Translations under genes and position numbers: made by a program
Notes under the pieces: generated by a model
Told to the model about the DNA's origin: nothing
Databases searched by the model: none
What the model saw: only the letters and a program-made list of their open reading frames with translations
In this document: piece by piece, positions 1 to 64,000 of the stretch
Layout: the number at the start of each line of letters is the position of its first letter
Numbering within the stretch: the stretch's first letter is position 1
Assembly: GCA_020847735.1 (NCBI GenBank)
Contig: JADLBL010000003.1
Span: 1-64,000, forward strand
Direction of reading: 5' to 3'
Source: Candidatus Eisenbacteria bacterium
Lineage (GTDB): Bacteria > Eisenbacteria > RBG-16-71-46
Length of the DNA stretch: 64,000 nucleotides

Positions 1-43
1 GGCCCAGCAGTGTCGCGTACAGCGTCCGGCTGTCGATCGTCAT
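1..43 (-). CDS. Start of an unidentified minus-strand gene
   Basis: An ATG on the minus strand at 43 opens a reading frame that leaves the window after 14 codons (MTIDSRTLYATLLG). The beginning vaguely resembles N-termini of ISL3-family transposases, which often open with an acidic residue followed by LY..LLG, but 14 residues cannot support a call. The gene diverges from the RuvC-like gene at 158 across about 110 bp. Confidence 0.3.
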   Translation of the reverse strand, partial: MTIDSRTLYATLLG

Positions 44-157
44 CGCGCGTCCTCGCGGTCAGGGTCCGCGCGCAGCCTATCAGGCCATCAAGCCGCTGTT
101 CTCAGCCACACGAAAGTCGGAAGGCCCTCTTTCTTTACCTCCTCAAGTCCCACGCCC

Positions 158-685
158 ATGCCCCGAAACCCTAACCGTCCCATCCTCGCCATCGATCCTG
201 GCACCCGAGAACTCGGCTACGCCGTTCTCGCCGGCCGCCGGCTCCTTGAGCACGGCGTCATCCCTCTTCGAGCACTGCCAAAGAATCGGCGACTCCGCGA
301 AGCGACCCTGGGGATGGGCCGGCTCGTGAATCGACATCGGCCCGGCGCGTTCGTCGTGGAGAAGACCTACCGCCATCCGGTGCCGTGGCTCAATGATCTC
401 CACCGCATCACGCTCGCGGCCCGGCGCATCGCGAAACACTGGCGCATCCCGCTTCACACCTACGCGCCACAGGCCGTACGCCAGACGGTCGCCGGCAACG
501 GCAAGGCGACCAAGAGCCAGGCGGCGGTGATCGTCGCGCACCGCTTCCCGCAGCTGCGTCTCCTGCTCACGCAAGACCGGCGCTGGAAGGAGCGCTACTG
601 GCTGAACGACCTCGATGCCGTCGGCCTTGCGTGGCACCACCAGGCGGTCACGCACCCGCCCTCCCGCAGCCGGAGATCCGGCTGA
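158..685 (+). CDS. RuvC-fold endonuclease-like protein, copy 1
   Basis: This 175-aa protein has the RuvC Holliday-junction-resolvase (RNase H) fold signature. It shows IDPGTRELGY near residue 12 (first catalytic Asp), a VVEKTY strand (catalytic Glu) and a C-terminal LNDLDAVGLA helix carrying acidic residues. RuvC resolvases are about 160-190 aa, so the length fits. Here it is not in a ruvABC locus but in a mobile element, where RuvC-like proteins probably resolve branched recombination or replication intermediates. A second, diverged copy follows at 805. The ATG at 158 leaves a C-rich leader containing a T-rich run. The last dozen residues are basic and Ser/Arg-rich. The fold is well supported; the exact substrate is inferred. 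Confidence 0.75.
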   Translation: MPRNPNRPILAIDPGTRELGYAVLAGRRLLEHGVIPLRALPKNRRLREATLGMGRLVNRHRPGAFVVEKTYRHPVPWLNDLHRITLAARRIAKHWRIPLHTYAPQAVRQTVAGNGKATKSQAAVIVAHRFPQLRLLLTQDRRWKERYWLNDLDAVGLAWHHQAVTHPPSRSRRSG

Positions 686-804
686 AGTACTGGCGCGTCA
701 GGCTTGCCCCGGCGCCACCGCACCCGGCCATCGCACCTGCAAGGGGAGAAGGCCGGCGGCTCTCGGGAGGGCACCCTTTCGATTCACTCAACTCCACTAC
801 CTTC

Positions 805-1344
805 ATGCACCCCAAGACCGTCATCGGCATCGATCCCGGCACCCGCGAAATGGGCCTTGTCGTCCTGCGCGGCCGCGCACTCGTCTGGTTCGGCGTGCGC
901 ACATTGCCCAACGGCAAGCGTCACCACGAAGCGATCGGGCTGGCCAAGCAGCTCGTCCTGAACCTGATCGAAGAACATGACCCGGACGCAGTGGCGATCG
1001 AGCAGCCGTTCGACTTGCCGACGAAGCGGTCGCATCTGCTCAACGTCATCGCCGACGAGCTCCGCGACCGGTCCGAGGAACTGGGGATTGATGTCGTCGA
1101 GCTGTCGCCAGAGGCAATCCGAGAGCGCGTCACTGGGAATCCCCGCGCGAACAAGGTCGATGTCGCCGAGCACCTCGTCGATCACGGCTTCGGGCATCTT
1201 CGCCAACTCGTCCCGAAGCGACCGGCGCGGGCTGCCCTCGGTCTCCGGCCGCGGGACAAGTACTGGCTGCACATGTTCGACGCGCTGGCGATCGCAGTGG
1301 CAGCATCCACGACTACGGCACTTAGTCTGCCCTTAGCTCGGTAG
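805..1344 (+). CDS. RuvC-fold endonuclease-like protein, copy 2
   Basis: This 179-aa paralogue of the preceding gene has IDPGTREMGL (first Asp), AIEQPF (Glu) and KYWLHMFDALAIA (C-terminal acidic helix). The reading frame is open further upstream, but homology begins at the ATG at 805, which is used as the start. The two copies share the catalytic frame but are strongly diverged elsewhere, so this is not a recent duplication. A heterodimer, or one copy specialised for a different junction, is possible but not shown. The gene is probably co-transcribed with copy 1 (119-bp gap). Confidence 0.72.
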   Translation: MHPKTVIGIDPGTREMGLVVLRGRALVWFGVRTLPNGKRHHEAIGLAKQLVLNLIEEHDPDAVAIEQPFDLPTKRSHLLNVIADELRDRSEELGIDVVELSPEAIRERVTGNPRANKVDVAEHLVDHGFGHLRQLVPKRPARAALGLRPRDKYWLHMFDALAIAVAASTTTALSLPLAR

Positions 1345-1386
1345 GTCCCGCCGCCCGAGTTGGCGCTTCGCCCGCCTCGCCTTCGC

Positions 1387-1414
1387 TTGACCGAGCCTCT
1401 GACGGTGGTAGTCT
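1387..1414 (+). promoter_or_regulatory. Candidate sigma-70 promoter for the 1451-3390 cassette
   Basis: A TTGACC hexamer at 1387-1392 is separated by 16 bp from TAGTCT at 1409-1414. The start codon of the P-loop gene is at 1451, behind a GGAGGA ribosome-binding site at 1440-1445. This suggests the downstream two-gene cassette is transcribed on its own. Confidence 0.45.
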
Positions 1415-1450
1415 GCCGGTCTGTTGTTCGCTCAGTCGTGGAGGAATGTC

Positions 1451-3115
1451 GTGGCCGCTGCGATGCCGCCTACCGCCGCAGTCAATCCTGGCGCTCGAAT
1501 CACTCTGGTCTTCGGCGCGCCTGGCACGGGGCGCACCGAGAGCTTGGAGAAGTACCTCAGGTGGCGTTCGAGCAACGCGCCCGAGTCGGGGCAATGCCTG
1601 CTCATTGACCTCGACGCAGCAGTCAAGGAAGCATGTCTGGCGCTGAACTTGAAAGACGAAGACGGCGACGCTTTACCACGACGGCCTTCCATGCAGCTCA
1701 TTGCCGCGCTCGGCCACCACAAACTCGCCGCTTCTTGGCGGGAGGCGCTGGAGTCCGTCGCGATTCGCGCCATTGACGCGTCCAAGACCAGAGACGTCCT
1801 GCTTGTGCTGTACGGGACGTACTTCAACCCGCTTCACTTCGAGTTCTACTCCCCGGTCGACGTGAGGTCTCTTCACTCCCGCCTAGCTGGCCATGTCCGC
1901 CAAGTCGTCGTCCTGATCGACGACATTTACGACATGCGTTCGCGGCTGCCCCAGTCGGATATCACGTTCATTCGCGCCGGGAATGAACGGGAACCGTATG
2001 GTCAGGAGCTTGCCCTTCAGGGAATGCTCACTTGGCGTTCCCAGGAGGTAGCGTTCGCTCACCACTTGGCACTGATGTTCCCTTGCCCATGCTTCGTCTT
2101 CGCGGTCAAACACCCTCTTGGTATCTTTCATCGGTTGGTTGTAGGCGGTCACACGACAGTCTATCTCTCCCACCACATTTCGTCGATCCGGAAGGCGTCC
2201 CTTGCAGATGGTGCGCTCGATAGCGTGGCACGTGAGCAGATTGCTGAAGTCGAGGGCATCGCAACTGAACTTGCAGTTCGGGGTCTGGTTGTATTTGAGC
2301 CCACCTCGATTGACGAGTATCGGTTTCTTGCGCAGCCAGCTGGTGAGTATCCCCTCGATCGCTCTCTGGGCCCACGGTGGCCAAAGGTCACTCCTGCGGA
2401 GCAGCTACTCTGGCATGAGATTGTTCAACGGCCGATGGAGCATCCGAAGCACGCTGACAGAGCTGTGCAGCGCGGGTTGGTGTTCGCCCTCCGGAACGAG
2501 ATCAGCTGGCAGATCAACCAGCGAGATCACGCGCTTGTACGACAGAGCGATCTCGTGTACGTGCACCGGCCGTTCCTGAACGGACACTCTGCGCGGGGCG
2601 TCCAGCGCGAGATGGAGTACAGGCACGCACTCAATGGGGATGCGGCCAACGGCCGCAAGACCATGGTCGTCTTCAACCCGCCGGCTGACGAACTGGCCAG
2701 ACTTGCACCCGCAATATCTGCCCACCTTCATTCCGAGCAAGCAAGCGGGAGGATCTCCATTACGTCCCCGGAGGCGTTGGACGCTCTACGTGATGGAGAT
2801 GGTCTGACAGTAGCCCTAACGGGCACTCCGGAGGACCGTGATTGGAGCGACTCGTACATGGGGCTATTCAAAGTCCTCATGGAACGGTGTAATATTGACA
2901 TTGAACTATCCACAGGGAGTACGCTGGACGGCAATGAGGCGTACACGCGACTTCGTGAGGAGGATAGGTTCATGCGACGTCTACTGGACGCGGTGGCGCC
3001 CCAAGGACGTGGGGAGGAGCGGAGCCTATGGATTCCCGAGTCAATGGACTCGACGGCGATCGCGGCCGCAGTGCACGAGGTAACGGGAAACTCGGAGCGG
3101 GCGGCGATCGTATGA
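1451..3115 (+). CDS. P-loop NTPase-like protein of unknown function
   Basis: I do not recognise a named family for this 554-aa protein. Residues 22-29 (GAPGTGRT) form a Walker A-like loop after a hydrophobic strand. A hydrophobic strand ending in LIDDIYD could be Walker B. This resembles an adenylate-kinase or AAA-type nucleotide-binding N-terminal half. In the C-terminal half, DLVYVHRPFLNG followed by a GV..E-E pattern recalls nucleoside 2-deoxyribosyltransferase-like folds; that is inference from pattern only. The GTG at 1451 is chosen because GGAGGA lies 5 bp upstream; an ATG at 1463 is an alternative. The stop overlaps the next gene as ATGA, so the two are translationally coupled. Promoter and terminator flank the pair, as in defence cassettes. 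GC content is a little lower than in the neighbouring genes. Confidence 0.6.
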   Translation: MAAAMPPTAAVNPGARITLVFGAPGTGRTESLEKYLRWRSSNAPESGQCLLIDLDAAVKEACLALNLKDEDGDALPRRPSMQLIAALGHHKLAASWREALESVAIRAIDASKTRDVLLVLYGTYFNPLHFEFYSPVDVRSLHSRLAGHVRQVVVLIDDIYDMRSRLPQSDITFIRAGNEREPYGQELALQGMLTWRSQEVAFAHHLALMFPCPCFVFAVKHPLGIFHRLVVGGHTTVYLSHHISSIRKASLADGALDSVAREQIAEVEGIATELAVRGLVVFEPTSIDEYRFLAQPAGEYPLDRSLGPRWPKVTPAEQLLWHEIVQRPMEHPKHADRAVQRGLVFALRNEISWQINQRDHALVRQSDLVYVHRPFLNGHSARGVQREMEYRHALNGDAANGRKTMVVFNPPADELARLAPAISAHLHSEQASGRISITSPEALDALRDGDGLTVALTGTPEDRDWSDSYMGLFKVLMERCNIDIELSTGSTLDGNEAYTRLREEDRFMRRLLDAVAPQGRGEERSLWIPESMDSTAIAAAVHEVTGNSERAAIV

Positions 3116-3390
3116 TGGCCCAGTCGGGAGAGCTCGAGGAGGTCGTTCTTTATGCCGGCGACGAGGACGGCTTCGTCGTCACGGAGATCAGGCGGTGGCT
3201 GTCGAGGCACGGGATTGAAGCCCGTATTGCGCCTCCGGCGTTCTCAGACGGCAACGGTGGGCTCGAGCCCGTGTCATTGAGGGCCGGGCAGACAGTGTAT
3301 CGGAACGTCAACTCCATCGTGGCCGTGTTCTTTCACTCGATTGAGATTGGAGAGGAAGTTCCTGGATTTCGTGCCCAGCGAAGAGCCTAA
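3112..3390 (+). CDS. Small partner of the P-loop protein, possibly TIR-like
   Basis: This 92-aa protein overlaps the upstream stop (ATGA), so it is coupled to the P-loop gene. The N-terminus (EEVVLYAGDEDGF, then a helix and RWLSRHGIEARI) has the strand-acidic loop-helix-strand rhythm of TIR or flavodoxin-like domains. NSIVAVFFHSIEIG could be a second core strand. It is shorter than a full TIR domain (about 130 aa) and no catalytic Glu can be assigned, so the similarity is suggestive at best. A terminator starts 29 bp after the stop. Confidence 0.5.
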   Translation: MMAQSGELEEVVLYAGDEDGFVVTEIRRWLSRHGIEARIAPPAFSDGNGGLEPVSLRAGQTVYRNVNSIVAVFFHSIEIGEEVPGFRAQRRA

Positions 3391-3418
3391 CACGCCGGCG
3401 CATCAAGCACCTAGATTC

Positions 3419-3448
3419 GGACCGATCCCTTGTGGGTCGGTCCGGTTT
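3419..3448 (+). terminator. Rho-independent terminator-like hairpin
   Basis: The arm GGACCGATCCC (3419-3429) pairs with GGGTCGGTCC (3434-3443), with one bulged T and a TTGT loop, and is followed by GGTTTC. It closes the 1451-3390 cassette. Confidence 0.6.
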
Positions 3449-3609
3449 CTGTTGGACAGCAGCGTGATCTTCGAGACTTATCCACAGCGATGCGCCGCCG
3501 TCGCCGCGTTCACCTCTCTACGGGGGAAGAACGCCGCGAGCTACGCTACCTGACGCAGTACAACTCTTGCCGCTGTCGTACTACTCGCCCCCTGACAAGG
3601 AGTCCTCCC

Positions 3610-4302
3610 ATGAGGGCTCAGCCAGCCGCTCCCCGGGCCAACGGGGAGCCCGAACCCCGTGAGACCATCGCCTACGCCGAGCTGCTGAAGCTCGCGCACG
3701 ACGAGGGCCTGAAGTCCATCGCCACCTCGCTCGTCTTGACGCCCTCCGAGGACAACGGCCGCCTCGCGATCGTCAAGGCCTCGGTCGAGACGGAGCGCGG
3801 GCACTTCGAAGCTCTGGGCGATGCCGATCCCGGCAACGTCGATGACTTCCTTGCCCCGCACCTGATCCGCGTGGCCGAGACCCGGGCCAAGGCCCGCGCC
3901 CTCCGTGACGCCTGCAATGTGGGCGTCGTCTCCTCCGAGGAGCTGGACGGCGTCAGCCGCGACCGGACCCCGAGCCCCGGACCGGGTGCACACCCTGCGC
4001 GCCCCAACGGCACGAGTCGCACGACCACGCGCCCGCGTGGCAACGGCTCCGCTCCACGATCCAACGCCAGCGGCTCGCCCGAGCCGATGACCGAGGGCCA
4101 GCGCCGGTACCTGTTCCGCATCCTCGCGGGGCAGGGCTACCAGCGCGAGGCCGCCGAGGTGCGCATCAAAGAGCTCTTCGACGTCGACTCGCTCGCCGAG
4201 ATCACCAAGACCGGCGCCATGCAGATGATCGACCGGCTCCTGAACCCCGTCCCCGCCACCGCGGGAGGCGGCAATGGAGCCGAGACGCGTCCTCTCCGTT
4301 AG
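3610..4302 (+). CDS. Rad52-like single-strand annealing protein
   Basis: This 230-aa protein is likely to bind single-stranded DNA and promote annealing in homologous recombination of the element. The N-terminal domain (about 15-115) contains the ERGHFEALGDADPGNV segment followed by HLIRVAETRAKARALRDA, a signature I associate with bacterial and phage Rad52-fold proteins. A Pro/Arg/Asn-rich linker (about 120-165) leads to a C-terminal helical module (MTEGQRRYLFRIL through MIDRLL) that often ends such proteins and may bind DNA or SSB. Its end overlaps the next nuclease gene by 29 bp, a pairing like annealase plus exonuclease in phage recombination modules. The ATG at 3610 follows AGGAG at 3598-3602. 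Family assignment is by pattern, not by alignment. Confidence 0.6.
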   Translation: MRAQPAAPRANGEPEPRETIAYAELLKLAHDEGLKSIATSLVLTPSEDNGRLAIVKASVETERGHFEALGDADPGNVDDFLAPHLIRVAETRAKARALRDACNVGVVSSEELDGVSRDRTPSPGPGAHPARPNGTSRTTTRPRGNGSAPRSNASGSPEPMTEGQRRYLFRILAGQGYQREAAEVRIKELFDVDSLAEITKTGAMQMIDRLLNPVPATAGGGNGAETRPLR

Positions 4303-5116
4303 CCAGGTCAACGCCTACCTCGGCTGTCCGCTCAAGTACCGCTTCCAATACGTGGACAAGATCCCGCGTCCCTGGCGGGTCGCTGGCATGGCCTTCGGCA
4401 CCTCGATCCACGCCGCCGTCGAGTGGTTCCACAAGGAACGGCTCGCCGGACGCTCGCCGGAGCTTCCCGACGTGCAGAAGGTCTTCGACGCCGACTGGTA
4501 CGCGCAGAACGTGGAGCCGCTTGTCTTCTCCGAACGCGAGTCCCGCGAGGGTCTCGCCGAGAAGGGACGGGCCATGCTCCAGCTCTACGTGGAGTCCTGC
4601 AATGGGACGAAGCCGGTCGCGGTCGAACAGCCGTTCGAACTCGACCTCGCCGATCCCGAGACCGGCGAAGTGCTCGAGGTGCGCCTGCGGGGCATCATCG
4701 ACCTTATCGAGGACGATGACGTGCTCGTGGACCTCAAGACCGCCGGCCGGACACTTGAAGCCGGCGGACTCGAACGGCACCTGCAGCTCTCCGCCTACGC
4801 GCTGGCCTATCTGCTCCTTAAGGGGAAGGTCCCGCGCCTGCGGCTGGACATGCTGCTCAAGACCACGAAGCCGCGGCTCGAGCGGCACGAGACCACCCGC
4901 TCGCTCGAGGACCTGTCCTGGACCGCCCGGCTGATCCGCGAGGTCTCCCTCGCGATCGAGACCGAGCATTTCTTCCCGAACCCGTCCTGGCGCTGCACCG
5001 AGTGCGAGTACTTCGCCCACTGCCAGCAGTGGCGCGGTACCTGGCCGATGCAGGCCGACGAGCAGTTACTCCAACTGGCTGAAAGGGAAGGTGTCGGCGA
5101 GATCGCGGGCGCGTGA
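4274..5116 (+). CDS. PD-(D/E)XK nuclease of the RecB/Cas4 type
   Basis: This 280-aa protein matches RecB-family nucleases: an N-terminal SVSQVNAYLGCPLKY motif, GTSIHAAVEWF, and the catalytic core GIIDLI (D143) with VDLKTA (D153, K155), then a QLSAYALAY motif IV. C18 together with C241, C244 and C250 forms a four-cysteine arrangement like the Fe-S clusters of Cas4 and AddB. It overlaps the Rad52-like gene, so the two probably form an exonuclease-annealase pair. No CRISPR array or other cas gene is present, so Cas4 function in adaptation is unlikely. The family call is strong; exonuclease polarity is unknown. Confidence 0.82.
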   Translation: MEPRRVLSVSQVNAYLGCPLKYRFQYVDKIPRPWRVAGMAFGTSIHAAVEWFHKERLAGRSPELPDVQKVFDADWYAQNVEPLVFSERESREGLAEKGRAMLQLYVESCNGTKPVAVEQPFELDLADPETGEVLEVRLRGIIDLIEDDDVLVDLKTAGRTLEAGGLERHLQLSAYALAYLLLKGKVPRLRLDMLLKTTKPRLERHETTRSLEDLSWTARLIREVSLAIETEHFFPNPSWRCTECEYFAHCQQWRGTWPMQADEQLLQLAEREGVGEIAGA

Positions 5117-5288
5117 GGACCTAGGCGGTCGTCGCGTGTCATCGGGGGCCACGGACGGCAGCTGAATGCCTTGCGCCCCGCGGCTCGTCGCACCTTCCCC
5201 GTCTCTTCGTTCCTTCCATCTCCATCGGGGCTCCGCGCGTATTCGCTCGGGGCCCTTCTTTCTTGCCCGCCCCTGCAGGAGTCACCCC

Positions 5289-5714
5289 GTGTATGTCCGC
5301 GAACTCACCCGTCGCCGCTACCGCACCACTTCCCCGGTTCCCATCCGTGGTCCCGACGACGTCGCCCACCTGCCGGCCGTCAAGCGGCTCGTCCGGGCCA
5401 AGCGAGAGCACTTCGTCGTGCTGCTCCTCAACGCCCGGCATGAGGTCGAGGGGATCGAGACCGTCTCGATCGGTTCCTTGAACGCCTCGATCGTCCACCC
5501 GCGCGAGGTCTTCAAGCCCGCCGTCGTCAGCTCGGCTGCCTCGGTCGTCCTTGTCCACAACCACCCTTCGGGCGATCCCGAGCCCTCGGAAGAAGACCTC
5601 TCGATCACCAAGCGCCTGGTCGAAGTCGGCGATCTGCTCGGCATCGGCGTCCTGGATCACGTCCTGGTCGCGAGCCGGGGCCTCGTCTCGTTCCGCGCCC
5701 GGCAACTGCTCTGA
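5289..5714 (+). CDS. RadC (JAB/MPN) domain protein
   Basis: This 141-aa protein consists of the RadC MPN+/JAMM domain alone, without the N-terminal helix-hairpin-helix of chromosomal RadC. The metal-binding motif is H90-N-H92-P-S-G with S100 and D103. Despite the historic name, RadC is not an established repair enzyme; stand-alone RadC genes are common on plasmids, ICEs and genomic islands. The GTG at 5289 is chosen because CAGGAG lies 8 bp upstream, whereas the longer frame is C-rich and not protein-like. The upstream 5117-5288 stretch is a leader with a GGGGCCC run and T-rich tail but no convincing hairpin. Confidence 0.85.
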   Translation: MYVRELTRRRYRTTSPVPIRGPDDVAHLPAVKRLVRAKREHFVVLLLNARHEVEGIETVSIGSLNASIVHPREVFKPAVVSSAASVVLVHNHPSGDPEPSEEDLSITKRLVEVGDLLGIGVLDHVLVASRGLVSFRARQLL

Positions 5715-5730
5715 CGAGAGGGAGGCACCA

Positions 5731-6132
5731 ATGGGCTACACCGTCGATCTGGAAGAAGCCAACCTCATGTGCCGCAGTGAAGCCGCAGCCCGCGAGGCCA
5801 CGACCATCGTCACCGCTCACCGAGAACTGAGTCCCTATCACCTCGAGGTGGCTCCCTGGCAGCGCAGCAGCCCGCCCCGCGAGGACGCATGGTCGCTCAG
5901 CATCGAGCACTTCCAGGGCGACCACTGGGACGACGACGCGGCCAAGCAGCTGTGGCTGGCGCTCGCCCCGCACCTGGCCGACGGCGCCACGATCGAGTTC
6001 CAGGGCGAGGACCGAGTGCGCTGGCGCATCCGCTGGGAGGCCGGCCGTGTCTTCGAGGAGTACGTCCACGAAGTGATCTGGGCCGTCGGCCAGGAGATCG
6101 ACCCGACAGAGTCTGAACCCGCCCCCGCATGA
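5731..6132 (+). CDS. Hypothetical protein between RadC and DUF932 genes
   Basis: This 133-aa acidic protein (VDLEEANLMC... WSLSIEHFQGDHWDDDAAKQLW) has no motif I recognise. It begins 17 bp after radC and ends 16 bp before the DUF932 gene, so it is part of one operon, and GGGAGG lies before its ATG. Alternating hydrophobic and acidic stretches (IEFQGEDRVRWRIRWEAGRVFEEYVHEVIW) suggest a small soluble alpha/beta protein. Confidence 0.6.
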   Translation: MGYTVDLEEANLMCRSEAAAREATTIVTAHRELSPYHLEVAPWQRSSPPREDAWSLSIEHFQGDHWDDDAAKQLWLALAPHLADGATIEFQGEDRVRWRIRWEAGRVFEEYVHEVIWAVGQEIDPTESEPAPA

Positions 6133-6148
6133 ACAGGAAGGAGCACCC

Positions 6149-6877
6149 GTGACTCAAGCACTCGTCGTTCACCGCGGCGGCTGGTCCGCCACCCGGGGGG
6201 ACCTTGCCTCAGTGGAGGTCCCCGAGCCGACCGACTCCTACGTCCCCGTGCCCTATGGGCGGCTGATCGAGGAGATCCACCTCCACCTGCCGCGCTTCGG
6301 CCTCAGGGTCGAGGACGAGCGCTACGCCCTCGCCCGCGAAGGCAACCAGATGTTCGGGGTCCTCACCTGTCGCAACGGCCACGTCGCCGACTGGGGCCTC
6401 GCGGTGGGGGTGAGGAGCAGCTACGACCGCTCGCTCGCGGTCCAGCTCGTCGCAGGCTCCAGGGTCTTCGTCTGCGACAACCTCGCCTTCCACGGCGAGA
6501 CGCAGGTCTCGCGCAAGCACACCGCCCACGTCTTCCGCGACCTGCCGGGCCTCATCTACGACATGCTGATGTCCGTGTCGGCGATGAGGGAGATCTTGGC
6601 GGCCGAGATCGAGCAGATGAAGCGGCAGATCCTCTCCGTGGCGCTCTCGCACCACCTGATGGTCCTGGCGCTCCGGTGCGGCGCCCTGCCGGCCTCCCAG
6701 CTGCCCAAGGTCATCGAGCACTTCGATGACCTCGACAACCCCGAGTTCGCACCACGCTCGGCCTGGGCCCTCTTCAACGCCTTCACGGCGGTCATCGGCC
6801 AGCGGCAACCCCGAGCCCAGATGGACGGGACCCTGCGGCTCACGAAGGCGTTCCGCGAGGGGCTCAGCCTCAACTAG
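6149..6877 (+). CDS. DUF932 family phage/plasmid protein
   Basis: This 242-aa protein matches DUF932 (phage/plasmid-like protein family). It contains VPVPYGRLIEEI near the N-terminus, GLAVGVRSSYDRS, GSRVFVCDNLAFHGE and a RKHTAHVFRDLP segment, which are hallmark blocks. Its role is unknown; family members occur on plasmids and ICEs, often near recombination genes, as here. The start is GTG at 6149 behind AGGAG. A terminator follows 11 bp after the stop, closing the 5289-6877 operon. Confidence 0.8.
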   Translation: MTQALVVHRGGWSATRGDLASVEVPEPTDSYVPVPYGRLIEEIHLHLPRFGLRVEDERYALAREGNQMFGVLTCRNGHVADWGLAVGVRSSYDRSLAVQLVAGSRVFVCDNLAFHGETQVSRKHTAHVFRDLPGLIYDMLMSVSAMREILAAEIEQMKRQILSVALSHHLMVLALRCGALPASQLPKVIEHFDDLDNPEFAPRSAWALFNAFTAVIGQRQPRAQMDGTLRLTKAFREGLSLN

Positions 6878-6887
6878 TTCTTTCACC

Positions 6888-6920
6888 GGGGCTGTTCAGC
6901 GATGGACGGCCCCTCTTTTT
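6888..6920 (+). terminator. Rho-independent terminator
   Basis: A ten-pair stem (6888-6897 with 6904-6913, including two G-U pairs) with a six-base loop is followed by TCTTTTT. It ends the recombination-block operon. Confidence 0.8.
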
Positions 6921-7093
6921 GTGGGATCACGTGCCGGCGGACACGTCGCGGTCTTTTCACTCGTGCTCCGCGGCCGCAAGGTCTAGATGAGCCTACAACG
7001 TCTTCGACCGCCTTGCGCGAGCAACTTCGTGCGCGGGTCGTTCTCGGACAGCCGACGATTGAGGAGTCCGTCCAACATTCAGCGGTTGCTACA

Positions 7094-7112
7094 TGTCGAA
7101 TTCTGTTCGACA
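7094..7112. promoter_or_regulatory. Perfect 7-bp palindrome upstream of a membrane protein gene
   Basis: TGTCGAA and TTCGACA are separated by TTCTG and lie 22 bp before the ATG at 7135. Size and placement fit a dimeric repressor operator. The sequence does not match the LexA boxes I know. Confidence 0.4.
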
Positions 7113-7134
7113 CTGTAGTGGGAGGAGGCCGCTC

Positions 7135-7902
7135 ATGAGAGAAACAGAAGGCCTGCAGGACGTCCAGGACCGAGACAAGGCCGCGCGACAACAGGCCTTC
7201 AATGAGTTCATCGCCTGGTTGGACGGCCCGCCAACGAAGGTACCAGGACGGTGGATTGGCATCGGTCGCGATGTCTACGCGCGGAAGTACCTTTTGCTCG
7301 AAGCGAGTGAAGCGCTCCGGGTGCACGGCGTACCGAATCCGCTCAAACATGCTGCCACGGACGTCTTGGTCGAGAAGGCCCAACGAGAGCTTACTCATCG
7401 CGCGGTGTTCTTGAACATCTTCGGCGGACTCACCTATGTGGTTGCACTGCTTACGCTCCTGTTTGGGGCATGGGAGTTAAGCACGCATGGGGCCGCACTT
7501 CCGCCGGTAGGGGCGCTCGACACTCGTGTCCTTATCTTCTCGATCTTCCGTTCATCGACATCGGCCGCCCTCGTCTTTGCAGCGATCTACTTGCTCGTGG
7601 CGGTGGCGAAAGCACTCCTGAGAGAGGGCTCCCTCCTTCTGAACCGTCGACACGCGCTGCGGTATCTGCGACTGTGTGTCTACTTGACCGATGGCAATAT
7701 CACGCTCGATCAACTGCGCGAGATGGTGAACTGGAACGCCGAGTTCGCGACGGCCTTTGAAGCCATTGACACCGAGAAGATGGTTGGCGCAGCGCCGCTC
7801 AACAAGCTCGTCGAGGCGTTCAATCTCGCGCTTCGAACAGTGGCCAAATCGGTCCCCAGTCGCGTGCATGTTAGCAAAGGTGGAGTGCACGTGGACAAAT
7901 AG
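7135..7902 (+). CDS. Two-segment membrane protein, unknown function
   Basis: This 255-aa protein has a soluble N-terminal third, two strong hydrophobic segments (about 88-110, FLNIFGGLTYVVALLTLLFG; about 133-155, ALVFAAIYLLVAVAKALL) and a C-terminal soluble domain. No family is recognised. The ATG at 7135 has GGAGGAGG just upstream and a palindrome further upstream, so it probably has its own regulated promoter. GC content is lower than in the core element genes, which may mark cargo. Confidence 0.6.
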   Translation: MRETEGLQDVQDRDKAARQQAFNEFIAWLDGPPTKVPGRWIGIGRDVYARKYLLLEASEALRVHGVPNPLKHAATDVLVEKAQRELTHRAVFLNIFGGLTYVVALLTLLFGAWELSTHGAALPPVGALDTRVLIFSIFRSSTSAALVFAAIYLLVAVAKALLREGSLLLNRRHALRYLRLCVYLTDGNITLDQLREMVNWNAEFATAFEAIDTEKMVGAAPLNKLVEAFNLALRTVAKSVPSRVHVSKGGVHVDK

Positions 7903-7915
7903 ACTCAAGACGCTA

Positions 7916-7944
7916 TTGACATGTGTATCGTAGTATGATAGCTT
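7916..7944 (+). promoter_or_regulatory. Candidate sigma-70 promoter
   Basis: A consensus TTGACA (7916-7921) and TAGCTT (7939-7944) are spaced by 17 bp in an AT-rich patch that is unusual here. It points at the gene starting at 8031. Confidence 0.55.
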
Positions 7945-7991
7945 ATAGCGTCCACCTACTAGACCACATGCATGGCAACCCCTAGAAACAT

Positions 7992-8010
7992 GCCGAGCGC
8001 TGTGCTCGGC
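7992..8010 (+). promoter_or_regulatory. Leader hairpin before 8031
   Basis: GCCGAGC and GCTCGGC form a perfect seven-pair stem with a GCTGT loop, 20 bp before the start codon at 8031. There is no U-tract, so it is more likely a leader structure than a terminator. Confidence 0.45.
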
Positions 8011-8030
8011 AGGTGAACTGGGGGAGTGCC

Positions 8031-8732
8031 ATGGAGTTCCTCTGTATTGTGTTGTTGACGATCGGTGTGGCCGCGGTTCTCAACGGGCTGGTACTCGTCA
8101 TTCTGGGCCGAATGCAGACGGCCGAATCCGAGGCGGGCGCGCGAGTGGGTATCTGGCTCATCGCGGTCGGCCTGATGTTCCTTGGGGTCGTCGCCATCCT
8201 GGCGATCGGTCCAGCGCGGACCATCCGCACGTCTTGGAGCATGGCGCAACTTGCCATGCTCCTGTTTGCTTACTTCGTGAAGTCGGCAGATGGACGGCGG
8301 GCGCGACCTGGCGAACGATCCAAGCGATGGTCGGGACGCCGACCCGATGGACGGCGCTTGGCATCAAGGCAATGCCAGCCGAACGCAGTGCCGTGGTGTT
8401 GGGATTCCACCTGGCCTCAACCGACGCGGAGCAGCTCGGGTCGACGAGTGGGGAGCCTCACCTACCGAAGCGAGAACTTGACCGGCACGGCGACCCACAC
8501 GGCCACGGGCCGGCCCTCCGACTGCGCGGGCTTGAAAACCCATTGCTTCACCGCCGCAACGGCGGCTGCATCGAGCGCGGGGACGCTCTTCTGGATGCGC
8601 ACGTCCCTGACACGTCCGTCTTTGCCGACGAGCGCCTGCACGAGCACCGTGCCGTCGATCCCGGCCCCTCGCGCCAGGTCGGGATACACCGGCGGTACGC
8701 GGGTGATCGCCTCGGGCAAGTCGTCGACATAG
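8031..8732 (+). CDS. Small membrane protein with an uncertain C-terminus
   Basis: The first 85 residues look real: three hydrophobic segments (FLCIVLLTIGVAAVLNGLVLVIL; IWLIAVGLMFLGVVAILAIG; LAMLLFAYFV) behind a promoter and a GGGGGAG ribosome-binding site. From about residue 90 (near 8300) the sequence turns Arg/Ser-rich and from 8462 it is antisense to the TonB gene. The end shown is therefore only where the frame closes. A frameshift or recombination scar between about 8290 and 8460 is likely. Confidence 0.4.
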   Translation: MEFLCIVLLTIGVAAVLNGLVLVILGRMQTAESEAGARVGIWLIAVGLMFLGVVAILAIGPARTIRTSWSMAQLAMLLFAYFVKSADGRRARPGERSKRWSGRRPDGRRLASRQCQPNAVPWCWDSTWPQPTRSSSGRRVGSLTYRSENLTGTATHTATGRPSDCAGLKTHCFTAATAAASSAGTLFWMRTSLTRPSLPTSACTSTVPSIPAPRARSGYTGGTRVIASGKSST

Positions 8733-9583
8733 ACGTAGTCGCCGAACTTGGGCAGCTCGTCGTCGGTCGGTGGCACGACGACGACCTGCTCGTCCGTTCC
8801 TTCCACCCTCACCACGGTCGGAACATCGGTTGGCGTGGATGTGTCGCCGCCTCGCTGCGCCGAACGGTCGTGGGGCCGGGCGGTGCGCCGTGAGGACGAG
8901 CGCTTACCACCCACACTCGAGAGATCCTCATTCGGTTGCGACCCACGGCCGAAGGTGGGCAGTCGGATGTCCGTCAGCACCCATCCCAATCCGCGTCGGT
9001 GCAGCACGAAGGTGATGTCGGCCTCACGGCTGGAGTCCGCGTGGACCACGGCCAGAAACACCGACGAACTGCGGTAGCGCTGCTCGACCTTGACCGTCCG
9101 GTCAGAATCCGGCCCTGGGGATGAACCGTCGGGGTCGGGGCGTTGACCGGCGGTCAGCAGGGCGATGCCGCTGGGCGTCACGTAGGTATCCACGATGCGG
9201 TCGATGAACGCGCCAGCGAGAAGCAGCCCGAGGCCGGCGAACGGATTGTCGTTCAGGTCGGACATGCTCTGTGCAGCGGATGCGTTGAAGCTCGCCTTGA
9301 GGTTGCCACGGAGCGCGGGGAAGTCGATGAGTTCGGCCAGGGCGTCCCGATCCCCGCGTTCTGCTGCCTGCCGGATGCGGCTGAGCACGAAGTATGGCTG
9401 AAGGAACAGCCAGACGCAGAGCGCTGCGACCACGAGCGCCGCCAGCGCAATCAGGCCCCGATGGTGGTTCCTGCGATCCGTCTCCTCGAACTCCCTCTGG
9501 TGGTCATCCGTCGTTGATTGCACGCGCGGCCCCCACATCGTTAGACACACTGGATTGATGAGCCCTATCAGTAGGATCATCAT
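8462..9583 (-). CDS. DUF2939-TonB C-terminal domain fusion protein
   Basis: The C-terminal about 85 residues are a TonB C-terminal domain (PPVYPDLARGAGIDGTVLVQALV, then VKQWVFKPA and a final VPVKFSL strand), which normally contacts outer-membrane receptors. Before it come a transmembrane helix (GLIALAALVVAALCVWLFL) and a DUF2939-like domain (RIRQAAERGDRDALAELIDFPALR). Between them is a low-complexity Arg/Ser/Pro linker, short for a periplasm-spanning TonB. No exbB or exbD is adjacent. The start is uncertain: ATG at 9583 is used, with 9538 and an upstream codon at 9646 as alternatives. Its 3' end overlaps the frame of the gene at 8031. Confidence 0.7.
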   Translation of the reverse strand: MMILLIGLINPVCLTMWGPRVQSTTDDHQREFEETDRRNHHRGLIALAALVVAALCVWLFLQPYFVLSRIRQAAERGDRDALAELIDFPALRGNLKASFNASAAQSMSDLNDNPFAGLGLLLAGAFIDRIVDTYVTPSGIALLTAGQRPDPDGSSPGPDSDRTVKVEQRYRSSSVFLAVVHADSSREADITFVLHRRGLGWVLTDIRLPTFGRGSQPNEDLSSVGGKRSSSRRTARPHDRSAQRGGDTSTPTDVPTVVRVEGTDEQVVVVPPTDDELPKFGDYVYVDDLPEAITRVPPVYPDLARGAGIDGTVLVQALVGKDGRVRDVRIQKSVPALDAAAVAAVKQWVFKPAQSEGRPVAVWVAVPVKFSLR

Positions 9584-9640
9584 GCCACCAAGCTCGCCCG
9601 CGTGCCCGGCCCGGTGAATGGACCAGCGAAGGAGGACCCA

Positions 9641-10093
9641 ATGCACGGCCGCCTACTTGCCACCCTCGCCGTAGGGGCAGTTCTTTCGTGGCTCACGATC
9701 GCGGCAGTCGATTCCCGACGGACCCCCGGCTCGGAGGTGGCCGCGGTCTACCGACTCGACTACGCCATCACCGCGGATGGGCACATCTACCGGTACGCCG
9801 GCGAGCATGAAGCACCTCCGACGTACGCCAGCCCGGCGACGCCATTCGAACCGGCGCCTGGGTACTGGGTCCTGTGCGACTCGACCGGTTCGCTCAGCGC
9901 TCGTCCGGTAGCGCTGTACCTGACGCCGTTCGGTGCGGCGGGTCGGATCTACGAGATCATTGCTGCCGACGGGAATCACTACCGACTCACGGTCGCGCCG
10001 CGAGGTGGACGCGGCACCGGGCCACTCGTGCCGCGACCGGTCGAGCTCGTGGGGAACGTGTTCGCCGGCGGACGAGAAGCAACGGGGCACTGA
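9641..10093 (+). CDS. Exported hypothetical protein
   Basis: This 150-aa protein begins with a signal peptide or anchor (MHGRLLATLAVGAVLSWLTIAAV), followed by a beta-rich region (VYRLDYAITADGHIYRYAGE, YWVLCDSTG, GRIYEIIAADGNHYRLTV). No family is recognised. AAGGAGGA lies 5-12 bp before the ATG at 9641. It diverges from the TonB gene. Confidence 0.55.
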   Translation: MHGRLLATLAVGAVLSWLTIAAVDSRRTPGSEVAAVYRLDYAITADGHIYRYAGEHEAPPTYASPATPFEPAPGYWVLCDSTGSLSARPVALYLTPFGAAGRIYEIIAADGNHYRLTVAPRGGRGTGPLVPRPVELVGNVFAGGREATGH

Positions 10094-10205
10094 TCGGCGA
10101 ACGCATGGTTCGGCGAGAACCTGCGGCTCGTGGGTTGTCCACAGGCCGTCGCTGGCGTCGGCCTGCTAGAATGCCTGTGAGCGGTCCATTCCACCGGCCG
10201 CGAGC

Positions 10206-11087
10206 ATGCTGGATGCCTACATCTTCACCACACTCGGCCCGCTGCGCGGTACGCACGATTCGATCGAACGGTTCGCGTTCGCATCACTTTCGCCGTCAGA
10301 CCGACAGGCGCTTCCCATCTTCTCCGCTATCCGGGCCTTCTCGGGCCCGCTGGGCCCTGACACCCTCTGGGCGATCGGTCGACTGGGTGCCGAGCGGTCG
10401 CGCTACGATCCGGTTCGGCAGGTCGGCGATGGCCTCACCGAGTGCCAGGGCCAGCTTCGCGCGCTCCTCGCCGCGCGCACAACGATGGAGCGATCTCGCG
10501 CCGCCGGACGACTCGCTCACGGCCTGGCCGATCTTTGCGATCCAGCCCACCACGTCGGGCGCGCCGGCGTCACCCGCGTGCGAGTGTTCGGACGGATGCG
10601 GACGGAGCGCTGGGTCGATCCTTTGACCGGTCCCCTGTGGGAGCCCGGTGAGCGCCACAATCACTTCGAGTGGCTACTCGCTCGAGTCACCGTCGCCGGC
10701 CCGCGCGACGTCATCGGCGACCTGGTCGCTGAGCATCGGTCGTTCTTCCTCCGCCGACTGCACACTGGCTCGGCCGGCTCGGTCTTCCGCGAGGCCACCC
10801 TGAGCATCGCCCGCCTGGATCTGTGGGGCCGGTTCCTGCGGGGTGCTGGCCTGGCCGAGCTGCGTCGGCCCTTGGCCCGGCACGTCCTCCTTCCGACCTG
10901 CGGACTGATCGCCGCCTGTTGGAGCCTTGGTGCCGCCGGCCGCCTCCGGGGAGCGGAGCGCCGCGAGGAGCTCCCGTCGTCGGTCGAGCACACCGACGTA
11001 GGAGGAGACGATGACCGCCACCATCCCAAAGAGCATGGTGGCCGAGGCCGCAACCTGCAGGACGAGCAGGAGCCTGACCGCTGTTGA
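10206..11087 (+). CDS. Hypothetical protein, long antisense overlap at its 3' end
   Basis: The frame gives 293 aa; about the first 240 read as a globular protein (ERFAFASLSPSDRQALPIFSA..., AHGLADLCDPAHHVG, HSFFLRRLHTGSAG-like segments). The AHGLADLCDPAHHVG stretch resembles the His/Asp motif of zinc-dependent phospholipase C or S1/P1-type proteins, but no full set of zinc ligands can be assigned. Beyond about residue 245 the sequence becomes charged and low-complexity and runs opposite the minus-strand channel gene. The two frames overlap by 414 bp tail to tail. One of the two tails is probably not translated as shown. Confidence 0.5.
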   Translation: MLDAYIFTTLGPLRGTHDSIERFAFASLSPSDRQALPIFSAIRAFSGPLGPDTLWAIGRLGAERSRYDPVRQVGDGLTECQGQLRALLAARTTMERSRAAGRLAHGLADLCDPAHHVGRAGVTRVRVFGRMRTERWVDPLTGPLWEPGERHNHFEWLLARVTVAGPRDVIGDLVAEHRSFFLRRLHTGSAGSVFREATLSIARLDLWGRFLRGAGLAELRRPLARHVLLPTCGLIAACWSLGAAGRLRGAERREELPSSVEHTDVGGDDDRHHPKEHGGRGRNLQDEQEPDRC

Positions 11088-11609
11088 GGCGGGCTGGAGA
11101 TCGCCGAAGGCGATCGTGAACGTCGTCAGGTAGCTGAATACCCACAGGGCAAGGTACGGATGGCGCAGGCCGTCGGCCCACGTGTTCGGATCGAGCCGCT
11201 GGAGCGCGGCGTAACCAGTGGCGAAGGCCGTGACGTGGGCGAGAACGAGGTAGACGAGGGCCGCCATCGTGATCGGATGAAGACGTTCGCGCACGTTGAC
11301 CAGTCGCCCGTATTCTTCGGGCAACGCATCGCCGGCGAAGGTCAGGAGCAGGACCACGGCGTGGGCGCATCCAAGCAGCGCCAATCCCACGAGTGCCAGC
11401 ACCGGTGACACAGCAGCGGGCACGCCGGGGATCGCGCCGAGGGCGCAGAGCACCTCGGCCATGAGCAGCGCGATCGCTAAACGGAAGACCCGGTCGTTGG
11501 ACAGCGGCGGCAGACGTCGCAGCACCCACGACTGCAACCCAAACCGGTCGCGGGTGAAGGTCTCGAACTCCGGATGAGGAGTACTCACCGGTACCCTCCG
11601 CTCGCTCAA
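10674..11609 (-). CDS. Two-pore-helix ion channel-like membrane protein
   Basis: This 311-aa protein has hydrophobic segments near residues 43-60, 67-92 and 112-135, then a pore-like SYLTTFTIAFGDLQP (about 165-179) and a final helix (LLLVLQVAASATMLFGMVAVIVSSYV). The pattern (helix, pore loop with T-x-x-x-G-D, helix) is that of ion-channel family Ion_trans_2; the filter TIAFGD deviates from the potassium TVGYGD, so selectivity is unknown. The last 90 residues are a Gln/Pro/Ala-rich tail over the convergent gene. The frame opens with TTG at 11609; an internal GTG is possible. Confidence 0.6.
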   Translation of the reverse strand: MSERRVPVSTPHPEFETFTRDRFGLQSWVLRRLPPLSNDRVFRLAIALLMAEVLCALGAIPGVPAAVSPVLALVGLALLGCAHAVVLLLTFAGDALPEEYGRLVNVRERLHPITMAALVYLVLAHVTAFATGYAALQRLDPNTWADGLRHPYLALWVFSYLTTFTIAFGDLQPASTAVRLLLVLQVAASATMLFGMVAVIVSSYVGVLDRRRELLAALRSPEAAGGTKAPTGGDQSAGRKEDVPGQGPTQLGQASTPQEPAPQIQAGDAQGGLAEDRAGRASVQSAEEERPMLSDQVADDVARAGDGDSSE

Positions 11610-11683
11610 GGCAACGCCGCTCGGGCGGCGTGGAACTCGGCATTGACGGGGCTTTCAGCCTGCGTCAGGATAGTGGAAGTCGA

Positions 11684-11709
11684 GTGCGCCCTCTTGCAGA
11701 ACTGCGCAC
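11684..11709. repeat. 26-bp hyphenated palindrome, copy 1
   Basis: GTGCGC and GCGCAC are separated by 14 bp. A second copy with the same arm length, spacing and partly conserved spacer lies at 11850-11875, both just upstream of a tyrosine recombinase gene. The layout fits a recombinase crossover or accessory-binding site. Confidence 0.5.
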
Positions 11710-11849
11710 TTGCTGGCTCCGCGGCACGATGACCCCCGAATCTCGCTGCGTCTGAGCCGCCCCTGAGCCAACCGGAAGGCTCGGGGCTGCCCGCCAACCA
11801 ACCCGAAGCAGCCTGAATCCACGGGCTCTCGCGGGCCGAGCTCGAACGA

Positions 11850-11875
11850 CTGCGCCCTTCTGCAATTTCGCGCAG
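11850..11875. repeat. 26-bp hyphenated palindrome, copy 2
   Basis: CTGCGC and GCGCAG are separated by 14 bp, in direct orientation to copy 1 (starts are 166 bp apart). The outermost arm base pair differs in a compensatory way (G-C in copy 1, C-G here), while CTGCA/TTGCA stays in the spacer. The rest of 11610-11909 holds no gene I can support. Confidence 0.5.
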
Positions 11876-11909
11876 TGAGCCGGCAGGCGGACTCTCACTC
11901 CTCACACCG

Positions 11910-12542
11910 TTGTCCATTCAGCCTCACCCCCACCAGCAGCTGCCACGCTACCTCACGCAGGAGGAAGCGAGACGGTTCTTCGCCGCCGCTTCGGACCCCC
12001 GGGACCGAACGCTCTTCGCGTTGATGTACCTCCACGGCCTGCGCGTGGGGGAGGTGCTGCTCCTCCGGCGTGGGGATGTCGACCTGGACCGCGGCCGCTT
12101 GCTCGTGCGGCGCCTGAAGGGCGGTAGCTGGAGCGAACAGGTGCTCTTCGCCGCCGCGCTCGAGCTGCTGGGTGCGCACCTCGCCCGGATCTCCCGCGGG
12201 CCGGACACGCCGCTCTTCCCGGGCCGGCACGGGCCGCTCCGTCGCCGCCAGATCCAGGCGCGCTTCGTCCGGTACCGGCGCGCCGCGGGACTACCTGATC
12301 GCCTGACGACCCACTCGCTGCGGCATTCGATCGCCACCCACTTGCTGGACGCCGGCGCGTCGCTCGAGTTCGTCCAGGACCACCTCGGCCACCGCAACAT
12401 CCGCTCGACCGCCATCTACGCACGGATCTCCGACCGCCATCGCGAAGCGCTGATGCGCTCACTGGAACGCTCGCCCTGGATCGTCCGGCCGACTACCGGC
12501 GAACCCAAGCCCAACCCGTCACCACCCGCCCCCGCGTCCTGA
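11910..12542 (+). CDS. Catalytic-domain-only tyrosine recombinase
   Basis: This 210-aa protein is an XerC/D-type tyrosine recombinase reduced to the catalytic domain. It shows GLRVGE (first Arg), HSLRHSIATHLLDAG (H-x-x-R), LGHRN (second His) and AIYARI (nucleophilic Tyr). It lacks the about 90-aa N-terminal core-binding domain, so DNA binding must rely on the catalytic domain or a partner. The frame opens with TTG at 11910 and the first strongly conserved segment (LPRYLTQEEARRFF) starts at residue 11, so a start further upstream is unlikely. Two palindromic sites lie 35 and 201 bp before it. It is 14 bp from the following lipoprotein gene, so they may be co-transcribed. Confidence 0.8.
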   Translation: MSIQPHPHQQLPRYLTQEEARRFFAAASDPRDRTLFALMYLHGLRVGEVLLLRRGDVDLDRGRLLVRRLKGGSWSEQVLFAAALELLGAHLARISRGPDTPLFPGRHGPLRRRQIQARFVRYRRAAGLPDRLTTHSLRHSIATHLLDAGASLEFVQDHLGHRNIRSTAIYARISDRHREALMRSLERSPWIVRPTTGEPKPNPSPPAPAS

Positions 12543-12556
12543 AAGGGAGGCCGACC

Positions 12557-13927
12557 ATGCGCCGCCTGCTTGGTCCCATCATCCTAGCGCTTGCCGTCCT
12601 CGGCATCCTGTGGAGCTGTTCGAAGAAGTCCAGTCCGCCACCAACCGCCCCGACGCCGACGCCGGTCTGCGAGTTGAGCGCCACGAGCCTCTCGTTCGGC
12701 GGCGTCAACGTCGGCTCGAGCGCCGACCGCTCGTTCATGCTCCGGAACTCGGGCGGCGGGACCCTGAGCGGCACGATGAGCGAGTCCGCGGCCGAGTTCG
12801 CACTCGTCGGCACGGCTGCCTACAGCCTGACCGCCGGCCAGAGCCAGAGCTTCACGCTGCGCTTCTCGCCAGCGAGCGCCGGCGCCAAGGCCTGCACGCT
12901 CTCGACCGGTGCCAGCATCTGCAGCCAGGTCGTCGCCACCGGCACGGGGCAGACGGCGGCGCCGGTCTGCAACGTCCAATCGACGCTCTTGGACTTCGGC
13001 AGCGTCAACTACAGCTCCTCGGCCAATCGGACGATCAGCATCCAGAACGCCGGGGGCGGCACGCTGTCTGGCGCGATCACCGGGGCGGGGGTGGACTTCC
13101 ACTTCCTCGATCCGCCGAGCTTCAGCCTGTCGGCGGGGCAGTGGGCGTACATCACGCTCCAGTTCACCCCTTCGAGCGGCGGGGCGCAGGCCTGCACGCT
13201 GAAGGTCTCCCCGGGTGGCTGTTCGCCGATCGTCTGCCGGGGAACCGGCGTGCTCACCTACGGCGGGGACTGCCAGGTGCGAGTCATCAGCGCGCCGCTG
13301 GACTTCGGCCAGGTCAGCGTCGGCTCCTCGGCCGACTTGCCCTTCACGCTCAAAAACTACGACACGACCTACAACGCCGACGGCGCCGTCTCGGAGGCCT
13401 GCCCGGAGTTCGAGGTCGTGGGCAGCGCGCTGTTCGGCCTCGCGCCGGGCGGGACGCAGGTGCGCTACGCCCGCTTCACGCCGACGCGTCCGGGGCCGCA
13501 GTCCTGCGCCATGCCCGTCAGCTGCACCATGAACGGTGCCGGAACCGCGGGTGGCGTCCGCGACTACGTCATTTGCACCGGCGTGGGCGTCGGCGGGACG
13601 CCCTCCTGCCAGGCCTCGACGACGAACCTGTCCGCCGGGACGCTGCACTCCGGGCAGGTCAAGGACACGACGTTCGTGCTCACGAACGGGGGCTCGGGCA
13701 CGATGGCGGGCTCGATCCACTTCATCGACACCCCTCCGGCCCCGATGTCCCTCATCGGGACTACGACCTACTCGCTCGTGGCGGGGCAGAGCCAGACGTT
13801 CACCGTGCGCTTCACGGCGCCGACCGTCGCAGCCGGGCACACGGAGAGCTACGTCCGCCAGCTCGACCTCGGGTCGCCTTGTCAAAGCCTCGGCTACCTG
13901 ACCGTGCAGGCGGCTGCGGTGCCGTAG
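12557..13927 (+). CDS. Surface lipoprotein with four ASH/choice-of-anchor-D repeats
   Basis: This 456-aa protein has a lipoprotein signal peptide with a lipobox ending ILWSC (Cys 21), then a Pro/Thr linker. Four Ig-like repeats of about 100 aa follow, each opening with a LDFG-type or LSFG-type strand and a V(N/S)VGSS turn and ending in a Cys-containing strand. This is the HYDIN/ASPM-SPD-2 (choice-of-anchor D) repeat type found in secreted bacterial proteins. Paired cysteines per repeat suggest disulfides. Function is probably surface adhesion or structure. GGGAGG precedes the ATG at 12557. Confidence 0.78.
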   Translation: MRRLLGPIILALAVLGILWSCSKKSSPPPTAPTPTPVCELSATSLSFGGVNVGSSADRSFMLRNSGGGTLSGTMSESAAEFALVGTAAYSLTAGQSQSFTLRFSPASAGAKACTLSTGASICSQVVATGTGQTAAPVCNVQSTLLDFGSVNYSSSANRTISIQNAGGGTLSGAITGAGVDFHFLDPPSFSLSAGQWAYITLQFTPSSGGAQACTLKVSPGGCSPIVCRGTGVLTYGGDCQVRVISAPLDFGQVSVGSSADLPFTLKNYDTTYNADGAVSEACPEFEVVGSALFGLAPGGTQVRYARFTPTRPGPQSCAMPVSCTMNGAGTAGGVRDYVICTGVGVGGTPSCQASTTNLSAGTLHSGQVKDTTFVLTNGGSGTMAGSIHFIDTPPAPMSLIGTTTYSLVAGQSQTFTVRFTAPTVAAGHTESYVRQLDLGSPCQSLGYLTVQAAAVP

Positions 13928-14629
13928 GGGCCTGGGCACGTGACGGCCAAGGCTCGACGCCGAGGCATGAGTGCGAAGACCTCTCGACCCTGCCACCGAG
14001 CGTGAGGAGGAAGCTGCAGGGGGCGGAGTGGCTTCGCGCTTGCCGATGATGGTAGGCACGCGTGGGCGCTCGAGGGGCTTGAGCAGGCTCAGGCCCGATA
14101 GTTTGAGGATTCGCACCTGCTCCGGTGCGTGCTGCCTGGGACAGGTAAGGCGACCGCGTACGACGACACACGGGTTTACTGCACGGACTCGGCGGTGCCA
14201 ACTGGCACTTGGTCTCTTCTCGCTCCGTGCCCTCCATACATTCTTGAGAATCCTCGGCGAAGTCTCGACGGCGAATGAATGAAAGCTCCGAGTGCGGCGA
14301 AGGCCGCCGATTGGACGCATTGCAGCAGCGTCCTGATGCGCCCGTCCCCGCGGAAGTGTCTGCGCTGCTTTCACAGCATCCGCGATCCATACGCCACCGT
14401 CGCGGTTCCCTACGGACTTGCCTTATGCGATCGACCTCGGAGCCGCCATCGCAAGCACCGCATTCCGACAACGACTTGGGCCCAGGTGTGTCGCCCCGCG
14501 TTGATCGATCCCCTTGATGTACTTCCATCGGGGGAGTAGCGTTGCGGCCAACGCGCCCCCGACGCGAGACAATCGCAGTCGTCGAACGAGTCGTTCACTG
14601 CCGTCGCTTTGGCACAGGGAGCTGCGAGC
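13928..14629. other. 702-bp stretch without a supported gene
   Basis: Short open frames occur on both strands but none has a convincing ribosome-binding site plus protein-like composition. A small GTGCC/GGCAC hairpin is visible near 14194. Local GC is somewhat lower than in the flanks. The stretch may contain the promoter for the secreted protein at 14630. Confidence 0.4.
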
Positions 14630-16522
14630 ATGAAATTGGGCCGCCTTGCCTGCGCTCCGCGCGTGTGTGTCTCCGCGCGGTCGCTGGCGTATGTATTCGT
14701 CTGCGCGTTGACCTTCGTTGCCTCTCCCAGCGGCGCCACCGCGTGCGTGGATGTTCGCACGGGACGGTCATTCACCGTGCCCAGCGCGCGCTACTCGAGT
14801 ACCGGCACAGCCATTACCGATGAGTCACTGCTTGGCCGTCTTTGCGTGGGAGCGCTGCGCGCCACGTATTCGGTCGCAGTCGGCGATGGCGCCGACGGCG
14901 CATTTGTCGTGTGGATCGAATCGGCTGGCGAGGACTGTGACCTGCGCGCCCAGCATGTCGGCGGCGACGGCTCCGCCGCGACCGGCTGGCCCGACGGCGG
15001 CGCCGTCGTCTGCGCGGCCCGCGGGACCCAGACGCAACCGACGACGGCGCTCTCGAGTGACGGCGGAGTGTGGTTGGCCTGGAAGGACTACCGCGACCCG
15101 CAGTGCAGCGCGGTCTACCTACTGAAGCTTTCGGCATCCGGCGAGCGAGCGATCGGCTTCCCGTCTGACGGGCTGCGGGTAGGGGCTTCCGGAGCAACCG
15201 CCTCGGACCCGGCGATCGTCGGTGATCCTTCTGGCGGCGCCTGGCTGACATGGCAGCAGGGTGGAAGCGGGGCGCGTGAACTCCGAATCCTCCATCTCGG
15301 TGACGATGGCTCGGTTTCTCCGGGCTGGCCGAGTGATGGCCGCGTCGTGGTCGAGTCGGGCCAGAATGCCGTGCGGCCGGTGGCGGCTGGCGACGGAGCC
15401 GGAGGCATGATGCTCGGCTGGGTCGCTGAATCAGCTGGGCTGAGTCGACTTCGGCTCGCGCGGCTGGACGGTAACGGTCAACCTGCCGCGGGCTGGCCGT
15501 CAGATGGATTGGAGTTGGCCAATTCGGCGCGGAAGCTCCGGACCGCGGCGATGGCCACCGACACGGGTGGCACCTACGTGGCCTGGTACGAGGCCGACGA
15601 CGACTCAAGCCGTGCGTTTCTCACGCGGGTGGCGCCGGGCGGCACGCTTCCAGCCAACTGGCCAGGCGCCGGGCGGATCATCGGCGAGGGCCAAGCGGCA
15701 TCCAGTCCGGCCCTAGCGCTCGACGGGACAGGGGGCGCGTACCTGTCCTGGATCGGGTATGCGAGCGATTCTTCCTCGGGAGACGTTCGTCTCGTGCGCC
15801 TCGGCGGCAGCGGGGAGGTATCCGCCGGCTGGCCGACCACCGGTCTGGCCGTCACCGAGACGGCGCTGAACGAACGCCGGCCACGCCTGCTCGCCCTCAG
15901 CGACGGCGTGCTCGTCTCCTGGAGCCAGGACGAGGCCGGCGGCCATGGCACGGTACTGAGCGCCGCGCTCGCCAGCCTCGGCGGCTTGCCCGACCTCAAG
16001 GCGGCGGAAGCTTGGCCCGACCTCGTACGCCTCTCATGGCTGGGATCGGCCAACGCCCGGTACACGGTGCTGGTCGAGCGCTCGGGCGCCGGCGACGAGT
16101 GGGAGCTGGTCCGGGAGCTCAGCCGCGACGACAAGGGTGTGCTGGTGCTGGAAGACCACGAGGTGGTGCCCGGAGAGATCCTCAGCTATCGGCTTCGGAT
16201 CCGCACCGCCGACCTCGACGTGGTCACGGGCGACGTGCAGGTGGAGATTCCGGCCGCGGCGCCGCTGGCCATTCGCGGGCTCGCCGTTCAGGGCGGCGTG
16301 CTCCACCTGACCTTCTCGGTCCCCTCGCGGGCCGAGACGCGCTTCGAGCTCTTCGATGTGCAGGGGAGGCGCCTCCTGCGCGACGTGCGTCAGCACGAGC
16401 ACGCCGGCGAGATGCAGCTTCAGTGGCCGACGCCCCCGGGCGTACGGGCCGGGGTCTTCTTCGCCAGGCTCACCCAAGCCGGACAGGCCCGCACGCGGCG
16501 CTTCGTCCTGGCGGGGAGGTGA
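14630..16522 (+). CDS. Secreted beta-propeller-like protein with C-terminal FlgD-like domain
   Basis: This 630-aa protein begins with a signal peptide (AYVFVCALTFVASPSGATAC). About seven repeats of roughly 55-60 aa then follow, each with a D-G-x-G-G strand, a W at the end (VWI, AWK, TWQ, GWV, AWY, SWI) and a G-WP-DG turn, consistent with a beta-propeller. A fibronectin-like segment (about 450-545) leads to a C-terminal FlgD/T9SS-type Ig fold (RFELFDVQGRRLLRDV ... GVFFARLTQAGQARTRRFVL). The same kind of terminal domain occurs in the chromosomal protein at 55495, so both may use one export or anchoring route. It lies 5 bp upstream of the RHS gene and may be co-expressed. Confidence 0.7.
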   Translation: MKLGRLACAPRVCVSARSLAYVFVCALTFVASPSGATACVDVRTGRSFTVPSARYSSTGTAITDESLLGRLCVGALRATYSVAVGDGADGAFVVWIESAGEDCDLRAQHVGGDGSAATGWPDGGAVVCAARGTQTQPTTALSSDGGVWLAWKDYRDPQCSAVYLLKLSASGERAIGFPSDGLRVGASGATASDPAIVGDPSGGAWLTWQQGGSGARELRILHLGDDGSVSPGWPSDGRVVVESGQNAVRPVAAGDGAGGMMLGWVAESAGLSRLRLARLDGNGQPAAGWPSDGLELANSARKLRTAAMATDTGGTYVAWYEADDDSSRAFLTRVAPGGTLPANWPGAGRIIGEGQAASSPALALDGTGGAYLSWIGYASDSSSGDVRLVRLGGSGEVSAGWPTTGLAVTETALNERRPRLLALSDGVLVSWSQDEAGGHGTVLSAALASLGGLPDLKAAEAWPDLVRLSWLGSANARYTVLVERSGAGDEWELVRELSRDDKGVLVLEDHEVVPGEILSYRLRIRTADLDVVTGDVQVEIPAAAPLAIRGLAVQGGVLHLTFSVPSRAETRFELFDVQGRRLLRDVRQHEHAGEMQLQWPTPPGVRAGVFFARLTQAGQARTRRFVLAGR

Positions 16523-16527
16523 GCGCC

Positions 16528-19500
16528 ATGACCGCGAACTTCCGTCGCCTGCGCCCGCTCCTCGCCGCTGCCACTCTGCTCACGGTCGTCCTGCTGGCTC
16601 GCGGGCCGGCCGGCGCGCCGCAGGCCTCCGCCGCCTGCGCGGATACCCTGCTCGTCCGGACCGTCAAGCGCTACTCGCTCAGCAGTGGTTCACAGGTGAC
16701 GCACATTGACACCTGCACTGCCATCGCCGTGCCGGGCCGGCGCTTCCTGCTCGAGGTCCTGCGTCCGAGTACCTCGAACCCGCTCGACTCGGCCCGGGTG
16801 ACCTACGGCGGCGTCGAGTACTTCGGCACGCACGACGTCGATGCCTCGAACGTACTCCTCAGCCGCACCATCACACCGAAGGGCACCGCCACGCTCAAGG
16901 TGACGCTCTACGGCAGTGCCGGCGCTAAGCTCGACTTGCGCATCACGCAGGTGCCCGAACCGCTCTTCCAGGTGGCCTCTCAGTCCGGCTTAAGCGGCGC
17001 CAGCAGCTCAGCGGACAAGTGGTACACCCGCTACTTCAGCATCGCCGACGGCGTGCCGGCCTCGCCCCACGTCATGGTCCTGACGAATGGAAACGTCGAT
17101 TCGACGGGCAATGCGCGGACGCTCGAGTCCGAGGTCTGGCTCAACAGCTCGCAGATCATCTTCCCCGGCGAAGTGACGCGGGGTCGCGCTTTCATCAGCC
17201 GCAGCGTGACGCTGGAGGACGACAACACGCTCGAAGTGAAGCTCCAGGGCCAGCAGTCCGGAAAGACGATGTCGGTCAAGTTCTACGGTACCGACGTGAC
17301 GGCGCCTGACCTCGCCGTCTTCGCCCCGACCGACTCACTAGTCACGCAGGCTGCAAAGGTCCTGGCTTCGGTGCAACTCGCCGACACCCAGACCGGAACG
17401 CGGCTCTGGGTGGACGGCGCGGAGAAGACCCTGACGAGCGGGGCCTGGAGTGACTCGGTTGCGCTGCCCGCGCCAGACGGCAAGACGACGCTCACCTTCG
17501 TGGGCATGAACGGCGCCTGCCTCACGGACACCGTGCGGCGGACGGTCATTCGCGACACGCAGGCTCCAACCCTGGAAGTGACCTACCCGGCCACGGAACT
17601 GGCGACCGTCGACACCACGCTGGATACGCTCGTGGTTACGGGCTACTGGATCGATTCAACGGTGACCAGGGTCGAGGTCGATGGCGATCAGGTGGCCGTT
17701 GGCGATTCGGGGCATTTCCAGGCGCATGTCCCGCTAGACATCGGACCCAACCGCATCCTGGTCCGGGCGACGGACGTGCTCGGACACGTGACGTCCCTCT
17801 GGCGGTACGTCAACCGGGTGCCGACGAACGAGTCGGCCCTGAGCGAGGTCGTCGACGCGCCCGAGCTGCCATCGACGGAGGCGACGACGTTCCTCGACGC
17901 AACCAAGTTCCTGTATACGGGCGCCTCGCCACTCCAAACCGGTGCAACCGCCAGTACGTTCGACACCGCCCGGGTGGCTGTCCTACGCGGCAAGGTCTTC
18001 GCGCGCGACATCGGACCGCTTCCAAACGTCGCCGTCAGTGTGCTCGGCCACTCGGAGTATGGGCAGACCCTTACGCGCGAGGACGGCCGATTCGATCTGG
18101 CGGTCAATGGCGGCGGCGTGGTCACGCTGCGCTTCCTCAAGGCCGGCTACCTCGAGGCCCAGCGCAATCTGCAGGTCGCCACCAACGACTACGTCGTGCT
18201 CGACAGCCTGGCCCTGATCGGCAGAAGCTCTCGCCGCTACGCAATCAGCCTCGCGGCGGACACCGTGTTCGATACGCGCTTCGAATCCGACGAGAACGGC
18301 GACCGGCGCCTCGCTCTGATGTTCCGCAGCGGCACTGGCGCGAAGGTCATTCGCGCGCCCGGCGACACGGTGACGCTGGAAAGCTCGGTCAGCGTTCGCG
18401 CCAAGGAGTACACGGTCGGCGACGGGGGGTTAGAGTCCATGCCCGCCGCGCTTCCGCCCAGCACGGCCTACACGTACTGCGTCAGTCTGAGCCTCGACGA
18501 GGCTGAGGCGCTGGCACCTGCTGGCGATCCATCCCCCGAGACGCGCTTCTCTACTCCAGTCGCCTGTTACGTGCGGGACTTCCTCCACCTGCCCCTCGGC
18601 ACCACCATTCCCTCAGGCTACTACGATCGCACGAAGGGGCAGTGGGAGGCAGGCGAGGACGGCGTCGTGCTGAGGATCGTCGATGTCGTGAACGGCCTAG
18701 CGTCGGTCGACGCCGACACGGTGGCCGGCGCGGACGACGCCGACTCGCTCCTCGCGCTGGGTATCGACGAGGCCGAACGCGCAAGGCTGGCGCAGCAGTA
18801 CGCGCCGGGCGATACGCTGTGGCGCGTCCGGGTCGACCGCTTCAGCACCTGGGACTTCAACCTCAACCTGGCCTGGCTCGCCTACTCGAGCAGCCCGGCC
18901 GCGCAGCGGGCTCGCCGCATCCTCGGGTTGGTCCCGTGCTCGACCGTGCGCAAGGGTTCGATCATTGAGTGCGAGAACCGGGTGCTCGGAGAGCGGATCC
19001 CGCTGGCCGGCTCGCCGTACTCGCTCAACTACCGCAGTTACCGGATGCCGGGTGACGCGGCGATGCGCAAGCTCCGCATTCCGCTCTACGGCGACAGCCT
19101 GCCGTCCCAGGTGCGGAAGGTCCACGTGGTCGTTGACGTGGCCGGGCAGCGCCTCACGCAGGTTCTGACTCCGCCCCTGGCGTCCACCTTCACAACCGTC
19201 GTCTGGAACGGGCTGGACGACTACAACCGTGCCGTTCGCGGTGCCGTCACGGCCCGCGTCGGTGTCGGCTACGAGTATGGTGCCGCGTATGCCATGACGG
19301 TTCGTGGAGGAGGCGGCTCCATGGACGATGCCGGTACGAGCGGCGGGGGCGCTGCTGTCGCCACTGGCAACCGTGACGAAGACCGCATCAGTTGGTCCCG
19401 ACAGAACGTGAGCATCGGCGCCCCAGGGACCGGCTCGGCCTCCCTTGGGGGGTGGACGCTCTCTGCCCACCACTTCTACGATCCGGCAGGGTCGGGGGCG

Positions 19501-22500
19501 ATCTACTACGGAGACGGTGACCTCCGCTCCGGAGACTCGATGTACCCGATGATCGACCGGATCGCCGGCAACGGCCAGTCGTACAACAACACAATCAATG
19601 AGGCCAATCCGGCTGTTTCGGAAGAGATTTCGCCACGCGATCTCGCCACAGGGCCTGATGGCCTACTCTACATTCTGATCGGCAAGTTCGCGAGCTCCGG
19701 CGGCAGAGTCTACAAGCTGCGCTCCGATGGCAAGCTGCAACTCGTGGCGGGCGACGGAGGCACAAACTATGACCCTGACGATGAAGGAAAGGCGGCCGTT
19801 GATGTCAGTCTGAACGATCCAAATAGCATCGCGTTCGGACCCGACGGCTCGCTGTATATCCTGGATACGGACACCTACGGCAGCTTCAACTACCAGCAGC
19901 GCGTGCGCCGAGTAGACCTTGCGGGTCACATCACTACTGTCGTCGGTGATGGCCACGCCGTGACCTCCGGCGGGTATGGCGACGGCGGGCCTGCCCTTGC
20001 CGCGCGACTCTGTGATCCACGCGGCCTCGCCGTGGGGCCGAACGGCGCCATCTACATCGGTGAGGCGAGCGGAAGCAGGCGCGTACGCCGCGTGGGCACC
20101 AACGGGATCATTCGCACCTTTGCCGGAACAGGACAGTTGAGCACACAGGATCTCGAAGGTCGGGCCACGACCGTCGGACTTCGAGACATCTGGGACGTAG
20201 TCGTTGACCGGGACGGTGTCCTCTATGTCGCGGACGGAGAACGCGTGAAGAAGGTGACGCCGGACGGCCAGCTCACGAATGTCACGGGCACCAGCGTGAA
20301 CTTCCGGCCGTATTCACTTACCGTCGCACCCGATGGTGGACTCTTGATTGTTAGCAGTGCGCCGGAGGCACGGTTGTACCGCCGGGATGCCGACGGCACA
20401 ATGGTGCCAGTCGCAGGCATTGGAGCATCGGGGACACGGGTTTGGAGCGAAATTGTCCCCGCTGCGGGCGCCCCGCTGCACATCTCGATCGGGCGCGGCG
20501 TGGCGGTCGGCGGCGACGGCGGCATCTGGGTGGGTGAGGACAACGTAGTCTCGCGCATCGCGACCATTCTGCCCACGAAGACGCTCGGCGAGTTCATGGT
20601 GCCCTCCGAAGACGGTCGGGAGAGCTACGTCTTCAGCTCCCGGGGCCGCCACCTGCGGACCGTTGATGCTATGACGGGTGCGGACCTGCTGACCTTCATG
20701 TACGATGGGCAGGGACGGCTCTGGAAACTGACCGACGCGGACAACAATCAGACCGTCATTACGCGGCCAAGTGCCTCCCTGACGGTCATCTGCGGCCCGT
20801 TTGGGGTGTGCGACAGTCTCTACTTGGAAGATGGCCTGCTGAGCCGTGTCGCCAACCCGAACGGCGAGGGCGTCCGACTTCTCTACAATGATCCCGACAG
20901 CGGACTGCTGACCGACTTCTACGATGCGAAGGATCAGCGGCACTGGTTCGAGTACGACAACGAAGGTCGCCTGGACAAGGACCACGACCCCGCCTCCGGC
21001 GTGCAGACGCTGACGGCCAGCGAAGCCGGCCCGACGCGCACGGTGGAAGTGGAGACGGCCTTGGGACGGACCACGACCTACGTGGCCCGGCAATCGTTCG
21101 ATGGGTATTTCCGGAAGTCCGTCGAGGATCCCTCGGGCTTCAAGTCGTTCTACGTGGATACGGTTGACGATCGTGGCCAATGGATCGCTGGGGTTTCTTC
21201 GGCCGGGGATTCCGTGCGCGGGCGTCCCAGGCCGGAGCCCCGCTTTGGCATGTTCGCGCCGATCGACACCGGGATGACGGTCGTGCTTCCCAACGGGCTC
21301 AAGCACCGGATCGGCCTCACCCGGCCGTACAGCCGGACCTCCTTCGACCCGCCGGGCGCGACCGGCGGCACATGGCAGGAGAACGTCTCGATCAACTCGA
21401 ACGGGACGTGGCAGACAACCTTCGCGCTGAGCGCCGGGACGGGCACGTGGCAGACGACCTCTCCCGAAGGGCGGTCCGTGACAACCACGGTGGATGAGTC
21501 CGGCCGCCCGCTGACCGTCGCGATCCCCGGTCTGAGTACCGTCACGCTGGGCTACGACGCGGCGGGCCGCCTCGAGGACGTGACGCAGGGCGCGAGGCTC
21601 TGGCACTACGACTACGACGACTCCGGCCGTGTCTTCCGGGCGATCAGCCCCAAGCCGGATACGGTACTGTTCGGCTACGACGCCGCCGGAAGGCTCCTCC
21701 GGCAGGACCTGCCGGGAGGACGCGTCGTTGGCTTCGGCTACGACGCCAATGGGAACGTGACGGCCCTGCGACCGCCTGGCAGCGAACTGCATGAGTTCGA
21801 CTACTCGGGAGTGGACCAGACGACGCTCTACCGGGCTCCCGACACCGGCTCAGGCGATCGCGAAACGCAATACGGCTACAACTTCGACCACCAGCTCGAG
21901 ACGATCACCCAGCCCGGGGACGTGACCGTCGAGCTCGACTACGACGCCGGCGGCCGGCTCTGGCACGTCACCCAGCCGCGTGGAACAAGCACACTAGCCT
22001 ACTCCCCGTCGACCGGGCAGCTCGCGAGCCTGACGAGCGCGGATTCACTTACCACGGTTGCCTTCGGCTACAACGGGTCGCTGCCAACGAGCGAGACCTG
22101 GTCGGGGGCAGTCGAGGGCAACGTGGCCCTGGATTGGAACCCGGACCTCCAGCCTCGCCTGCAGACGGTGACGGCGGGCGGTTCTACCGATACGGCCGGC
22201 TTCGCGTACGACCGGGACGGTCTGCTGAGGCGGGCCGGCGCGCTTGGGGTCTTTCCGCGGAGCACGAACGGCCTGCCGGACAGCACCCAGGCGGGAGTGG
22301 TGGTCAGCCGGCAGGACTACGATGGCTATGGCGACCTTGTGAACCTGCGGTATCGCACGGGAGCGAGTGTGCTCTTGCAGCAGAGCGTGCAGCGTGACGC
22401 CCTCGGCCGAATCGAGCAACTGGACGATGTGGCCGTGGATTCGAGCCGCACGTGGGAGTACGGCTACGACATCGCCGGCCGGCTCGAGCAAGTGTGGCGG

Positions 22501-23676
22501 AGCGGGCTGCTCGTCCAGCGGATCTGGTACGACGCGAACGGCAATCCCGACTCGGTGCAGGGCCCCGGGGGGGCCGGCGACAGGATCACGACAGATGTTG
22601 ACGCGCAGGACCGCCTGCTCCGCCTCGGCGATACGGGCTACATGTACACACTGAACGGCGAACTGTCCATGAAGGTCGCCGGTACCGACACCACGCGCTA
22701 CACGTACGACGCTCTCGGCAACCTTGTGACAGTCGTCTTGCCCTCGGGCCAGCGGATTGACTACCTGATCGACGGTCGCAACCGCCGCGTGGCGCGCAAG
22801 ATCGACGGGGTGATGGAGCGGCAGTGGCTGTACGAGAACGGCGTGAGCCCGGTCGCCGAGCTGGACGGCGACGGGAAGCTGCTCTGGCGGTTCGTCTACG
22901 GCACCCGGGCCCACGTCCCGGACCTGGCGATGCGCGGGGATACTGCATACCGGGTTGTGAGCGATCACCTAGGGAGCGTGCGGGCACTCGTGCGGGCCAG
23001 CGACGGGGCGGTGCGCGCCTGGTGGAACTACGACGCCTGGGGGAACGTTCTCACCAGCAGCGGACCGGGGCCGTGCCTGGGGTTCGCGGGTGGGCTCACC
23101 GACTCGCTGACCGGCTTGGTGCGGTTCGGGGCGCGGGACTACGACCCGGTTGCGGGGAGATGGACAGCGAAGGACCCGATTGGATTCGCGGGTAATGACG
23201 ACAACATGTATGCCTACTCGGCAAATGACCCATTGGACTGGGCAGACCCAAGTGGCACTGACGCGATCATCGTCAACTATGTCGGCTATCCAATACACGT
23301 TGGGCCGACAGTGCTACCACTCGGTCACGCCGGCGTGATCGCCGTGGACCCAGCAACTGGGCACACCGAGTACTATGAGTTTGGACGATACAACAACTCT
23401 TCGGGGGAGGTTGAGCGGAGAACCATCCCCGATCTGAAGTTCCACAATGGTGCGCCGACTCAGGAATCGCTGGACGCGCTTGCGAAGGCTCTGTCCGAAG
23501 GGCTCGGGAAGGGGCACCCGGCACAGTTGGACTACCGCGCTGATACCGACTATCAAGCTGTCCTCGAGTATGTGCGCAAGCGGAAGGCCAACCCGCCGAC
23601 ATGGTGGTGGCCAGGCTACACATGCAAGGTCTTCGCGAGAGAGGCTGGTAACGCGAAGAAGGAGAAGAAGCAATGA
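16528..23676 (+). CDS. Giant teneurin-like RHS/YD-repeat protein with polymorphic tip
   Basis: This 2382-aa secreted protein has, in order, a signal peptide (1-36), beta-sandwich domains including glucodextranase-like segments (about 258-425), a carboxypeptidase-regulatory-like domain (about 484-555), NHL-type propeller repeats (about 1008-1345), YD/RHS repeats (about 1365-2157) and the RHS core motif GARDYDPVAGRW with DPIGFAG and NDPLDWADPSG (about 2201-2244). The last about 137 residues after the core form a distinct tip. It contains LPLGHAGVI with YYEFGRY and a late YTCKVFARE, a His-then-Cys order that recalls permuted NlpC/P60 or LRAT-like peptidases; that is inference. RHS shells encapsulate and autocleave toxic tips. 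ATG at 16528 precedes the signal peptide; the longer open frame is spurious. The stop overlaps a candidate immunity gene. Confidence 0.85.
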   Translation: MTANFRRLRPLLAAATLLTVVLLARGPAGAPQASAACADTLLVRTVKRYSLSSGSQVTHIDTCTAIAVPGRRFLLEVLRPSTSNPLDSARVTYGGVEYFGTHDVDASNVLLSRTITPKGTATLKVTLYGSAGAKLDLRITQVPEPLFQVASQSGLSGASSSADKWYTRYFSIADGVPASPHVMVLTNGNVDSTGNARTLESEVWLNSSQIIFPGEVTRGRAFISRSVTLEDDNTLEVKLQGQQSGKTMSVKFYGTDVTAPDLAVFAPTDSLVTQAAKVLASVQLADTQTGTRLWVDGAEKTLTSGAWSDSVALPAPDGKTTLTFVGMNGACLTDTVRRTVIRDTQAPTLEVTYPATELATVDTTLDTLVVTGYWIDSTVTRVEVDGDQVAVGDSGHFQAHVPLDIGPNRILVRATDVLGHVTSLWRYVNRVPTNESALSEVVDAPELPSTEATTFLDATKFLYTGASPLQTGATASTFDTARVAVLRGKVFARDIGPLPNVAVSVLGHSEYGQTLTREDGRFDLAVNGGGVVTLRFLKAGYLEAQRNLQVATNDYVVLDSLALIGRSSRRYAISLAADTVFDTRFESDENGDRRLALMFRSGTGAKVIRAPGDTVTLESSVSVRAKEYTVGDGGLESMPAALPPSTAYTYCVSLSLDEAEALAPAGDPSPETRFSTPVACYVRDFLHLPLGTTIPSGYYDRTKGQWEAGEDGVVLRIVDVVNGLASVDADTVAGADDADSLLALGIDEAERARLAQQYAPGDTLWRVRVDRFSTWDFNLNLAWLAYSSSPAAQRARRILGLVPCSTVRKGSIIECENRVLGERIPLAGSPYSLNYRSYRMPGDAAMRKLRIPLYGDSLPSQVRKVHVVVDVAGQRLTQVLTPPLASTFTTVVWNGLDDYNRAVRGAVTARVGVGYEYGAAYAMTVRGGGGSMDDAGTSGGGAAVATGNRDEDRISWSRQNVSIGAPGTGSASLGGWTLSAHHFYDPAGSGAIYYGDGDLRSGDSMYPMIDRIAGNGQSYNNTINEANPAVSEEISPRDLATGPDGLLYILIGKFASSGGRVYKLRSDGKLQLVAGDGGTNYDPDDEGKAAVDVSLNDPNSIAFGPDGSLYILDTDTYGSFNYQQRVRRVDLAGHITTVVGDGHAVTSGGYGDGGPALAARLCDPRGLAVGPNGAIYIGEASGSRRVRRVGTNGIIRTFAGTGQLSTQDLEGRATTVGLRDIWDVVVDRDGVLYVADGERVKKVTPDGQLTNVTGTSVNFRPYSLTVAPDGGLLIVSSAPEARLYRRDADGTMVPVAGIGASGTRVWSEIVPAAGAPLHISIGRGVAVGGDGGIWVGEDNVVSRIATILPTKTLGEFMVPSEDGRESYVFSSRGRHLRTVDAMTGADLLTFMYDGQGRLWKLTDADNNQTVITRPSASLTVICGPFGVCDSLYLEDGLLSRVANPNGEGVRLLYNDPDSGLLTDFYDAKDQRHWFEYDNEGRLDKDHDPASGVQTLTASEAGPTRTVEVETALGRTTTYVARQSFDGYFRKSVEDPSGFKSFYVDTVDDRGQWIAGVSSAGDSVRGRPRPEPRFGMFAPIDTGMTVVLPNGLKHRIGLTRPYSRTSFDPPGATGGTWQENVSINSNGTWQTTFALSAGTGTWQTTSPEGRSVTTTVDESGRPLTVAIPGLSTVTLGYDAAGRLEDVTQGARLWHYDYDDSGRVFRAISPKPDTVLFGYDAAGRLLRQDLPGGRVVGFGYDANGNVTALRPPGSELHEFDYSGVDQTTLYRAPDTGSGDRETQYGYNFDHQLETITQPGDVTVELDYDAGGRLWHVTQPRGTSTLAYSPSTGQLASLTSADSLTTVAFGYNGSLPTSETWSGAVEGNVALDWNPDLQPRLQTVTAGGSTDTAGFAYDRDGLLRRAGALGVFPRSTNGLPDSTQAGVVVSRQDYDGYGDLVNLRYRTGASVLLQQSVQRDALGRIEQLDDVAVDSSRTWEYGYDIAGRLEQVWRSGLLVQRIWYDANGNPDSVQGPGGAGDRITTDVDAQDRLLRLGDTGYMYTLNGELSMKVAGTDTTRYTYDALGNLVTVVLPSGQRIDYLIDGRNRRVARKIDGVMERQWLYENGVSPVAELDGDGKLLWRFVYGTRAHVPDLAMRGDTAYRVVSDHLGSVRALVRASDGAVRAWWNYDAWGNVLTSSGPGPCLGFAGGLTDSLTGLVRFGARDYDPVAGRWTAKDPIGFAGNDDNMYAYSANDPLDWADPSGTDAIIVNYVGYPIHVGPTVLPLGHAGVIAVDPATGHTEYYEFGRYNNSSGEVERRTIPDLKFHNGAPTQESLDALAKALSEGLGKGHPAQLDYRADTDYQAVLEYVRKRKANPPTWWWPGYTCKVFAREAGNAKKEKKQ

Positions 23677-23975
23677 TCCGGACTCGGCTGCGCGTCCCAG
23701 TACTGCTCCTGTTGGCGGTTGCCGCCATTGTTACCGTGGGCGTGGCGTACGCGCTCTTGGATTCTGGGTCTAGACTCTCGGATGTTGAACGAGAGCGGGA
23801 CTATCAGCGAGCGGCTGCGCAGAATGTCGAACGCCTACTGTATGCGGTTCAAGACTCGACACTAAGGTCGCTAGCAGCGCGGAATGGGCCGAAGGGAAAG
23901 AACATGTTTGTCTACGGTGTGGTGGAGGTGCGTGTCGACTCGACGTGGACCCGAGTGATCAGCGTGCGCTGGTAA
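23673..23975 (+). CDS. Candidate immunity protein for the RHS tip
   Basis: This 100-aa protein overlaps the RHS stop codon (ATGA). It has an N-terminal membrane anchor (VPVLLLLAVAAIVTVGVAYALL), a short coiled stretch and a small beta-rich end. Position directly after a polymorphic RHS tip and membrane localisation fit an immunity protein acting in the periplasm or at the membrane. No family is recognised. Confidence 0.55.
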   Translation: MIRTRLRVPVLLLLAVAAIVTVGVAYALLDSGSRLSDVERERDYQRAAAQNVERLLYAVQDSTLRSLAARNGPKGKNMFVYGVVEVRVDSTWTRVISVRW

Positions 23976-24080
23976 GAAGCGGCACGCCCGCCTCGCTCCC
24001 TGCTAGTCACCCCGGCTCGCCTAGGGGATTTGGTACGACATCGACGGCCGCAACCGCCGCATGGCAAGATCGACGGGGTG

Positions 24081-24977
24081 ATGGAGCGACAGTGGCTGTA
24101 CCAGGATAGTGTGAGCCCGGTCGCCGAGCTAGACGGTGACGGTGAGTTGCTCTGGCGGTTCGTCTACAGCACTCGCGGGAACGTCCCGGACCTGGCGATG
24201 CGCGGGGACACCGTCTACCGGGTCGTGAGCGACCATCTCGGCAGCATCCTGGCGCTCGTCCGAGCCAGCGACGGCGCGGTGCGCGCGTGGTGGAACTTCG
24301 ACGCGTGGGGCAACGTCCTCACCAGCAGCGGACCGGGGCCATGCTTGGGATTCGCGGGAGGGCTGCCGGATTCGCTGACCGGCTTGATGAAGTTTGGGGC
24401 GCGCGACTATGATCCCAGTCTTGGGCGCTGGACGACAAAGGACCCCCTCCGCTTCGAGGGTGGAATAAACTTGTATGCCTACTGCGCAGGCGGGCCGGTC
24501 GACCTGCAGGATCCTAGTGGCCGCTTCCCGTTTGTGGGAGAGACGTGGCTTGATGCCATTGGCAAGTACACCTCCGGCAAGGGCGGGTCACACCAGGTCC
24601 CATTTTCTGAAGTTGACAAGCGGAAGTACCAACCCAGCTCGTTCCCTGGCTTCAATGAAGCCAAGAAGGTGCTTGCCCCCGGCCAGTCAACGAATGTCGA
24701 CACGGAACTGCATGAACGCATAGGTACTCTGCGAAGCCTCATAAGACCGTATGGCCGCGTGAGGTATCGACTCACAGGTTGCCTCATGCGTGGAGCTGAC
24801 GGAACGTACTATTTTGCGGGATATGTCGATGTGCTGGACGATGTGTGGGACTTCAACGTCGGAGACGGTCGTGACATACCAGGTGAGATTGCGACATGGA
24901 TCGGCAGTCACCTGCCTGGAGAGCCGTTCAGCTACCGCTTCAAGGGCCATCGGCCGGTTGAATACCATGGCTTCTAG
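24081..24977 (+). CDS. Orphan RHS core and alternative tip
   Basis: DNA from about 24041 repeats the end of the large RHS gene (from about 22781). A 4-bp deletion near 24060 breaks the frame, so this is a promoterless orphan cassette rather than a full gene. From the ATG at 24081 the frame encodes the last YD repeats and core (GARDYDPSLGRWTTKDP, then VDLQDPSG). A different 150-aa tip follows: WLDAIGKYTSGKGGSHQVPF ... DDVWDFNVGDGRDIPGE ... FKGHRPVEY. Orphan tips of this kind replace the tip of the main gene by recombination in the shared core. The DDVWDFN segment faintly recalls the Asp-rich motif of colicin-M-type lipid II hydrolases, which is a weak hint only. Confidence 0.7.
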   Translation: MERQWLYQDSVSPVAELDGDGELLWRFVYSTRGNVPDLAMRGDTVYRVVSDHLGSILALVRASDGAVRAWWNFDAWGNVLTSSGPGPCLGFAGGLPDSLTGLMKFGARDYDPSLGRWTTKDPLRFEGGINLYAYCAGGPVDLQDPSGRFPFVGETWLDAIGKYTSGKGGSHQVPFSEVDKRKYQPSSFPGFNEAKKVLAPGQSTNVDTELHERIGTLRSLIRPYGRVRYRLTGCLMRGADGTYYFAGYVDVLDDVWDFNVGDGRDIPGEIATWIGSHLPGEPFSYRFKGHRPVEYHGF

Positions 24978-25503
24978 TCAGGCGGGGCCACGACTGCTTT
25001 GGTGGATCGCATGCTTCTTGGTCGCCATTCAAGGGTGTTCGGCAAGGCACGACGCTCGTTGGAAATGGAGTCAGCCCCAGGAGGACGTGCTTTGCAGTGC
25101 TTTGCTGCATGATGGGGCTGGGCTCCGAGGGGTCGTGGGACGAGGGTGGACGGCCGAGGTGTACTACGCGGAGCGGCCTATGCGGCTCAATGATGGAACG
25201 CCGCGGCCGGACGGGGCAGCGAGCGTAGCGAAACTGACAGCAGAAAGTGATATTGTGGACCTTTTGACCGCGTTTCGAAGCGGTCCCGATACCAGTACGG
25301 TGAGCCCATTGGAGCGTGTCAATACTCGATGGGTTGTGTGCGTCTACGATTCGGTTGCGAGAACATATGCACGGCTAACAACTGCGTCCCCAGATTCGCT
25401 CGGGCATGCTTGGCGAATAGTGCCGGGGAGTGGCGCTGGCTCATGGCCAGCCCCGTTCGCCCGAGCATATTTGTTGCAGCTCAGTGGTGAACGACCAAGA
25501 TAG
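24967..25503 (+). CDS. Candidate immunity lipoprotein for the orphan RHS tip
   Basis: This 178-aa protein overlaps the orphan RHS frame by 11 bp. Its N-terminus has a signal peptide with a lipobox ending AIQGC (ATG at 24967), so the mature protein should be a lipoprotein facing the periplasm. The rest has no recognised family. Genetic linkage to a variable RHS tip is the main reason for the immunity call. Confidence 0.55.
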   Translation: MASSQAGPRLLWWIACFLVAIQGCSARHDARWKWSQPQEDVLCSALLHDGAGLRGVVGRGWTAEVYYAERPMRLNDGTPRPDGAASVAKLTAESDIVDLLTAFRSGPDTSTVSPLERVNTRWVVCVYDSVARTYARLTTASPDSLGHAWRIVPGSGAGSWPAPFARAYLLQLSGERPR

Positions 25504-25512
25504 GAATGATCA

Positions 25513-25745
25513 TACTCGCGCCCACGGACTTGGGGGTGCGCGGAGACACCGTCTACCGGGTGGTGAGCGACCATCTGGGCAGCGTGCGGGCGCTCGTGCG
25601 GGCCAGTGACGGCCTGGTGCGCGCGTGATGGAACTTCGACGCGTGGGGGAACATCCTGAACAGCAGCGGACCGGGGCCGTGCCTGGGATTCGCGGGTGGG
25701 CTCACCGATTCGCTGACGGGGCTCGTGCGGTTCGGGGCTAGGGAC
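25513..25745 (+). pseudogene. Third, broken RHS core fragment
   Basis: The sequence repeats the RHS core (VRGDTVYRVVSDHLGSVRAL...) found at about 22920-23143 and 24184-24410. A TGG codon is changed to TGA at 25626-25628, and homology stops at GARD, exactly where the IS element begins. No tip follows on the other side of the IS element. Confidence 0.75.
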
Positions 25746-25772
25746 TGACCTGCTCCCCAACGCTGCCACGGT

Positions 25773-26564
25773 TCAAGATGCCAGCCTTTGCGTGTTGAGG
25801 GTCTCAGTGTAACGCCGGGCGAACTCGCTCGGCGTCTTGTTGTCGAGGGCACTGTGCGGCCTGACTTCGTTGAAGTCCTGCCGGTAGGCATCGATCGCGT
25901 CGCGAGCCTCCGCGATGCTCCGCCACCAGTGCTGGTTCAGCAGCTCGTCCCGCATCCGGCCGTTGTAGCTCTCCATCACCGCGTTCTGGATCGGCTTGCC
26001 AGGTTGGATGAACTCCAGCGCGACCTTGTGCTCGTACGCCCACGCATCGAGTCGTGTGCTGCGAAACTCGGGCCCGTTGTCGAGGACGATGCGCGCCGGG
26101 TAGCCGCGCTCGAGCGCGATCTCCTCGAGCACCCCGATCACTCGCACCGCCGGCAGGCTCGTGTCGACCTCGCTCGCCAGCCCCTCGCGCGGGAGCACGT
26201 CCACCACGTTGAACACCCGGTAGCGCCGCCCGCTCGCGAGCGAGTCCGACATGAAGTCCATCGCCCAGCACTCGTTCACCCGCTGCGGCGTCACCAGCGG
26301 CTGCCGCGGCACCGAAACGCGCTTGTGCTTGCGACGGCGCACCGCCAGGCCTTCCTCGCGGTAGAGCCGGTACGTGCGCTTGATGTTCACCCGCACCCCT
26401 TCCCTTCGCAGCAGCAGGTGCAACCGCCGGTAGCCCCAGCGCACGCGCTCGAGCGCCAGCTCGCACAGCCGCTGCCGCAGCCCTTCCTGTGGAGGACGGC
26501 GTGAACGGTAGCGTTGGCTCGACAGCGGCACGCCCAGCGCGCTGCAGGCGCGGCGTTCCGACAC
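25773..26564 (-). CDS. IS3-family transposase OrfB (DDE integrase domain)
   Basis: This 263-aa product contains the helix-turn-helix-like region (RVRWGYRRLHLLLRREG) and an rve-type DDE core: WAMDFMSD (first Asp), VLDNGPEF (second Asp) and AVMESYNGRMRDE (Glu). The protein appears intact. It is normally made as an OrfAB fusion by a -1 frameshift; a GGGAAAAG run near the end of orfA could serve as the slippery site. The ATG at 26564 is nominal. Confidence 0.85.
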   Translation of the reverse strand: MSERRACSALGVPLSSQRYRSRRPPQEGLRQRLCELALERVRWGYRRLHLLLRREGVRVNIKRTYRLYREEGLAVRRRKHKRVSVPRQPLVTPQRVNECWAMDFMSDSLASGRRYRVFNVVDVLPREGLASEVDTSLPAVRVIGVLEEIALERGYPARIVLDNGPEFRSTRLDAWAYEHKVALEFIQPGKPIQNAVMESYNGRMRDELLNQHWWRSIAEARDAIDAYRQDFNEVRPHSALDNKTPSEFARRYTETLNTQRLAS

Positions 26565-26620
26565 TCCGGCATGGCGAGTCCTGGCCTCTGCGACGGCGGC
26601 GCGCCGGGCCGCGGCCGTCG

Positions 26621-26887
26621 TCAGTCTTTTCCCAGTGCCTCCCGCAGCAGCTGCAGGTCCAGCGTCTGGTTCGCCACGATCTGCTTCAGGCGGCGGTTCT
26701 CGTCCTCGAGCGCCTTCAGGCGCTTGGCGTCGCTCACGTCCATGCCGGCGAACTTCACCTTCCAGCGGTAATAGGTCTTCGGCGCGACGCCGTGACGCCG
26801 GATCACCTCGCCGACCGAGCCGGCGTCCGCTTCCTTCACGATCGCGATGATCTGCTCTTCGGTATAGCGCTTCCCGTTGCCTGCCAT
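26621..26887 (-). CDS. IS3-family transposase OrfA
   Basis: This 88-aa protein has a helix-turn-helix (KRYTEEQIIAIVKEADAGS ... TYYRWKVKFAGM) and a C-terminal leucine-zipper-like coil (LKALEDENRRLKQIVANQ), as in OrfA of IS3 elements. It supplies DNA binding to the transposase. It lies upstream of and out of phase with OrfB. Confidence 0.85.
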   Translation of the reverse strand: MAGNGKRYTEEQIIAIVKEADAGSVGEVIRRHGVAPKTYYRWKVKFAGMDVSDAKRLKALEDENRRLKQIVANQTLDLQLLREALGKD

Positions 26888-26984
26888 GTGTCCTCCGTTG
26901 CCGTCGAGGCTAGCAGAGGACTGGTATCTCAGGCTGCGTCAGCTTCCGGGGGGCAGGTCAAGCTGTTGTCCCGATCCTCGGAAG

Positions 26985-27197
26985 ATGAACCCGCTCCACT
27001 GGAAGGCGACCACGCTTCGGAGGCTTCCTCCGCACATTACGGGAATCGTCGACGATCATCTTGAACTTCCAGAAGCGCCGGGACCTAACTACCCGGGAGT
27101 GGTCTTCGCTTTGGGTCAGCACGGCACAGGAAGCGTACGGCCTATCCAATGCCCTACGTGGAGCGATGTGGTGAGAGAGTTGGTGGCACGAGGTTGA
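26985..27197 (+). CDS. Short orphan frame after the IS element
   Basis: This 70-aa frame (MNPLHWKATTL ... GPNYPGVVFALGQ ... CPTWSDVVRELVARG) has natural-looking composition but no clear ribosome-binding site. It may be the remainder of the immunity gene that once accompanied the broken RHS fragment, or of another gene cut by the IS insertion. It converges with the glycosyltransferase gene, the stop codons being 1 bp apart. Confidence 0.35.
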   Translation: MNPLHWKATTLRRLPPHITGIVDDHLELPEAPGPNYPGVVFALGQHGTGSVRPIQCPTWSDVVRELVARG

Positions 27198-27198
27198 C

Positions 27199-28329
27199 TC
27201 AGCCGCACCGCAGGCTGCGCTCCACGGAGGCGCCGAAGCCATGTCTGCCGCCGGCCGAATACGATGTTGCAAGTCGATCTGCTAATCGCGAGAGTGCGCG
27301 GGAACGTCCGGTCTCGTGTGCGAGATGTGCTGCCCACTCTCCCAGCGCCGAGAGGTCGTCCGTGTACGGCGCGACAATGCCATGTCTGCCGCCGTCGATG
27401 GCTTCGACCAGTCCCGAGATGTCAGGGACAATCGGCAGTGCGCCGCAGGCGACAGCTTCGATGGCAGCGAGTCCGAGGAGTTCACCGTGACTCGGAATCA
27501 CTGCGAGACGGGAAGTAGCGAAGAGGTGCCGAAGCACCAAGCGCGGAAAGGGCTGAGGGGGGATCGCGATGCGAACTCGGCCGGCGAGTCCCTGATGCGC
27601 CTGTCCTACGACGCGCGAGTAGTGCCGGTAGCGGGCGGCCACTCCGCCAGTGATGATCGTGCGCCAGTCCCGGAGCAAGTCGCAGTGCGCCCCCAGCGAT
27701 GTGATCAGCTCAAACGTACCTTTGCGCGGCGCAACGCGGGTGGGCACCACAATCGTCTTACCACGAGCGTGGAGCGGCAACGGCCTGCTGGACCGACCCA
27801 CCCTCCAGGGCAGTATCCGATCGATTCGCCTGTTGCTGATGCCTACCCGCGCCAGGACGAGCTGATGGGTAGAGCTAATGCTCCAGGTTCTCGCACCCAA
27901 GCTCAGAATCCCATTGCACTCCCTGAGCACGGCTTCATTGGCCTGCCACCGCGGTTGCCGGTCGTGCGGAGTTTCGAAGAATACTATTCTGCGTGCGTGC
28001 GATAGTGGCCTCGGCAGGTGCTCAGCGATCTGTGATGCGGCGGCACCGAAGGTGACGAGGAGATCCGGACTAGGAAAAGCCCTGCGTCGCTCGTAGAATT
28101 GCAGCTCTTTGGCCGCTTGCTCCGCCGCAGAAGCCGGAAGCAACTGGTTGTACTCAAGCCATCCCGTATCCGCTGCCGAGCTACCGGGTTCTTTCAAGGA
28201 CATGAACCGCGAGACCCAGCGCGCGAAGGCCCCGTGGTCGCGCATCGTGGCGCACAGTCGGCGGACGAACGTCTCGGCTCCTCCGCTGACAAGATGATTG
28301 CCGGGTGCGATAATCAGCAGGGAGCGCAT
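27199..28329 (-). CDS. GT4-type glycosyltransferase
   Basis: This 376-aa protein has the two-domain GT-B layout: the N-terminal APGNHLVSGGAETFVRRL (acceptor-side GGAE loop) and a C-terminal domain with VVPTRVAPRKGTFELI, VIPSHGELLGLAAIEAVACG (nucleotide-sugar binding E-x7-E motif) and GLVEAIDGGRHGIV. The substrate is unknown. It diverges from the TPR gene at 28389 over 59 bp. As mobile-element cargo it may alter surface glycans or glycosylate a neighbour. Confidence 0.8.
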   Translation of the reverse strand: MRSLLIIAPGNHLVSGGAETFVRRLCATMRDHGAFARWVSRFMSLKEPGSSAADTGWLEYNQLLPASAAEQAAKELQFYERRRAFPSPDLLVTFGAAASQIAEHLPRPLSHARRIVFFETPHDRQPRWQANEAVLRECNGILSLGARTWSISSTHQLVLARVGISNRRIDRILPWRVGRSSRPLPLHARGKTIVVPTRVAPRKGTFELITSLGAHCDLLRDWRTIITGGVAARYRHYSRVVGQAHQGLAGRVRIAIPPQPFPRLVLRHLFATSRLAVIPSHGELLGLAAIEAVACGALPIVPDISGLVEAIDGGRHGIVAPYTDDLSALGEWAAHLAHETGRSRALSRLADRLATSYSAGGRHGFGASVERSLRCG

Positions 28330-28388
28330 GCTGCCATGTCTCCACCGCCCAGACAGGGCTGCTTCAGGTTGACGAGAGGTATTGGACC

Positions 28389-29630
28389 ATGAATGGCGAG
28401 ATTGCTCTGCAGAATCTCTCGGACACCTTCAAGACGGCTGCCGACCGACTGGCGCGTGCAAGACAGCAGCTCGATGAGGGGGTGCATGATGGAACGGCGG
28501 CCCTCTCGTCCGATGCCATTGAGCTGATGTGCGCGAAACTAACCGGGTTGAGGAGGAATCGAGGCGAGCGGACGGAGGAGTTCTACTCCAGACGGTGGCG
28601 GTACACTATCGAACACTACGGACTCTCGAATACGCTTTTCGAGAAGTTCAGGCTCATGCACAATAACAGATTAAAGGACCGGTTCCAGGAGGAGCGCACG
28701 GGCGGGCCGAAGAAGCCGCTGAACGAATGGGAAGGAATCGCGAGCGTCGACTGCGGGTATGAGCTGCTCTTGGCAATGGCTGAGGCCCTCGGACCTGCGT
28801 ATCTCACGGATGTAGCGGAGCGACTCCGCGAGGGTGAGCGAGCGAGTGCACGTGTCTTGCTCCTCAATGAGCTGGAGCACCGTGTCAACTGGGGATTGTA
28901 CGGGCCCGACCTTGATGATCTTCTGCGTGATGCAGACCGCACCTTCAGAGGCCGGCGCGACTCAGACCGGGCTCTGCGGTTGTGGGCCCGCGTTACGACC
29001 CTGAAGGCGCATCGTGCTATGAATCTCGGCCAGTGCTTCGGCCCTCAAGGCGCCATCAGCAAGGCCAGAGAGGCCCGGGCCGTGTGGACCCGTCTGAATG
29101 ACCCATCGAACCTGATTTATTCGCTCGACATCGAGAGTGTCGCTCTGCGGATGATTGGGCGTGGCCGAGAAGCCCTGCACTGCGTCGAGCGTGCGCGCGC
29201 CATCGTTGCAGACATCGCGTGGCAGCAGCCCTACGTTGAATCGGAGATGGCCTCGGTCCTCGTGGCGATTGGCGAGCCGGCAGAGGCCCTGAAGATCCTC
29301 GAGGCAGAGTTCCACCGCGCCGAAGAGGCCGGAGATGGCGTGGCTGTCGGTCGCGCGCTTCAGCAGATCGGGATCGCCCTGGCAGACCTAGGCGACTGGG
29401 ACAGGGCCGAGGACCACCTCTTGACAGGCGAGGCTAGAATCCCCTATGATTATGTGATTACGCGAGTTATGGGCAGAAATGCACTTGTGAAGGTATACGC
29501 CACGTCCGGTCGGCGCAACGAGGCGCAAGAGCAAGCCGAATTCGTCTTGGGAATAGCCCAGGAGAAAGGGTTTGGCAACGAACTCCGCGGCCTTCAACGG
29601 ACCATGCGTGATCATCCGGACGTGTTCTGA
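28389..29630 (+). CDS. TPR-repeat protein, unknown function
   Basis: This 413-aa protein starts with a helical N-terminal region (QNLSDTFKTAADRLARARQQLDEG) and a basic Arg-rich stretch (KLTGLRRNRGERTEEFYSRRW). From about residue 190 to the end there are TPR-like helical pairs (ISKAREARAVWTRL, REALHCVERARAIV, PAEALKILEAEFHRAEE, GDWDRAEDHLL, RRNEAQEQAEFVLGIA). TPR proteins of this size often act as regulators or scaffolds, for example in Rap/PlcR-like peptide sensing. No DNA-binding helix-turn-helix is clear. It is divergent to the glycosyltransferase gene and could control it. Confidence 0.6.
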   Translation: MNGEIALQNLSDTFKTAADRLARARQQLDEGVHDGTAALSSDAIELMCAKLTGLRRNRGERTEEFYSRRWRYTIEHYGLSNTLFEKFRLMHNNRLKDRFQEERTGGPKKPLNEWEGIASVDCGYELLLAMAEALGPAYLTDVAERLREGERASARVLLLNELEHRVNWGLYGPDLDDLLRDADRTFRGRRDSDRALRLWARVTTLKAHRAMNLGQCFGPQGAISKAREARAVWTRLNDPSNLIYSLDIESVALRMIGRGREALHCVERARAIVADIAWQQPYVESEMASVLVAIGEPAEALKILEAEFHRAEEAGDGVAVGRALQQIGIALADLGDWDRAEDHLLTGEARIPYDYVITRVMGRNALVKVYATSGRRNEAQEQAEFVLGIAQEKGFGNELRGLQRTMRDHPDVF

Positions 29631-29935
29631 TCCGGGACAACCGACGAGGGAGGGGATGAAATGATGGGCTGCTCGCAGTCACTCCGCGTTCTTTCATTCC
29701 CACAAGACTCACCGCAAATCCTGAAAACTTCGCACGACCGGGCCGGTTCAGGGTCATCATCCGGCGGGTCCACTGGGCCGAGGCGCTAGCTCACGTGTGG
29801 GGTTGCTGGGAGCCCGACTGCAAGATGATGAAGATTCGGCTCGGCCGCCTGCTCGATCAGAACTCCACACTCGTCATGGTAGCGATCCAGGAACTGATCG
29901 ATTGCCGGGCGGGGTTCCGGCGCTAGATTTTCCTC
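29631..29935. other. Stretch before the right-end operon; nothing firm
   Basis: One frame, open from about 29660 to 29925, reads as a plausible protein fragment (RVIIRRVHWAEALAHVW, then KMMKIRLGRLLDQN) but has no ATG or GTG start with a ribosome-binding site. It may be a decayed gene. Confidence 0.3.
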
Positions 29936-29964
29936 TTGACGAGAACCGACTGAGCCTCTATTGT
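29936..29964 (+). promoter_or_regulatory. Strong candidate sigma-70 promoter
   Basis: TTGACG (29936-29941) and TATTGT (29959-29964) are separated by exactly 17 bp. Transcription would start about 29971, directly before a terminator-like hairpin, and run toward the right-end modification and transfer genes. Confidence 0.65.
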
Positions 29965-29974
29965 TCGCGACGTC

Positions 29975-30012
29975 AGGGCTGTCCCGCGCGAAGGCGCGAG
30001 GCAGCCCTTTTT
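29975..30012 (+). terminator. Terminator-like hairpin at the very start of the transcript
   Basis: The outer stem AGGGCTG/CAGCCCT (29975-29981 with 30002-30008) and inner stem CGCGC/GCGCG (29985-29989 with 29994-29998) are followed by a TTTTT run. Since the promoter is immediately upstream and the gene at 30217 is downstream, it probably acts as an attenuator. Confidence 0.65.
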
Positions 30013-30216
30013 CCTTTCATGAGGAGGATCACTAGGCATCGGCCGAGATCGTGTTCTGGACCAGCTGGCCAGGTTCCATGCCGCTACGCGTCGGTTGACG
30101 CGTGGTCGTGCCGGAGGAGCCGGCGAGCTATCCCGAAGACGAGCCTCCGCTTCAGCGGGGCAGTCCTGACACGGGGCGTTCCGACCGGCTCCACTCTCCG
30201 TCATCTGGGAGGAGCC

Positions 30217-30411
30217 ATGACTACGAAGCCCGGGTACGACGGTCTCGGCCCAATGAAGCCCTCACCGGCACTACTCGTTCCTCGCCGGGACGGTTCTGTC
30301 GAAGTGCGGTCACCGAATCTGCGGCGGTTGCTTGCTGTGATCACGGTTGAGGGCGCCCTCATCATCAAGCGCGGCGACGAGTTGGTGATCGTGGAGGTGC
30401 CGACGAACTAG
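30217..30411 (+). CDS. 64-aa hypothetical protein
   Basis: ATG at 30217 follows GGGAGGAG. The product is small and beta-rich (ALLVPRRDGSVEVRSPNL, LAVITVEGALIIKRGDELVIVEV). It lies at the head of the putative modification module. It has no C-terminal diglycine, so a ubiquitin-like modifier role is not supported. No family is recognised. Confidence 0.5.
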   Translation: MTTKPGYDGLGPMKPSPALLVPRRDGSVEVRSPNLRRLLAVITVEGALIIKRGDELVIVEVPTN

Positions 30412-30460
30412 TCGCCCTCGTCAGGCGAACTGATGCACGAATTACGCAACCTTGAGCTAG

Positions 30461-30516
30461 ACCGAGGCGCCAGCGCTCGACGCGACAGCCCCAACGCAAT
30501 GCGGTGGGGCGTTTTC
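30461..30516 (+). promoter_or_regulatory. Leader element copy 1: 31-bp repeat plus hairpin
   Basis: A 31-bp sequence (30461-30491) identical to 31003-31033 runs into a stem GCCCCAACGC/GCGGTGGGGC (30488-30497 with 30501-30510, one mismatch) followed by GTTTTC. It ends 34 bp before the start codon at 30550, too close for a separate promoter, which suggests regulated read-through. Confidence 0.55.
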
Positions 30517-30549
30517 ATCGCTCGCCGACGAGTGACTGGGGGTCCTGAG

Positions 30550-30918
30550 ATGCCGAGAGCAGTCGACCAATTAGCACGGAGCCTGAAGCCACATGCGCTC
30601 GTGCGCGTCACTGTCCCTTCGCGTGATCGCTCTCACCGGTCTGTCTCGTCGGAGCGCATCCTGCGCGAGATCGAAGCGACGCTCCTCGCCGTTGCCTCGG
30701 GAACGACCACGTTCCGGGGGCAAGGAACATGGCTCAATGGCGGCTCTCAACCGGTTCGCGAGAGGATCCTCGTCGTCGAGTCATACATGCCGGCGGCGTT
30801 GGACCGAAGGAAATCGAGAAGGGTTGCGGAGCAACTTTTGCAGATCGCTCATCGAGCAAGACAGGACGCCCTCTTCGTCGTAGCCGGTGGGCAGCCGATT
30901 CTGCTCCCCGGCCACTGA
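30550..30918 (+). CDS. 122-aa hypothetical protein
   Basis: The ATG at 30550 follows a weak GGGGGT ribosome-binding site. The protein has VRVTVPSRDRSHRSVSSERI, an alpha-helix (LREIEATLLAVASG) and TTFRGQGTWLNGG followed by RERILVVESYM. This T-x-G-x-G-x-W plus conserved Glu pattern is slightly like DUF3574-type proteins, but I do not assign it. It is preceded by leader element copy 1 and followed by copy 2. A role as partner or substrate of the downstream E1/E2-like proteins is possible but unproven. Confidence 0.5.
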   Translation: MPRAVDQLARSLKPHALVRVTVPSRDRSHRSVSSERILREIEATLLAVASGTTTFRGQGTWLNGGSQPVRERILVVESYMPAALDRRKSRRVAEQLLQIAHRARQDALFVVAGGQPILLPGH

Positions 30919-31002
30919 TCCGGGAGACTCCTGCCCGACGCAAGGAGGTTACGGCGCAAGTCCGCCTTCGCCAGGCGGAGGCGAGTCCACGTTAGAACCA
31001 CG

Positions 31003-31059
31003 ACCGAGGCGCCAGCGCTCGACGCGACAGCCCTTACCGATGGCGGTGAGGGCCTTTTC
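31003..31059 (+). promoter_or_regulatory. Leader element copy 2: 31-bp repeat plus hairpin
   Basis: The 31-bp repeat (31003-31033) joins a perfect ten-pair stem with one G-U pair (31030-31039 with 31044-31053) and a CTTTTC tail. The stem differs from copy 1 by paired changes, so base pairing is preserved while the sequence changes. A 23-codon frame starts 23 bp later. Confidence 0.55.
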
Positions 31060-31082
31060 GTTGCCTCCCGCGAGGTATCGCA

Positions 31083-31154
31083 ATGACCGCGACGAACAGT
31101 TCGCTGGTGCGTGGCGACGACCGGGACTTCGTCCCGGCCGGCACGTTCCACTAG
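31083..31154 (+). CDS. Possible 23-aa peptide gene
   Basis: ATG at 31083, with GCGAGG 7 bp upstream, opens MTATNSSLVRGDDRDFVPAG followed by TFH and a TAG stop. It sits between leader element copy 2 and the E2-like gene. It may be a leader peptide or a small substrate. Coding evidence is only position and a fair ribosome-binding site. Confidence 0.3.
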   Translation: MTATNSSLVRGDDRDFVPAGTFH

Positions 31155-31239
31155 CCGGCGCACGCACCCGGCGGGGCGGCGGCTCCGAGCCGCCGCCCGA
31201 CGGCCGGGCTCCGGATCGCAATCACTCGAAGGAGGCGAC

Positions 31240-31605
31240 ATGTGGTGGCTCGTGGGCTTGCTCGCGGCACTCGCCGCAGCCAGCAACAACGACTCGCGGA
31301 ACTCGGTGGTGAGCGGTTCCAGCCGCTCGTCCGACTCCGACGGCTGGTCGCGCACGCTGACTTACCGCTCGCGCGACGGCAGCTCGTTCTTCCGGTTCCG
31401 CTTCACGCCGATCGGCGGGGACATCCGGATCCACATCCTCGAGCTTCCGAATCCCCGTGTCGGCTCGTGTCACGTGCTGCACGACGCGCAGGGGCTCTAC
31501 ATCTGCTGGTCGACTGCAGTCCGGTCGATGGCCGCGGCAAAGGCTGTCGCCCTGATGTGGGCCGAGGCCACGCTCATCTACCAGCGCACAGGTCGCTCGT
31601 TCTAG
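31240..31605 (+). CDS. Putative E2-like (ubiquitin-conjugating fold) protein
   Basis: This 121-aa protein has a hydrophobic N-terminus (MWWLVGLLAALAAA), a Ser-rich linker and a compact domain from about residue 48. Strands FFRFRFTP and DIRIHILELP are followed by SCHVLHDAQGLYICW, with Cys 89 behind a H78..H81 context, and then a long helix AAAKAVALMWAEATLIYQRTG. The H-x-(G)-x-C then W/A-rich helix order resembles divergent bacterial E2-like domains found next to JAB and ThiF genes. It sits 14 bp upstream of a JAB-ThiF fusion gene, which is the main support. The family call is inference; the hydrophobic N-terminus is unusual for an E2. GGAGG precedes the ATG. Confidence 0.5.
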   Translation: MWWLVGLLAALAAASNNDSRNSVVSGSSRSSDSDGWSRTLTYRSRDGSSFFRFRFTPIGGDIRIHILELPNPRVGSCHVLHDAQGLYICWSTAVRSMAAAKAVALMWAEATLIYQRTGRSF

Positions 31606-31619
31606 GAGGGATGTGCCCC

Positions 31620-33149
31620 ATGAGACTCAGGCTAGGACTCGGGAATCGAGGTGCGAGGATGCGACGGAGCGATGGACCGGGCAACCCCTCGCGAGAGCCC
31701 CTACGTGTGACTGCGGCGGTCCATCGCCAGATCATCGGTGCCATCGGCGGCAAGACGCCCGAGAACGGGATGCTCCTGGGCGGAGATCCAGTCGACGGTG
31801 TCGTCCGGCACGTGGTGTTCGACGACGGCGCCGTGCGCTCCGGCAGCACCTACTCGCCCGACCACGTTCGATTGAATTCTCTGCTGTCGGACTGGTGGCG
31901 GCCCTCCGGCATCCGCCTGCTCGGCTTCGTGCACTCGCACCCGGGGCAGTTCGCGCGTCCATCGGGTGGTGACCTGCACTACGCCAAGGCCATCCTCAAG
32001 GCGAACCCGCACCTCGATCGGCTCCTCATGCCGATCGTGACCGTCACGCCCGAGCCGATGATTCACCCGTTCGTGGTGCGCCGAACGGCCGAGGGCGTAA
32101 CGGCGGCGCCAGCGACGCTCGAGGTCCTCGACGAGGTGCTCCTGACGGCCGGCGAGAAGTCGCCGAACGTTCCCGCGGTCGAGTTGCCCGTCCTGCCTCC
32201 GCGGCGCATTCGCGAGGAGACGTTTCAGCGCGTCGTGTGCGCCTACGACCTGGCGCATCTGCGGCACTGCCGCGTCGTCGTGGTCGGCGTGGGCGGCGCG
32301 GCCGGCTTTGCCGAGGATCTCGTCCGGGCCGGCGTGCATGACCTCGTCCTCATCGATCCCGACACCGTCTCGACCTCGAACCTCGCCACGCAGCAGGTGT
32401 ATCGACGCGACCTCGGCCGTTCGAAGGTCGAGGCCATCGCCGACCGGCTGCGCGACATCAACCCCGCCGTCGAGGTGCGCGCCCTGCAGGCGGACTTCAC
32501 CAGCCTCACCGAGTCCGAGGTCGAGAGCCTGCTCGGGCTCGACCTCGCCCGGCCGCCGATCCGCACGCTGCTGTGCGGCTGCACGGACGACTTCTTCGCG
32601 CAGGCGCGAGTGAACCGCGTTGGGCTGCAGCACGGCGTACCGACCCTCTGCGGCCAACTGTACGCCGAAGGCCGCGGAGCCGAGCTGACGTTCACCTACC
32701 CGGCTGTCACCCCGGCTTGCCATCGCTGCATCCTCCGCTCGCGCTACGAGGCCTACCTCGAGCACCGATACGCCAATGCCGTCACGTCTGACGGGACGCC
32801 GATTTCGTCCACGACCCGATTGAATGCCGCAAAGCTCGCGGTCGCGATGGGGCTGCTCCACCACGGCACCACGCACGCGCGCTGGGGGCGTCTGCTCGAA
32901 CGCATCGGTAACCGCAACCTCGTCCAACTCCGCCTCGACCCCGATCTCGAGCTGCCCGTGTTCGATCAAGTTCTCGTCGGCGACCGCGAGCGGGTGTTCA
33001 GCGACGAAGCCGTCTGGCTGCCGCAGGAACCCGAGGGACCGGCAGTGGGCCGCCCCGCGTGCCCGGACTGCGGCGGGACCGGGGATCTGCGGCAAGCGAT
33101 CGGGACAATTGCCGACACCCGTCTGCTTCCGCCGCGGAAGACGGTGTGA
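31620..33149 (+). CDS. JAMM protease-ThiF/E1 fusion protein
   Basis: This 509-aa protein fuses two parts of ubiquitin-like pathways. Residues about 28-150 are a JAB/MPN+ domain with E48, H105-S-H107-P, S115 and D118, the full JAMM zinc set, so isopeptidase activity is plausible. Residues about 205-450 are a ThiF/E1 adenylation domain: VVGVGGAAG (nucleotide loop, 222-229), LIDPD (D246), SNLATQQVY and GRSKVE. CHRC (367/370) and CPDC (481/484) are two CxxC knuckles that should form the E1-type zinc site. PRTRC cassettes and Bil or CBASS operons use separate or differently fused JAB and E1 proteins. ATG at 31620 is preferred over 31611 because the AGGAGGG spacing is better. The 3' end overlaps the next gene. 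Confidence 0.88.
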   Translation: MRLRLGLGNRGARMRRSDGPGNPSREPLRVTAAVHRQIIGAIGGKTPENGMLLGGDPVDGVVRHVVFDDGAVRSGSTYSPDHVRLNSLLSDWWRPSGIRLLGFVHSHPGQFARPSGGDLHYAKAILKANPHLDRLLMPIVTVTPEPMIHPFVVRRTAEGVTAAPATLEVLDEVLLTAGEKSPNVPAVELPVLPPRRIREETFQRVVCAYDLAHLRHCRVVVVGVGGAAGFAEDLVRAGVHDLVLIDPDTVSTSNLATQQVYRRDLGRSKVEAIADRLRDINPAVEVRALQADFTSLTESEVESLLGLDLARPPIRTLLCGCTDDFFAQARVNRVGLQHGVPTLCGQLYAEGRGAELTFTYPAVTPACHRCILRSRYEAYLEHRYANAVTSDGTPISSTTRLNAAKLAVAMGLLHHGTTHARWGRLLERIGNRNLVQLRLDPDLELPVFDQVLVGDRERVFSDEAVWLPQEPEGPAVGRPACPDCGGTGDLRQAIGTIADTRLLPPRKTV

Positions 33150-33526
33150 TGGCTCGCGAAGTCGACTGGTTCGGGTTCCTCGTGTCCGTCTTCGTGAAGG
33201 GGGTCTTCGCGATGCTCATCATCCACTGGGTTCTTGCACAAGTCCTCTTGATCTGGACCTCGGCCGATCGCTCGCTGCGCCCGATGTCGCTCGCCGCAGA
33301 CCTGCTGGGTGGGGTCGTCCTGATCTGCCTGCTGGTTGGTCTGGCGGCTCGTGCACGAGCAGCGTTCGAGGGCCGTGATCGCGGGCTCGTCCGTGAACGA
33401 CGCGCGGAGCGGCGGCTCGTCCGTCACAGCGTTCGACGTTCGGCCGACGACGTCCCGTTGGACGATGCACCGCAGTCGGCGGACTCCGATCCGATCCTGC
33501 ACCACGACGAGGGGGCCGACGAATGA
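33149..33526 (+). CDS. Two-helix membrane protein upstream of the coupling ATPase
   Basis: This 125-aa protein has two transmembrane helices (about 8-34, FGFLVSVFVKGVFAMLIIHWVLAQVLLIW; about 48-67, LAADLLGGVVLICLLVGLAA) and a cytoplasmic charged tail. It overlaps the JAB-ThiF stop (TGATG) and the next start (ATGA), so all three are coupled. By position it may tether the ATPase to the membrane, as VirB10- or TraD-N-terminal-like helices do; the ATPase itself has no obvious membrane helix. Confidence 0.65.
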   Translation: MAREVDWFGFLVSVFVKGVFAMLIIHWVLAQVLLIWTSADRSLRPMSLAADLLGGVVLICLLVGLAARARAAFEGRDRGLVRERRAERRLVRHSVRRSADDVPLDDAPQSADSDPILHHDEGADE

Positions 33527-35040
33527 GCCTTCTTCTCGACTTAAGGCGCATCCTCCATCCTGCCGATCCGCGCGACGCTCGTCGTTTCGAGCGGATCGCG
33601 CGCCAAGATGCCAGTCCCTACTTCGCTGCACGCCGGGAGTTCGAGAGCCGATTTCGGTGCGCCCGCGCATCGGACCGCATTGTATTTGGCCGCGGACCCA
33701 CGGTCGGTGGCGAGTACAACTGGTTCGGCCTGCCGTTTCGCGATCTCGGCCACGTGTGGATTCATGGAGCAACTGGATCCGGCAAGAGCTTTGCGGCGCT
33801 CAGTCTGATCCTCTCGCTCCTGCGCCGGAGCCGTGCGCGGATCTTCCTCTTCGACTTCAAGCCCGAGATCGCCGATCTCGTCTTGCTCGCCGTTCAGGCG
33901 CTCGTGGCTCGGAGCGAGACGTGGCTGCTCGATGACGTCCAGCTGCTCGATCCCTTCGGCCCGACGCCGCTGCCGCTTCGCGTGACCGTGCCCGAGCCCG
34001 GGGTGCCGCGAAGCGTCCAGGCCCTGGCCCTCGCTTCGAGCCTCGAGGAGACGGTGGCCAGCGAGCTGGGCGTGCGGATGCTGCGGACCTTCGTGTGGCT
34101 TGTGAGCCTGGCCATCGAGTGCGGTTATCCGCTGACGGCCCTGGCGCGGTGGCTGCGTACACCGGGCGTCTTCCAGGAGCTGGCGCTACGTTCCACCGAT
34201 CCGGAGCTTCGCGAGTATGCCGCCTCCAGCTTCGGGCGCGAGCAGCGGGCGTCGCTGGAAGCGATTGCCGCGCGCCTCGACTTGTTGGTGTTCCTGCCGC
34301 AACTGCGCGCGGCGCTCGAGCACCCGGGGTGCATCGATCTGGCCGCGCTCTTCCGTCGGCCCGGGCTCACTCTCGTGCGTCTGGGCGGCGCGCCGGCCGG
34401 AGCGGAGGCGGCCGAGCGGTTGATCGCTTCGCTGCTCATGGGCCTGTGGACGCGCGCCGTGCTCTCCCGCGAGATCACCGAGGGCTCATTGCCGGTGGTC
34501 GGAGTGTTCGACGAAGGCCAGCTGGCGGTCCGGGCCCGCGACGTCGAGCACTTCTCGCGGTTCGCGACGTTGGCTAGGTCCAAGCGCGGGACGCTGGTCT
34601 TCCTCAACCAGCAGATCTCGCAGCTCGACCACGGCTTCGCCCGGGTGCTGCGGACGAACGCCAACCTGGAGATGGCCTTCCGCTCGAGCGCCGAGGACGC
34701 GGCCTCCCTGGCCTCCGTCCTGCCGCTGGCGGTGGGAGAGGGCGCCGAGGCGGCGGATCGTCGCGAACTCGTCCGTACCCTCAGCCATCTGCCGAACCGC
34801 ACGTTCGCGCTCTGGGCCAAGAGCCTCGGGCATGCGGCGCTCCTTCGCTCCCCGCGCATCGATCTGGATGGCATGCGACGTGACGCGGGCCGTATTCCCG
34901 AGAGCGCCGCGCAGGCGCTTCTTGTGGGGACGGTCCCGGTTCGGCAGTTCACCCCGCCGTCGAGTCCATTCCGTGCTCCTGAAGAAGAGGCCGAGGTTGA
35001 AGCGCCCGGACCCGACGATGGCTTCCCGAGCCTTGGATAG
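33523..35040 (+). CDS. VirD4/TraD-like coupling ATPase
   Basis: This 505-aa P-loop ATPase resembles conjugative coupling proteins and HerA/FtsK-like motors. Walker A is GATGSGKS (82-89); a Walker B-like VVGVFDEGQLAV is near 325-336, followed by a FATLARSKRGTLVFLNQQ sensor region. Residues about 100-130 (RIFLFDFKPEIADLV) match the strand after the P-loop. There is no N-terminal membrane anchor; the preceding membrane protein may supply it. Neighbours (replication-relaxation protein, excisionase, integrase) fit DNA mobilisation. Confidence 0.78.
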   Translation: MSLLLDLRRILHPADPRDARRFERIARQDASPYFAARREFESRFRCARASDRIVFGRGPTVGGEYNWFGLPFRDLGHVWIHGATGSGKSFAALSLILSLLRRSRARIFLFDFKPEIADLVLLAVQALVARSETWLLDDVQLLDPFGPTPLPLRVTVPEPGVPRSVQALALASSLEETVASELGVRMLRTFVWLVSLAIECGYPLTALARWLRTPGVFQELALRSTDPELREYAASSFGREQRASLEAIAARLDLLVFLPQLRAALEHPGCIDLAALFRRPGLTLVRLGGAPAGAEAAERLIASLLMGLWTRAVLSREITEGSLPVVGVFDEGQLAVRARDVEHFSRFATLARSKRGTLVFLNQQISQLDHGFARVLRTNANLEMAFRSSAEDAASLASVLPLAVGEGAEAADRRELVRTLSHLPNRTFALWAKSLGHAALLRSPRIDLDGMRRDAGRIPESAAQALLVGTVPVRQFTPPSSPFRAPEEEAEVEAPGPDDGFPSLG

Positions 35041-35049
35041 GAGCGGAGT

Positions 35050-35367
35050 GTGCGTGAAGTACGGGAATTGGCGCGATTCGTCGTCGGAGTCGTCCGCGCG
35101 CTCGTTTGGCTGGTGGCCACTATCTGGCTGGGCGGCCGGGCGATCTGGCGTGGCGCGGACCTGCTCCGTCGCTGGCGCCTCGTCCACAGCGATCGGCTCA
35201 GCTGTCCCCGCGGCCATGAGGTCGTGCTGCTTGGCACGTGGCGCTGCGGCTGCGGCGCCGCCTTCGACGGCTACGTCTTCGCCAAGTGCCCGATCTGCCA
35301 CCGTACCGCCGGCTGGGTGCCATGCACGCGATGCCAGCTGCCTTTGAGGAACCCGGCCCTTGACTAA
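35050..35367 (+). CDS. Membrane-anchored zinc-ribbon protein
   Basis: This 105-aa protein has an N-terminal hydrophobic helix (FVVGVVRALVWLVATIWLGG) and a C-terminal zinc-binding region with CPRG, CGCG, CPIC and CTRC knuckles, enough for two zinc sites. It starts at GTG 35050, 9 bp after the ATPase stop, and its end overlaps the next gene by 8 bp. Role unknown; by position it probably works with the ATPase. Confidence 0.6.
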   Translation: MREVRELARFVVGVVRALVWLVATIWLGGRAIWRGADLLRRWRLVHSDRLSCPRGHEVVLLGTWRCGCGAAFDGYVFAKCPICHRTAGWVPCTRCQLPLRNPALD

Positions 35368-36133
35368 CCAGCACCAAAGAGCGCCGCGCGGGGTGCGCCG
35401 AGGCCGGACTCGCCTGGAACTGACGAGACGCGACCGGGCGATCTTGGGAGCGGTCAGCAGGTTCAGGCTGTGCCGGAGCAGCGACCTGGCGCGGCTCTTC
35501 TTCGGCGCGGCCAGCCGGACGCGAGTGGCCCAGCGGCTTCGGAGCCTGTTCGGGGCGGGCTATCTCGACGTGCGGGTCGAACACCTGGCGGAGGAGAACC
35601 TCCACTCGCTTGGCGAGCTGGGTCGGGCTTGGGCGCGAGCACAGGGGCTGACGATCGGCCGCGTGCCGAGCGGCCGGATCGGCCACCACCTCGACGTCGT
35701 GCGCGCGTGGAGCACACTGGCTGCCGTCCTCGGGCCCCACAACCAGATCCGGCTCGCGCGCGTCCGGCCGGACTGGGAGTTGCGGGAGGCAGGCGGTCAC
35801 CTCGTCGTGCCGGATCTGCTCGTGGAGCTCTCGGCGGCGGGGAAGCGATTGGTCGTGGCGGTCGAGGTCGATCGCGGAACCGAGCGGACACGCGCCTGGC
35901 AGGACAAGCTCGCGCGCTACAGCGCCGTCCACGCCGACCGCGAGGCCCTGCTCGTGGTGATCGCCGCCCCGTCGGTCGTCCCGGCGCTCGAGCGGCTGGC
36001 CAAGCGTGCCTGGCTTGGCCGCGTGCTGGTCGTGGCCGAGGCCGACTGGCCGGAGCTGTTCATCCGCCGCGCTGAGGCCCTTCTCACGGACCCTTCTTGC
36101 AGCAAGAAGGGGGAGGAGGCGGCAAGTGCTTGA
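35360..36133 (+). CDS. Replication-relaxation (MobC-like) family protein
   Basis: This 257-aa protein fits the replication-relaxation family found on plasmids and ICEs. It has an N-terminal winged-helix domain (LTRRDRAILGAVSRFRLCRSSDLARLFF), then a region ending in VVPDLLVEL followed by VAVEVDRGTERTRAWQDKLARY. The latter resembles a PD-(D/E)XK-like core (Asp, then E-x-D, then a Lys-bearing helix). The likely role is binding the origin of transfer or replication. The start is TTG at 35360 with AGGA upstream, overlapping the previous gene. Confidence 0.72.
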   Translation: MTNQHQRAPRGVRRGRTRLELTRRDRAILGAVSRFRLCRSSDLARLFFGAASRTRVAQRLRSLFGAGYLDVRVEHLAEENLHSLGELGRAWARAQGLTIGRVPSGRIGHHLDVVRAWSTLAAVLGPHNQIRLARVRPDWELREAGGHLVVPDLLVELSAAGKRLVVAVEVDRGTERTRAWQDKLARYSAVHADREALLVVIAAPSVVPALERLAKRAWLGRVLVVAEADWPELFIRRAEALLTDPSCSKKGEEAASA

Positions 36134-36225
36134 GATCACGAATCCCCCGCGCTGCTTGGGCGCGGGCAATTGCAGAGAAGAACACGGGCCGGGAGCGTTG
36201 GCTCATGAACTAACCAACGGATCCC

Positions 36226-36540
36226 ATGAAACGACAACTCCTCGGAGGGCTCGGCTGGCTCCTCGCACTGCCGGTGGTCGGCGCAGTGCGACTCGTCTGG
36301 TCCATTCTTCGGCTGCTCGCGGCACAGCGCCCGCAGACGATCCTCATGCTCGTCGGCGTCGGTCTCGTGCTGAGCTTCTCGAATCCGCTAACCGACCAGC
36401 TGGCGCTGGCAGGACTCTGGCCTCCGGAGCCAGGGGTACTGCTACGCGTGGGCTGGGCGGTGGCGGCCGGGGTGCTCTTCCACGGACTGCGCTCGCCGGG
36501 CCTGAATCGACTGCGCCGCCGGCTGCTTCAGCTGGAATGA
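36226..36540 (+). CDS. Small membrane protein
   Basis: This 104-aa protein has three hydrophobic stretches (GWLLALPVVGAVRLVWSILRLLAA; TILMLVGVGLVLSF; VGWAVAAGVLFHGL) and a basic C-terminus. No family is recognised. It lies between the replication-relaxation protein and the excisionase genes on the same strand. Confidence 0.55.
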   Translation: MKRQLLGGLGWLLALPVVGAVRLVWSILRLLAAQRPQTILMLVGVGLVLSFSNPLTDQLALAGLWPPEPGVLLRVGWAVAAGVLFHGLRSPGLNRLRRRLLQLE

Positions 36541-36682
36541 CCGGCGGTCGCAAAGCGTACGGCCGTTCGGCTGGCAGGAACGCCAGTCTGGTTCCGACGA
36601 CCGAGTGCCGTCCGTGGATCGCTCCGGAGGGGACGATCGCGGGTTGGCGCCTCCCGGCCGTGACAACCATTGCAGGTCTCGA

Positions 36683-36967
36683 ATGAGCGGGATCCCGTCT
36701 CGCATCCGAGCGTCGCACGCCGAGCTGCTCGACCTCGGCCCGGCTGGGTCTGTGGAAGCGCCTCAGCTAGCGCCGCAGCGCCCCAGCATCGTCGACGAGT
36801 CGCACCTGCTGACGCTCGGCGATGTGGCCGAGTACCTGCGCGTCAGCCCGCGGACGGTGCGCCGGCTCATGCGCCGCGGCTTGCCTTGTATCCGGTTCGG
36901 GCGCTCGGTTAGGTTCGAGCCCAAGGCGGTTTCTCGCTGGCTCGAAGCGCGTCAAGAAGGAGGCTGA
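36683..36967 (+). CDS. Excisionase-type helix-turn-helix protein
   Basis: This 94-aa protein carries an excisionase/MerR-like helix-turn-helix: LLTLGDVAEYLRVSPRTVRRLMRRG, then IRFGRSVRFEPKAVSRWLEA. It ends 1 bp before the GTG of the integrase gene, the usual xis-int arrangement, and should direct excision of the element by bending attachment-site DNA. The first about 38 residues are a non-conserved extension. Confidence 0.82.
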   Translation: MSGIPSRIRASHAELLDLGPAGSVEAPQLAPQRPSIVDESHLLTLGDVAEYLRVSPRTVRRLMRRGLPCIRFGRSVRFEPKAVSRWLEARQEGG

Positions 36968-36968
36968 C

Positions 36969-37979
36969 GTGCCACCGAGACCGAGGAACTTGGTCAGGAA
37001 GCCGGGGAAGCCGGGCTGGTACTTCCGCCGCAAAGTCGGCGGGCGAACGTTCTGGCGATCCCTCGGCATGGACTACGAGGAGGCGTGCCGCAGACTTCGT
37101 CGATACAGAGACCGCGAGACGGTTCGGCGACCGGACCTCACGGTCAAGAGAGCAGCCGAAGATTGGCTCGAGGCGTACGTGGCTACCGCTCGTCGGCCGG
37201 AAGATCGGCCGCTGGCGGCTCAGCGCGTGCGTGACTACCTGGTCCCGGCCATCGGGCACCTGCTCGTCGTTCGGATCACGGGCGACGATCTCCGACGCTA
37301 CCGGCTCCGGTTGGAGCGGGGGCACTTGTCGCGACAGTCCGTGCGGCACGTGCTAGCCGACTGCCGGTGCTTGTTCCGCTGGTGCGTGGACTCGGGACTG
37401 CTGGACCAGTCCCCGGTCCCGCGGAAGTTCCTGCCGCGGATCCAGGAGCGGCCACCCGATCGGTTGTCGGAGGAGCAGCTGCAGTTGGCCTGCAGTCTGC
37501 CGGACCCGTGGGGCTTCTTCTGCCGGCTCGGTGCCGGGACGGGTCTGCGTTGGGGCGAGCTCCACCGACTCCAGTCTTCGGACCTGCAGCACGGGCTGCT
37601 GGTCATCCATCAGACCAAGAGCGGCAAGGTCCGGCGGGTGCCAGTCCCGAGAAGCCTGCAGCTGGAGATCCGCGGTCGGGTGGGCCGGCTCGTGGCGTTC
37701 AAACACGCGCAGAGCATCAGCGACTACGTGCGTGCCGCCGGCGTCGAGGGCTTCCACGTCCACCAACTGCGGCACACGTTCGCGTGCCGGTGGCTGGAAC
37801 GCGGAGGATCGCTGGCCGCGCTGCAGCAGATTCTCGGGCATGCGTCGATCGTCACGACGCAGCGCTACGCCAGTATCTCGACGGACATGATCCAGCGTGA
37901 GGCTGAGCGTCTTGAAACCGAAGGGGTTCCCCTCGGGGTACCCCGGAACTACGAAGACACTGAGGAGTCAACAGGTTAG
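36969..37979 (+). CDS. Tyrosine integrase of the element
   Basis: This 336-aa site-specific recombinase has an N-terminal arm-binding-like region (KPGWYFRRKVGGRTFWRSLG), a SAM-like core-binding domain (about 50-160) and a catalytic domain with GTGLRWGEL (Arg), HQLRHTFACRWL (H-x-x-R), ILGHAS (His) and TTQRYASI (Tyr). The gene ends 18 bp before the tRNA-Ser 3' fragment, so this enzyme probably catalysed insertion into that tRNA gene. GTG at 36969 is used, next to the excisionase stop; the longer open frame reads into the upstream gene. Confidence 0.9.
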   Translation: MPPRPRNLVRKPGKPGWYFRRKVGGRTFWRSLGMDYEEACRRLRRYRDRETVRRPDLTVKRAAEDWLEAYVATARRPEDRPLAAQRVRDYLVPAIGHLLVVRITGDDLRRYRLRLERGHLSRQSVRHVLADCRCLFRWCVDSGLLDQSPVPRKFLPRIQERPPDRLSEEQLQLACSLPDPWGFFCRLGAGTGLRWGELHRLQSSDLQHGLLVIHQTKSGKVRRVPVPRSLQLEIRGRVGRLVAFKHAQSISDYVRAAGVEGFHVHQLRHTFACRWLERGGSLAALQQILGHASIVTTQRYASISTDMIQREAERLETEGVPLGVPRNYEDTEESTG

Positions 37980-37997
37980 GCGGAAATTTGGGCAGGG

Positions 37998-38055
37998 CTC
38001 GAAAACCGTTAAGGGCGCAAGCCCTTCGAGGGTTCGAATCCCTCCCTCTCCGCCA
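37998..38055 (+). other. attR: 3' fragment of tRNA-Ser(CGA)
   Basis: The fragment starts in the anticodon loop (CTCGAAA, anticodon CGA) and runs through the 3' anticodon strand, long variable arm (AAGGGC/GCCCTT), T-arm (GAGGG-TTCGAAT-CCCTC), 3' acceptor strand (CCTCTCC), discriminator G and CCA. Upstream bases do not complete the anticodon stem and no GGAGAGG acceptor 5' strand is present. This is the displaced 3' end left by integration; crossover probably lies at or near the anticodon loop. Confidence 0.88.
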
Positions 38056-38086
38056 GCCGGCGGCGCCACGGGCGCTGCGAGCTCGC

Positions 38087-38120
38087 CGAACGGACCCGCT
38101 CTCGCGGGTCCGTTCGTTTT
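38087..38120 (+). terminator. Rho-independent terminator of the tRNA-Ser locus
   Basis: A perfect 13-pair stem (38087-38099 with 38104-38116), TCTC loop and TTTT tail lie 31 bp after the tRNA fragment. It is probably the native terminator of the original tRNA gene, now separated from it. From 38121 to 38481 I see no gene or convincing element. Confidence 0.88.
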
Positions 38121-38481
38121 ATCGGAGCGGTCCCCCGAACCGCGCCCGATCGAGCCTGCGGCACACCGCTCCCTGGGCCGGGCCGAGGCCACGGCGTCGC
38201 GAGCGGCCGGAAAGGGGAGGCCGGGACCCGGGAAGGAGCCTGTCCGGGGCCGGCCAGCCCGGGTTCGAGGCCCATCCCGCCGGCTTCGGGTGTTCATTTC
38301 CGACATCCCGGGTGTTAGCCTTCTTGGTCTTGAACGCCGCTGATGGAGCGGCCGGACGGCCGGTGGACTCACCCCCCCGTTGCGCAATGCGCAGGAATCC
38401 GCCCGGATCCGTCCCGAGATCCCGCCGAGGAGGGGCTCGAACCCCTGTCCCGAGGCGGGTGAGCGACCACCTGGAGGCTCG

Positions 38482-39012
38482 ATGCCGCACTCGCGCGAGG
38501 ACCTGGACGCGCTTTTCAGCCAGGCGTACGAAGAGCTGCGGCGCCTGGCCTCGGCGGTCCGGCGGGGCGATCCGAGCGCGACGCTCAATCCGACCGCGCT
38601 GGTGCACGAGGCCTGGCTGCGCATGGCACGTGACCCGGACATCCCGGTCACCTCGGAGCTGCACTTCAAGCGCATCGCGGCGCGCGCGATGCGCCGGGTC
38701 CTGATCGAGGCGGCGCGGGCGCGCAAGGCGGCCAAGCGCGGCGGCGGCGCGGCGCTGGCGACGTTCGACGAGTCGCTCCACGGGCACGACTGCGTGCCCG
38801 ACGAGGTGCTGGCGCTGGACCGGGCGCTGGATTCGCTGGCGAAGCTGAACCCGCGGCAGGCCACGATGGTCGAGAGCCGCTTCTTCGGCGGGCTCGACGT
38901 CCGCGAGACGGCCGAACTGCTGCAGGTGTCCGAGACCACGGTCGAGCGCGACTGGCGCGCGGCCCGCGCCTGGCTCGCGGTCGAGCTGGGCGCCGGCGGC
39001 AGCCCGGCATGA
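38482..39012 (+). CDS. ECF-type RNA polymerase sigma factor paired with a Ser/Thr kinase
   Basis: This 176-aa sigma factor resembles the TIGR02999-type ECF family often found next to TPR kinases. Region 2 has LFSQAYEELRRLASAVRRGD with LNPTALVHEAWLR; region 4 has LAKLNPRQATMVESRFFGGLDVRETAELL and a VSETTVERDWRAARAWL recognition helix. ATG at 38482 follows CTGGAGG. The stop overlaps the kinase start as ATGA, so the two are made together. No anti-sigma factor is adjacent; control by the kinase is the likely substitute. Confidence 0.88.
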   Translation: MPHSREDLDALFSQAYEELRRLASAVRRGDPSATLNPTALVHEAWLRMARDPDIPVTSELHFKRIAARAMRRVLIEAARARKAAKRGGGAALATFDESLHGHDCVPDEVLALDRALDSLAKLNPRQATMVESRFFGGLDVRETAELLQVSETTVERDWRAARAWLAVELGAGGSPA

Positions 39013-41675
39013 CGGGCGGGCCGGGCGCCGAGGCGTGGGAGCGCGTCCAGGCGCTCTTCCACGCGGCACTCGAGCGGCCGGCCGGCGAGCGGGACCTCTT
39101 CCTTCGCGGGGCGTGCGGGAGCGACACGGCGCTGCTCGCCCGCGTGCGCGCGATGCTGGCGGCCGACGAGTCGGGCGGCGACCTGCTGGGCGGTGGCCTC
39201 GCGGCGGCGGCCGGGCGCGTGCTCGCCGGCGAAGCCGGCTCCGCGCTGCCGCGCGCGTTCGGGCCCTATCGGGTGGTGGGCGTGCTCGGCGAAGGCGGCA
39301 TGGGCGTCGTCTACCGCGCTCACCGCGCGGACCTCGAGAGCGACGTGGCGGTCAAGGTGCTGCGCGACGCGACGCTTTCTCCGGCGCGGCGCGAGCGATT
39401 CGCGTTCGAACGCCGCGCGCTCGCGCAATTGAACCATCCCGCCATCGCGCACCTCTACGACGCGGGCACGCTCGACGACGGCACGCCGTGGTTCGCGATG
39501 GAACTGGTGGAAGGGCTGCCGATCACGGATCACTGCCGGGTGAACGCGCTCTCGCTGCGGGACCGCCTGCGGCTGTTTCGCGACGCGTGCGAGGCCGTCC
39601 AGCACGCGCACGCGCACGCGATCCTGCACCGCGACCTCAAGCCGTCGAACATCTTCGTCACGCCCGATGGGCGCGTGAAGCTGCTCGACTTCGGCATCGC
39701 CAAGCCGCTCGAGGCGTTGTCCGACCCGGCCGCGCGGACACGCACGGGACTGCGCCTGATGACGCCGGCCTACTCGGCGCCCGAGCAGGTGCGCGGCGTC
39801 GCGCTCGGCGTGCACACGGACGTCTACTCGCTGGGCGTGGTGCTCTACGAGCTGCTCGCGGGGCGGCTGCCTTTCGATCTCGAGGGCCGAACGCCGTCGG
39901 AGGCGGCCGGGATCCTGACCGGGCAGTCGCCGCGGCGGCCGTCGGCGTTCGCGACCGGCGAGCAGCCGCCGGTGCGCGGCACGAGCCGCTCGGCGTGGAG
40001 CGATCTCGACGTGCTGTGCCTGACCGCCATGCACCCGGACCCGGCGCGGCGCTACCCGACCGTGGACGCGCTGCTGCGCGAGGTGGACCGCTTCCTGGCG
40101 GGCGAGGCGCTCGAGGCGCGGGGCGACTCGTTCGGATATCGCACGGGCAAGTTCGTGCGCCGCCACGCGGCGGCCGTCGGCGCGACGGCGCTCGCGCTCG
40201 CGGTGCTCGTCACCGTGGTGACGTTCTACACGCTGCGGCTCGCGGACGCGCGCGACGCGGCGCGCGCGGAAACGGTGCGCACGCAGCGCATCCAGGGCTT
40301 CATGACCCGCCTGTTCGAGGGCTACGACCCCGAGGCCGGCGTCTCGGACACGCTGCGCGTGGTCACGCTGCTCGATCACGGCATGCGCGAAGCGGACCAG
40401 CTCGCCGCCGAACCGGGGGTGCGCGCCGAGCTCGAGCGCACGCTGGCGGGCGCCTACCAGGGCCTCGGCCGGCTGGACCGCGCCGACACGCTGCTCACGC
40501 ACGCGCTCGCGAGCTCGGAGCGGCTTCCCAGGCGGGACGACGAGGGCGTGATCCGCACCCTCGAAGCGCTCGCGATTCTGCGCGCGGAACAGTCGCGGTG
40601 GGCGGACGCGAAGCGCCTCGCGCAGCGCGCGCTCGAAATGGCGCGCGGGCTGCCGGCTCCGAACCGGGCGCTGGCGCAGGCCACGGGCACGCTCGGGCGC
40701 GTGCTCTCGAACGCCGGCTCCTACGCGGAAGCCGAACCGCTGCTGCTCGAGTCGGTGCGCCTCTACTCGGCGCCGGGCGCCGACGCCGGCGAGCGCGCCA
40801 GCACGCTGACCGACCTCGCCAACACCTACTACTATCTCGGGCGGCTGGACGAATCGGACTCGCTCAATCGCATCGTGCTCGCGGCCACGCGCGCGCGGCT
40901 CGGAGACCGGCACCCGAGCGTCGCCGACAACCTCATCAACCTCGGCGCGATCGAGGACGAACGGGGCCGCCACGAGCAGGCGGAGGGCTACTACCGGCGG
41001 GCGCTCGACATCGTGCGCGGCTGGTACGGCGACGACGGACCTCAGATGGCCTCGCTGCTCACGATGCTGTCGCAGCCGCTGATCGCGATGCAGCGTACCG
41101 GCGAAGCGGATTCGCTGCTGCGGCGCGCGCTGGCGATCCGGCGGAGCGTCTTTGGTCCGCGCAGCCCGTACGTGGCCACGACGCTCAACGAGATCGCCGA
41201 TCTCGCGCTCACGCGCGAGCGCTACGCCGAGGCGGAGTCGAGCTTCAAGCAGGTCGTCACGCTCTATCGCGCGGCCTACGGCCCCCGCCACGGGAGCGTC
41301 GGCATCGCGCTCGCGAACCTGGGCAGCGTCTACATGGGCCAGCATCGCGACCGGCTCGCCGAGGACTGCTTCCGCCAGTCGCTCGCGGCGTACGACGGCG
41401 TCCTGCCAGCGACGCACACCGACGTCGGCATCTGCCGGATCAAGCTCGGCCGCGTGCTGATGCGTCAGCACCGCTACGCCGAGGCCGAAGCCTCCTCGCG
41501 GGCCGGCTACGAGATCCTCCTGCCGCAGAGCGACCCGCAGTCGGGATTCCTGCGCGCGGCCCGCAAGGATCTGGCGGTGGACTACGCCGCGCTGGGCCGC
41601 GCCGCCGACGCCGCCCGCTTCCGGCGCGAGCTCGAGGACACCGCCGCGGCGCGCGCGGCCGTCGCGAGCCGGTAG
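39009..41675 (+). CDS. Membrane Ser/Thr protein kinase with C-terminal TPR repeats
   Basis: This 888-aa protein has a short N-terminal region, a eukaryotic-type kinase domain (about 85-365) with GEGGMG (94-99), invariant Lys 116, HRDLKPSN (207-214), DFG (227-229) and APEQ, a transmembrane helix (about 387-409) and about ten TPR units to the end (AYQGLGRLDRADTLL, NTYYYLGRLDESDSL, RGRHEQAEGYYRRAL and others). The catalytic residues are complete, so it should be active, with the kinase in the cytoplasm and the TPRs outside. The ATGA overlap with the sigma gene suggests it phosphorylates or otherwise controls that sigma factor. Confidence 0.9.
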   Translation: MTGGPGAEAWERVQALFHAALERPAGERDLFLRGACGSDTALLARVRAMLAADESGGDLLGGGLAAAAGRVLAGEAGSALPRAFGPYRVVGVLGEGGMGVVYRAHRADLESDVAVKVLRDATLSPARRERFAFERRALAQLNHPAIAHLYDAGTLDDGTPWFAMELVEGLPITDHCRVNALSLRDRLRLFRDACEAVQHAHAHAILHRDLKPSNIFVTPDGRVKLLDFGIAKPLEALSDPAARTRTGLRLMTPAYSAPEQVRGVALGVHTDVYSLGVVLYELLAGRLPFDLEGRTPSEAAGILTGQSPRRPSAFATGEQPPVRGTSRSAWSDLDVLCLTAMHPDPARRYPTVDALLREVDRFLAGEALEARGDSFGYRTGKFVRRHAAAVGATALALAVLVTVVTFYTLRLADARDAARAETVRTQRIQGFMTRLFEGYDPEAGVSDTLRVVTLLDHGMREADQLAAEPGVRAELERTLAGAYQGLGRLDRADTLLTHALASSERLPRRDDEGVIRTLEALAILRAEQSRWADAKRLAQRALEMARGLPAPNRALAQATGTLGRVLSNAGSYAEAEPLLLESVRLYSAPGADAGERASTLTDLANTYYYLGRLDESDSLNRIVLAATRARLGDRHPSVADNLINLGAIEDERGRHEQAEGYYRRALDIVRGWYGDDGPQMASLLTMLSQPLIAMQRTGEADSLLRRALAIRRSVFGPRSPYVATTLNEIADLALTRERYAEAESSFKQVVTLYRAAYGPRHGSVGIALANLGSVYMGQHRDRLAEDCFRQSLAAYDGVLPATHTDVGICRIKLGRVLMRQHRYAEAEASSRAGYEILLPQSDPQSGFLRAARKDLAVDYAALGRAADAARFRRELEDTAAARAAVASR

Positions 41676-41677
41676 GA

Positions 41678-41703
41678 GCGGGACCGGTTCCGGCCGGTCC
41701 CGC
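41678..41703 (+). terminator. Hairpin after the kinase gene
   Basis: GCGGGACCGG pairs perfectly with CCGGTCCCGC (41678-41687 with 41694-41703) starting 2 bp after the stop. There is no U-tract, so termination efficiency is uncertain. Confidence 0.5.
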
Positions 41704-41731
41704 GCGTCCGACGTCTGCTAACCTGCGCCGC

Positions 41732-42367
41732 ATGTCGCACGTGAACCCGAAGGGCCAGCCGCATCCGCTCGGCTTCTGGGACGAGCGCTACGCCGAGACG
41801 GCCTATGCCTACGGCAGCGAACCCAATGACTTCGTTCGCGAGGTCGCCGATCGCATCCCGCCCGGGCGCGCGCTGTGTCTGGGCGAGGGCCAGGGCCGCA
41901 ACGCGGTCTTCCTCGCGCAGCGCGGGCACGAGGTCACGGCGATGGACCAGTCGCGCACCGGCCTGGCGCGCGCCGAAGCGCTCGCGGCCGAGCGCGGCGT
42001 GAAGATCGCGACGATCGCGGCCGACCTGGCAGGGTTCGCGATCGATCCGCTCGCGTTCAGCGCCATCGTCTCGATCTTCGTCCATCTGCCGGACGCGCTG
42101 CGCCGCCAGGTGCACGCGCGGGTCGCGGGCGGCCTCGTCGCGGGCGGCGTCTTCGTCTTTGAGCAGTACGGCCCGGAGCAGGGCCGGTTCAGGAGCGGCG
42201 GACCCGAAGGCCCCGAGCGCCGGCCGGGCCTCGAGACCCTGCGCGCGGAGTTTCCCGGGCTCGAGTTGGAAATCGCGCGCGAGGTGACGCGCGAAGTGAT
42301 CGAGGGCGTCTACCACACCGGCCTCGCCTCGACGGTCCAGATCCTCGCGCGGCGCCCACGCGCCTGA
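41732..42367 (+). CDS. Class I SAM-dependent methyltransferase
   Basis: This 211-aa protein has an N-terminal FWDERYAETAYAYGSEPNDFV block, motif I ALCLGEGQGRNAVFLAQRG, acidic motif II TAMDQSRTGLARAEALA and a post-II IVSIFVHLP segment. These blocks resemble TehB-like/thiol methyltransferases that detoxify tellurite or other small molecules. The substrate is unknown. ATG at 41732; it stands alone between the kinase and tRNA-Ser. Confidence 0.8.
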   Translation: MSHVNPKGQPHPLGFWDERYAETAYAYGSEPNDFVREVADRIPPGRALCLGEGQGRNAVFLAQRGHEVTAMDQSRTGLARAEALAAERGVKIATIAADLAGFAIDPLAFSAIVSIFVHLPDALRRQVHARVAGGLVAGGVFVFEQYGPEQGRFRSGGPEGPERRPGLETLRAEFPGLELEIAREVTREVIEGVYHTGLASTVQILARRPRA

Positions 42368-42602
42368 GCGCGTCGGCGACGCCGCAGGGTCGCGGACGTC
42401 TTGAACCACCGCACGCGAGCCGCTACCTTCCCCGCCCAGTCGGCGCAGCGACCTGTTCCTCGGGTGCTCGCGAGGGGGGCGTCCCCGTCACCTCCTCGTG
42501 GGTGTATGCCCGCCGCGCCCGCGTTCGCATGCGGCCGTTTCGCGTCCGCAGGCGAATCCGTCCCCGGCGAGCCGTGCGCGGCCAGCCGGGCGCCATCGAT
42601 GC

Positions 42603-42693
42603 GGAGAGATGTCCGAGTGGTTGAAGGAGCACGATTGGAAATCGTGTAGGCGCTAATACCGCCTCGAGGGTTCGAATCCCTCTCTCTCCGCCA
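42603..42693 (+). tRNA. tRNA-Ser(GGA)
   Basis: Acceptor arms GGAGAGA/TCTCTCC, D-arm GTCCGAGTGGTTGAAGGAG, anticodon loop TTGGAAA (anticodon GGA), a long variable arm and T-arm GAGGG-TTCGAAT-CCCTC are all present, with an encoded CCA. This intact gene is distinct from the tRNA-Ser(CGA) fragment at 37998. Confidence 0.95.
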
Positions 42694-42815
42694 TTTCCAG
42701 ACGTGGGGGCACCGGCGAACGGAGCGAACGCCGGTGCTGGAGCGGCTTGCACGCCTCCACTCCCGGCTTCCCCGCGTGGGGCCGCGCCGGGACGATCGCT
42801 CGGGGGTGCGACGCG

Positions 42816-43187
42816 ATGGAACGAAGCACGGCCCAGCGCAGGGCCATTCTCAAGGTGATCGAAGAGGCGGGCCGGCCGGTGGGCCCGGGCGAGATTTTCG
42901 AGGCGGCGCGCGTGCTCGTGCCGGGTCTGGGCATCGCCACCGTGTACCGCGCCATCAAGCAGTTGATCGAGGGCGGGCATCTGGCGCAGGTGGACCTGCC
43001 GGGCGAACCGCCGCGCTACGAGGCGGCCGGCAAGGCGCACCACCATCACTTCCGCTGCAGTCTCTGCCGGCGGGTGTTCGAGCTCGACCGCTGCGGCGAC
43101 AGCTTCCAGCAGTTCGCGCCGAAGGGATTCCACCTCGACGGCCACGAGCTCTACCTGTTCGGCCGGTGCCGGGAGTGCACGGCTTGA
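42816..43187 (+). CDS. Fur-family metalloregulator
   Basis: This 123-aa repressor has an N-terminal winged helix (RRAILKVIEEAGRPVGPGEIFEAA ... GIATVYRAIKQLIEGG) and a C-terminal dimerisation domain with HHHHFRCSLCRRVFEL, the usual His cluster followed by CxxC, and a final CREC, giving a structural zinc site. The ATG at 42816 gives a protein slightly shorter than Fur (about 140 aa), similar to PerR/Zur types. The metal is not assignable from sequence alone. No obvious target gene is adjacent. Confidence 0.88.
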   Translation: MERSTAQRRAILKVIEEAGRPVGPGEIFEAARVLVPGLGIATVYRAIKQLIEGGHLAQVDLPGEPPRYEAAGKAHHHHFRCSLCRRVFELDRCGDSFQQFAPKGFHLDGHELYLFGRCRECTA

Positions 43188-43278
43188 CCGTGCCTCGCGA
43201 ATCGCTAGAATGCCGTGCCGCAACGCGCCGCCCCTGCCTTTCGCGGGGCGGAAGTCGTTCCCAAGCACAGATTTGGGT

Positions 43279-43354
43279 GGGGATGTAGCTCAGTTGGTAG
43301 AGCACCTCGTTCGCAACGAGGGGGTCGTCGGTTCGAATCCGATCATCTCCACCA
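43279..43354 (+). tRNA. tRNA-Ala(CGC)
   Basis: Acceptor GGGGATG/CATCTCC, D-arm TAGCTCAGTTGGTAGAGCA, anticodon stem CCTCG/CGAGG around TTCGCAA (anticodon CGC) and T-arm TCGGTTCGAATCCGA are complete, with encoded CCA. It lies 10 bp upstream of the SRP RNA gene. Confidence 0.95.
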
Positions 43355-43364
43355 CTACCCATGT

Positions 43365-43462
43365 GGGCCAGGCTCAGCGCAACCCGACCTTGTGAACCCC
43401 GTCAGGACCGGAAGGTAGCAGCGGTAAGCAATCCTTCGGGTGTGCCGCTGTCCCCCTGGCCC
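43365..43462 (+). ncRNA. ffs: Small bacterial SRP RNA (4.5S)
   Basis: The ends GGGCCAGG and CCTGGCCC pair, and the apical domain shows the conserved GTCAGGACCGGAAGG-AGCAGC core with its GGAA tetraloop. Length is about 98 nt. It is followed 12 bp later by dnaX, a common ffs-dnaX linkage. The RNA binds Ffh in co-translational membrane targeting. Confidence 0.93.
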
Positions 43463-43474
43463 TAAACTGCGCCC

Positions 43475-45394
43475 ATGGCCCATCGCGCGTTGACCCTCAA
43501 GTACCGCCCGCAGGTCTTCGCCGACTTGATCGGCCAGGACCACGTCAGCACGGTGCTCGCGCGGGCGCTCGAATCGGGCCGGGTCGCGCACGCGTTCCTG
43601 TTCACCGGCGCGCGCGGCGTGGGCAAGACGACGTCGGCGCGCATCCTCGCCAAGGCGCTGAACTGCGAGAAGCGCGCCGCCGGCGTGCACCCGGGCGCCG
43701 ACCCGTGCAACGCCTGCACGAGCTGCGTCGAGATCACCTCGGGCGTCTCGCTCGACGTGGTCGAGATCGACGGCGCCTCGAACCGCGGCATTGACGACGT
43801 GCAGAGCCTGCGCGAGAAGGTGCGCTTCGCGCCGACGCGCGGGCGCTTCCGCATCGTCATCATTGACGAGGTGCACCAGCTTTCGAAGGACGCCTTCGCG
43901 GCGCTGCTCAAGACGCTCGAGGAGCCGCCGGCGCACCTGGTGTTCATCTTCGCGACCACCGATCCGCAGAAGCTGCCGGACACGATCCGCTCGCGCACCC
44001 AGCGTTTCGACTTCGCCCGCGTCGCGCTGCGCAAGGTGGCCGACCGGCTGCTCGAAATCCAGCGGCGCGAGGCGGCCGATCCCGAGGGCGTGAAGTTCTC
44101 GCTCACCGACGGCGCGGCGCTGCTCATCGCCCACAAGGGCGAGGGCTCGATGCGCGACTCGGTGGGGGCGCTCGATCAGGTGGTTTCGGCCGGCGAGCCC
44201 GAAGTCACCGAGGAACTCGTGCGCCGGGTGCTCGGCATCCCGGACCACGAAGGCTTCTTCCGCCTCGGCGAGGCGATCACGAAGGGCGATCCGCGGGCGA
44301 CGCTGCAGGAGCTGCACCGGGCGTTCGAGAAGGGCATGGACCCGCGCGATCTGGCCGAAGGGCTGGCCGATCACTTCCGCGGCGTGCTGCTGATGAAGGT
44401 GGACGGCGAGCACGGCGGCGACCTGCTGGCGGCGAGCCGGGAGGATCTGGACCGCCTGCGCGCGCAGGGCGCGGACTGGAGCGAGACCGACCTGCTGCGC
44501 CTGCTGCGCATCGCCGCCGAGTGCCAGTGGCCGATGCGCGATTCGCCGCAGCCGATCGTTCACCTCGAAGCGGCGGTGCTGCAGATGGCGACGCTCGAGC
44601 CGGCCGAGTCGCTGGCGACGCTGCTCGCGCGGCTCGAGGCGCTCGAGAAGCGCCTCGGCGGATCCCCGGAGGCGGGTCCCGCGCCGGCGCGCGCGGGAAG
44701 CGGCCCGCAGACCCCGTCCGCAACGGGCCCGTCCGGGGCGCGCGGCGTCACGCCGCCGGCGACGCGCCCGCCGGCGCGTGCGGGCGAAGCGGCGCGCGGC
44801 GCTTCCGCCCCGCCCGCCGCTGCGCCGCCCGGGGCCCGGAGCGCCGCGCCGCCCGCGGGCCGCGCGCCCGCGCGCGGCAGCGACGCGGAACCCCGCGCGT
44901 CCGCCGCCGGCCCGTCGGCGCCCGCGGCAGCCGCGCGCGAACGTTGGTCGCCGCCGGCCGGCCCGGCTTCCGCGCCCGCGGCGCCCGAGGCGATCGCGAC
45001 GACTTCCGCCCCGGGCGAGGACGCGATCGAGCTCGACGCGCTCACCGAGTCGCGCTGGAAGTTGACGCTCACCGCCGTCAACGGGCGCAAGCGGATGCTC
45101 GGCGCGTTCCTCGAGGAGAGCCGGCTCGTCGGACTCGCCGGTGGCTCGCTCGTGCTGGCGATGGACGACCTGCACCGCGCGGTCGTGGACGTCGCCGAGC
45201 ACCGCGCCATCGTCTGCGAGGAGCTGGCGAACGCCTTCGGCGAGCCGCTGCAGCTGCGCTGCGCGCCGCTCGCGGCGGGGTCCGCGCCGCGCCGGACCAC
45301 CCTGGCGGACGTGCAACCGAACATTGACCGGGCGATCGCGCGCTTCGACGGCGAGATGATCGACCGCAGCGGGCGAGGAGACCGCTCCGAATGA
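43475..45394 (+). CDS. dnaX: DNA polymerase III subunit tau/gamma
   Basis: This 639-aa clamp-loader ATPase has Walker A GARGVGKT (45-52), a zinc module with C64, C78, C81 and C84, a DEVHQL Walker B and an SRC-like RSRTQRF motif. A long Ala/Pro-rich linker (about 400-520) connects to a C-terminal tau domain (ESRWKLTLTAVNGRKRMLGAF ...) that contacts the polymerase. It overlaps ybaB by 4 bp. I saw no clear A-rich slippery heptamer for gamma production. Confidence 0.95.
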   Translation: MAHRALTLKYRPQVFADLIGQDHVSTVLARALESGRVAHAFLFTGARGVGKTTSARILAKALNCEKRAAGVHPGADPCNACTSCVEITSGVSLDVVEIDGASNRGIDDVQSLREKVRFAPTRGRFRIVIIDEVHQLSKDAFAALLKTLEEPPAHLVFIFATTDPQKLPDTIRSRTQRFDFARVALRKVADRLLEIQRREAADPEGVKFSLTDGAALLIAHKGEGSMRDSVGALDQVVSAGEPEVTEELVRRVLGIPDHEGFFRLGEAITKGDPRATLQELHRAFEKGMDPRDLAEGLADHFRGVLLMKVDGEHGGDLLAASREDLDRLRAQGADWSETDLLRLLRIAAECQWPMRDSPQPIVHLEAAVLQMATLEPAESLATLLARLEALEKRLGGSPEAGPAPARAGSGPQTPSATGPSGARGVTPPATRPPARAGEAARGASAPPAAAPPGARSAAPPAGRAPARGSDAEPRASAAGPSAPAAAARERWSPPAGPASAPAAPEAIATTSAPGEDAIELDALTESRWKLTLTAVNGRKRMLGAFLEESRLVGLAGGSLVLAMDDLHRAVVDVAEHRAIVCEELANAFGEPLQLRCAPLAAGSAPRRTTLADVQPNIDRAIARFDGEMIDRSGRGDRSE

Positions 45395-45699
45395 TGAAGA
45401 GCTTCGGCGACATGATGAAGCAGGCCCAGAAGGTCCAGAAGCAGATGGGCGAGCTGCAGGAGAAGCTGGGCGAGGAGCGCTACGAGGCCTCGGCGGGCGG
45501 CGGAACCGTGCGGGCGGTCGTGGACGGCAAGCAGATCCTGAAGGAGCTCAAGATCAGCCCTGAGACGCTCAAGGACGGCGACGTCACCCTGATCGAGGAC
45601 CTGGTCATCACCGCCATCGGCGAGGCGCAGCGGACGTCGGCCGAGAAGATGGCCGAGGCGTACGCGAAGCTCACCGGCGGCTTCAAGCTGCCGTTCTAG
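45391..45699 (+). CDS. ybaB: YbaB/EbfC family nucleoid-associated protein
   Basis: This 102-aa DNA-binding protein begins with a Met/Lys/Gln-rich helix (MMKSFGDMMKQAQKVQKQM) and contains the conserved YEASAGGGTVRAVVDGK beta-hairpin. The ATG overlaps the dnaX stop. Position between dnaX and recR is conserved in many bacteria. It binds DNA as a tweezers-like dimer. Confidence 0.93.
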   Translation: MMKSFGDMMKQAQKVQKQMGELQEKLGEERYEASAGGGTVRAVVDGKQILKELKISPETLKDGDVTLIEDLVITAIGEAQRTSAEKMAEAYAKLTGGFKLPF

Positions 45700-45718
45700 C
45701 GCGCGGCCCCCGGATCCC

Positions 45719-46318
45719 GTGTACAGCTCCAAGTACCTCGAGCTGCTGATCGAGGAGCTGGTCAAGCTCCCGAGCATCGGACAGAAGAGCGCCATGCGGC
45801 TGGCGCTGCACCTGCTGCGCGTGCCGAAGGAGGACGCGCTGCGGCTGGCCGAGGCGATCCGCGCGGTGCGCGAGCGCGTGGGCTTCTGCGGCACGTGCGG
45901 CAACTTCAGCGAGAACGATCCGTGCGCGCTGTGCACCGATCCGCAGCGCGACGGCTCCGTGCTGTGCGTGGTCGAATCGCCGGGCGACGTGCTGGCGCTG
46001 GAGCGCACCGCCACGTTCCGCGGCCGCTACCACGTGCTGGGCGGGGCGCTCTCGCCGCTCGAGGGCACGAGCCCCGACCGGCTGCGGATCCGCGAGCTGC
46101 TCGAGCGGCTGCGCTCCGGCGAGGTGCGCGAGATCATCCTGGCCACCAACCCGAACGTGAACGGCGAAGCGACGGCGCTCTACCTCTCGAAGCTCATCGC
46201 CCCGCTGGGCGTCCGGGTGACGCGCATCGCCCGGGGCGTGCCCATGGGCTCCGACCTCGAGTACTCGGACCTGGTCACCCTCGCGCGCGCTCTCGAAGGC
46301 CGGCGCGAGGTGGAGTAG
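45719..46318 (+). CDS. recR: Recombination mediator RecR
   Basis: This 199-aa protein has the helix-hairpin-helix (LIEELVKLPSIGQKSAMRLA), a four-cysteine zinc finger (C57, C60, C69, C72), a Toprim domain (VLCVVESPGDVLALE ... ILATNPNVNGEATALYL) and a C-terminal RIARGVPMGSDLEY segment. It loads RecA with RecFO at gaps. GTG at 45719 starts 19 bp after ybaB. Confidence 0.95.
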   Translation: MYSSKYLELLIEELVKLPSIGQKSAMRLALHLLRVPKEDALRLAEAIRAVRERVGFCGTCGNFSENDPCALCTDPQRDGSVLCVVESPGDVLALERTATFRGRYHVLGGALSPLEGTSPDRLRIRELLERLRSGEVREIILATNPNVNGEATALYLSKLIAPLGVRVTRIARGVPMGSDLEYSDLVTLARALEGRREVE

Positions 46319-46331
46319 GGGCGCCGGCGCC

Positions 46332-47381
46332 GTGCCGTACCTGCTCGACTCGCTGCAGATCCTGCTCGTGTTCGGGTTCGTCGCGCTCAACGCGTTCTTC
46401 GTCGCGTCCGAGTTCGCGCTCGTGACCGTGCGCTGGACGCGCGTCGAGGAGCTGGTCGAGCACAAGCGCTTCGGCGCCGTGTCGGTGCGCGACGCGATCG
46501 AGAAGCTCGACGACTCGATCGCCGCCACGCAGCTCGGCATCACGTTCTCGAGCCTGGCGCTCGGCTGGATCGGCGAGCCGGCGCTGGCGCACCTGGTGCA
46601 CCCGATCTTCGAGGCGATTCCGGGCGGCTGGAGCTTCGCGCTGACGCACGGCGCGGCGGTGGCGCTGGCCTTCCTGATCATCACCTTCCTGCACGTCGTG
46701 CTGGGCGAGCGGGCCCCCAAGGCCGTCGCGCTCGAGCGCGCCGAGGACGTGGCGCTGGTCATCGCCGGTCCGTTGCTGGTGTTCGGCCGGCTGTTCCGCC
46801 CGTTCATTCATTTCATGAACTCCTCGGGCAACTGGGTGGTGCGCCAGCTGCGGCTGCCGCCGGTCCGGCCCGACCAGGACGTGCACTCGCCCGACGAGAT
46901 CGACATGCTGATCGAGCAGGGCCGCGAGGCCGGCGTGATCCAGCCGGACGAGGCGGCCTACGCCCGGAACGTCTTCGAGCTGTCGGACAAGACCGTGCGC
47001 GACGTGATGGTGCCGCGCGAGAAGGTCGTCACGGTTTCGCTCGGGGCGACCGAGGACGAGATTCTCGAAACCAGCCGCGAGACCGGCCACACCCGCATGC
47101 CGGTGTGGGAAGGCACGCGCGACCACGTGGTCGGCATCGTCAACACCAAGGACCTGTTCCACATCTTCAGCCTTCGCGGGCTGGTGATCCTGATGGACGC
47201 GATGTACCCGGCGCTGTTCGTCGCCCCCGAGATCCCGGTGGCGCGGCTGCTCGCGCGGTTCCGGCGCGAGAAGCGGCAGATGGCCATCGTCCGCGACGGC
47301 GAGGGCCGCTTCGTCGGGATCGTGACGCTCGAGGACATCCTCGAGGAGATCGTCGGCGAGATCGAGGACGAGCACGATTGA
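46332..47381 (+). CDS. CNNM/CorC-type membrane protein (hemolysin family)
   Basis: This 349-aa protein has a DUF21/CNNM transmembrane domain (about 1-190: ILLVFGFVALNAFFVASEFALV; FALTHGAAVALAFLIITFLHVVLGE) with the GERAPKAVALE motif, followed by paired CBS domains (about 205-335: RDVMVPREKVVTVS ... VGIVTLEDILEEIVGEIEDE). Such proteins are linked to magnesium or cobalt efflux and homeostasis. The C-terminal CorC_HlyC domain of longer members is absent. It starts at GTG 46332, 13 bp after recR. Confidence 0.88.
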   Translation: MPYLLDSLQILLVFGFVALNAFFVASEFALVTVRWTRVEELVEHKRFGAVSVRDAIEKLDDSIAATQLGITFSSLALGWIGEPALAHLVHPIFEAIPGGWSFALTHGAAVALAFLIITFLHVVLGERAPKAVALERAEDVALVIAGPLLVFGRLFRPFIHFMNSSGNWVVRQLRLPPVRPDQDVHSPDEIDMLIEQGREAGVIQPDEAAYARNVFELSDKTVRDVMVPREKVVTVSLGATEDEILETSRETGHTRMPVWEGTRDHVVGIVNTKDLFHIFSLRGLVILMDAMYPALFVAPEIPVARLLARFRREKRQMAIVRDGEGRFVGIVTLEDILEEIVGEIEDEHD

Positions 47382-47571
47382 ACCGCCGCGCCGACGGCCG
47401 CCCCGGCGCCGGAGCGACTCCGCTTCCGGGCGGCGCGCCGGCGGGGTTTCGAACCCGAAGGTGCTTGTCCCGCCCCGGCCCGCGTGATACACCTCCGCGC
47501 CGGAACACGGACGTGCCACAGAGTTCCCATCACTTCTGGTCCGATATGGAACGCGGACCAGCGGGGGCTGC

Positions 47572-48069
47572 ATGCCGCAGTGGACTCTGTTCGAAAACGA
47601 CTTTCGAACGATTGACCAGGTTCTCGCCGAACTGCTCGAGCGCACCAACGCGCTGTCGGCCCACCTCATTGACCGCTCGGGACAGCTGATCACCTCGGCC
47701 GGTCGCGTGGACGACTTCGACGCGATGTCCTTCGCGAGCCTGGTGGCCGCCGATTTCACCGCCAACGCCGAACTCGCCCAGTTGCTGGGAGAGACCGGGG
47801 TCGCCGCCGTCGTGAGCGAGGGCGCGCTGCGTTCCGTGCATTCGTGCCTGCTCGCAGACCGCGTGATCCTGTGCACCGTCTTCGACCGCCGCAGCTCCCT
47901 CGGGCTGGTGCGGCACCGGGCACGCAAGGCCGTGGCGACGCTCGATCAGGTGTTCCGCGGGCTTTTCGAGAAGGTTGGCATCGGCGACGCGCCGGCGCCG
48001 GGGTTCGCCGGGGCGCCCGAGTACGCCATGGCGGCCTCGAGCGAGGTGGACGCGCTCTTCGGGGAGTGA
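47572..48069 (+). CDS. Roadblock/LC7 (MglB-like) protein
   Basis: This 165-aa protein has a roadblock/LC7 fold: RTIDQVLAELLERTNALSAHLIDRSGQLITSAG, then FASLVAADFTANAELAQLLGE and LLADRVILCTVFDRRSSLGLVR. MglB proteins act as GTPase-activating partners of MglA in cell polarity and motility. It lies 60 bp upstream of an MglA-like gene, supporting that pairing. A C-terminal Ala/Pro tail is not conserved. Confidence 0.85.
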   Translation: MPQWTLFENDFRTIDQVLAELLERTNALSAHLIDRSGQLITSAGRVDDFDAMSFASLVAADFTANAELAQLLGETGVAAVVSEGALRSVHSCLLADRVILCTVFDRRSSLGLVRHRARKAVATLDQVFRGLFEKVGIGDAPAPGFAGAPEYAMAASSEVDALFGE

Positions 48070-48129
48070 GGCAGGCATGCCCCGGCCCGTGACGCGGTCC
48101 GCGCCCGCCCCGGCGGGGGAGGCGCGAGC

Positions 48130-49113
48130 GTGGCGCTGATCAATCACCGCACGCGCGAGATCCACTTCAAGATCGTCTACTACGGCTGCGGCCTGTGCGG
48201 GAAGACCACCAACCTCAAGGTCCTCCACGACCGGCTGCCGGCCGAGCGGCGCGGCCGGATGATCTCGATCGCGACCGACCAGGAGCGCACGCTGTTCTTC
48301 GACTTCCTGCCGATTGACCTCGGGCAGGTGAACGGCTTCCTGACGCGCTTCCACCTCTACACGGTCCCCGGGCAGGTCTACTACAAGCTCTCGCGCCGCG
48401 CCGTGCTGCAGGGCGTGGACGGGCTGGTGTTCGTGGCCGACTCGCACCCGGCGCGCGAGCAGGCGAACCGCGAATCGCTCGCCGACCTGCACGAGCATCT
48501 GCGCACCCTCGGCATCACCGGCCCCGCGCTGGCGCGCGTCCCGTGGGTATTCCAGTACAACAAGCGCGATGCGGCGCTGCCCATTCCACTCGAGCGGCTG
48601 CGGGCGGCGCTGAACCCGCACGGCTGGCCCGAGTTCGAAGCGGTGGCCAGCGACGCGAAGGGCGTGAGCGAGACGCTGCGCGCGGCGTGCAAGGCCGTGC
48701 TCGCCCGGCTCGCCTCGAGCGCGCCGGCGCCCGCGCGGCCGTCCGCGCCGGCCCCGCCGTCCGCGCGACCCGCGCCGTCCGCGCCGGCCCCGCCTTCGCC
48801 TTCCTTGTCGCGAACGGTGGTTGCGCCCGGGTCCGCCGCGGCACCGGCGCCCGCACGGCCTTCGCCCTCCGCCGCGCCAACTGCGTCCGCGACCCCTCCG
48901 CGGCCGCAGTACGCGCCGACGCCGCTGCAGCCCCTGGCGGCACGGCCGGCCGCGGCTCCGGTACGCATCTCTCGGCCGCGGCCCACGGCCGCGCCGCTTC
49001 GCCCGGGCGGAGCGCCGCCCGCGCGCGCTCCCATGCAGGCCGCGCCGCCGCCCGGCGCGCCGCGCCCGCCGCTCGCACCGGGGCAGACGCCCGGCAAGCC
49101 CCGACCGTCGTGA
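48130..49113 (+). CDS. MglA-like small GTPase with Ala/Pro-rich tail
   Basis: This 327-aa protein has an MglA-type GTPase domain (about 1-195): KIVYYGCGLCGKTTNL (P-loop), FDFLPIDLG, YTVPGQVYY (DxxG variant: TVPG) and FQYNKRD (NKxD). The P-loop and TVPG are diagnostic of MglA rather than Ras. About 125 residues of Ala/Pro/Arg-rich low complexity follow, which MglA of Myxococcus lacks. It probably controls polarity with the upstream MglB-like protein. GTG at 48130. Confidence 0.85.
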   Translation: MALINHRTREIHFKIVYYGCGLCGKTTNLKVLHDRLPAERRGRMISIATDQERTLFFDFLPIDLGQVNGFLTRFHLYTVPGQVYYKLSRRAVLQGVDGLVFVADSHPAREQANRESLADLHEHLRTLGITGPALARVPWVFQYNKRDAALPIPLERLRAALNPHGWPEFEAVASDAKGVSETLRAACKAVLARLASSAPAPARPSAPAPPSARPAPSAPAPPSPSLSRTVVAPGSAAAPAPARPSPSAAPTASATPPRPQYAPTPLQPLAARPAAAPVRISRPRPTAAPLRPGGAPPARAPMQAAPPPGAPRPPLAPGQTPGKPRPS

Positions 49114-49580
49114 GGACGCTCGCGAAATGGCTGGCGATGCTGGGGCCGGTGGGGCTCGTGCCGGGACCTCGCGCCACCTACGGTAGCGCCGTGGTCGCCG
49201 CGATCGGCTTCCTCCTGCCCGTGCCGCCGCTTTGGCTTTTCCTTCTGCTGCTCGCCGCCGGCACGCTGATCGCCGTGTGGGCCGCGGGCGAGGCCGAGCA
49301 CGTGCTGGGCCACGACGCGAATCCGATCTGCGTGGACGAGGCCGTGGGCCAGTCGCTCGCGCTGCTGCTCGTGCCGCACACGATTCCGGCGTTCGTCGCT
49401 TCCTTCGCGCTCTTTCGCATGTTCGACATCTGGAAGCCGCTCGGCGCGCACCAGGCGCAGAGCCTGCCGGGCGGCTGGGGCGTCGTGGCCGACGACGTCA
49501 TCGCCGGAATCGTCGCCTGCGTCGCGTTTCACGTCGCACGGCTCGCGCTGGCGGGCCTGGGGCATCCGCTGCTGGGATAG
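49110..49580 (+). CDS. pgpA: Phosphatidylglycerophosphatase A
   Basis: This 156-aa membrane phosphatase makes phosphatidylglycerol from its phosphate precursor. It has GPVGLVPGPRATYGSAVVA near the N-terminus, several membrane helices, ANPICVDEAVGQSLALLL (conserved D-E) and FALFRMFDIWKPLGAHQAQSLPGGWGVVADDVIAG, the PgpA signature. GTG at 49110 overlaps the MglA stop (GTGA). Confidence 0.88.
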   Translation: MRTLAKWLAMLGPVGLVPGPRATYGSAVVAAIGFLLPVPPLWLFLLLLAAGTLIAVWAAGEAEHVLGHDANPICVDEAVGQSLALLLVPHTIPAFVASFALFRMFDIWKPLGAHQAQSLPGGWGVVADDVIAGIVACVAFHVARLALAGLGHPLLG

Positions 49581-49593
49581 AGGAGGGCCGCAC

Positions 49594-49722
49594 ATGGAAG
49601 TCCTGCTCGTGCTCGTCGCCCTGATCCTGCTCGCGTTTCTCACCCTGCCGATCGTCGCCGTGTTCCGGATTTCGCACGAGCGGCCACGCCGCCGGCGCGT
49701 TCCGGGCCACGCGAACAAGTAA
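49594..49722 (+). CDS. 42-aa single-pass membrane peptide
   Basis: MEVLLVLVALILLAFLTLPI continues as one helix with a basic C-terminal tail (SHERPRRRRVPGHANK). AGGAGG lies 7 bp before the ATG and the gene follows pgpA by 13 bp, so translation is likely. Function unknown. Confidence 0.6.
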   Translation: MEVLLVLVALILLAFLTLPIVAVFRISHERPRRRRVPGHANK

Positions 49723-49841
49723 GCCCCGGCGGACGCCGCGGCCAGCCCGCAACCGCGGGGCGGGGTTCGTCCACGGCCGGCATTCGGGCCCGTGCTCGTC
49801 CCGCCGCACCCGGACCGGGCGGGATCCTCAGGGAGGTCGCC

Positions 49842-50903
49842 ATGAACGCCGATTTGCAGCAGTTCGTCCGCGAGGCGCTGGCCCGCGGCATTCCGCGCGA
49901 GCAGATCCGCGCGACGCTCTCCGCGGCCCGCTGGCGCACCGAGGAGGTGGCCGCCGAACTCGAACGCTGGGCCGACGGGCCCGCCGGCCTGCCGGTGCCG
50001 CGACGCCGGTTGTCGCTGTCGGCGCGCGAGGCGTTCATGCACCTCGTCATGTTCGCGACGCTCTACACGTTCGCCTACTCGGCCGGGGCGATCCTGTTCG
50101 CGATCATCGCGATTCACCTGCCCGACGCTGCCGCGCCGTTCCCGTTCGGCCAGGGGCTCGAACTGCTGCGCGCCGCGATCGCCGCCTGCCTGACCGCGTT
50201 CCCGATCTATCTGTGGACTTCGTGGCTCGTCGGCCGCTCGTTGGTGCGCGAGCCCGAGAAACGCTCCTCGGGCGTGCGCCGCTGGCTCACCTACCTGACG
50301 CTGTTCATCGCGGTCCTCACCCTGATCGGCAACTTCGCGGGCCTGCTCCGGAATCTGCTCTCGGGCGGGCTCACGACGCGGATCGGCCTGCAGAGCCTGG
50401 TCGTGTTCGCGATCGCCGGGCTCGTGTTCGGCCACTACCAGATGGGCCTGCGGCGCGACGAATCCGACGGCGCGGCGGGGCCCGTGCGCGCCGGAGTCCT
50501 CGGCCACATCGGCGCGATCGGCACGCTGGCCGTGCTCGTCGCGGGCCTGGTGCAGGTGGGCTCGCCGCAGCAGGCGCGGGTGCGGAGCATGGACGCGCGC
50601 CGTGTGCAGGCGCTGGTGGAGCTCGCCAACCAGGTCCAGGTCTACGCCGACGCGCACGACGCGCTGCCGGCCTCGCTCGACGCGCTGCCGGCCAACCCCT
50701 ACGCGCGCGAAGCGTTCCTCGACCCGCGCTGGCGCGATCAGATCTCGTATTCGGTCGTGGACTCGGCGACCTACCAACTCGTGGCGAAGTTCGACACCGC
50801 CGAAGCGTTCGATGAGAACGGGCTGCCGATTGCCGCGGAGTGGCGCCACGGCGCAGGGCGCGTGACGTTCACGCGTCACGTGCAGTTGCGCCGGAAACGC
50901 TAG
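49842..50903 (+). CDS. DUF5671-domain membrane protein
   Basis: This 353-aa protein has an N-terminal helical region (DLQQFVREALARGIPREQIRATLSAARW), a DUF5671-like membrane core (FMHLVMFATLYTFAYSAGAILFAIIAIHLPD ... RRWLTYLTLFIAVLTLIGNFAGLLRNLL) and further helices. A C-terminal pseudopilin-like region follows (VQALVELANQVQVYADAHDALPASLDALP ... DPW-type strand), probably outside the membrane. Function unknown. ATG at 49842 with AGGGAGG upstream. Confidence 0.7.
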   Translation: MNADLQQFVREALARGIPREQIRATLSAARWRTEEVAAELERWADGPAGLPVPRRRLSLSAREAFMHLVMFATLYTFAYSAGAILFAIIAIHLPDAAAPFPFGQGLELLRAAIAACLTAFPIYLWTSWLVGRSLVREPEKRSSGVRRWLTYLTLFIAVLTLIGNFAGLLRNLLSGGLTTRIGLQSLVVFAIAGLVFGHYQMGLRRDESDGAAGPVRAGVLGHIGAIGTLAVLVAGLVQVGSPQQARVRSMDARRVQALVELANQVQVYADAHDALPASLDALPANPYAREAFLDPRWRDQISYSVVDSATYQLVAKFDTAEAFDENGLPIAAEWRHGAGRVTFTRHVQLRRKR

Positions 50904-51130
50904 GTTCCGTCTGAGAACGCCGCGCGGTGCCGTTGCGGGCGCCGGCGGCAACCCGAAGGGCGGGCCCGGGACCGCGGCGCCGCGGGGCGTCCTCAGACAG
51001 AACCCAGGCCCGCGGGGGGCCGCCGCCGCCCGCGACGCGTGTGCCGCATCCACACCGGCTTGCCCCGCGCGGCGCGCTCCGGCAGATTCCGGACTCGGCC
51101 CTCGCCCCACGTCACCGGACGGATGCGCGC

Positions 51131-52387
51131 ATGCAGATCGAAATCGTCACCATCGGCCACGAAGTCCTCTCGGGCCGCACGCTCGACACCAACTTCGCCT
51201 TCCTCGCCCGCGCGCTCGAGGAGATCAGCGTCCAGGTCGCCTGGCATTCGACGGTGGACGACGAGAGCGGGCGAATCGCCGAGGGCCTGACGAACGCGCT
51301 CGACCGCGCGGACGCCGTGATCATGACCGGCGGCCTCGGGCCGACGCCTGACGACCTCACGCGCAAAGCGGTCGCGACCACGCTCGGGCGGCCGCTGCAG
51401 CTCGACGAGGCGGCGCTCGGGTGGATTCGTGACCGGGCGAAGCGAATGGCTCGCCGCCTGCCGGCCGCGATCGAGACCATGGCGCTCGTGCCCCGCGGCG
51501 CCGAGGTGTGGCGGAACCCCGAGGGCGCCGCGCCCGGCGTGCTGATCCTGCACCACGACAAGCCGGTCGTGCTGCTGCCCGGCGTGCCGCAGGAGATGGA
51601 AGCGCTCGCGCGCGAGTTCGTGGTCCCGTACTTCCGCGAGCGCGTGGGGCACGCGGTCGAGGTGTTCACGCTTCGCACCTTCGGCATCGCCGAGAGCGTC
51701 CTCGACGGGCACATCGGCAATCTGTCCGGCGGCTGGCCCGGCGCGACGCTGGCGTACCTGCCGAGTTGGTTCGGCGTGGACCTGCGCGTGACGATCGCCG
51801 GTTCGAACGCCGCCGCCGTGCGCGAGACGCGCCTGCGCGCCTACGAGGAGCTGCGCGCGCGCGTCTCGAACGTCGTCTACGCGGAGGGAACGACGACGAT
51901 GGAGGAGGTCGTGGGCGCGGCGCTCGTGGGGAAGGGCTGGCGGATCGCGACCGCCGAGTCGTGCACCGGCGGCCTGCTCGCCAAGCGCCTCACCGACGTC
52001 GCCGGCTCGTCGCGCTACCTCGAGCGCGGGTTCGTGACGTACTCGAACGAGGCCAAGTACGACCTGCTGGGTGTGGACCGGGCGACGCTCGAGGCGCAGG
52101 GCGCGGTCAGCGCCGCGGTCGCCGAGCAGATGGCGGCCGGCGCGCGCGGGCGCGCCGGCGTCGAGGTGGGCGTCGGGATCACGGGCGTCGCCGGCCCCGA
52201 CGGCGGCAGCGAAACCAAGCCCGTCGGGACCGTCTTCATCGCCGTGGCCTCACCGCTCGGCGCCGCCGTGCGGCTCCACCGCATGGTGGGCACGCGCGCG
52301 ACCGTGCGCGAGCGCTCCGCCCAGACCGCGCTCGAGATGCTGCGCCGCAACCTGCTCGGCCTGCCGGTGGACGCGGCGCTGGAATAG
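51131..52387 (+). CDS. cinA: CinA: competence/damage-inducible protein and NMN amidohydrolase family
   Basis: This 418-aa protein has the MoCF-like N-terminal domain (IVTIGHEVLSGRTLDTNFAFLA ... VIMTGGLGPTPDDLT) and the C-terminal nicotinamide-nucleotide amidase domain (ATAESCTGGLLAKRLTDVAGSSRYLERGFVTYSN ... ITGVAGPDGGSETKPVGTVFIA). It cleans up pyridine nucleotides; in some bacteria cinA forms an operon with recA, here it is 5.2 kb away. ATG at 51131. It converges with the metal ATPase gene. Confidence 0.93.
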   Translation: MQIEIVTIGHEVLSGRTLDTNFAFLARALEEISVQVAWHSTVDDESGRIAEGLTNALDRADAVIMTGGLGPTPDDLTRKAVATTLGRPLQLDEAALGWIRDRAKRMARRLPAAIETMALVPRGAEVWRNPEGAAPGVLILHHDKPVVLLPGVPQEMEALAREFVVPYFRERVGHAVEVFTLRTFGIAESVLDGHIGNLSGGWPGATLAYLPSWFGVDLRVTIAGSNAAAVRETRLRAYEELRARVSNVVYAEGTTTMEEVVGAALVGKGWRIATAESCTGGLLAKRLTDVAGSSRYLERGFVTYSNEAKYDLLGVDRATLEAQGAVSAAVAEQMAAGARGRAGVEVGVGITGVAGPDGGSETKPVGTVFIAVASPLGAAVRLHRMVGTRATVRERSAQTALEMLRRNLLGLPVDAALE

Positions 52388-52398
52388 CGCGACCCGCG

Positions 52399-54552
52399 TC
52401 AGAGCCGCACGCGCCTGAGGGACTGGGCGTTGATCGCGACGATCACGGTGCTCGCCGACATGAGCACCGCCGCGGCGGCGGGAGGGAGCAGGACGCCCCA
52501 GTGCGACAGGGCCCCGGCCGCGAGCGGGAGGGCGACGATGTTGTAGCCCGCGGCCCACCAGAGGTTCTGCACCATCTTGCGGTAGCTCGCCTTCGACAGC
52601 TCGATGATGCGCGGGACGTCACGCGGATCGCTTCGCACGAGGACGACGTCGCCCGCTTCCACGGCCACGTCCGTGCCGGCGCCGATGGCGATGCCGACGT
52701 CGGCCGTGACGAGCGCTGGCGCGTCGTTCACGCCGTCGCCGACCATCGCGACGCGCCGGCCCCGCGCCTTGAGCTCCTGGATCTTCCTCGCCTTGTCCTC
52801 CGGTAGCACCTCGGCGAAGACCGTGTCGATTCCGAGATCCGCGGCGACGGCGTCCGCGACGGCCTGCGCGTCACCCGTCAGCATCACCACCTCGATCCCG
52901 GCGTCGTGCAGGCGCCGGATCGCCTCGCGGGATTCCGGGCGGACGGCGTCGGCCACGGCGAACACCGCCAGCGCGCGGCGATCCTCGATGAGGAAGACGG
53001 CCGATTGCCCGCGCGCCGCGGCTTCCGACGCGGTTTCCATCAACGCCGCCGCCGGTTCGGCGCCGAGCCCGCGAAGCAGGTTCGGTCCGCCCACCCGCAG
53101 CGCGCGGCCCCCGACTCGGGCTTCGACGCCCTGTCCGGGCAGCGCGCGGAAGTTCTCGGCCGGCGGAAGGTGGAGTCCGCGCTCGGCGGCGCTGGCGACG
53201 ATCGCGCGCCCAACCGGATGCTCCGAGTCCCGCTCGACCGCCGCGGCGAGGCGGAGCGCCTCCGACTCGTCGAGCCCGTCCACGGCGCGCAGGCGGATCA
53301 CGCGGTGCTCGGCGAGCGTCAGCGTGCCGGTCTTGTCGAAGACGACCGCGCCCAGGTTGCGGGCCTCCTCGAGGCCGCGGCGGTCACGCACGAGCAGACC
53401 GTTGCGCGCGCCGAGCGTCGTCGAGATGGCGATCACCAGCGGAATCGCCAGCCCGAGCGCGTGCGGGCAGGCCACGACGAGCACCGAGACGACCCGCTCC
53501 ACGGTGAACGCGGGGTCGGCGGCGAGCATCGTCCAGACGATCGCCGTGAGCACGCCGGCGGCGACCGCGACGAGGGTCAGGGCGAAGGCGGCACGGTCCG
53601 CGAGCGCCTGCGCGCGCGAACGGGACTGCTGCGCCTGCCCGACCAGCCGCATGATGCGCGCGAGCGACGTGTCGCCGCCGGTGCGCGTGACCTCGACGCG
53701 CAGCGAGCCCTCGCCGTTGACGGTTCCGGCGATCACCGGGTCGCCCTCGGTCCTCGCGACCGCGCGGGACTCGCCGGTGATCATCGCTTCGTTCACGGAG
53801 CTCCGGCCGCTTCGCACGCGACCGTCGGCGGGCACGCTCGCGCCGGGGCGGACGACCACCACGTCGCCGGCGGCGAGCGAGCGGATCGCCACCTCCTCGA
53901 TGCGGCCGTCCACCTCGCGCAGCGCGGTGGCCGGCAGGAGCTTCGCGAGCTCCTTCAGCGCGCCCTGGGCCTGGAAGATCGAGCGCATCTCGATCCAGTG
54001 GCCGAGCAGCATGATCGTGATGAGGCTCGCGAGTTCCTCCCAGAGCGGCATCCCCGGGTAGCCGAAGGTCACCGCGACGCTGAAGACGAACGCCACGGAG
54101 ATCGCGAGCGAGATGAGCGTCATCATGCCGGGCAGGCGCGCCTGGATCTCGCGCGCGGCGCCCCGCAGGAACACCAGGCCGCCATACACGAACACCGCGG
54201 TGCCGAAGAGCGGCGCGACCCACCGCCAGCCCGGCAGGAGCGGCATGTCGCGGCCGGCGAGGCGCGCGAGCATGTGCCCCCAGGCGAGCGTCGGCAGCGT
54301 CAGCGCGAGCGAGATCCAGAACTTGTTCCGGAACATCTCCACGCTGTGGCCGGCGTGCTGGTCATGGCCCGCGTGTTCGCCGTGCGCCGCGCGGGGGTCG
54401 TGCGTCGCGTGTTCGCCGTGGGCCGCGTGTTCGCCGTGGGCCGCGTGGGCGTCGTGCGTCGCGTGCGCGTCGTGACCGCTCGCGGCGGTGGGCGCGGAGG
54501 TCCGGGGCGGTTCTCCGTGGGCGTGGGTGTGTTCGTGGTGCCCGCTGTCCAT
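52399..54552 (-). CDS. copB: CopB-type heavy-metal P1B ATPase with His-rich N-terminus
   Basis: This 717-aa membrane pump has a His/Ala/Asp-rich N-terminal metal-binding tail (about 1-70, repeated HGEHA and HDAHA units) instead of CxxC domains. It has eight predicted helices, TGES (actuator), the membrane CPH motif (CopB subgroup, rather than CPC of CopA), DKTGTLT (phosphorylation), SEHPVG and GDGVNDAP. The CPH and His tail point to copper or silver efflux. ATG at 54552 is preferred because a GGGAGCG site precedes it; a GTG at 54615 would add 21 residues. It diverges from thpR. Confidence 0.9.
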   Translation of the reverse strand: MDSGHHEHTHAHGEPPRTSAPTAASGHDAHATHDAHAAHGEHAAHGEHATHDPRAAHGEHAGHDQHAGHSVEMFRNKFWISLALTLPTLAWGHMLARLAGRDMPLLPGWRWVAPLFGTAVFVYGGLVFLRGAAREIQARLPGMMTLISLAISVAFVFSVAVTFGYPGMPLWEELASLITIMLLGHWIEMRSIFQAQGALKELAKLLPATALREVDGRIEEVAIRSLAAGDVVVVRPGASVPADGRVRSGRSSVNEAMITGESRAVARTEGDPVIAGTVNGEGSLRVEVTRTGGDTSLARIMRLVGQAQQSRSRAQALADRAAFALTLVAVAAGVLTAIVWTMLAADPAFTVERVVSVLVVACPHALGLAIPLVIAISTTLGARNGLLVRDRRGLEEARNLGAVVFDKTGTLTLAEHRVIRLRAVDGLDESEALRLAAAVERDSEHPVGRAIVASAAERGLHLPPAENFRALPGQGVEARVGGRALRVGGPNLLRGLGAEPAAALMETASEAAARGQSAVFLIEDRRALAVFAVADAVRPESREAIRRLHDAGIEVVMLTGDAQAVADAVAADLGIDTVFAEVLPEDKARKIQELKARGRRVAMVGDGVNDAPALVTADVGIAIGAGTDVAVEAGDVVLVRSDPRDVPRIIELSKASYRKMVQNLWWAAGYNIVALPLAAGALSHWGVLLPPAAAAVLMSASTVIVAINAQSLRRVRL

Positions 54553-54788
54553 GTCGCGTTCGCTCCCGATCCGGGCGCCAGGACGTGGCCCGGAATCCTC
54601 GTCGCAGGCTGTCACGCTCGTCTATCGTGTTCAAGCTCCCGCGGGCGGACTCCACCGCGCGGGGACGGTCGTGGTGGCCGGCGGCGCCGGAGTCCGCGGT
54701 GAAGCGACGGCTTCGAAAGGGCGCCAGCGGGTCCCCGCGACGCCCGGGCATACCGCCCGAAGGCCCTCTGCCCGGGGCAGGTCACGCA

Positions 54789-55349
54789 ATGAGCGACACG
54801 CAGCGGTACTTCCTCGCCGTCTTTCCGCCGCCCGAAGCGCAGGCGGCGGCCGCGGAGGCGTGCGGGCCGTTGCGCTCGCCCGGCGACGGCGTCTCCTGGG
54901 TGAAGCGTGACAACCTGCACTACACGCTGCGCTTCCTCGGCGACCTCCGGGCGGACGGGGCGCATCGCGCACTGCTGGCGGCGCGCGAGGCCGCTTCGGT
55001 GCGCGGGTCGTTCGCCGCCACGCTCGGCACGTTCGGAGTGTTTCCGTCGCCGCGCCGTGCGCGCGTGCTGTGGCTCGGGCTCGCGCAGGGGAGCGGGGCG
55101 CTGTGCCAAGTCGCGTCCGCGCTCGACACCGCGCTCGTGCGGCACGGCTTCGGACCGGCGGACCGGCCGTTCGCGCCGCACCTGACGGTCGGGAGAACGA
55201 GAGCGCCCGCCGACTGGACCGCGAAGCTCTCCGCCGCGAGGGCGCCCCAGGCGGCCTTCGCCGTGGACCGCGTGCTGCTCGTCAGGAGCAGGTTGTCGCC
55301 GCGCGGCTCGATCTACGAGCGGGTGGACGAGGCGAAGCTCGGCGGCTGA
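54789..55349 (+). CDS. thpR: RNA 2',3'-cyclic phosphodiesterase (2'-5' RNA ligase family)
   Basis: This 186-aa 2H phosphoesterase carries the two catalytic HxT motifs, HYT at 44-46 and HLT at 131-133, with RYFLAVFPP at the start and LRFLGDL after the first motif. ThpR hydrolyses RNA 2',3'-cyclic phosphates. ATG at 54789; standing alone between divergent and convergent neighbours. Confidence 0.9.
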   Translation: MSDTQRYFLAVFPPPEAQAAAAEACGPLRSPGDGVSWVKRDNLHYTLRFLGDLRADGAHRALLAAREAASVRGSFAATLGTFGVFPSPRRARVLWLGLAQGSGALCQVASALDTALVRHGFGPADRPFAPHLTVGRTRAPADWTAKLSAARAPQAAFAVDRVLLVRSRLSPRGSIYERVDEAKLGG

Positions 55350-55494
55350 CGCCGGGCGACCCCGCCGGGCCCGCCCGCGGCCGCCGGCGGCGCAGGGACG
55401 CGCGGCCAAACGTGCTGAAGACCCCACGGTTCGCATGCTAGCCTTGAGCCGCGCCGATTCGCTCCGCACCCTTCGCACCCGGAGATCCCCCGCC

Positions 55495-56844
55495 ATGCTC
55501 CGCGCCCGAACGTTCGCCCTGACCGTGCTCGTCTTCGTCCTCGCCGCCGCTCCCGCCCGGGCGTTCGAGGTCCTGCGCCACTCGAACATGACCGGCGAGG
55601 TGCTCGCGCGGCAGGGGGTGAGCCCGGCGGCTCTCAAGTTCATCCTGCAGGGCGTGCGCTGGCCCGACATCACGCAGTGCGTCTCGGGCTGCTACTGCCC
55701 GTCCTACCTGCAATGGTTCTGCTCGGATCCCGATTCGGCGCAGGTGATCCAGTTCAGCGCCTCGCACTACGACAACAACCAGATCACCGAGTCCATGGAC
55801 AACGTCCAGACGCTGATGACGCTCGCGCGCTCGGGACTCGACCGGCCGCTGCCCACCAACGACGCCGAGCGCCGTCAGGTCGGGGTCGCGCTCATGTTCT
55901 TCGGCGAGGCGCTGCACGCCATCCAGGACTTCTACGCGCACTCGACGTGGATCGAGCTCAACCGCGACCTCATCCGCGTCGGCGGCCATCTCTACAGCTG
56001 CCCGCTGTGGAACGGCGAGACGACGGGCGGGAGCGGCAGCACGACGGTGGGCGGCGTGAGCGTGAGCGGCGTGCAGACGGGCTACGTGGACATCGCCCCG
56101 CCGGCCGGCTCGGTGACGCACGACGCGCTCAACAAGGACAGCCCGGGCAGCACGCAGGGCTCGATCGTCGTCAACCGCATTTTCCCGGCGACGCGCATCG
56201 GCACGTACTACGAGCTCGCCTCCGGGCAGATCAACGGCTCGTACACCGACGACGGCGCCGCGCCGCGGCACACGATCAAGGGACTGCAGTGCCTGATCAG
56301 CGGCAGTCCGGTCTACAACCTTCCTGCGCCCGCTTCGCCGGGGCATGCGGGAGTGCCGGTCGTCACCCCCGCTTCGGCCGCGGGGATCTCCGAGACGATG
56401 GCGTGGATCGAGACCGACTCGACGATGCTCGCGATCGGAGCGCGCATCGACAGCCTGTGGGCGTCCTCGTCGCCGGATACGCCCTCGACGTTTCCGCTCG
56501 CGCAGTTCGACGACGACGGCTGGCCGTTGCCGGCCACCGCTTCGGTGACCGACCCGTTCGTGCCGGTCGCGCGCCTGCTCGCCGGGCCGGCGCCCAACCC
56601 GGCGAACGGCCGCACCGCGATCCGCTTTCAGGCGCCCCGGGCGGGCCCGGTCAGGCTCGAGGTCTTCGACCTGACGGGCCGGCGCGTGCGACTGCTCCTC
56701 GACCGCGACGTCGAACCCGGCTGGAAGGAAGTCTGGTGGGCGGGCCTCGACGACGCCGGGCGCGCCCTGCCGAGCGGCACGTATCTCGCGCGGCTGTCGG
56801 GCTTCGGCCGAAGCGAGAGTTGCCGGGTCGCGATCCTGCACTGA
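55495..56844 (+). CDS. Secreted HET-C-like protein with FlgD-type C-terminal domain
   Basis: This 449-aa protein starts with a signal peptide (MLRARTFALTVLVFVLAAAP then ARA). Residues about 24-260 contain HYDNNQ (91-96) and the long helix FFGEALHAIQDFYAHSTWIEL (141-150 HAIQDFYAHS), like the HET-C/zinc-dependent phospholipase fold, where such His and Asp residues bind metal. Six cysteines near 62-76 and later suggest disulfides. The C-terminus (RLEVFDLTGRRVRLLLDRDV ... GTYLARLSGFGRSESCRVAIL) is a FlgD/T9SS-type sorting-like domain. Enzymatic activity is inferred only. ATG at 55495 has GGAGA upstream. Confidence 0.72.
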   Translation: MLRARTFALTVLVFVLAAAPARAFEVLRHSNMTGEVLARQGVSPAALKFILQGVRWPDITQCVSGCYCPSYLQWFCSDPDSAQVIQFSASHYDNNQITESMDNVQTLMTLARSGLDRPLPTNDAERRQVGVALMFFGEALHAIQDFYAHSTWIELNRDLIRVGGHLYSCPLWNGETTGGSGSTTVGGVSVSGVQTGYVDIAPPAGSVTHDALNKDSPGSTQGSIVVNRIFPATRIGTYYELASGQINGSYTDDGAAPRHTIKGLQCLISGSPVYNLPAPASPGHAGVPVVTPASAAGISETMAWIETDSTMLAIGARIDSLWASSSPDTPSTFPLAQFDDDGWPLPATASVTDPFVPVARLLAGPAPNPANGRTAIRFQAPRAGPVRLEVFDLTGRRVRLLLDRDVEPGWKEVWWAGLDDAGRALPSGTYLARLSGFGRSESCRVAILH

Positions 56845-56875
56845 CCGCGCGGCGGGTTTCCCGCGCGCGGGGCGG

Positions 56876-57376
56876 CTACGACCCGCAGCTCGTGATGACG
56901 GACTTTTCCTCGAAGCGGACCGGCAAGGGGCCGTCGTTCGGGCGCGCGAGCCGGACGATGTCGAGCGGCTGCGTCAGGGCCAGCGTCACGGGGCAGTTCT
57001 TGCCCGGCGAAGTCGAAAGCACGCCGACGACGACGGCGCCGTTCTCGAGCAGCGCCCCCGAGATCTCGATCGCGTAGCCGCCGCTCGAACGCTCACCCAG
57101 CGCCGCGACGACGACGAACTCGCGGGCGAAGTCCACGGCCGGCGGCGCCGGCACGGTGCCGCGGTCGGCGAAGGCGCGGTTCCAGAGTTCGGCGAAGCCC
57201 GCCTCGTCGAAGCAGGCCGTTCGCAACGGTTCGTGGAGCGCCGAATGGTAGGTCGCCCTGGGCGCGTCGGGCGTGATGCGCGTGACGAGGATGGGCGCTC
57301 CGGGGCGGGTGCCGTCGCCCGGGCAACCCGAGAGCAACAGCACCGCGGCGGTGATGAGTGGAAGGCTTCGGCTCAT
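56876..57376 (-). CDS. Lipoprotein with PrcB-like C-terminal domain
   Basis: This 166-aa lipoprotein has a lipobox (VLLLSGC, Cys 18) and a PrcB C-terminal-type domain: VDFAREFVVVAALGERSSGGYAIEI. The family is named after a protease-complex subunit of Treponema. Partners are not visible here. It converges with the HET-C-like gene and diverges from recA. Confidence 0.75.
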   Translation of the reverse strand: MSRSLPLITAAVLLLSGCPGDGTRPGAPILVTRITPDAPRATYHSALHEPLRTACFDEAGFAELWNRAFADRGTVPAPPAVDFAREFVVVAALGERSSGGYAIEISGALLENGAVVVGVLSTSPGKNCPVTLALTQPLDIVRLARPNDGPLPVRFEEKSVITSCGS

Positions 57377-57465
57377 GGCGACACCTCTCTTTCCGGTGCT
57401 TTCGCTCCTTCCGGCCCGCAGTCTAGCGCCGCGCCGGGTGCCCGCAGGACCCGAAAAACTCCCTC

Positions 57466-57493
57466 TTGCGCCTACTGCACAAGTGTGTAATAT
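57466..57493 (+). promoter_or_regulatory. Candidate recA promoter
   Basis: TTGCGC (57466-57471) and TAATAT (57488-57493) are spaced 16 bp apart; a CACA-AG-TGTG inverted repeat lies in the spacer and could be an operator. It is about 110 bp upstream of recA. I do not see a standard CTGT-N8-ACAG or GAAC-type LexA box. Confidence 0.5.
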
Positions 57494-57600
57494 GCCGCCC
57501 AGACATTAGAAGGGTGGTGGGCGGCACCTTCGGCCCGCGCCGTCGGCCGGCTCCCACCCGGATCCCCGCGAACGCAGCCCCTGCGAAGGAGACGCAGTCC

Positions 57601-58725
<1,125 letters not shown>

Positions 58726-58727
58726 AC

Positions 58728-58765
58728 GCGAACGAGGGGCGGCCCGCCGGCCGCCCCTCGTTCGC
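58728..58765 (+). terminator. Strong recA-recX intergenic hairpin
   Basis: A perfect 17-pair stem (58728-58744 with 58749-58765) with a CGCC loop begins 2 bp after recA. No U-tract follows, so it may act as a partial terminator or mRNA 3' stabiliser that lowers recX expression relative to recA. Confidence 0.65.
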
Positions 58766-58826
58766 GCCGTGACCCCGCGGGATTCGGGCGAACGGCGCTC
58801 CGCGTTCCCCAAGGAGGTTCCGCGAC

Positions 58827-59363
58827 GTGAGCACGCTGCGTACCGGTGCACGCCGGCCGCCGCCCGAGGCGGCGCCGATCGAGGACTCCGAGGCCTGCCG
58901 CGAGGAGGCGCTGAAGCTCCTCGATCGCCAGCGCCGGCCGCGCGCCGACCTCGCGCGCCGACTGGGAGAGAAGGGCTACGCGACGGCCACGATCGTCGAG
59001 GTGCTGGAGCGACTCGCGGCGGTAGGACTCGTGGACGACGTCGAGTTCGCGCGCGCGTTCCTCGCCGGGCGCTGGGGCCGCAGGCCGTCGGGCTGGCGGC
59101 GATTGCAGCAGGAGCTGCGCGCGAAGGGCATTGCCGAGCCCGATGTGGTCGCGGCGCGGGCGCTGATCGAGCAGCGCGAAGGCGGCGTGGACGAGCTCTC
59201 GACCGCGCGCAAGCTGCTCGCGCAGGTCGCCCACCGCTACGCCCGGCTCGAGCCGCGCGTGCGTGAGCAGCGCCTGTGGGCGCTGCTGGCACGGCGGGGT
59301 TTCGATCGCGACGTGATCCGGCGTGCGCTGGCATTGAGCGACGACGAGGGTGAAGTCGAGTAG
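58827..59363 (+). CDS. recX: Regulatory protein RecX
   Basis: This 178-aa helical protein has repeats of the RecX type: CREEALKLLDRQRRPRADLARRLGEKGY, then RLAAVGLVDDVEFARAFLAGRWGRRPSG, and a third helix set near the end. RecX limits RecA filament growth. GTG at 58827 (AAGGAGG upstream); 101 bp after recA. Confidence 0.9.
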   Translation: MSTLRTGARRPPPEAAPIEDSEACREEALKLLDRQRRPRADLARRLGEKGYATATIVEVLERLAAVGLVDDVEFARAFLAGRWGRRPSGWRRLQQELRAKGIAEPDVVAARALIEQREGGVDELSTARKLLAQVAHRYARLEPRVREQRLWALLARRGFDRDVIRRALALSDDEGEVE

Positions 59364-59438
59364 TCTGGCCGTGCGCCCGGCCGCCCGGTGACTCGCGCGG
59401 CCGTACCCGGCGCCGATCTTCGAGCGGAGGAAGCCGGC

Positions 59439-59771
59439 ATGCCCGCCTATGTCGTCGTCCGGATCGACGTCCACGACCCCGAGGTGTTCCAGCGTTACGT
59501 GCAGGCCGCGCCGGCCTCGATCAGCCACCACGGCGGCCGCTACCTGACGCGCGGCGGCGCCGTCGAAGCGCTCGAAGGCGAGTGGTCCGGCTCCCGCTTC
59601 GCGATCCTCGAGTTCCCCGACCTGGTGACGGCGAGAACGTGGTACGAGTCGCGCGAGTACGCCGCCGCGCGGGCGCTGCGCGAGGCCTGCGCGACGACCC
59701 AGATGCTGCTCGCCGAGGGGCTGCCCGAGTCGTGGATCCCCGGCTGGCCCGGCGAGGGGAGCGCCTCGTGA
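59439..59771 (+). CDS. DUF1330 protein
   Basis: This 110-aa dimeric alpha/beta-barrel-type protein matches DUF1330: AYVVVRIDVHDPEVFQRYVQ, then GGRYLTRGGAVEALEGEW, FAILEFPDLVTARTWYESREYAAAR. Function unknown. ATG at 59439 follows GCGGAGG. Its stop overlaps the hemerythrin gene (GTGA). Confidence 0.85.
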   Translation: MPAYVVVRIDVHDPEVFQRYVQAAPASISHHGGRYLTRGGAVEALEGEWSGSRFAILEFPDLVTARTWYESREYAAARALREACATTQMLLAEGLPESWIPGWPGEGSAS

Positions 59772-60313
59772 CCGGCGATCCCATCCAGCGACTGCTCGAC
59801 GAACACGCCGGGCTCCTGGCCCGGCTCGAGGGGTTGCGCCGCGCGGTGCGCGAGCTGGGCGAGCGCGGCGACGCGGCGCTGCCCGAAATGCTGCCGGTGT
59901 TGCGCGAGGCGAGCGACGTGATGGACACCGAACTGCTCGCGCACTCACGGCGCGAGGACGAGGTGCTCTTCGAAGTGGTGGCGGAGGAGCTCGGCGGCGC
60001 CTGGGGCCCGGGCCTGATGATGCGCGAGGAGCACCGCGACATTCACGGCAACGCGGACCGTTTTCGCGACACCCTGCGCGAGCTGAAGCAGGTCGAGCAC
60101 CCGGCCGTCGAGGCCGGCATCGCGAGGCTGCACGAGCAGCTGGGAGCGGGCGCGGCCGCCGCCACCCTGTGCCGGACCGGCGCCGAGCTGCTGGCCATGA
60201 TCGAGGCGCACTTCAGCAAGGAGGAGGAGCTCCTGTTCCCGATCGCGCGTGCCGAGTTGTCGGCGGACAAGCTCCGCGAGGTCGCGCGGCGGATGGACGA
60301 GCTGGACGCATGA
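59768..60313 (+). CDS. Hemerythrin-like HHE-domain protein
   Basis: This 181-aa four-helix protein has DEHAGLLARLEGL, a HSRREDEVLFEVV helix, MMREEHRDIHGNADRF and IEAHFSKEEELLFPIA, the His/Glu pattern of HHE cation-binding domains that bind di-iron for oxygen or nitric oxide handling. GTG at 59768; both ends overlap neighbouring genes, so the three form one operon. Confidence 0.85.
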   Translation: MTGDPIQRLLDEHAGLLARLEGLRRAVRELGERGDAALPEMLPVLREASDVMDTELLAHSRREDEVLFEVVAEELGGAWGPGLMMREEHRDIHGNADRFRDTLRELKQVEHPAVEAGIARLHEQLGAGAAAATLCRTGAELLAMIEAHFSKEEELLFPIARAELSADKLREVARRMDELDA

Positions 60314-60810
60314 CGCAAGCCGCGCCGCTGGAGACCGTCGCGGGACAGTTCGGCGCCGCGGTGGACATGCTCGAGAACGCGATCGTCGCCTGCCCCGACG
60401 AACACTGGGGCGACGCGGATGACTGGCACGCCTTCTGGTACCTCGCCTCACACACGCTTTTCTGGCTCGACCGCGATCTGTCCGACGTGCCCGAACGGCA
60501 CCCGCCGCCGGCGCCATTCGGGCTCGAGGAGCTGGATCCGAACGGCCTGCTGCCGCCACGCGTCCACACCCGGGCCGAACTTCTCGCGGTGCTGGCGGGG
60601 GTCCGCTCGAGGCTCCGAGCGGTGTTCGCCGGGTTCACGGCCGCGCAGGCGGCGCGGCCGAGCACGTTCCGCCCCGGCACGGATTTCACCATGCTCGAGC
60701 AGCATCTCTACTGCCTGCGGCACGTGCAGCACCATGTCGGGCAGCTGCAATTGCTGCTCCGGCAGGCGGGTGTCACGCCACCTCGCTGGGTGAGCCGGGG
60801 AACGCGGTAG
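60310..60810 (+). CDS. DinB-family protein
   Basis: This 166-aa four-helix bundle protein matches DinB/YfiT-type proteins. It has FGAAVDMLENAIVACPDEHW, FWYLASHTLFWLDRDL with a metal-type His, and LYCLRHVQHHVGQLQLLLRQAG near the C-terminus. Some members are thiol-dependent metalloenzymes; this one is unassigned. The ATGA overlap ties it to the hemerythrin-like gene. Confidence 0.82.
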   Translation: MTQAAPLETVAGQFGAAVDMLENAIVACPDEHWGDADDWHAFWYLASHTLFWLDRDLSDVPERHPPPAPFGLEELDPNGLLPPRVHTRAELLAVLAGVRSRLRAVFAGFTAAQAARPSTFRPGTDFTMLEQHLYCLRHVQHHVGQLQLLLRQAGVTPPRWVSRGTR

Positions 60811-61085
60811 CGACGGCGAACCGGAAGCGCCGCGCGGGGGGGGGAGCGTCGCGCCGGCGGAGGCCTGGCGGGCCTGGCTGACGCCAGCGACTGGTGCGAC
60901 CCGGAGTGCCGCAGTCGCCGCCGGAGCCGGGGGTGGCGCGCGCTCGAGAGGCGCTCGTCCGAGTCGCGGGTGCAGGCACGGGGGGGTTTCCGCTATCTTT
61001 CCGCGGTTTCCGATCCGCACCCTGACCGGCCCGGCCGCGCCGCGCGCGAGCGGGTCCCGTCGCGCGTCCGCCCCGGGGAGACCGG

Positions 61086-63800
61086 ATGTCCCAGCACGCC
61101 ACGCTCAAGACCGGCGCCCAGTTGCGCCGGGCCTTCCTCGACTTCTTCGTCCAGCGCGGGCACACCGAGGTGCCCTCCAGCCCGCTCGTGCCCTACGGCG
61201 ACCCGACGCTCATGTTCACGACCGCCGGGATGGTGCAGTTCAAGCCGTACTACTCGGCCCGCGACGTGCCGTACACGCGCGCGACCTCGGTGCAGAAGAG
61301 CCTGCGCCTGACCGACCTCGACAACGTCGGCCTCACGCCGCGCCACGACACGTTCTTCGAGATGCTGGGCAACTTCTCGTTCGGTCCGAAGGCGAAGGGC
61401 GCGTACTTCAAGGAGGACGCGACCGCGTACGCGTGGGAGTTCGTGACGAAGGTGCTGGACCTGCCGGCGGACCGCCTGCACGTCTCCATCTTCGGCGGCG
61501 AACCGGGCGTGCCGCGCGACGACGAGGCCGCGGCGTTGTGGCGCAAGCTCGGAGTCCGGCCGGACCACGTCGTCGCGCTGGGGCGGAAGGACAACTTCTG
61601 GGGGCCGGCGGGCGGCGCGGGCGCGTGCGGGCCGTGCAGCGAAATCTACTTCGACCTCGGCGAGAAGCGCCCCGACTACCTGCCGGACGGCGCGTTCTGG
61701 GGCGAGGCCGCGGGCGATCCCGGCGACCGGTTCATGGAGTTCTGGAACCTGGTCTTCCCGCAGTTCGACGCGCGGCCCGACGGCACGCTCGCGCCGCTCG
61801 AGAACCCGGGCATCGACACCGGCATGGGCATCGAGCGGCTCGCGCTCATCCTGCAGGGAAAGAGCACGATCTTCGAGACCGATCTGTTCGCGCCGCTCGT
61901 GGACTCGGTGCTCTCGCAGGCGCGGCGCATCGCCGACCGCAAGGCGGCGACGCGCGACGCGCGCATCATCGCCGACCACGTGCGCGCTCTGGCGTTCGCG
62001 ATCGCCGAGGGCGCGCTGCCCGGCAACGAGGGCGCCGGCTACGTGCTGCGCCGGCTGCTGCGGCGCGCGGTGACGCGCGGCCGTTCGCGGCACGGGCTCG
62101 CATTGGACGAGAACTTCCTCGCCGCCGCGGCCGAGCGCGCGATCGGGCAGTTCGGCGGCCACTACGCCGAGCTGGTCACGCAGCGCGACCGGATCCTGCG
62201 CGTCCTCGACCAGGAGGAGAGCGGCTTCGGCAGGACCTACGAGGCCGGCATGTCACGGCTCGAGGAGTTGCTCGGCAAGGGCGCGAAGCGCGTCGCCGGC
62301 GCCGATGCGTTCCTGCTCCACGACACCTACGGCTTCCCGATCGAGCTGACCGAGGAGCTGGCGGCGGCCCGCGGCGTCGAAGTGGACCGCGACGGCTTCG
62401 AGGCCGCGATGGAGGAGCAGCGCGCGCGCGCACGCGCGGCGAGCAGGTTCGTTGCGGCCGAGCAGGCGAACCGCGCGCCGTGGACGGTCGTGCGGACGGG
62501 CCCGGACTCGGAGTTCCTCGGCTACGAAACGACCACCACCGACGGCGTGCTCGTCACGCGCTGGCGCGAGCGCGAGGTCGGCCTCGAGGTCGTGCTCGAC
62601 CGCACACCCTGCTACGCCGAGTCCGGCGGCCAGGTCGCCGACCGCGGCCTGCTCGCGGGCGGCGGCGCGCGTGCCTCGCTCGTGCACGTCTACAAGGAGG
62701 ACGACGCCATCGTCCACCGCCTGACGCTCGAGTCCGGCGACCGCCAGGCGCTGCTGGCCGCGAGCGCCGCGGGCGCGCTGTCGGCGATCGTGGATCCGGC
62801 GCACCGCCGGCCGGTGCTGCGTCACCACACGGCGACGCACCTGCTGCACGCGGCGCTGCGCACCGTCCTGGGCGGGCACGTCCACCAGGCCGGCTCGCTG
62901 GTCGCGCCCGACCGGCTGCGCTTCGACTACTCGCATTTCGAGGCGCCGGCCGACGAACAGCTCGAGCGCGTCGCGAAGCGCGTCAACGACTGGGTGCTCG
63001 CGGACCGCGAGGTGGGCTGGCGTGTGATGCCGATTGACGAAGCGAAGGCGCAGGGCGCGATGGCGCTGTTCGGCGAGAAGTACGGCGCCGAGGTGCGCAT
63101 GGTGACCGTCGCGGGCGTCCCCGAAGCCGGCATCGAGCCGAGCCGCGAGCTGTGCGGCGGCACGCACGTCGCGCGCACGGGCGAGATCGGCGCGTTCGTG
63201 CTGACCGGCGAGCAGGCGATCGCCAGCGGCGTGCGGCGGATCGAGGCGATGTGCGGGAGCGAGGCGCTGGCGTGGCTGCACGCCCAGCAGGCGACGCTCG
63301 CCGAAGCGGCGCGCGCGCTGCAGGCGCCGGTCGCGACGGTTCCGGCGCAGATCGAGAAGCTCAAGGCCGAGATCGCGGCGCTGCGCAAGGCGCAGGCCGA
63401 GAGCAGCCGCCAGGGGCTCGAAGCCGAGTTCGAGAAGCTGGCCTCCTCGGCGACCGCCGCGCCCGGCGGGCGCTGGGTCGTGGCCGAGCTCGCGGCCGGC
63501 GGCGACACGAAGGCGGTGAGCGAGGCCGCGAACAAGCTGCGCGAGCGGCTCGGCCGCGGCGCGGCGGTGCTGGCGCTGCAGAACGAGGGCAAGCTCACCT
63601 TCCTCGCGGCCGTCAGCGACGATCTCGTGGCCGAGAAGAAGCTCAACGCCTCCGAACTCGTCAAGGCGGTCGCGCAGGTGACCGGCGGCTCGGGCGGCGG
63701 CAAGCCGCACCTGGCGCTCGCCGGCGGCAAGGACGCGAGCCGCCTGGCGGACGCCCTCGAGGAGGCGCGCCGGCGCCTGTCCGGGGCGCTCGCGTCGTGA
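61086..63800 (+). CDS. alaS: Alanine--tRNA ligase
   Basis: This 904-aa synthetase has the class II catalytic core ([14 protein letters not shown], then [10 protein letters not shown] ... [28 protein letters not shown]-type [25 protein letters not shown]). It also has the editing domain with [14 protein letters not shown] and [15 protein letters not shown] zinc ligands, and a DHHA1/C-Ala domain at the end. Complete, ATG at 61086. The 275 bp upstream hold G-rich runs but no clear riboswitch. Confidence 0.97.
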
Positions 63801-63895
63801 TCGGCGGTCTGTCGGCTCTCGAACTGGTCTTTCTGCTGCTCATCGCGGCGGTGCTCATCTTCGGATTCCTGATCTTCCTGCGGAGGCTCGAGTGA
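63797..63895 (+). CDS. 32-aa single-pass membrane peptide
   Basis: GTG at 63797 overlaps the alaS stop, and the stop overlaps the next GTG. The product is one hydrophobic helix ([20 protein letters not shown]) ending RRLE. The double overlap suggests it is translated. Function unknown. Confidence 0.55.
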
Positions 63896-64000
63896 AGGCC
63901 CTGGTCCTTGCGGGCGGTCGCGGCACGCGGCTGCGGCCGATCACGCACACGCGCGCGAAGCAACTGGTGCCGGTCGCGAACAAGCCGGTGCTGCATTTCG
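63892..64000 (+). CDS. Sugar-nucleotidyltransferase, 5' end (RmlA-like)
   Basis: The first 36 codons from GTG 63892 read [17 protein letters not shown] then [14 protein letters not shown], the nucleotide-binding signature of glucose-1-phosphate thymidylyltransferase-type enzymes. The gene leaves the window. [11 protein letters not shown] fits the long archaeal-type RfbA subgroup, but this is too short to decide. Confidence 0.82.

Follow-up and report, generated by a model that had tools for sequence, protein, structure and literature searches.

A duplicated terminator-type module in the small-gene region of an integrative element from Candidatus Eisenbacteria, and its candidate short-peptide modifier operon

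Results and Discussion

Within the window, which is the whole 64,000-nucleotide (64 kb) stretch of a Candidatus Eisenbacteria contig that we analysed, two terminator-type RNA elements are supported between the small genes of an integrative element, with compensatory changes that distinguish the two copies. We give about even weight to the reading that they represent a duplicated leaky intercistronic terminator module that would punctuate the small-gene part of the element's operon. The operon encoded there is more novel than the RNA element, a local form of a known terminator type, and as a possible peptide-modifier operon it matters more than the repeat.

The integrative element and its genes

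The region belongs to an integrative element with a tRNA-Ser att fragment, an integrase, a HerA-like ATPase, and a Replic_Relax protein. The gene order was TPR gene, small ORFs, E2-like gene, JAB-E1 gene, a small gene, HerA-like ATPase, Replic_Relax, and tyrosine integrase:

28389-29630, + strand, TPR protein of the element (domain search)
30217-30411, + strand, 64-aa ORF with a good Shine-Dalgarno sequence and no family
30550-30918, + strand, 122-aa protein with a ferredoxin-like predicted fold (structure match; homologue in genome G006, E 5.9e-8)
31083-31154, + strand, gene for a 23-aa peptide with the C-terminus VPAGTFH, immediately after module copy 2
31240-31605, + strand, E2-like protein (UFC1 best by VIA-align at Z 5.3, weak alone; invariant Cys89)
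31620-33149, + strand, JAB-E1 (ThiF) fusion (Pfam Prok-JAB and ThiF; alignment)
33523-35040, + strand, HerA/FtsK-like ATPase (domain search)
35360-36133, + strand, Replic_Relax protein (domain search)
36822-37979, + strand, tyrosine integrase (domain search)
37990-38057, + strand, 3' fragment of tRNA-Ser(CGA), taken to be the att site

For the predicted fold of the 122-aa protein, the best PDB match was a phage SAM lyase (6zm9, E 2.6e-5) followed by CutA/PII, and the protein was rejected as a candidate antiterminator on the basis of this PII/CutA/SAM-lyase-like fold. A paralogous element in the same genome (L008; G000:C21:196000-215000) adjoins an intact tRNA-Ser(CGA) and carries a JAB-E1 that is ~45% identical, in a gene order much alike, without the module. 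A third element, in G006 (L033), encodes the homologue of the 122-aa protein together with a HerA-like gene, Replic_Relax, and an integrase, with no JAB-E1 in the stretch read. RHS/YD-repeat genes were found beside all three elements (24030-24974 in the window, 23-2608 in L008, and 10773-13934 in L033), and the terminal region of the one in the window had a weak, sub-threshold match to Colicin_M. To the left of the element, the window also contains a transposase with rve and HTH_21 domains (25776-26564), which we take to be of the IS3 type.

The duplicated module

An earlier note on this DNA had reported a pair of identical 31-bp sequences, and these proved to be exact. The repeat unit is longer than that note gave, at ~125 bp, and includes an additional upstream hairpin (hairpin I):

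30401-30532, + strand, module copy 1 (hairpin I, linker, 31-mer, terminator stem, T-run, short 3' part)
30412-30428, + strand, hairpin I of copy 1 (5 bp, -6.8 kcal/mol)
30461-30491, + strand, identical 31-mer of copy 1 (its final 4 bases form the 5' foot of the stem)
30488-30515, + strand, terminator-like stem-loop and T4 of copy 1 (stem 30488-30510, T-run 30512-30515)
30952-31074, + strand, module copy 2 (local alignment to copy 1)
30961-30979, + strand, hairpin I of copy 2 (7 bp)
31003-31033, + strand, identical 31-mer of copy 2 (search of window and own genome)
31030-31058, + strand, terminator-like stem-loop and T4 of copy 2 (stem 31030-31053, T-run 31055-31058)

With up to 3 mismatches allowed, the 31-mer had 2 matches in the window (0 in 100 shuffles) and 2 in the whole 3.66-Mb genome. 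Local alignment of 30401-30532 with 30952-31074 scored 110; the upstream flanks alone scored 29, whereas none of 1000 shuffles exceeded 27 (p<0.001), the 80-nt upstream flanks scored 37 against a shuffle maximum of 31, and homology 3' of the T-run was not significant by itself (p 0.47). One pair of hairpin I is U-A in copy 1 and C-G in copy 2. Both flanks of the identical block have diverged between the copies, and within the part formed by the 31-mer and the terminator none of the 13 differences fell in the identical block (P 3e-6 under an even spread), which suggests that the core was either kept unchanged or converted, with the stem drifting under the constraint of pairing. Over their full 130-145 nt, the modules did not clearly exceed shuffles in stability (z -1.60 and -1.69). 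The 31-mer was also compared with places in six regions, where similarity ranged from p 0.015 to 0.98 and no similarity is claimed.

As the earlier note had described, a stem and T-run follow each 31-mer, with T4 in both copies. The folding energies were -16.3 kcal/mol for the stem at 30488-30510 (z -2.8 relative to shuffles) and -19.0 kcal/mol for that at 31030-31053 (z -4.9). Each stem has ten pairs, reading GCCCCAACGC-AAT-GCGGTGGGGC in copy 1 and GCCCTTACCG-ATGG-CGGTGAGGGC in copy 2, and the observation that the stems differ yet remain paired held up in detail: pairs 5, 6, 9, and 10 (4 of 10) have changed on both sides with pairing kept, pair 7 is mismatched (A.G) in copy 1 only, copy 2 having A-U there, and the other five are unchanged. 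Both copies thus show a stable GC-rich stem followed directly by a U-run, as in an intrinsic terminator; a stricter terminator scan listed copy 2 and not copy 1. On the + strand of the 64-kb window, five regular hairpins stand directly before TTTT (T-runs at 6916, 30008, 30512, 31055, and 38117), with three further U-run hairpins left out as irregular when judged by eye, and three of the five clean hairpins sit within 1.05 kb at the module region.

The repeat pair amounts to a natural experiment, with an identical core and a drifting paired stem within one operon, and it makes a regulated or leaky terminator from an uncultured phylum testable by reporter.

Promoter, third hairpin, and leader

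Three further features lie upstream of the modules:

29936-29964, + strand, sigma-70-like promoter match (9/12, consensus alone)
29972-30170, + strand, structured leader with a long-range 16-bp helix (29972-29987 / 30155-30170)
29976-30012, + strand, third hairpin and its T5, where the putative leader starts (stem 29976-30007, z -4.9)

The third hairpin had been placed at a predicted transcription start, and it does begin ~11 nt after TTGACG-17-TATTGT, although as a promoter this match is only 9/12. The leader (about 29971-30225) folds with a z of -4.97. Its 16-bp helix has a duplex energy of -35.5 kcal/mol and competes with the third hairpin; a role for the helix as a switch for that hairpin was rejected, as its far strand is made too late, after the third terminator.

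The modules are positioned behind the 64-aa and 122-aa genes and ahead of the 122-aa and 23-aa genes, and the distances from hairpin to next ATG measured 34 and 24 nt, exactly as claimed. From these gaps the earlier note had argued that there is no room for promoters and that transcripts must pass through the hairpins. A consensus scan found no sigma-70-like promoter between 30013 and 31300, which supports the first argument in part, as promoters of other types or overlapping a hairpin may still be present; the second is deduced from the spacing and this one consensus scan.

Searches for further copies

A 91-base query around copy 1 matched its own genome only among 59, with no match in the 58 others, 20 of which were from the same genus, family, or order. 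There was no exact 24-mer match in genome_contigs, no exact 22-mer match in viral_contigs, and no match for 29930-31250 in plasmids by distant blastn. The covariance search that had been proposed as a check gave no further members among the hits examined: a model built from the two seed copies (R1) and run against 14 sources and 17 genomes matched only the seeds well. The next-best matches, at 22.9-23.0 bits (L060 and L061), were one within a coding region and one at an unrelated terminator, and were read as chance; weaker matches (L062, L063, and L065) were aligned as well.

Interpretation of the modules

Considering the gaps of 34 and 24 nt and the absence of a sigma-70-like match from 30013 to 31300, the 122-aa, peptide, and enzyme genes would most simply be expressed by read-through, and for this reason we take the modules to be leaky intercistronic terminators. 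Transcription would enter from upstream, perhaps from the promoter match at 29936, and the polymerase would stop at each hairpin in a fraction of passages and continue in the rest; the successive small products might then be made in falling or adjustable amounts, and hairpins at the 3' and 5' ends would also bound stable pieces of mRNA. The strong stem-loop behind the peptide gene would act likewise ahead of the enzyme genes. Because the 31-mer overlaps the foot of the terminator, it would be a natural candidate site for a factor that alters read-through. The arrangement resembles intrinsic terminators that serve as intercistronic attenuators, with a GC-rich stem and then a T-run between genes of one operon; it differs in the invariant 31-nt sequence shared by the two copies and in the additional upstream hairpin. 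Several observations weigh against the leaky-terminator reading, including the short T-runs (T4), the stability of the whole modules, which is not clearly beyond that of shuffles, and the paralogous element of the same genome, which has no recognisable module, so that even in the family the module is not a conserved feature. In a relative from the family (L060), a U-run hairpin lies shortly before the start codon of an unrelated gene, and thus spacing alone is no proof of read-through.

Regulated antitermination, in which a protein or a structured leader RNA would act on the terminators, is the main alternative, though in our view rather unlikely. In one variant of this explanation the 31-mer would be a RAT-like recognition element whose alternative hairpin takes the 5' foot of the terminator. 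In layout, it resembles the RAT of the BglG/SacY/LicT antiterminators in its length of ~30 nt and in its overlap with a terminator's foot (PMC9981650). Several terminators in one operon are a further likeness, the bgl operon having a two-terminator layout. The RAT of nagY overlaps its terminator with compensatory changes (PMC9981650). The 31-mer likewise ends inside the terminator stem (GCCC overlap), and a hairpin of the competing kind is possible at -8.6 kcal/mol and is the optimum for the copy-2 prefix to 31036. However, this alternative hairpin is weak and no more stable than the optimum of the 31-mer itself (-8.6 vs -9.2 kcal/mol), no BglG-type gene was named among the 10 element proteins scanned, and the 122-aa protein, with its PII/CutA/SAM-lyase-like predicted fold, is unlike an RNA-binding antiterminator. 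In the other variant, the leader at about 29971-30217 would be a cis-acting antiterminator resembling canT of Tn916 or put of HK022. Here the likeness lies in terminators inside an integrative element and in a long, structured leader, and antitermination by canT is documented in such an element in the part of PMC11658703 concerning Tn916. The strong fold of the leader (z -4.97) favours this variant, but the competing leader strand is made only once the third terminator has been passed, the leader of the paralogous element L008 was not unusually structured (z -1.56), and no Rfam match above gathering score was found. Put-like antitermination had been suggested in the earlier note, and it gained nothing from our searches, which identified no processive antiterminator and, in the collections searched, no homologue.

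Quite improbable, to our judgement, is that the hairpins are plain terminators of the preceding genes that were locally duplicated, with the following genes transcribed from their own promoters of an unrecognised type, perhaps overlapping the hairpins, and the 31-bp identity a conversion tract. The existence of two copies only, with none in 58 relatives and no exact 24-mer in genome_contigs, fits this explanation, and a sharp identity block is also expected from gene conversion; the gaps nevertheless hold no promoter-like match, and divergence on both sides of the block together with stems that stay paired fits selection at least equally well. We regard it as very unlikely that the 31-mer is a DNA site, either an operator or a recombination site, with the hairpin incidental, although it does contain an imperfect 17-bp dyad (CGAGGCGCCAGCGCTCG) and shows weak partial similarity to two places, one at 29773 (p 0.045) and one ahead of the peptide gene in L008 (p 0.03). 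Both similarities were lost on correction for the six regions tested, and an integron attC was rejected when its core was not seen by eye against the consensus.

A candidate short-peptide modifier

Module copy 2 is the leader of the 23-aa peptide gene, whose product is MTATNSSLVRGDDRDFVPAGTFH. One further feature separates this gene from the enzyme genes:

31167-31208, + strand, strong stem-loop without T-run, between the peptide gene and the E2-like gene (-36.3 vs -31.1 for the best of 25 shuffles)

In related loci from other phyla, a peptide with the motif [LIVF]PxG[TGRS]F, frequently present as tandem units, is followed by a strong stem-loop, in most cases by an E2-fold protein, and by fused JAB-E1. 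The JAB-E1 family comprised 11 loci, of which L009 and L017 end just upstream, leaving nine readable. The strict motif was present in eight of these, and the ninth (L051) had VPAGFF and VEAGTF. The peptide of the paralogue L008 (8540-8623) ends LIPPGTFRR and that of L016 (Pirellulaceae, 5097-5282) contains VVPVGTFH, while the tandem forms include four GDDELPEGGFR units in L018 (Pontiellaceae, 5398-5589), two DEIPPGTFH units in L044, one VPPGTFH and three AIPAGTFH units in L050, and five ESVPSGTFR units in L052. For L043 the motif, QLPQGRF, is fused at the N-terminus of JAB-E1 itself (4023-5759, reverse complement). A scan of 248,470 bases drawn from 21 sources gave 19 strict-motif matches, every one of them at the peptide places of these loci, compared with 2-6 matches anywhere in five shuffles. 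The strict motif was absent from the comparison E1 loci L045 and L046, taken from four partial matches, and from seven distant E1 loci (L019-L025). The product of the gene in the modifier position is 23 aa long in the window and 27-64 aa at the other loci, and the three peptides tested had no match in NCBIfam.

The stem-loop behind the peptide gene was found in all eight loci that have a separate peptide gene, and it was beyond 25 shuffles in seven of them; that of L044 reached -24.3 vs -22.1 in 100 shuffles, with the gap set to the probable E2 start. Hairpins upstream of the peptide gene were beyond all shuffles in just one of the eight loci and are no general feature. At L018, overlapping complementary pairs (GGCATCC/GGGATGCC and GGGTCTC/GAGACCC) were noted at 5325-5385, just before the peptide ATG, and could form a pseudoknot.

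The JAB-E1 has the E1-like ThiF and JAB peptidase expected of a bacterial ubiquitin-like conjugation operon. Its JAMM residues E48, H105, S106, and D118 were invariant in six of six sequences, H107 was Q in L016, and many E1 motif residues were invariant in the alignment. JAB-E1 was not found in viral_contigs, and plasmids yielded only E1 domains of <40% identity. For the E2-like proteins, H78, H81, Y87, and C89 were invariant in all five aligned. With the model of the window's protein (pLDDT 73), 19 UFC1-type E2 chains ranked first by VIA-align, at Z scores of 4.5-5.3 over 78-82 residues, where a Z below 8 is weak alone; further E2s came next, and Foldseek gave no match below E 0.001. Among the listed ORFs of L052, there was no E2-like gene between the peptide and JAB-E1.

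Gene order, the motif, and the tandem units suggest a reading that we hold as plausible, a little short of evenly balanced: the modules and the post-peptide stem-loop would control how much is made of a novel type of modifier, in which an E1/E2/JAB pathway uses a short unfolded peptide, single or as a tandem polyprotein, that would be cut by JAB after the glycine of PxG|TF, activated there by E1, and passed to the UFC1-like E2. If a short peptide is indeed the modifier, then ubiquitin-like conjugation needs no ubiquitin fold, ideas on the origin of such systems would change, and a very small conjugation tag would be on offer.

Pup and UBact are small modifiers that use a different ligase. Fusions of JAB and E1 that occur with E2-like proteins and with Ub-like or polyUb-like ones, in part within ICE-like elements, were described by Iyer et al. 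in 2006 (PMC1779556, in excerpt), and the Bil system is treated in a review (PMC11354881, in excerpt). The polyUbl operons (row 6e of PMC1779556) and Bil (PMC11354881) are similar to our loci in having JAB either joined to E1 or encoded next to it, together with an E2-fold protein and a small upstream gene, with some of them mobile and some with tandem modifiers. They differ in that the small gene here encodes a 23-64-aa peptide with [LIVF]PxG[TGRS]F units rather than a beta-grasp protein, and the excerpts of these two articles describe no short peptide in place of the modifier. A limited search of the open literature, with limited terms, found no publication describing a short-peptide modifier that goes with E1/E2/JAB. 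At the L051 locus, three E2-like paralogues are arranged in a row around the peptide gene (1710-3256), the third of which reads YIDW where the others of the family read YICW or YVCW.

Follow-up and report, generated by a model that had tools for sequence, protein, structure and literature searches.

All modifiers known from E1-E2 systems are folded, and they are either beta-grasp proteins or, in CBASS, the whole cGAS enzyme. JAB, E1-like and E2-like components are found together in Bil as well as in PRTRC systems. In pupylation, the tag (Pup) is a short protein with a Gly near its C-terminus, and the process uses the ligase chemistry of PafA/Dop, not E1, E2 and JAB. The row 6e operons of Iyer, Burroughs and Aravind, as outlined in PMC1779556, encode a polyUbl whose unit is a beta-grasp repeat of ~70 aa, a JAB-E1 fusion and an inactive E2/RWD-like protein. 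In type II CBASS, as outlined in PMC10097602, Cap2 (E1/E2) forms a thioester with the C-terminal Gly of cGAS, which is not a beta-grasp protein, and a tandem cGAS-cGAS fusion is cleaved behind this Gly by Cap3, a JAB protease. Furthermore, the review PMC12250964 describes ThiF-like adenylyltransferases whose substrates are short peptides encoded by genes.

In this study, we analysed a window of 64,000 nucleotides from a 'Candidatus Eisenbacteria' genome. On its forward strand, a short peptide gene (31083-31154) is followed by an E2-like gene (31240-31605) and by a gene for a JAB (JAMM)-ThiF/E1 fusion protein, here called JAB-E1 (31620-33149). Like the 6e operons, systems of this type have the JAB domain N-terminal to E1 in one protein, a small E2-related partner, a tandem-repeat modifier candidate and a mobile, patchy distribution. 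However, the repeated unit is linear and has 11-15 aa, and the window partner does not match Prok-E2_E and retains a Cys. The source genome has its own separate 6e-like system (locus L014, contig C21:213000-224000), with an operon at about 3700-6014 of this region on the minus strand. The operon encodes a 489-aa protein, found in both the JAB and the ThiF searches, and a Prok-E2_E protein (PF14462, E 1.5e-10). A further short product resembles a multi-ubiquitin/Ubl domain by appearance.

The locus shares E1, E2-like and JAB components and a candidate substrate outside the beta-grasp fold with type II CBASS. In CBASS, however, E2 is fused to E1, JAB is separate and the substrate is a whole enzyme, whereas JAB is fused to E1 in the window and the candidate is a short peptide. 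No CD-NTase was found among the ten window proteins scanned. PRTRC and Bil have the same three kinds of components as this locus, but the PRTRC_ThiF model scored only 22.2 bits here (cut-off 144.75), and no beta-grasp Ubl was recognised in the ORF lists here, Bil being compared by its general description. Pup resembles the candidate as a short tag with a Gly near the C-terminus, although it is much longer than the window peptide. A ThiF domain adjoining a short peptide gene is also seen with ThiF RiPP enzymes of the MccB/PaaA type. Unlike these enzymes, the present locus has a JAB domain and a Cys/His partner. In addition, no RRE family match was obtained among the proteins scanned, and RREs can escape sequence profiles.

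The enzyme genes and the surrounding element

The preliminary description of this DNA had claimed a fusion of JAB and ThiF in 509 aa with a complete JAMM set and a four-Cys site, and our results agree with it. In a Pfam profile search, Prok-JAB (PF14464) matched residues 76-134 (E 1.8e-6, 28.3 bits, cut-off 25) and ThiF (PF00899) matched residues 207-374 (E 7.7e-26), both above the curated cut-offs. The JAMM residues (E48, H105, H107, S115, and D118), the Zn-type site (C367/C370 and C481/C484) and the E1 residues K269, D323, and C344 were each located in the product. When 13 fused homologues were aligned, E48, H105, and D118 were invariant, and the only JAMM exceptions were Q for H107 in L019 and T for S115 in L045; thus the JAMM is complete or conservatively changed in 12 of them. 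The four Cys were invariant in all 13, and the three E1 residues were invariant across the fused homologues. The closest solved relatives by sequence are MoeB and ThiF. The Arg of their NLxRQ motif is replaced by Thr in all fused-type members (Ser in L100); apart from this change, the residue pattern of the E1/ThiF superfamily (GxGG, Asp, Lys, Asp, and the CxxC pairs) is present.

The E2-like protein has 121 aa, a hydrophobic N-terminus, an H78-x-x-H81 motif and C89. Both H81 and C89 were invariant in 13 aligned relatives, and the nine invariant positions include P, H, C, and W. The H...[YI][IV]C segment of this family appears to resemble the HPN...G-IC region of E2 proteins, and the role of the protein in transfer is putative. 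L044 contains additional E2-like copies without the Cys. The AlphaFold model of the window domain (mean pLDDT 85) has five strands and then one long helix, and the model of the L021 protein had a pLDDT of 74. Neither model gave a significant Foldseek match. The best non-significant matches included a CBASS E2 (8hsb_B, TM 0.48, E 0.82), Tsg101-UEV, and UFC1. Since Foldseek gives only such weak matches to E2 folds, an E2 fold is plausible rather than proved for this family. No significant profile match was found for the family, and Prok-E2_E did not match the window partner, whereas the L014 protein served as a positive control. Weak Pfam matches to AP2-like and PH-like domains (E 0.075 and 0.0075) occurred in one member each, and these identities were rejected. 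Thus, of the earlier assignment as a probable E2, the His/Cys motif stands, and the fold is a candidate.

Downstream of the enzymes, all on the forward strand, are genes for a two-helix membrane protein (33149-33526, 125 aa), an FtsK/HerA-type P-loop ATPase (33523-35040, 505 aa), a Cys-rich Zn protein with a membrane helix (35050-35367, 105 aa), a Replic_Relax (PF13814) protein (35360-36133, 257 aa, E 2.3e-9) and a small membrane protein (36226-36540, 104 aa). They are followed by an ORF for an excisionase-type HTH protein (36605-36967), whose true start may be further in, and a tyrosine integrase ORF (36822-37979), whose true start is probably downstream of 36822. The attachment site is a 60-bp piece (37998-38057) that matches the 3′ end of the C21 tRNA-Ser(CGA) at every base. 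ATPases of the same broad type are near the L013, L044, and L058 modules. The Cys-rich protein had only a sub-threshold Prok-RING_4 match (E 0.012), which makes it a weak E3-like candidate.

A second element is located on C21 (locus L013) in the source genome, an assembly of 27 contigs, and its JAB-E1 has 45% identity to that of the window. Its order is a short ORF, E2-like, JAB-E1, membrane protein, ATPase, Cys-rich protein, Replic_Relax-like protein and integrase, with the membrane and Cys-rich proteins at the same places as in the window. The two elements share their end point, a ~60-bp 3′ piece of tRNA-Ser(CGA). The 6e-like operon of L014 is about 8-12 kb from the L013 module. The integrase and the tRNA piece, in two copies, bear out the earlier claim of an integrating element, and the gene order, from E2-like to integrase, is also as it had been described. 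This order had been called unlike the known versions, and we found no literature that describes an E2-like/JAB-E1 arrangement in a tRNA-associated element. The ATPase had been named a coupling protein; this is unproved because no relaxase was recognised among the proteins scanned, and a conjugation role for it was therefore rejected. No left attachment copy was found for the window element, so its left boundary is undefined. IS3-type transposase genes are located at 25773-26887, left of the element.

Relatives of the system are rare: two phylum samples, of 294 and 289 genomes, contained them in 2 and 4 genomes, respectively. A JAB-E1 homologue with about 75-76% identity was found in a 'Candidatus Eisenbacteria' assembly of the same genus, where the contig breaks off immediately upstream within an E2-like gene, of which only the tail is left. 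Other homologues belong to Pirellulaceae (L019), Phycisphaerales (L020), and Pontiellaceae (L021); L036 comes from a genome of the phylum of L019, and L043, L044, and L045 come from further genomes of the phylum of L021. Plasmids and viral contigs, including IMG/VR, contained no close JAB-E1 homologue, and one phage record gave a weak E1 match with 32% coverage. In L020, L021, L043, L044, and L045, JAB-E1 is followed by a ClpA/B-type AAA ATPase (AAA_2 confirmed by Pfam in L021, L044, and L045). In L044 and L058, there is in addition a gene for a HerA-type ATPase and one for a small membrane protein. The neighbours of L036 are a gene whose GASH match is weak and sub-threshold and one for a large WD-repeat protein. 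The locus L019 is minimal, with only the peptide, E2-like and JAB-E1 genes among unrelated chromosomal genes. Downstream of the system in L044 (9185-12058) is a gene for a 957-aa protein with pentapeptide repeats, whose N-terminal part looks caspase-like by eye. In L016/L017 (G023:C443), a gene resembling an MTA70-type methyltransferase (MRRYAVIYADPPWRYSDKRHG...) lies between the JAB-E1 and membrane protein genes.

Judged from these loci, the peptide, E2-like and JAB-E1 genes are the constant core, and the ATPase and mobile-element genes are variable, optional partners, because L019 has the core only and other loci have different ATPases and neighbours. The JAB-ThiF gene thus does occur without the ATPase and element of the window (L019, and L045 with its ClpA/B-type AAA ATPase), and it was not found without the core at the fused loci whose upstream DNA could be read. 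The E2-like gene beside JAB-E1, which had been noted before, behaves as its constant Cys/His partner.

The short peptide gene and its distribution

The ORF at 31083-31154 has 23 codons (MTATNSSLVRGDDRDFVPAGTFH), an ATG start with GAGG 5′ of it, and a PxGTF[HR] end, and its product is a candidate modifier or substrate. The peptide of the second copy, L013, is MVAPLMPKLKGDEDGKKPLIPPGTFRR. Upstream DNA could be read at 12 fused JAB-E1 loci from 11 genomes of several phyla, and each of these loci has, near the enzyme genes, a short ORF with a motif of the P-x-G-[T/G]-F-[H/R] type. Some of the peptides carry the motif once, at their C-terminus, and others contain between two and five tandem units, which differ mostly by synonymous changes. 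For instance, there are four units of GDDELPEGGFR in L021, five of GGESVPSGTFR in L045, four in L037 (same genome as L020), four in L043 and two in L036, and L044 has only a relaxed form of the motif. The residues after G-T-F-[H/R] vary among loci (end, R, G, VL, A, and AG), and the motif is at the end or at most two residues from it in most peptides. A long tail follows the repeats in L037, and the L019 peptide ends in GTFH although a JAMM zinc ligand is lost there (H107Q). The peptide gene is directly before JAB-E1 in L045; in L099, JAB-E1 is on the opposite strand, and the L057 contig has the peptide and no E1.

The motif was already known when L043, L044, L045, L058, L099, and L100 were found, and each of them has the peptide. 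The motif thus predicted the content of these loci, which we count in favour of a conserved link between peptide and enzymes. The strict motif was within 600 nt upstream in nine of ten tested loci, and it had no occurrence in the other 379,724 strand-bases (~380 kb) of the ten loci. In the source genome, the DNA pattern of the peptide occurs nine times, and only the two system copies are at the C-terminus of an ORF; no ORF ends at any of the remaining seven. A chance origin of the motif is ruled out by the lack of matches elsewhere and by the ORF-end position unique to the system copies. The same DNA pattern was searched in viral contigs and nothing was found.

The exactly repeated units were chosen as protein-identical, so their differences are synonymous by selection of units, and they differ by a mean of 4-8 nucleotides per pair against ~8-9 synonymous sites. 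All four units of L021 (6.5 nucleotides per pair) and all five of L045 (5.8) are identical in protein yet divergent in nucleotides, and this comparison indicates that selection acts on the amino-acid sequence of the peptide. Therefore, the sequence data strongly support a tie of the peptide gene to the genes for the fused JAB-E1 and the E2-like protein. The ORF at 31083 had been listed as a candidate modifier by position only; the same motif beside the enzyme genes in all 12 fused loci raises it to a conserved partner gene. The ORFs at 30217 and 30550, which had been listed with it, were set aside, as no counterpart was noticed in relatives. No beta-grasp Ubl was recognised near the enzyme genes by reading the ORF lists of the window and its relatives, including L019, in line with the earlier remark that no ubiquitin-like protein is visible. 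The peptide is not described in the available text of PMC1779556, PMC7159879, PMC12250964, and PMC10097602, or in the open literature that we searched (subscription literature and preprints lay outside the search).

Clear ribosome sites precede most peptide ATGs. A G+C hairpin of 11 bp (31174-31198, z -2.4) lies between the peptide gene and the E2-like gene, and comparable perfect hairpins of 12-16 bp with unrelated sequence follow the peptide gene in L013, L021, L036, and L037 (z -3.6 to -5.4); the one in L043 is not significant. Such a hairpin could raise the output of peptide relative to the enzymes. A short ORF followed by a strong hairpin would also fit a regulatory leader peptide (attenuator) of the operon which is not itself a product. 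We consider this very improbable, because the amino-acid motif persists in different phyla while its codons drift synonymously and its copy number varies, no clear U-run is seen at the hairpins examined, and the position of the ORF is different in L045, L057, and L099. No Rfam element above the gathering score was found upstream. In addition, a near-identical direct repeat of ~30 bp (GACCGAGGCGCCAGCGCTCGACGCGACAGCCC) is present at 30455-30525 and 31000-31062 of the window; each copy is followed by a hairpin and a T-rich stretch, and the two precede the 30550 ORF and the peptide gene.

JAB and E1 are not fused in Phycisphaerae and Planctomycetia, where each of E2-like, JAB and E1 has its own gene. 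Three such split-type loci of Phycisphaerae have an internal motif, E-P-G-[ST]-F-H, that is not terminal, and the E2-like proteins of L076 and L077 have PG.F.G-related sequences at their N-termini. The peptide motif is absent from nine split-type loci of Planctomycetia (L101-L109). In these loci, a conserved ~70-aa protein (e.g. MYTIHSYHKKAKCEYAGREGEAVEISSADGTIDHAILCFQELQKLLRFR...) takes the place of the peptide, directly upstream of the E2-like gene. Because of these nine loci, the peptide is to be regarded, on present comparisons, as a companion of the fused type and of some split-type loci rather than of all E2-like loci. In L076 and L077, the enzyme genes are followed by a Cys-rich protein and a HerA-type ATPase. 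The Cys-rich protein is treble-clef/RING-like (L076 2631-3161; L077 4886-5449 and L078 538-1059, both minus), had no Pfam match above cut-off in L076 and L077, and is a possible E3.

The internal and N-terminal motifs of the split type would fit a peptide that docks to, scaffolds or inhibits the enzymes or a neighbouring ATPase, with a host protein (e.g. ThiS/MoaD) or another gene product as the modifier; tandem repeats also often raise avidity. However, most peptides end at the motif or within two residues beyond it, a Gly with a short tail is a feature of Ubl precursors, and no further small gene is conserved at the minimal locus L019. This explanation is therefore unlikely in our view.

A possible conjugation system with a linear peptide

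We propose that the locus may encode a reversible ubiquitin-type conjugation system in which a short linear peptide takes the place of the beta-grasp modifier, and we give this reading an even chance. Somewhat less confidence is placed in its specific form, a cascade of E1, E2 and JAB with an unstructured modifier of ~11 residues, single or cut from a tandem by JAB, that would give P-x-Gly tags. JAB would cut after the invariant Gly of P-x-G|T-F-[H/R], and the TFH tail would be removed from the window peptide; tandem peptides would be split into identical monomers, as polyubiquitin is split. E1 would then adenylate the new C-terminal Gly and form a thioester, with C344 as the candidate Cys. 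The Cys of the E2-like protein (C89 in the window) would accept the peptide and pass it to some target, and JAB could also remove attached peptide. HerA/FtsK-type or ClpA/B-type ATPases and the element genes would be optional partners, and the system might serve defence or regulate the mobile element.

The cleavage, activation and transfer steps are proposed by analogy with Cap2 and Cap3 of CBASS (PMC10097602), and the removed tail is supported by the residues after G-T-F-[H/R], which vary or are absent. Several results weaken the conjugation reading. The Arg of NLxRQ is Thr, so that ATP use by the E1 is only presumed, the JAMM of L019 is degenerate (H107Q), and the E2 fold lacks significant support. 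Furthermore, the nine Planctomycetia loci lack the peptide, the motif is internal in Phycisphaerae and L037 has a long tail.

The same genes could also be read as a RiPP-like pathway, in which the peptide is a (multi-core) precursor, ThiF activates its C-terminus as MccB/PaaA do, JAB frees the cores and the E2-like protein recognises or transfers them. Short encoded peptides are indeed substrates of ThiF-like adenylyltransferases (PMC12250964), the tandem repeats resemble multi-core precursors, and a hairpin follows the peptide genes, which immediately precede the enzyme genes. However, no RRE or exporter was recognised among the proteins scanned, and JAB is not mentioned in the available text of the ThiF-RiPP review (PMC12250964). 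In addition, the native C-terminal residues of the peptides vary, and JAB with a Cys/His partner is a signature of conjugation operons, as outlined in PMC1779556. We thus hold this pathway to be rather unlikely.

Conjugation of a linear peptide would have several consequences. The peptide partner offers a reason for the absence of a visible ubiquitin-like gene, and its motif is a sequence signature for finding further such systems. If the proposal is true, a linear peptide, conserved and encoded in repeats, would reveal how few features a modifier requires, and the system might provide a compact tool for protein tagging. Furthermore, with only three genes, it would be a minimal system in which to study the origin of ubiquitin chemistry.
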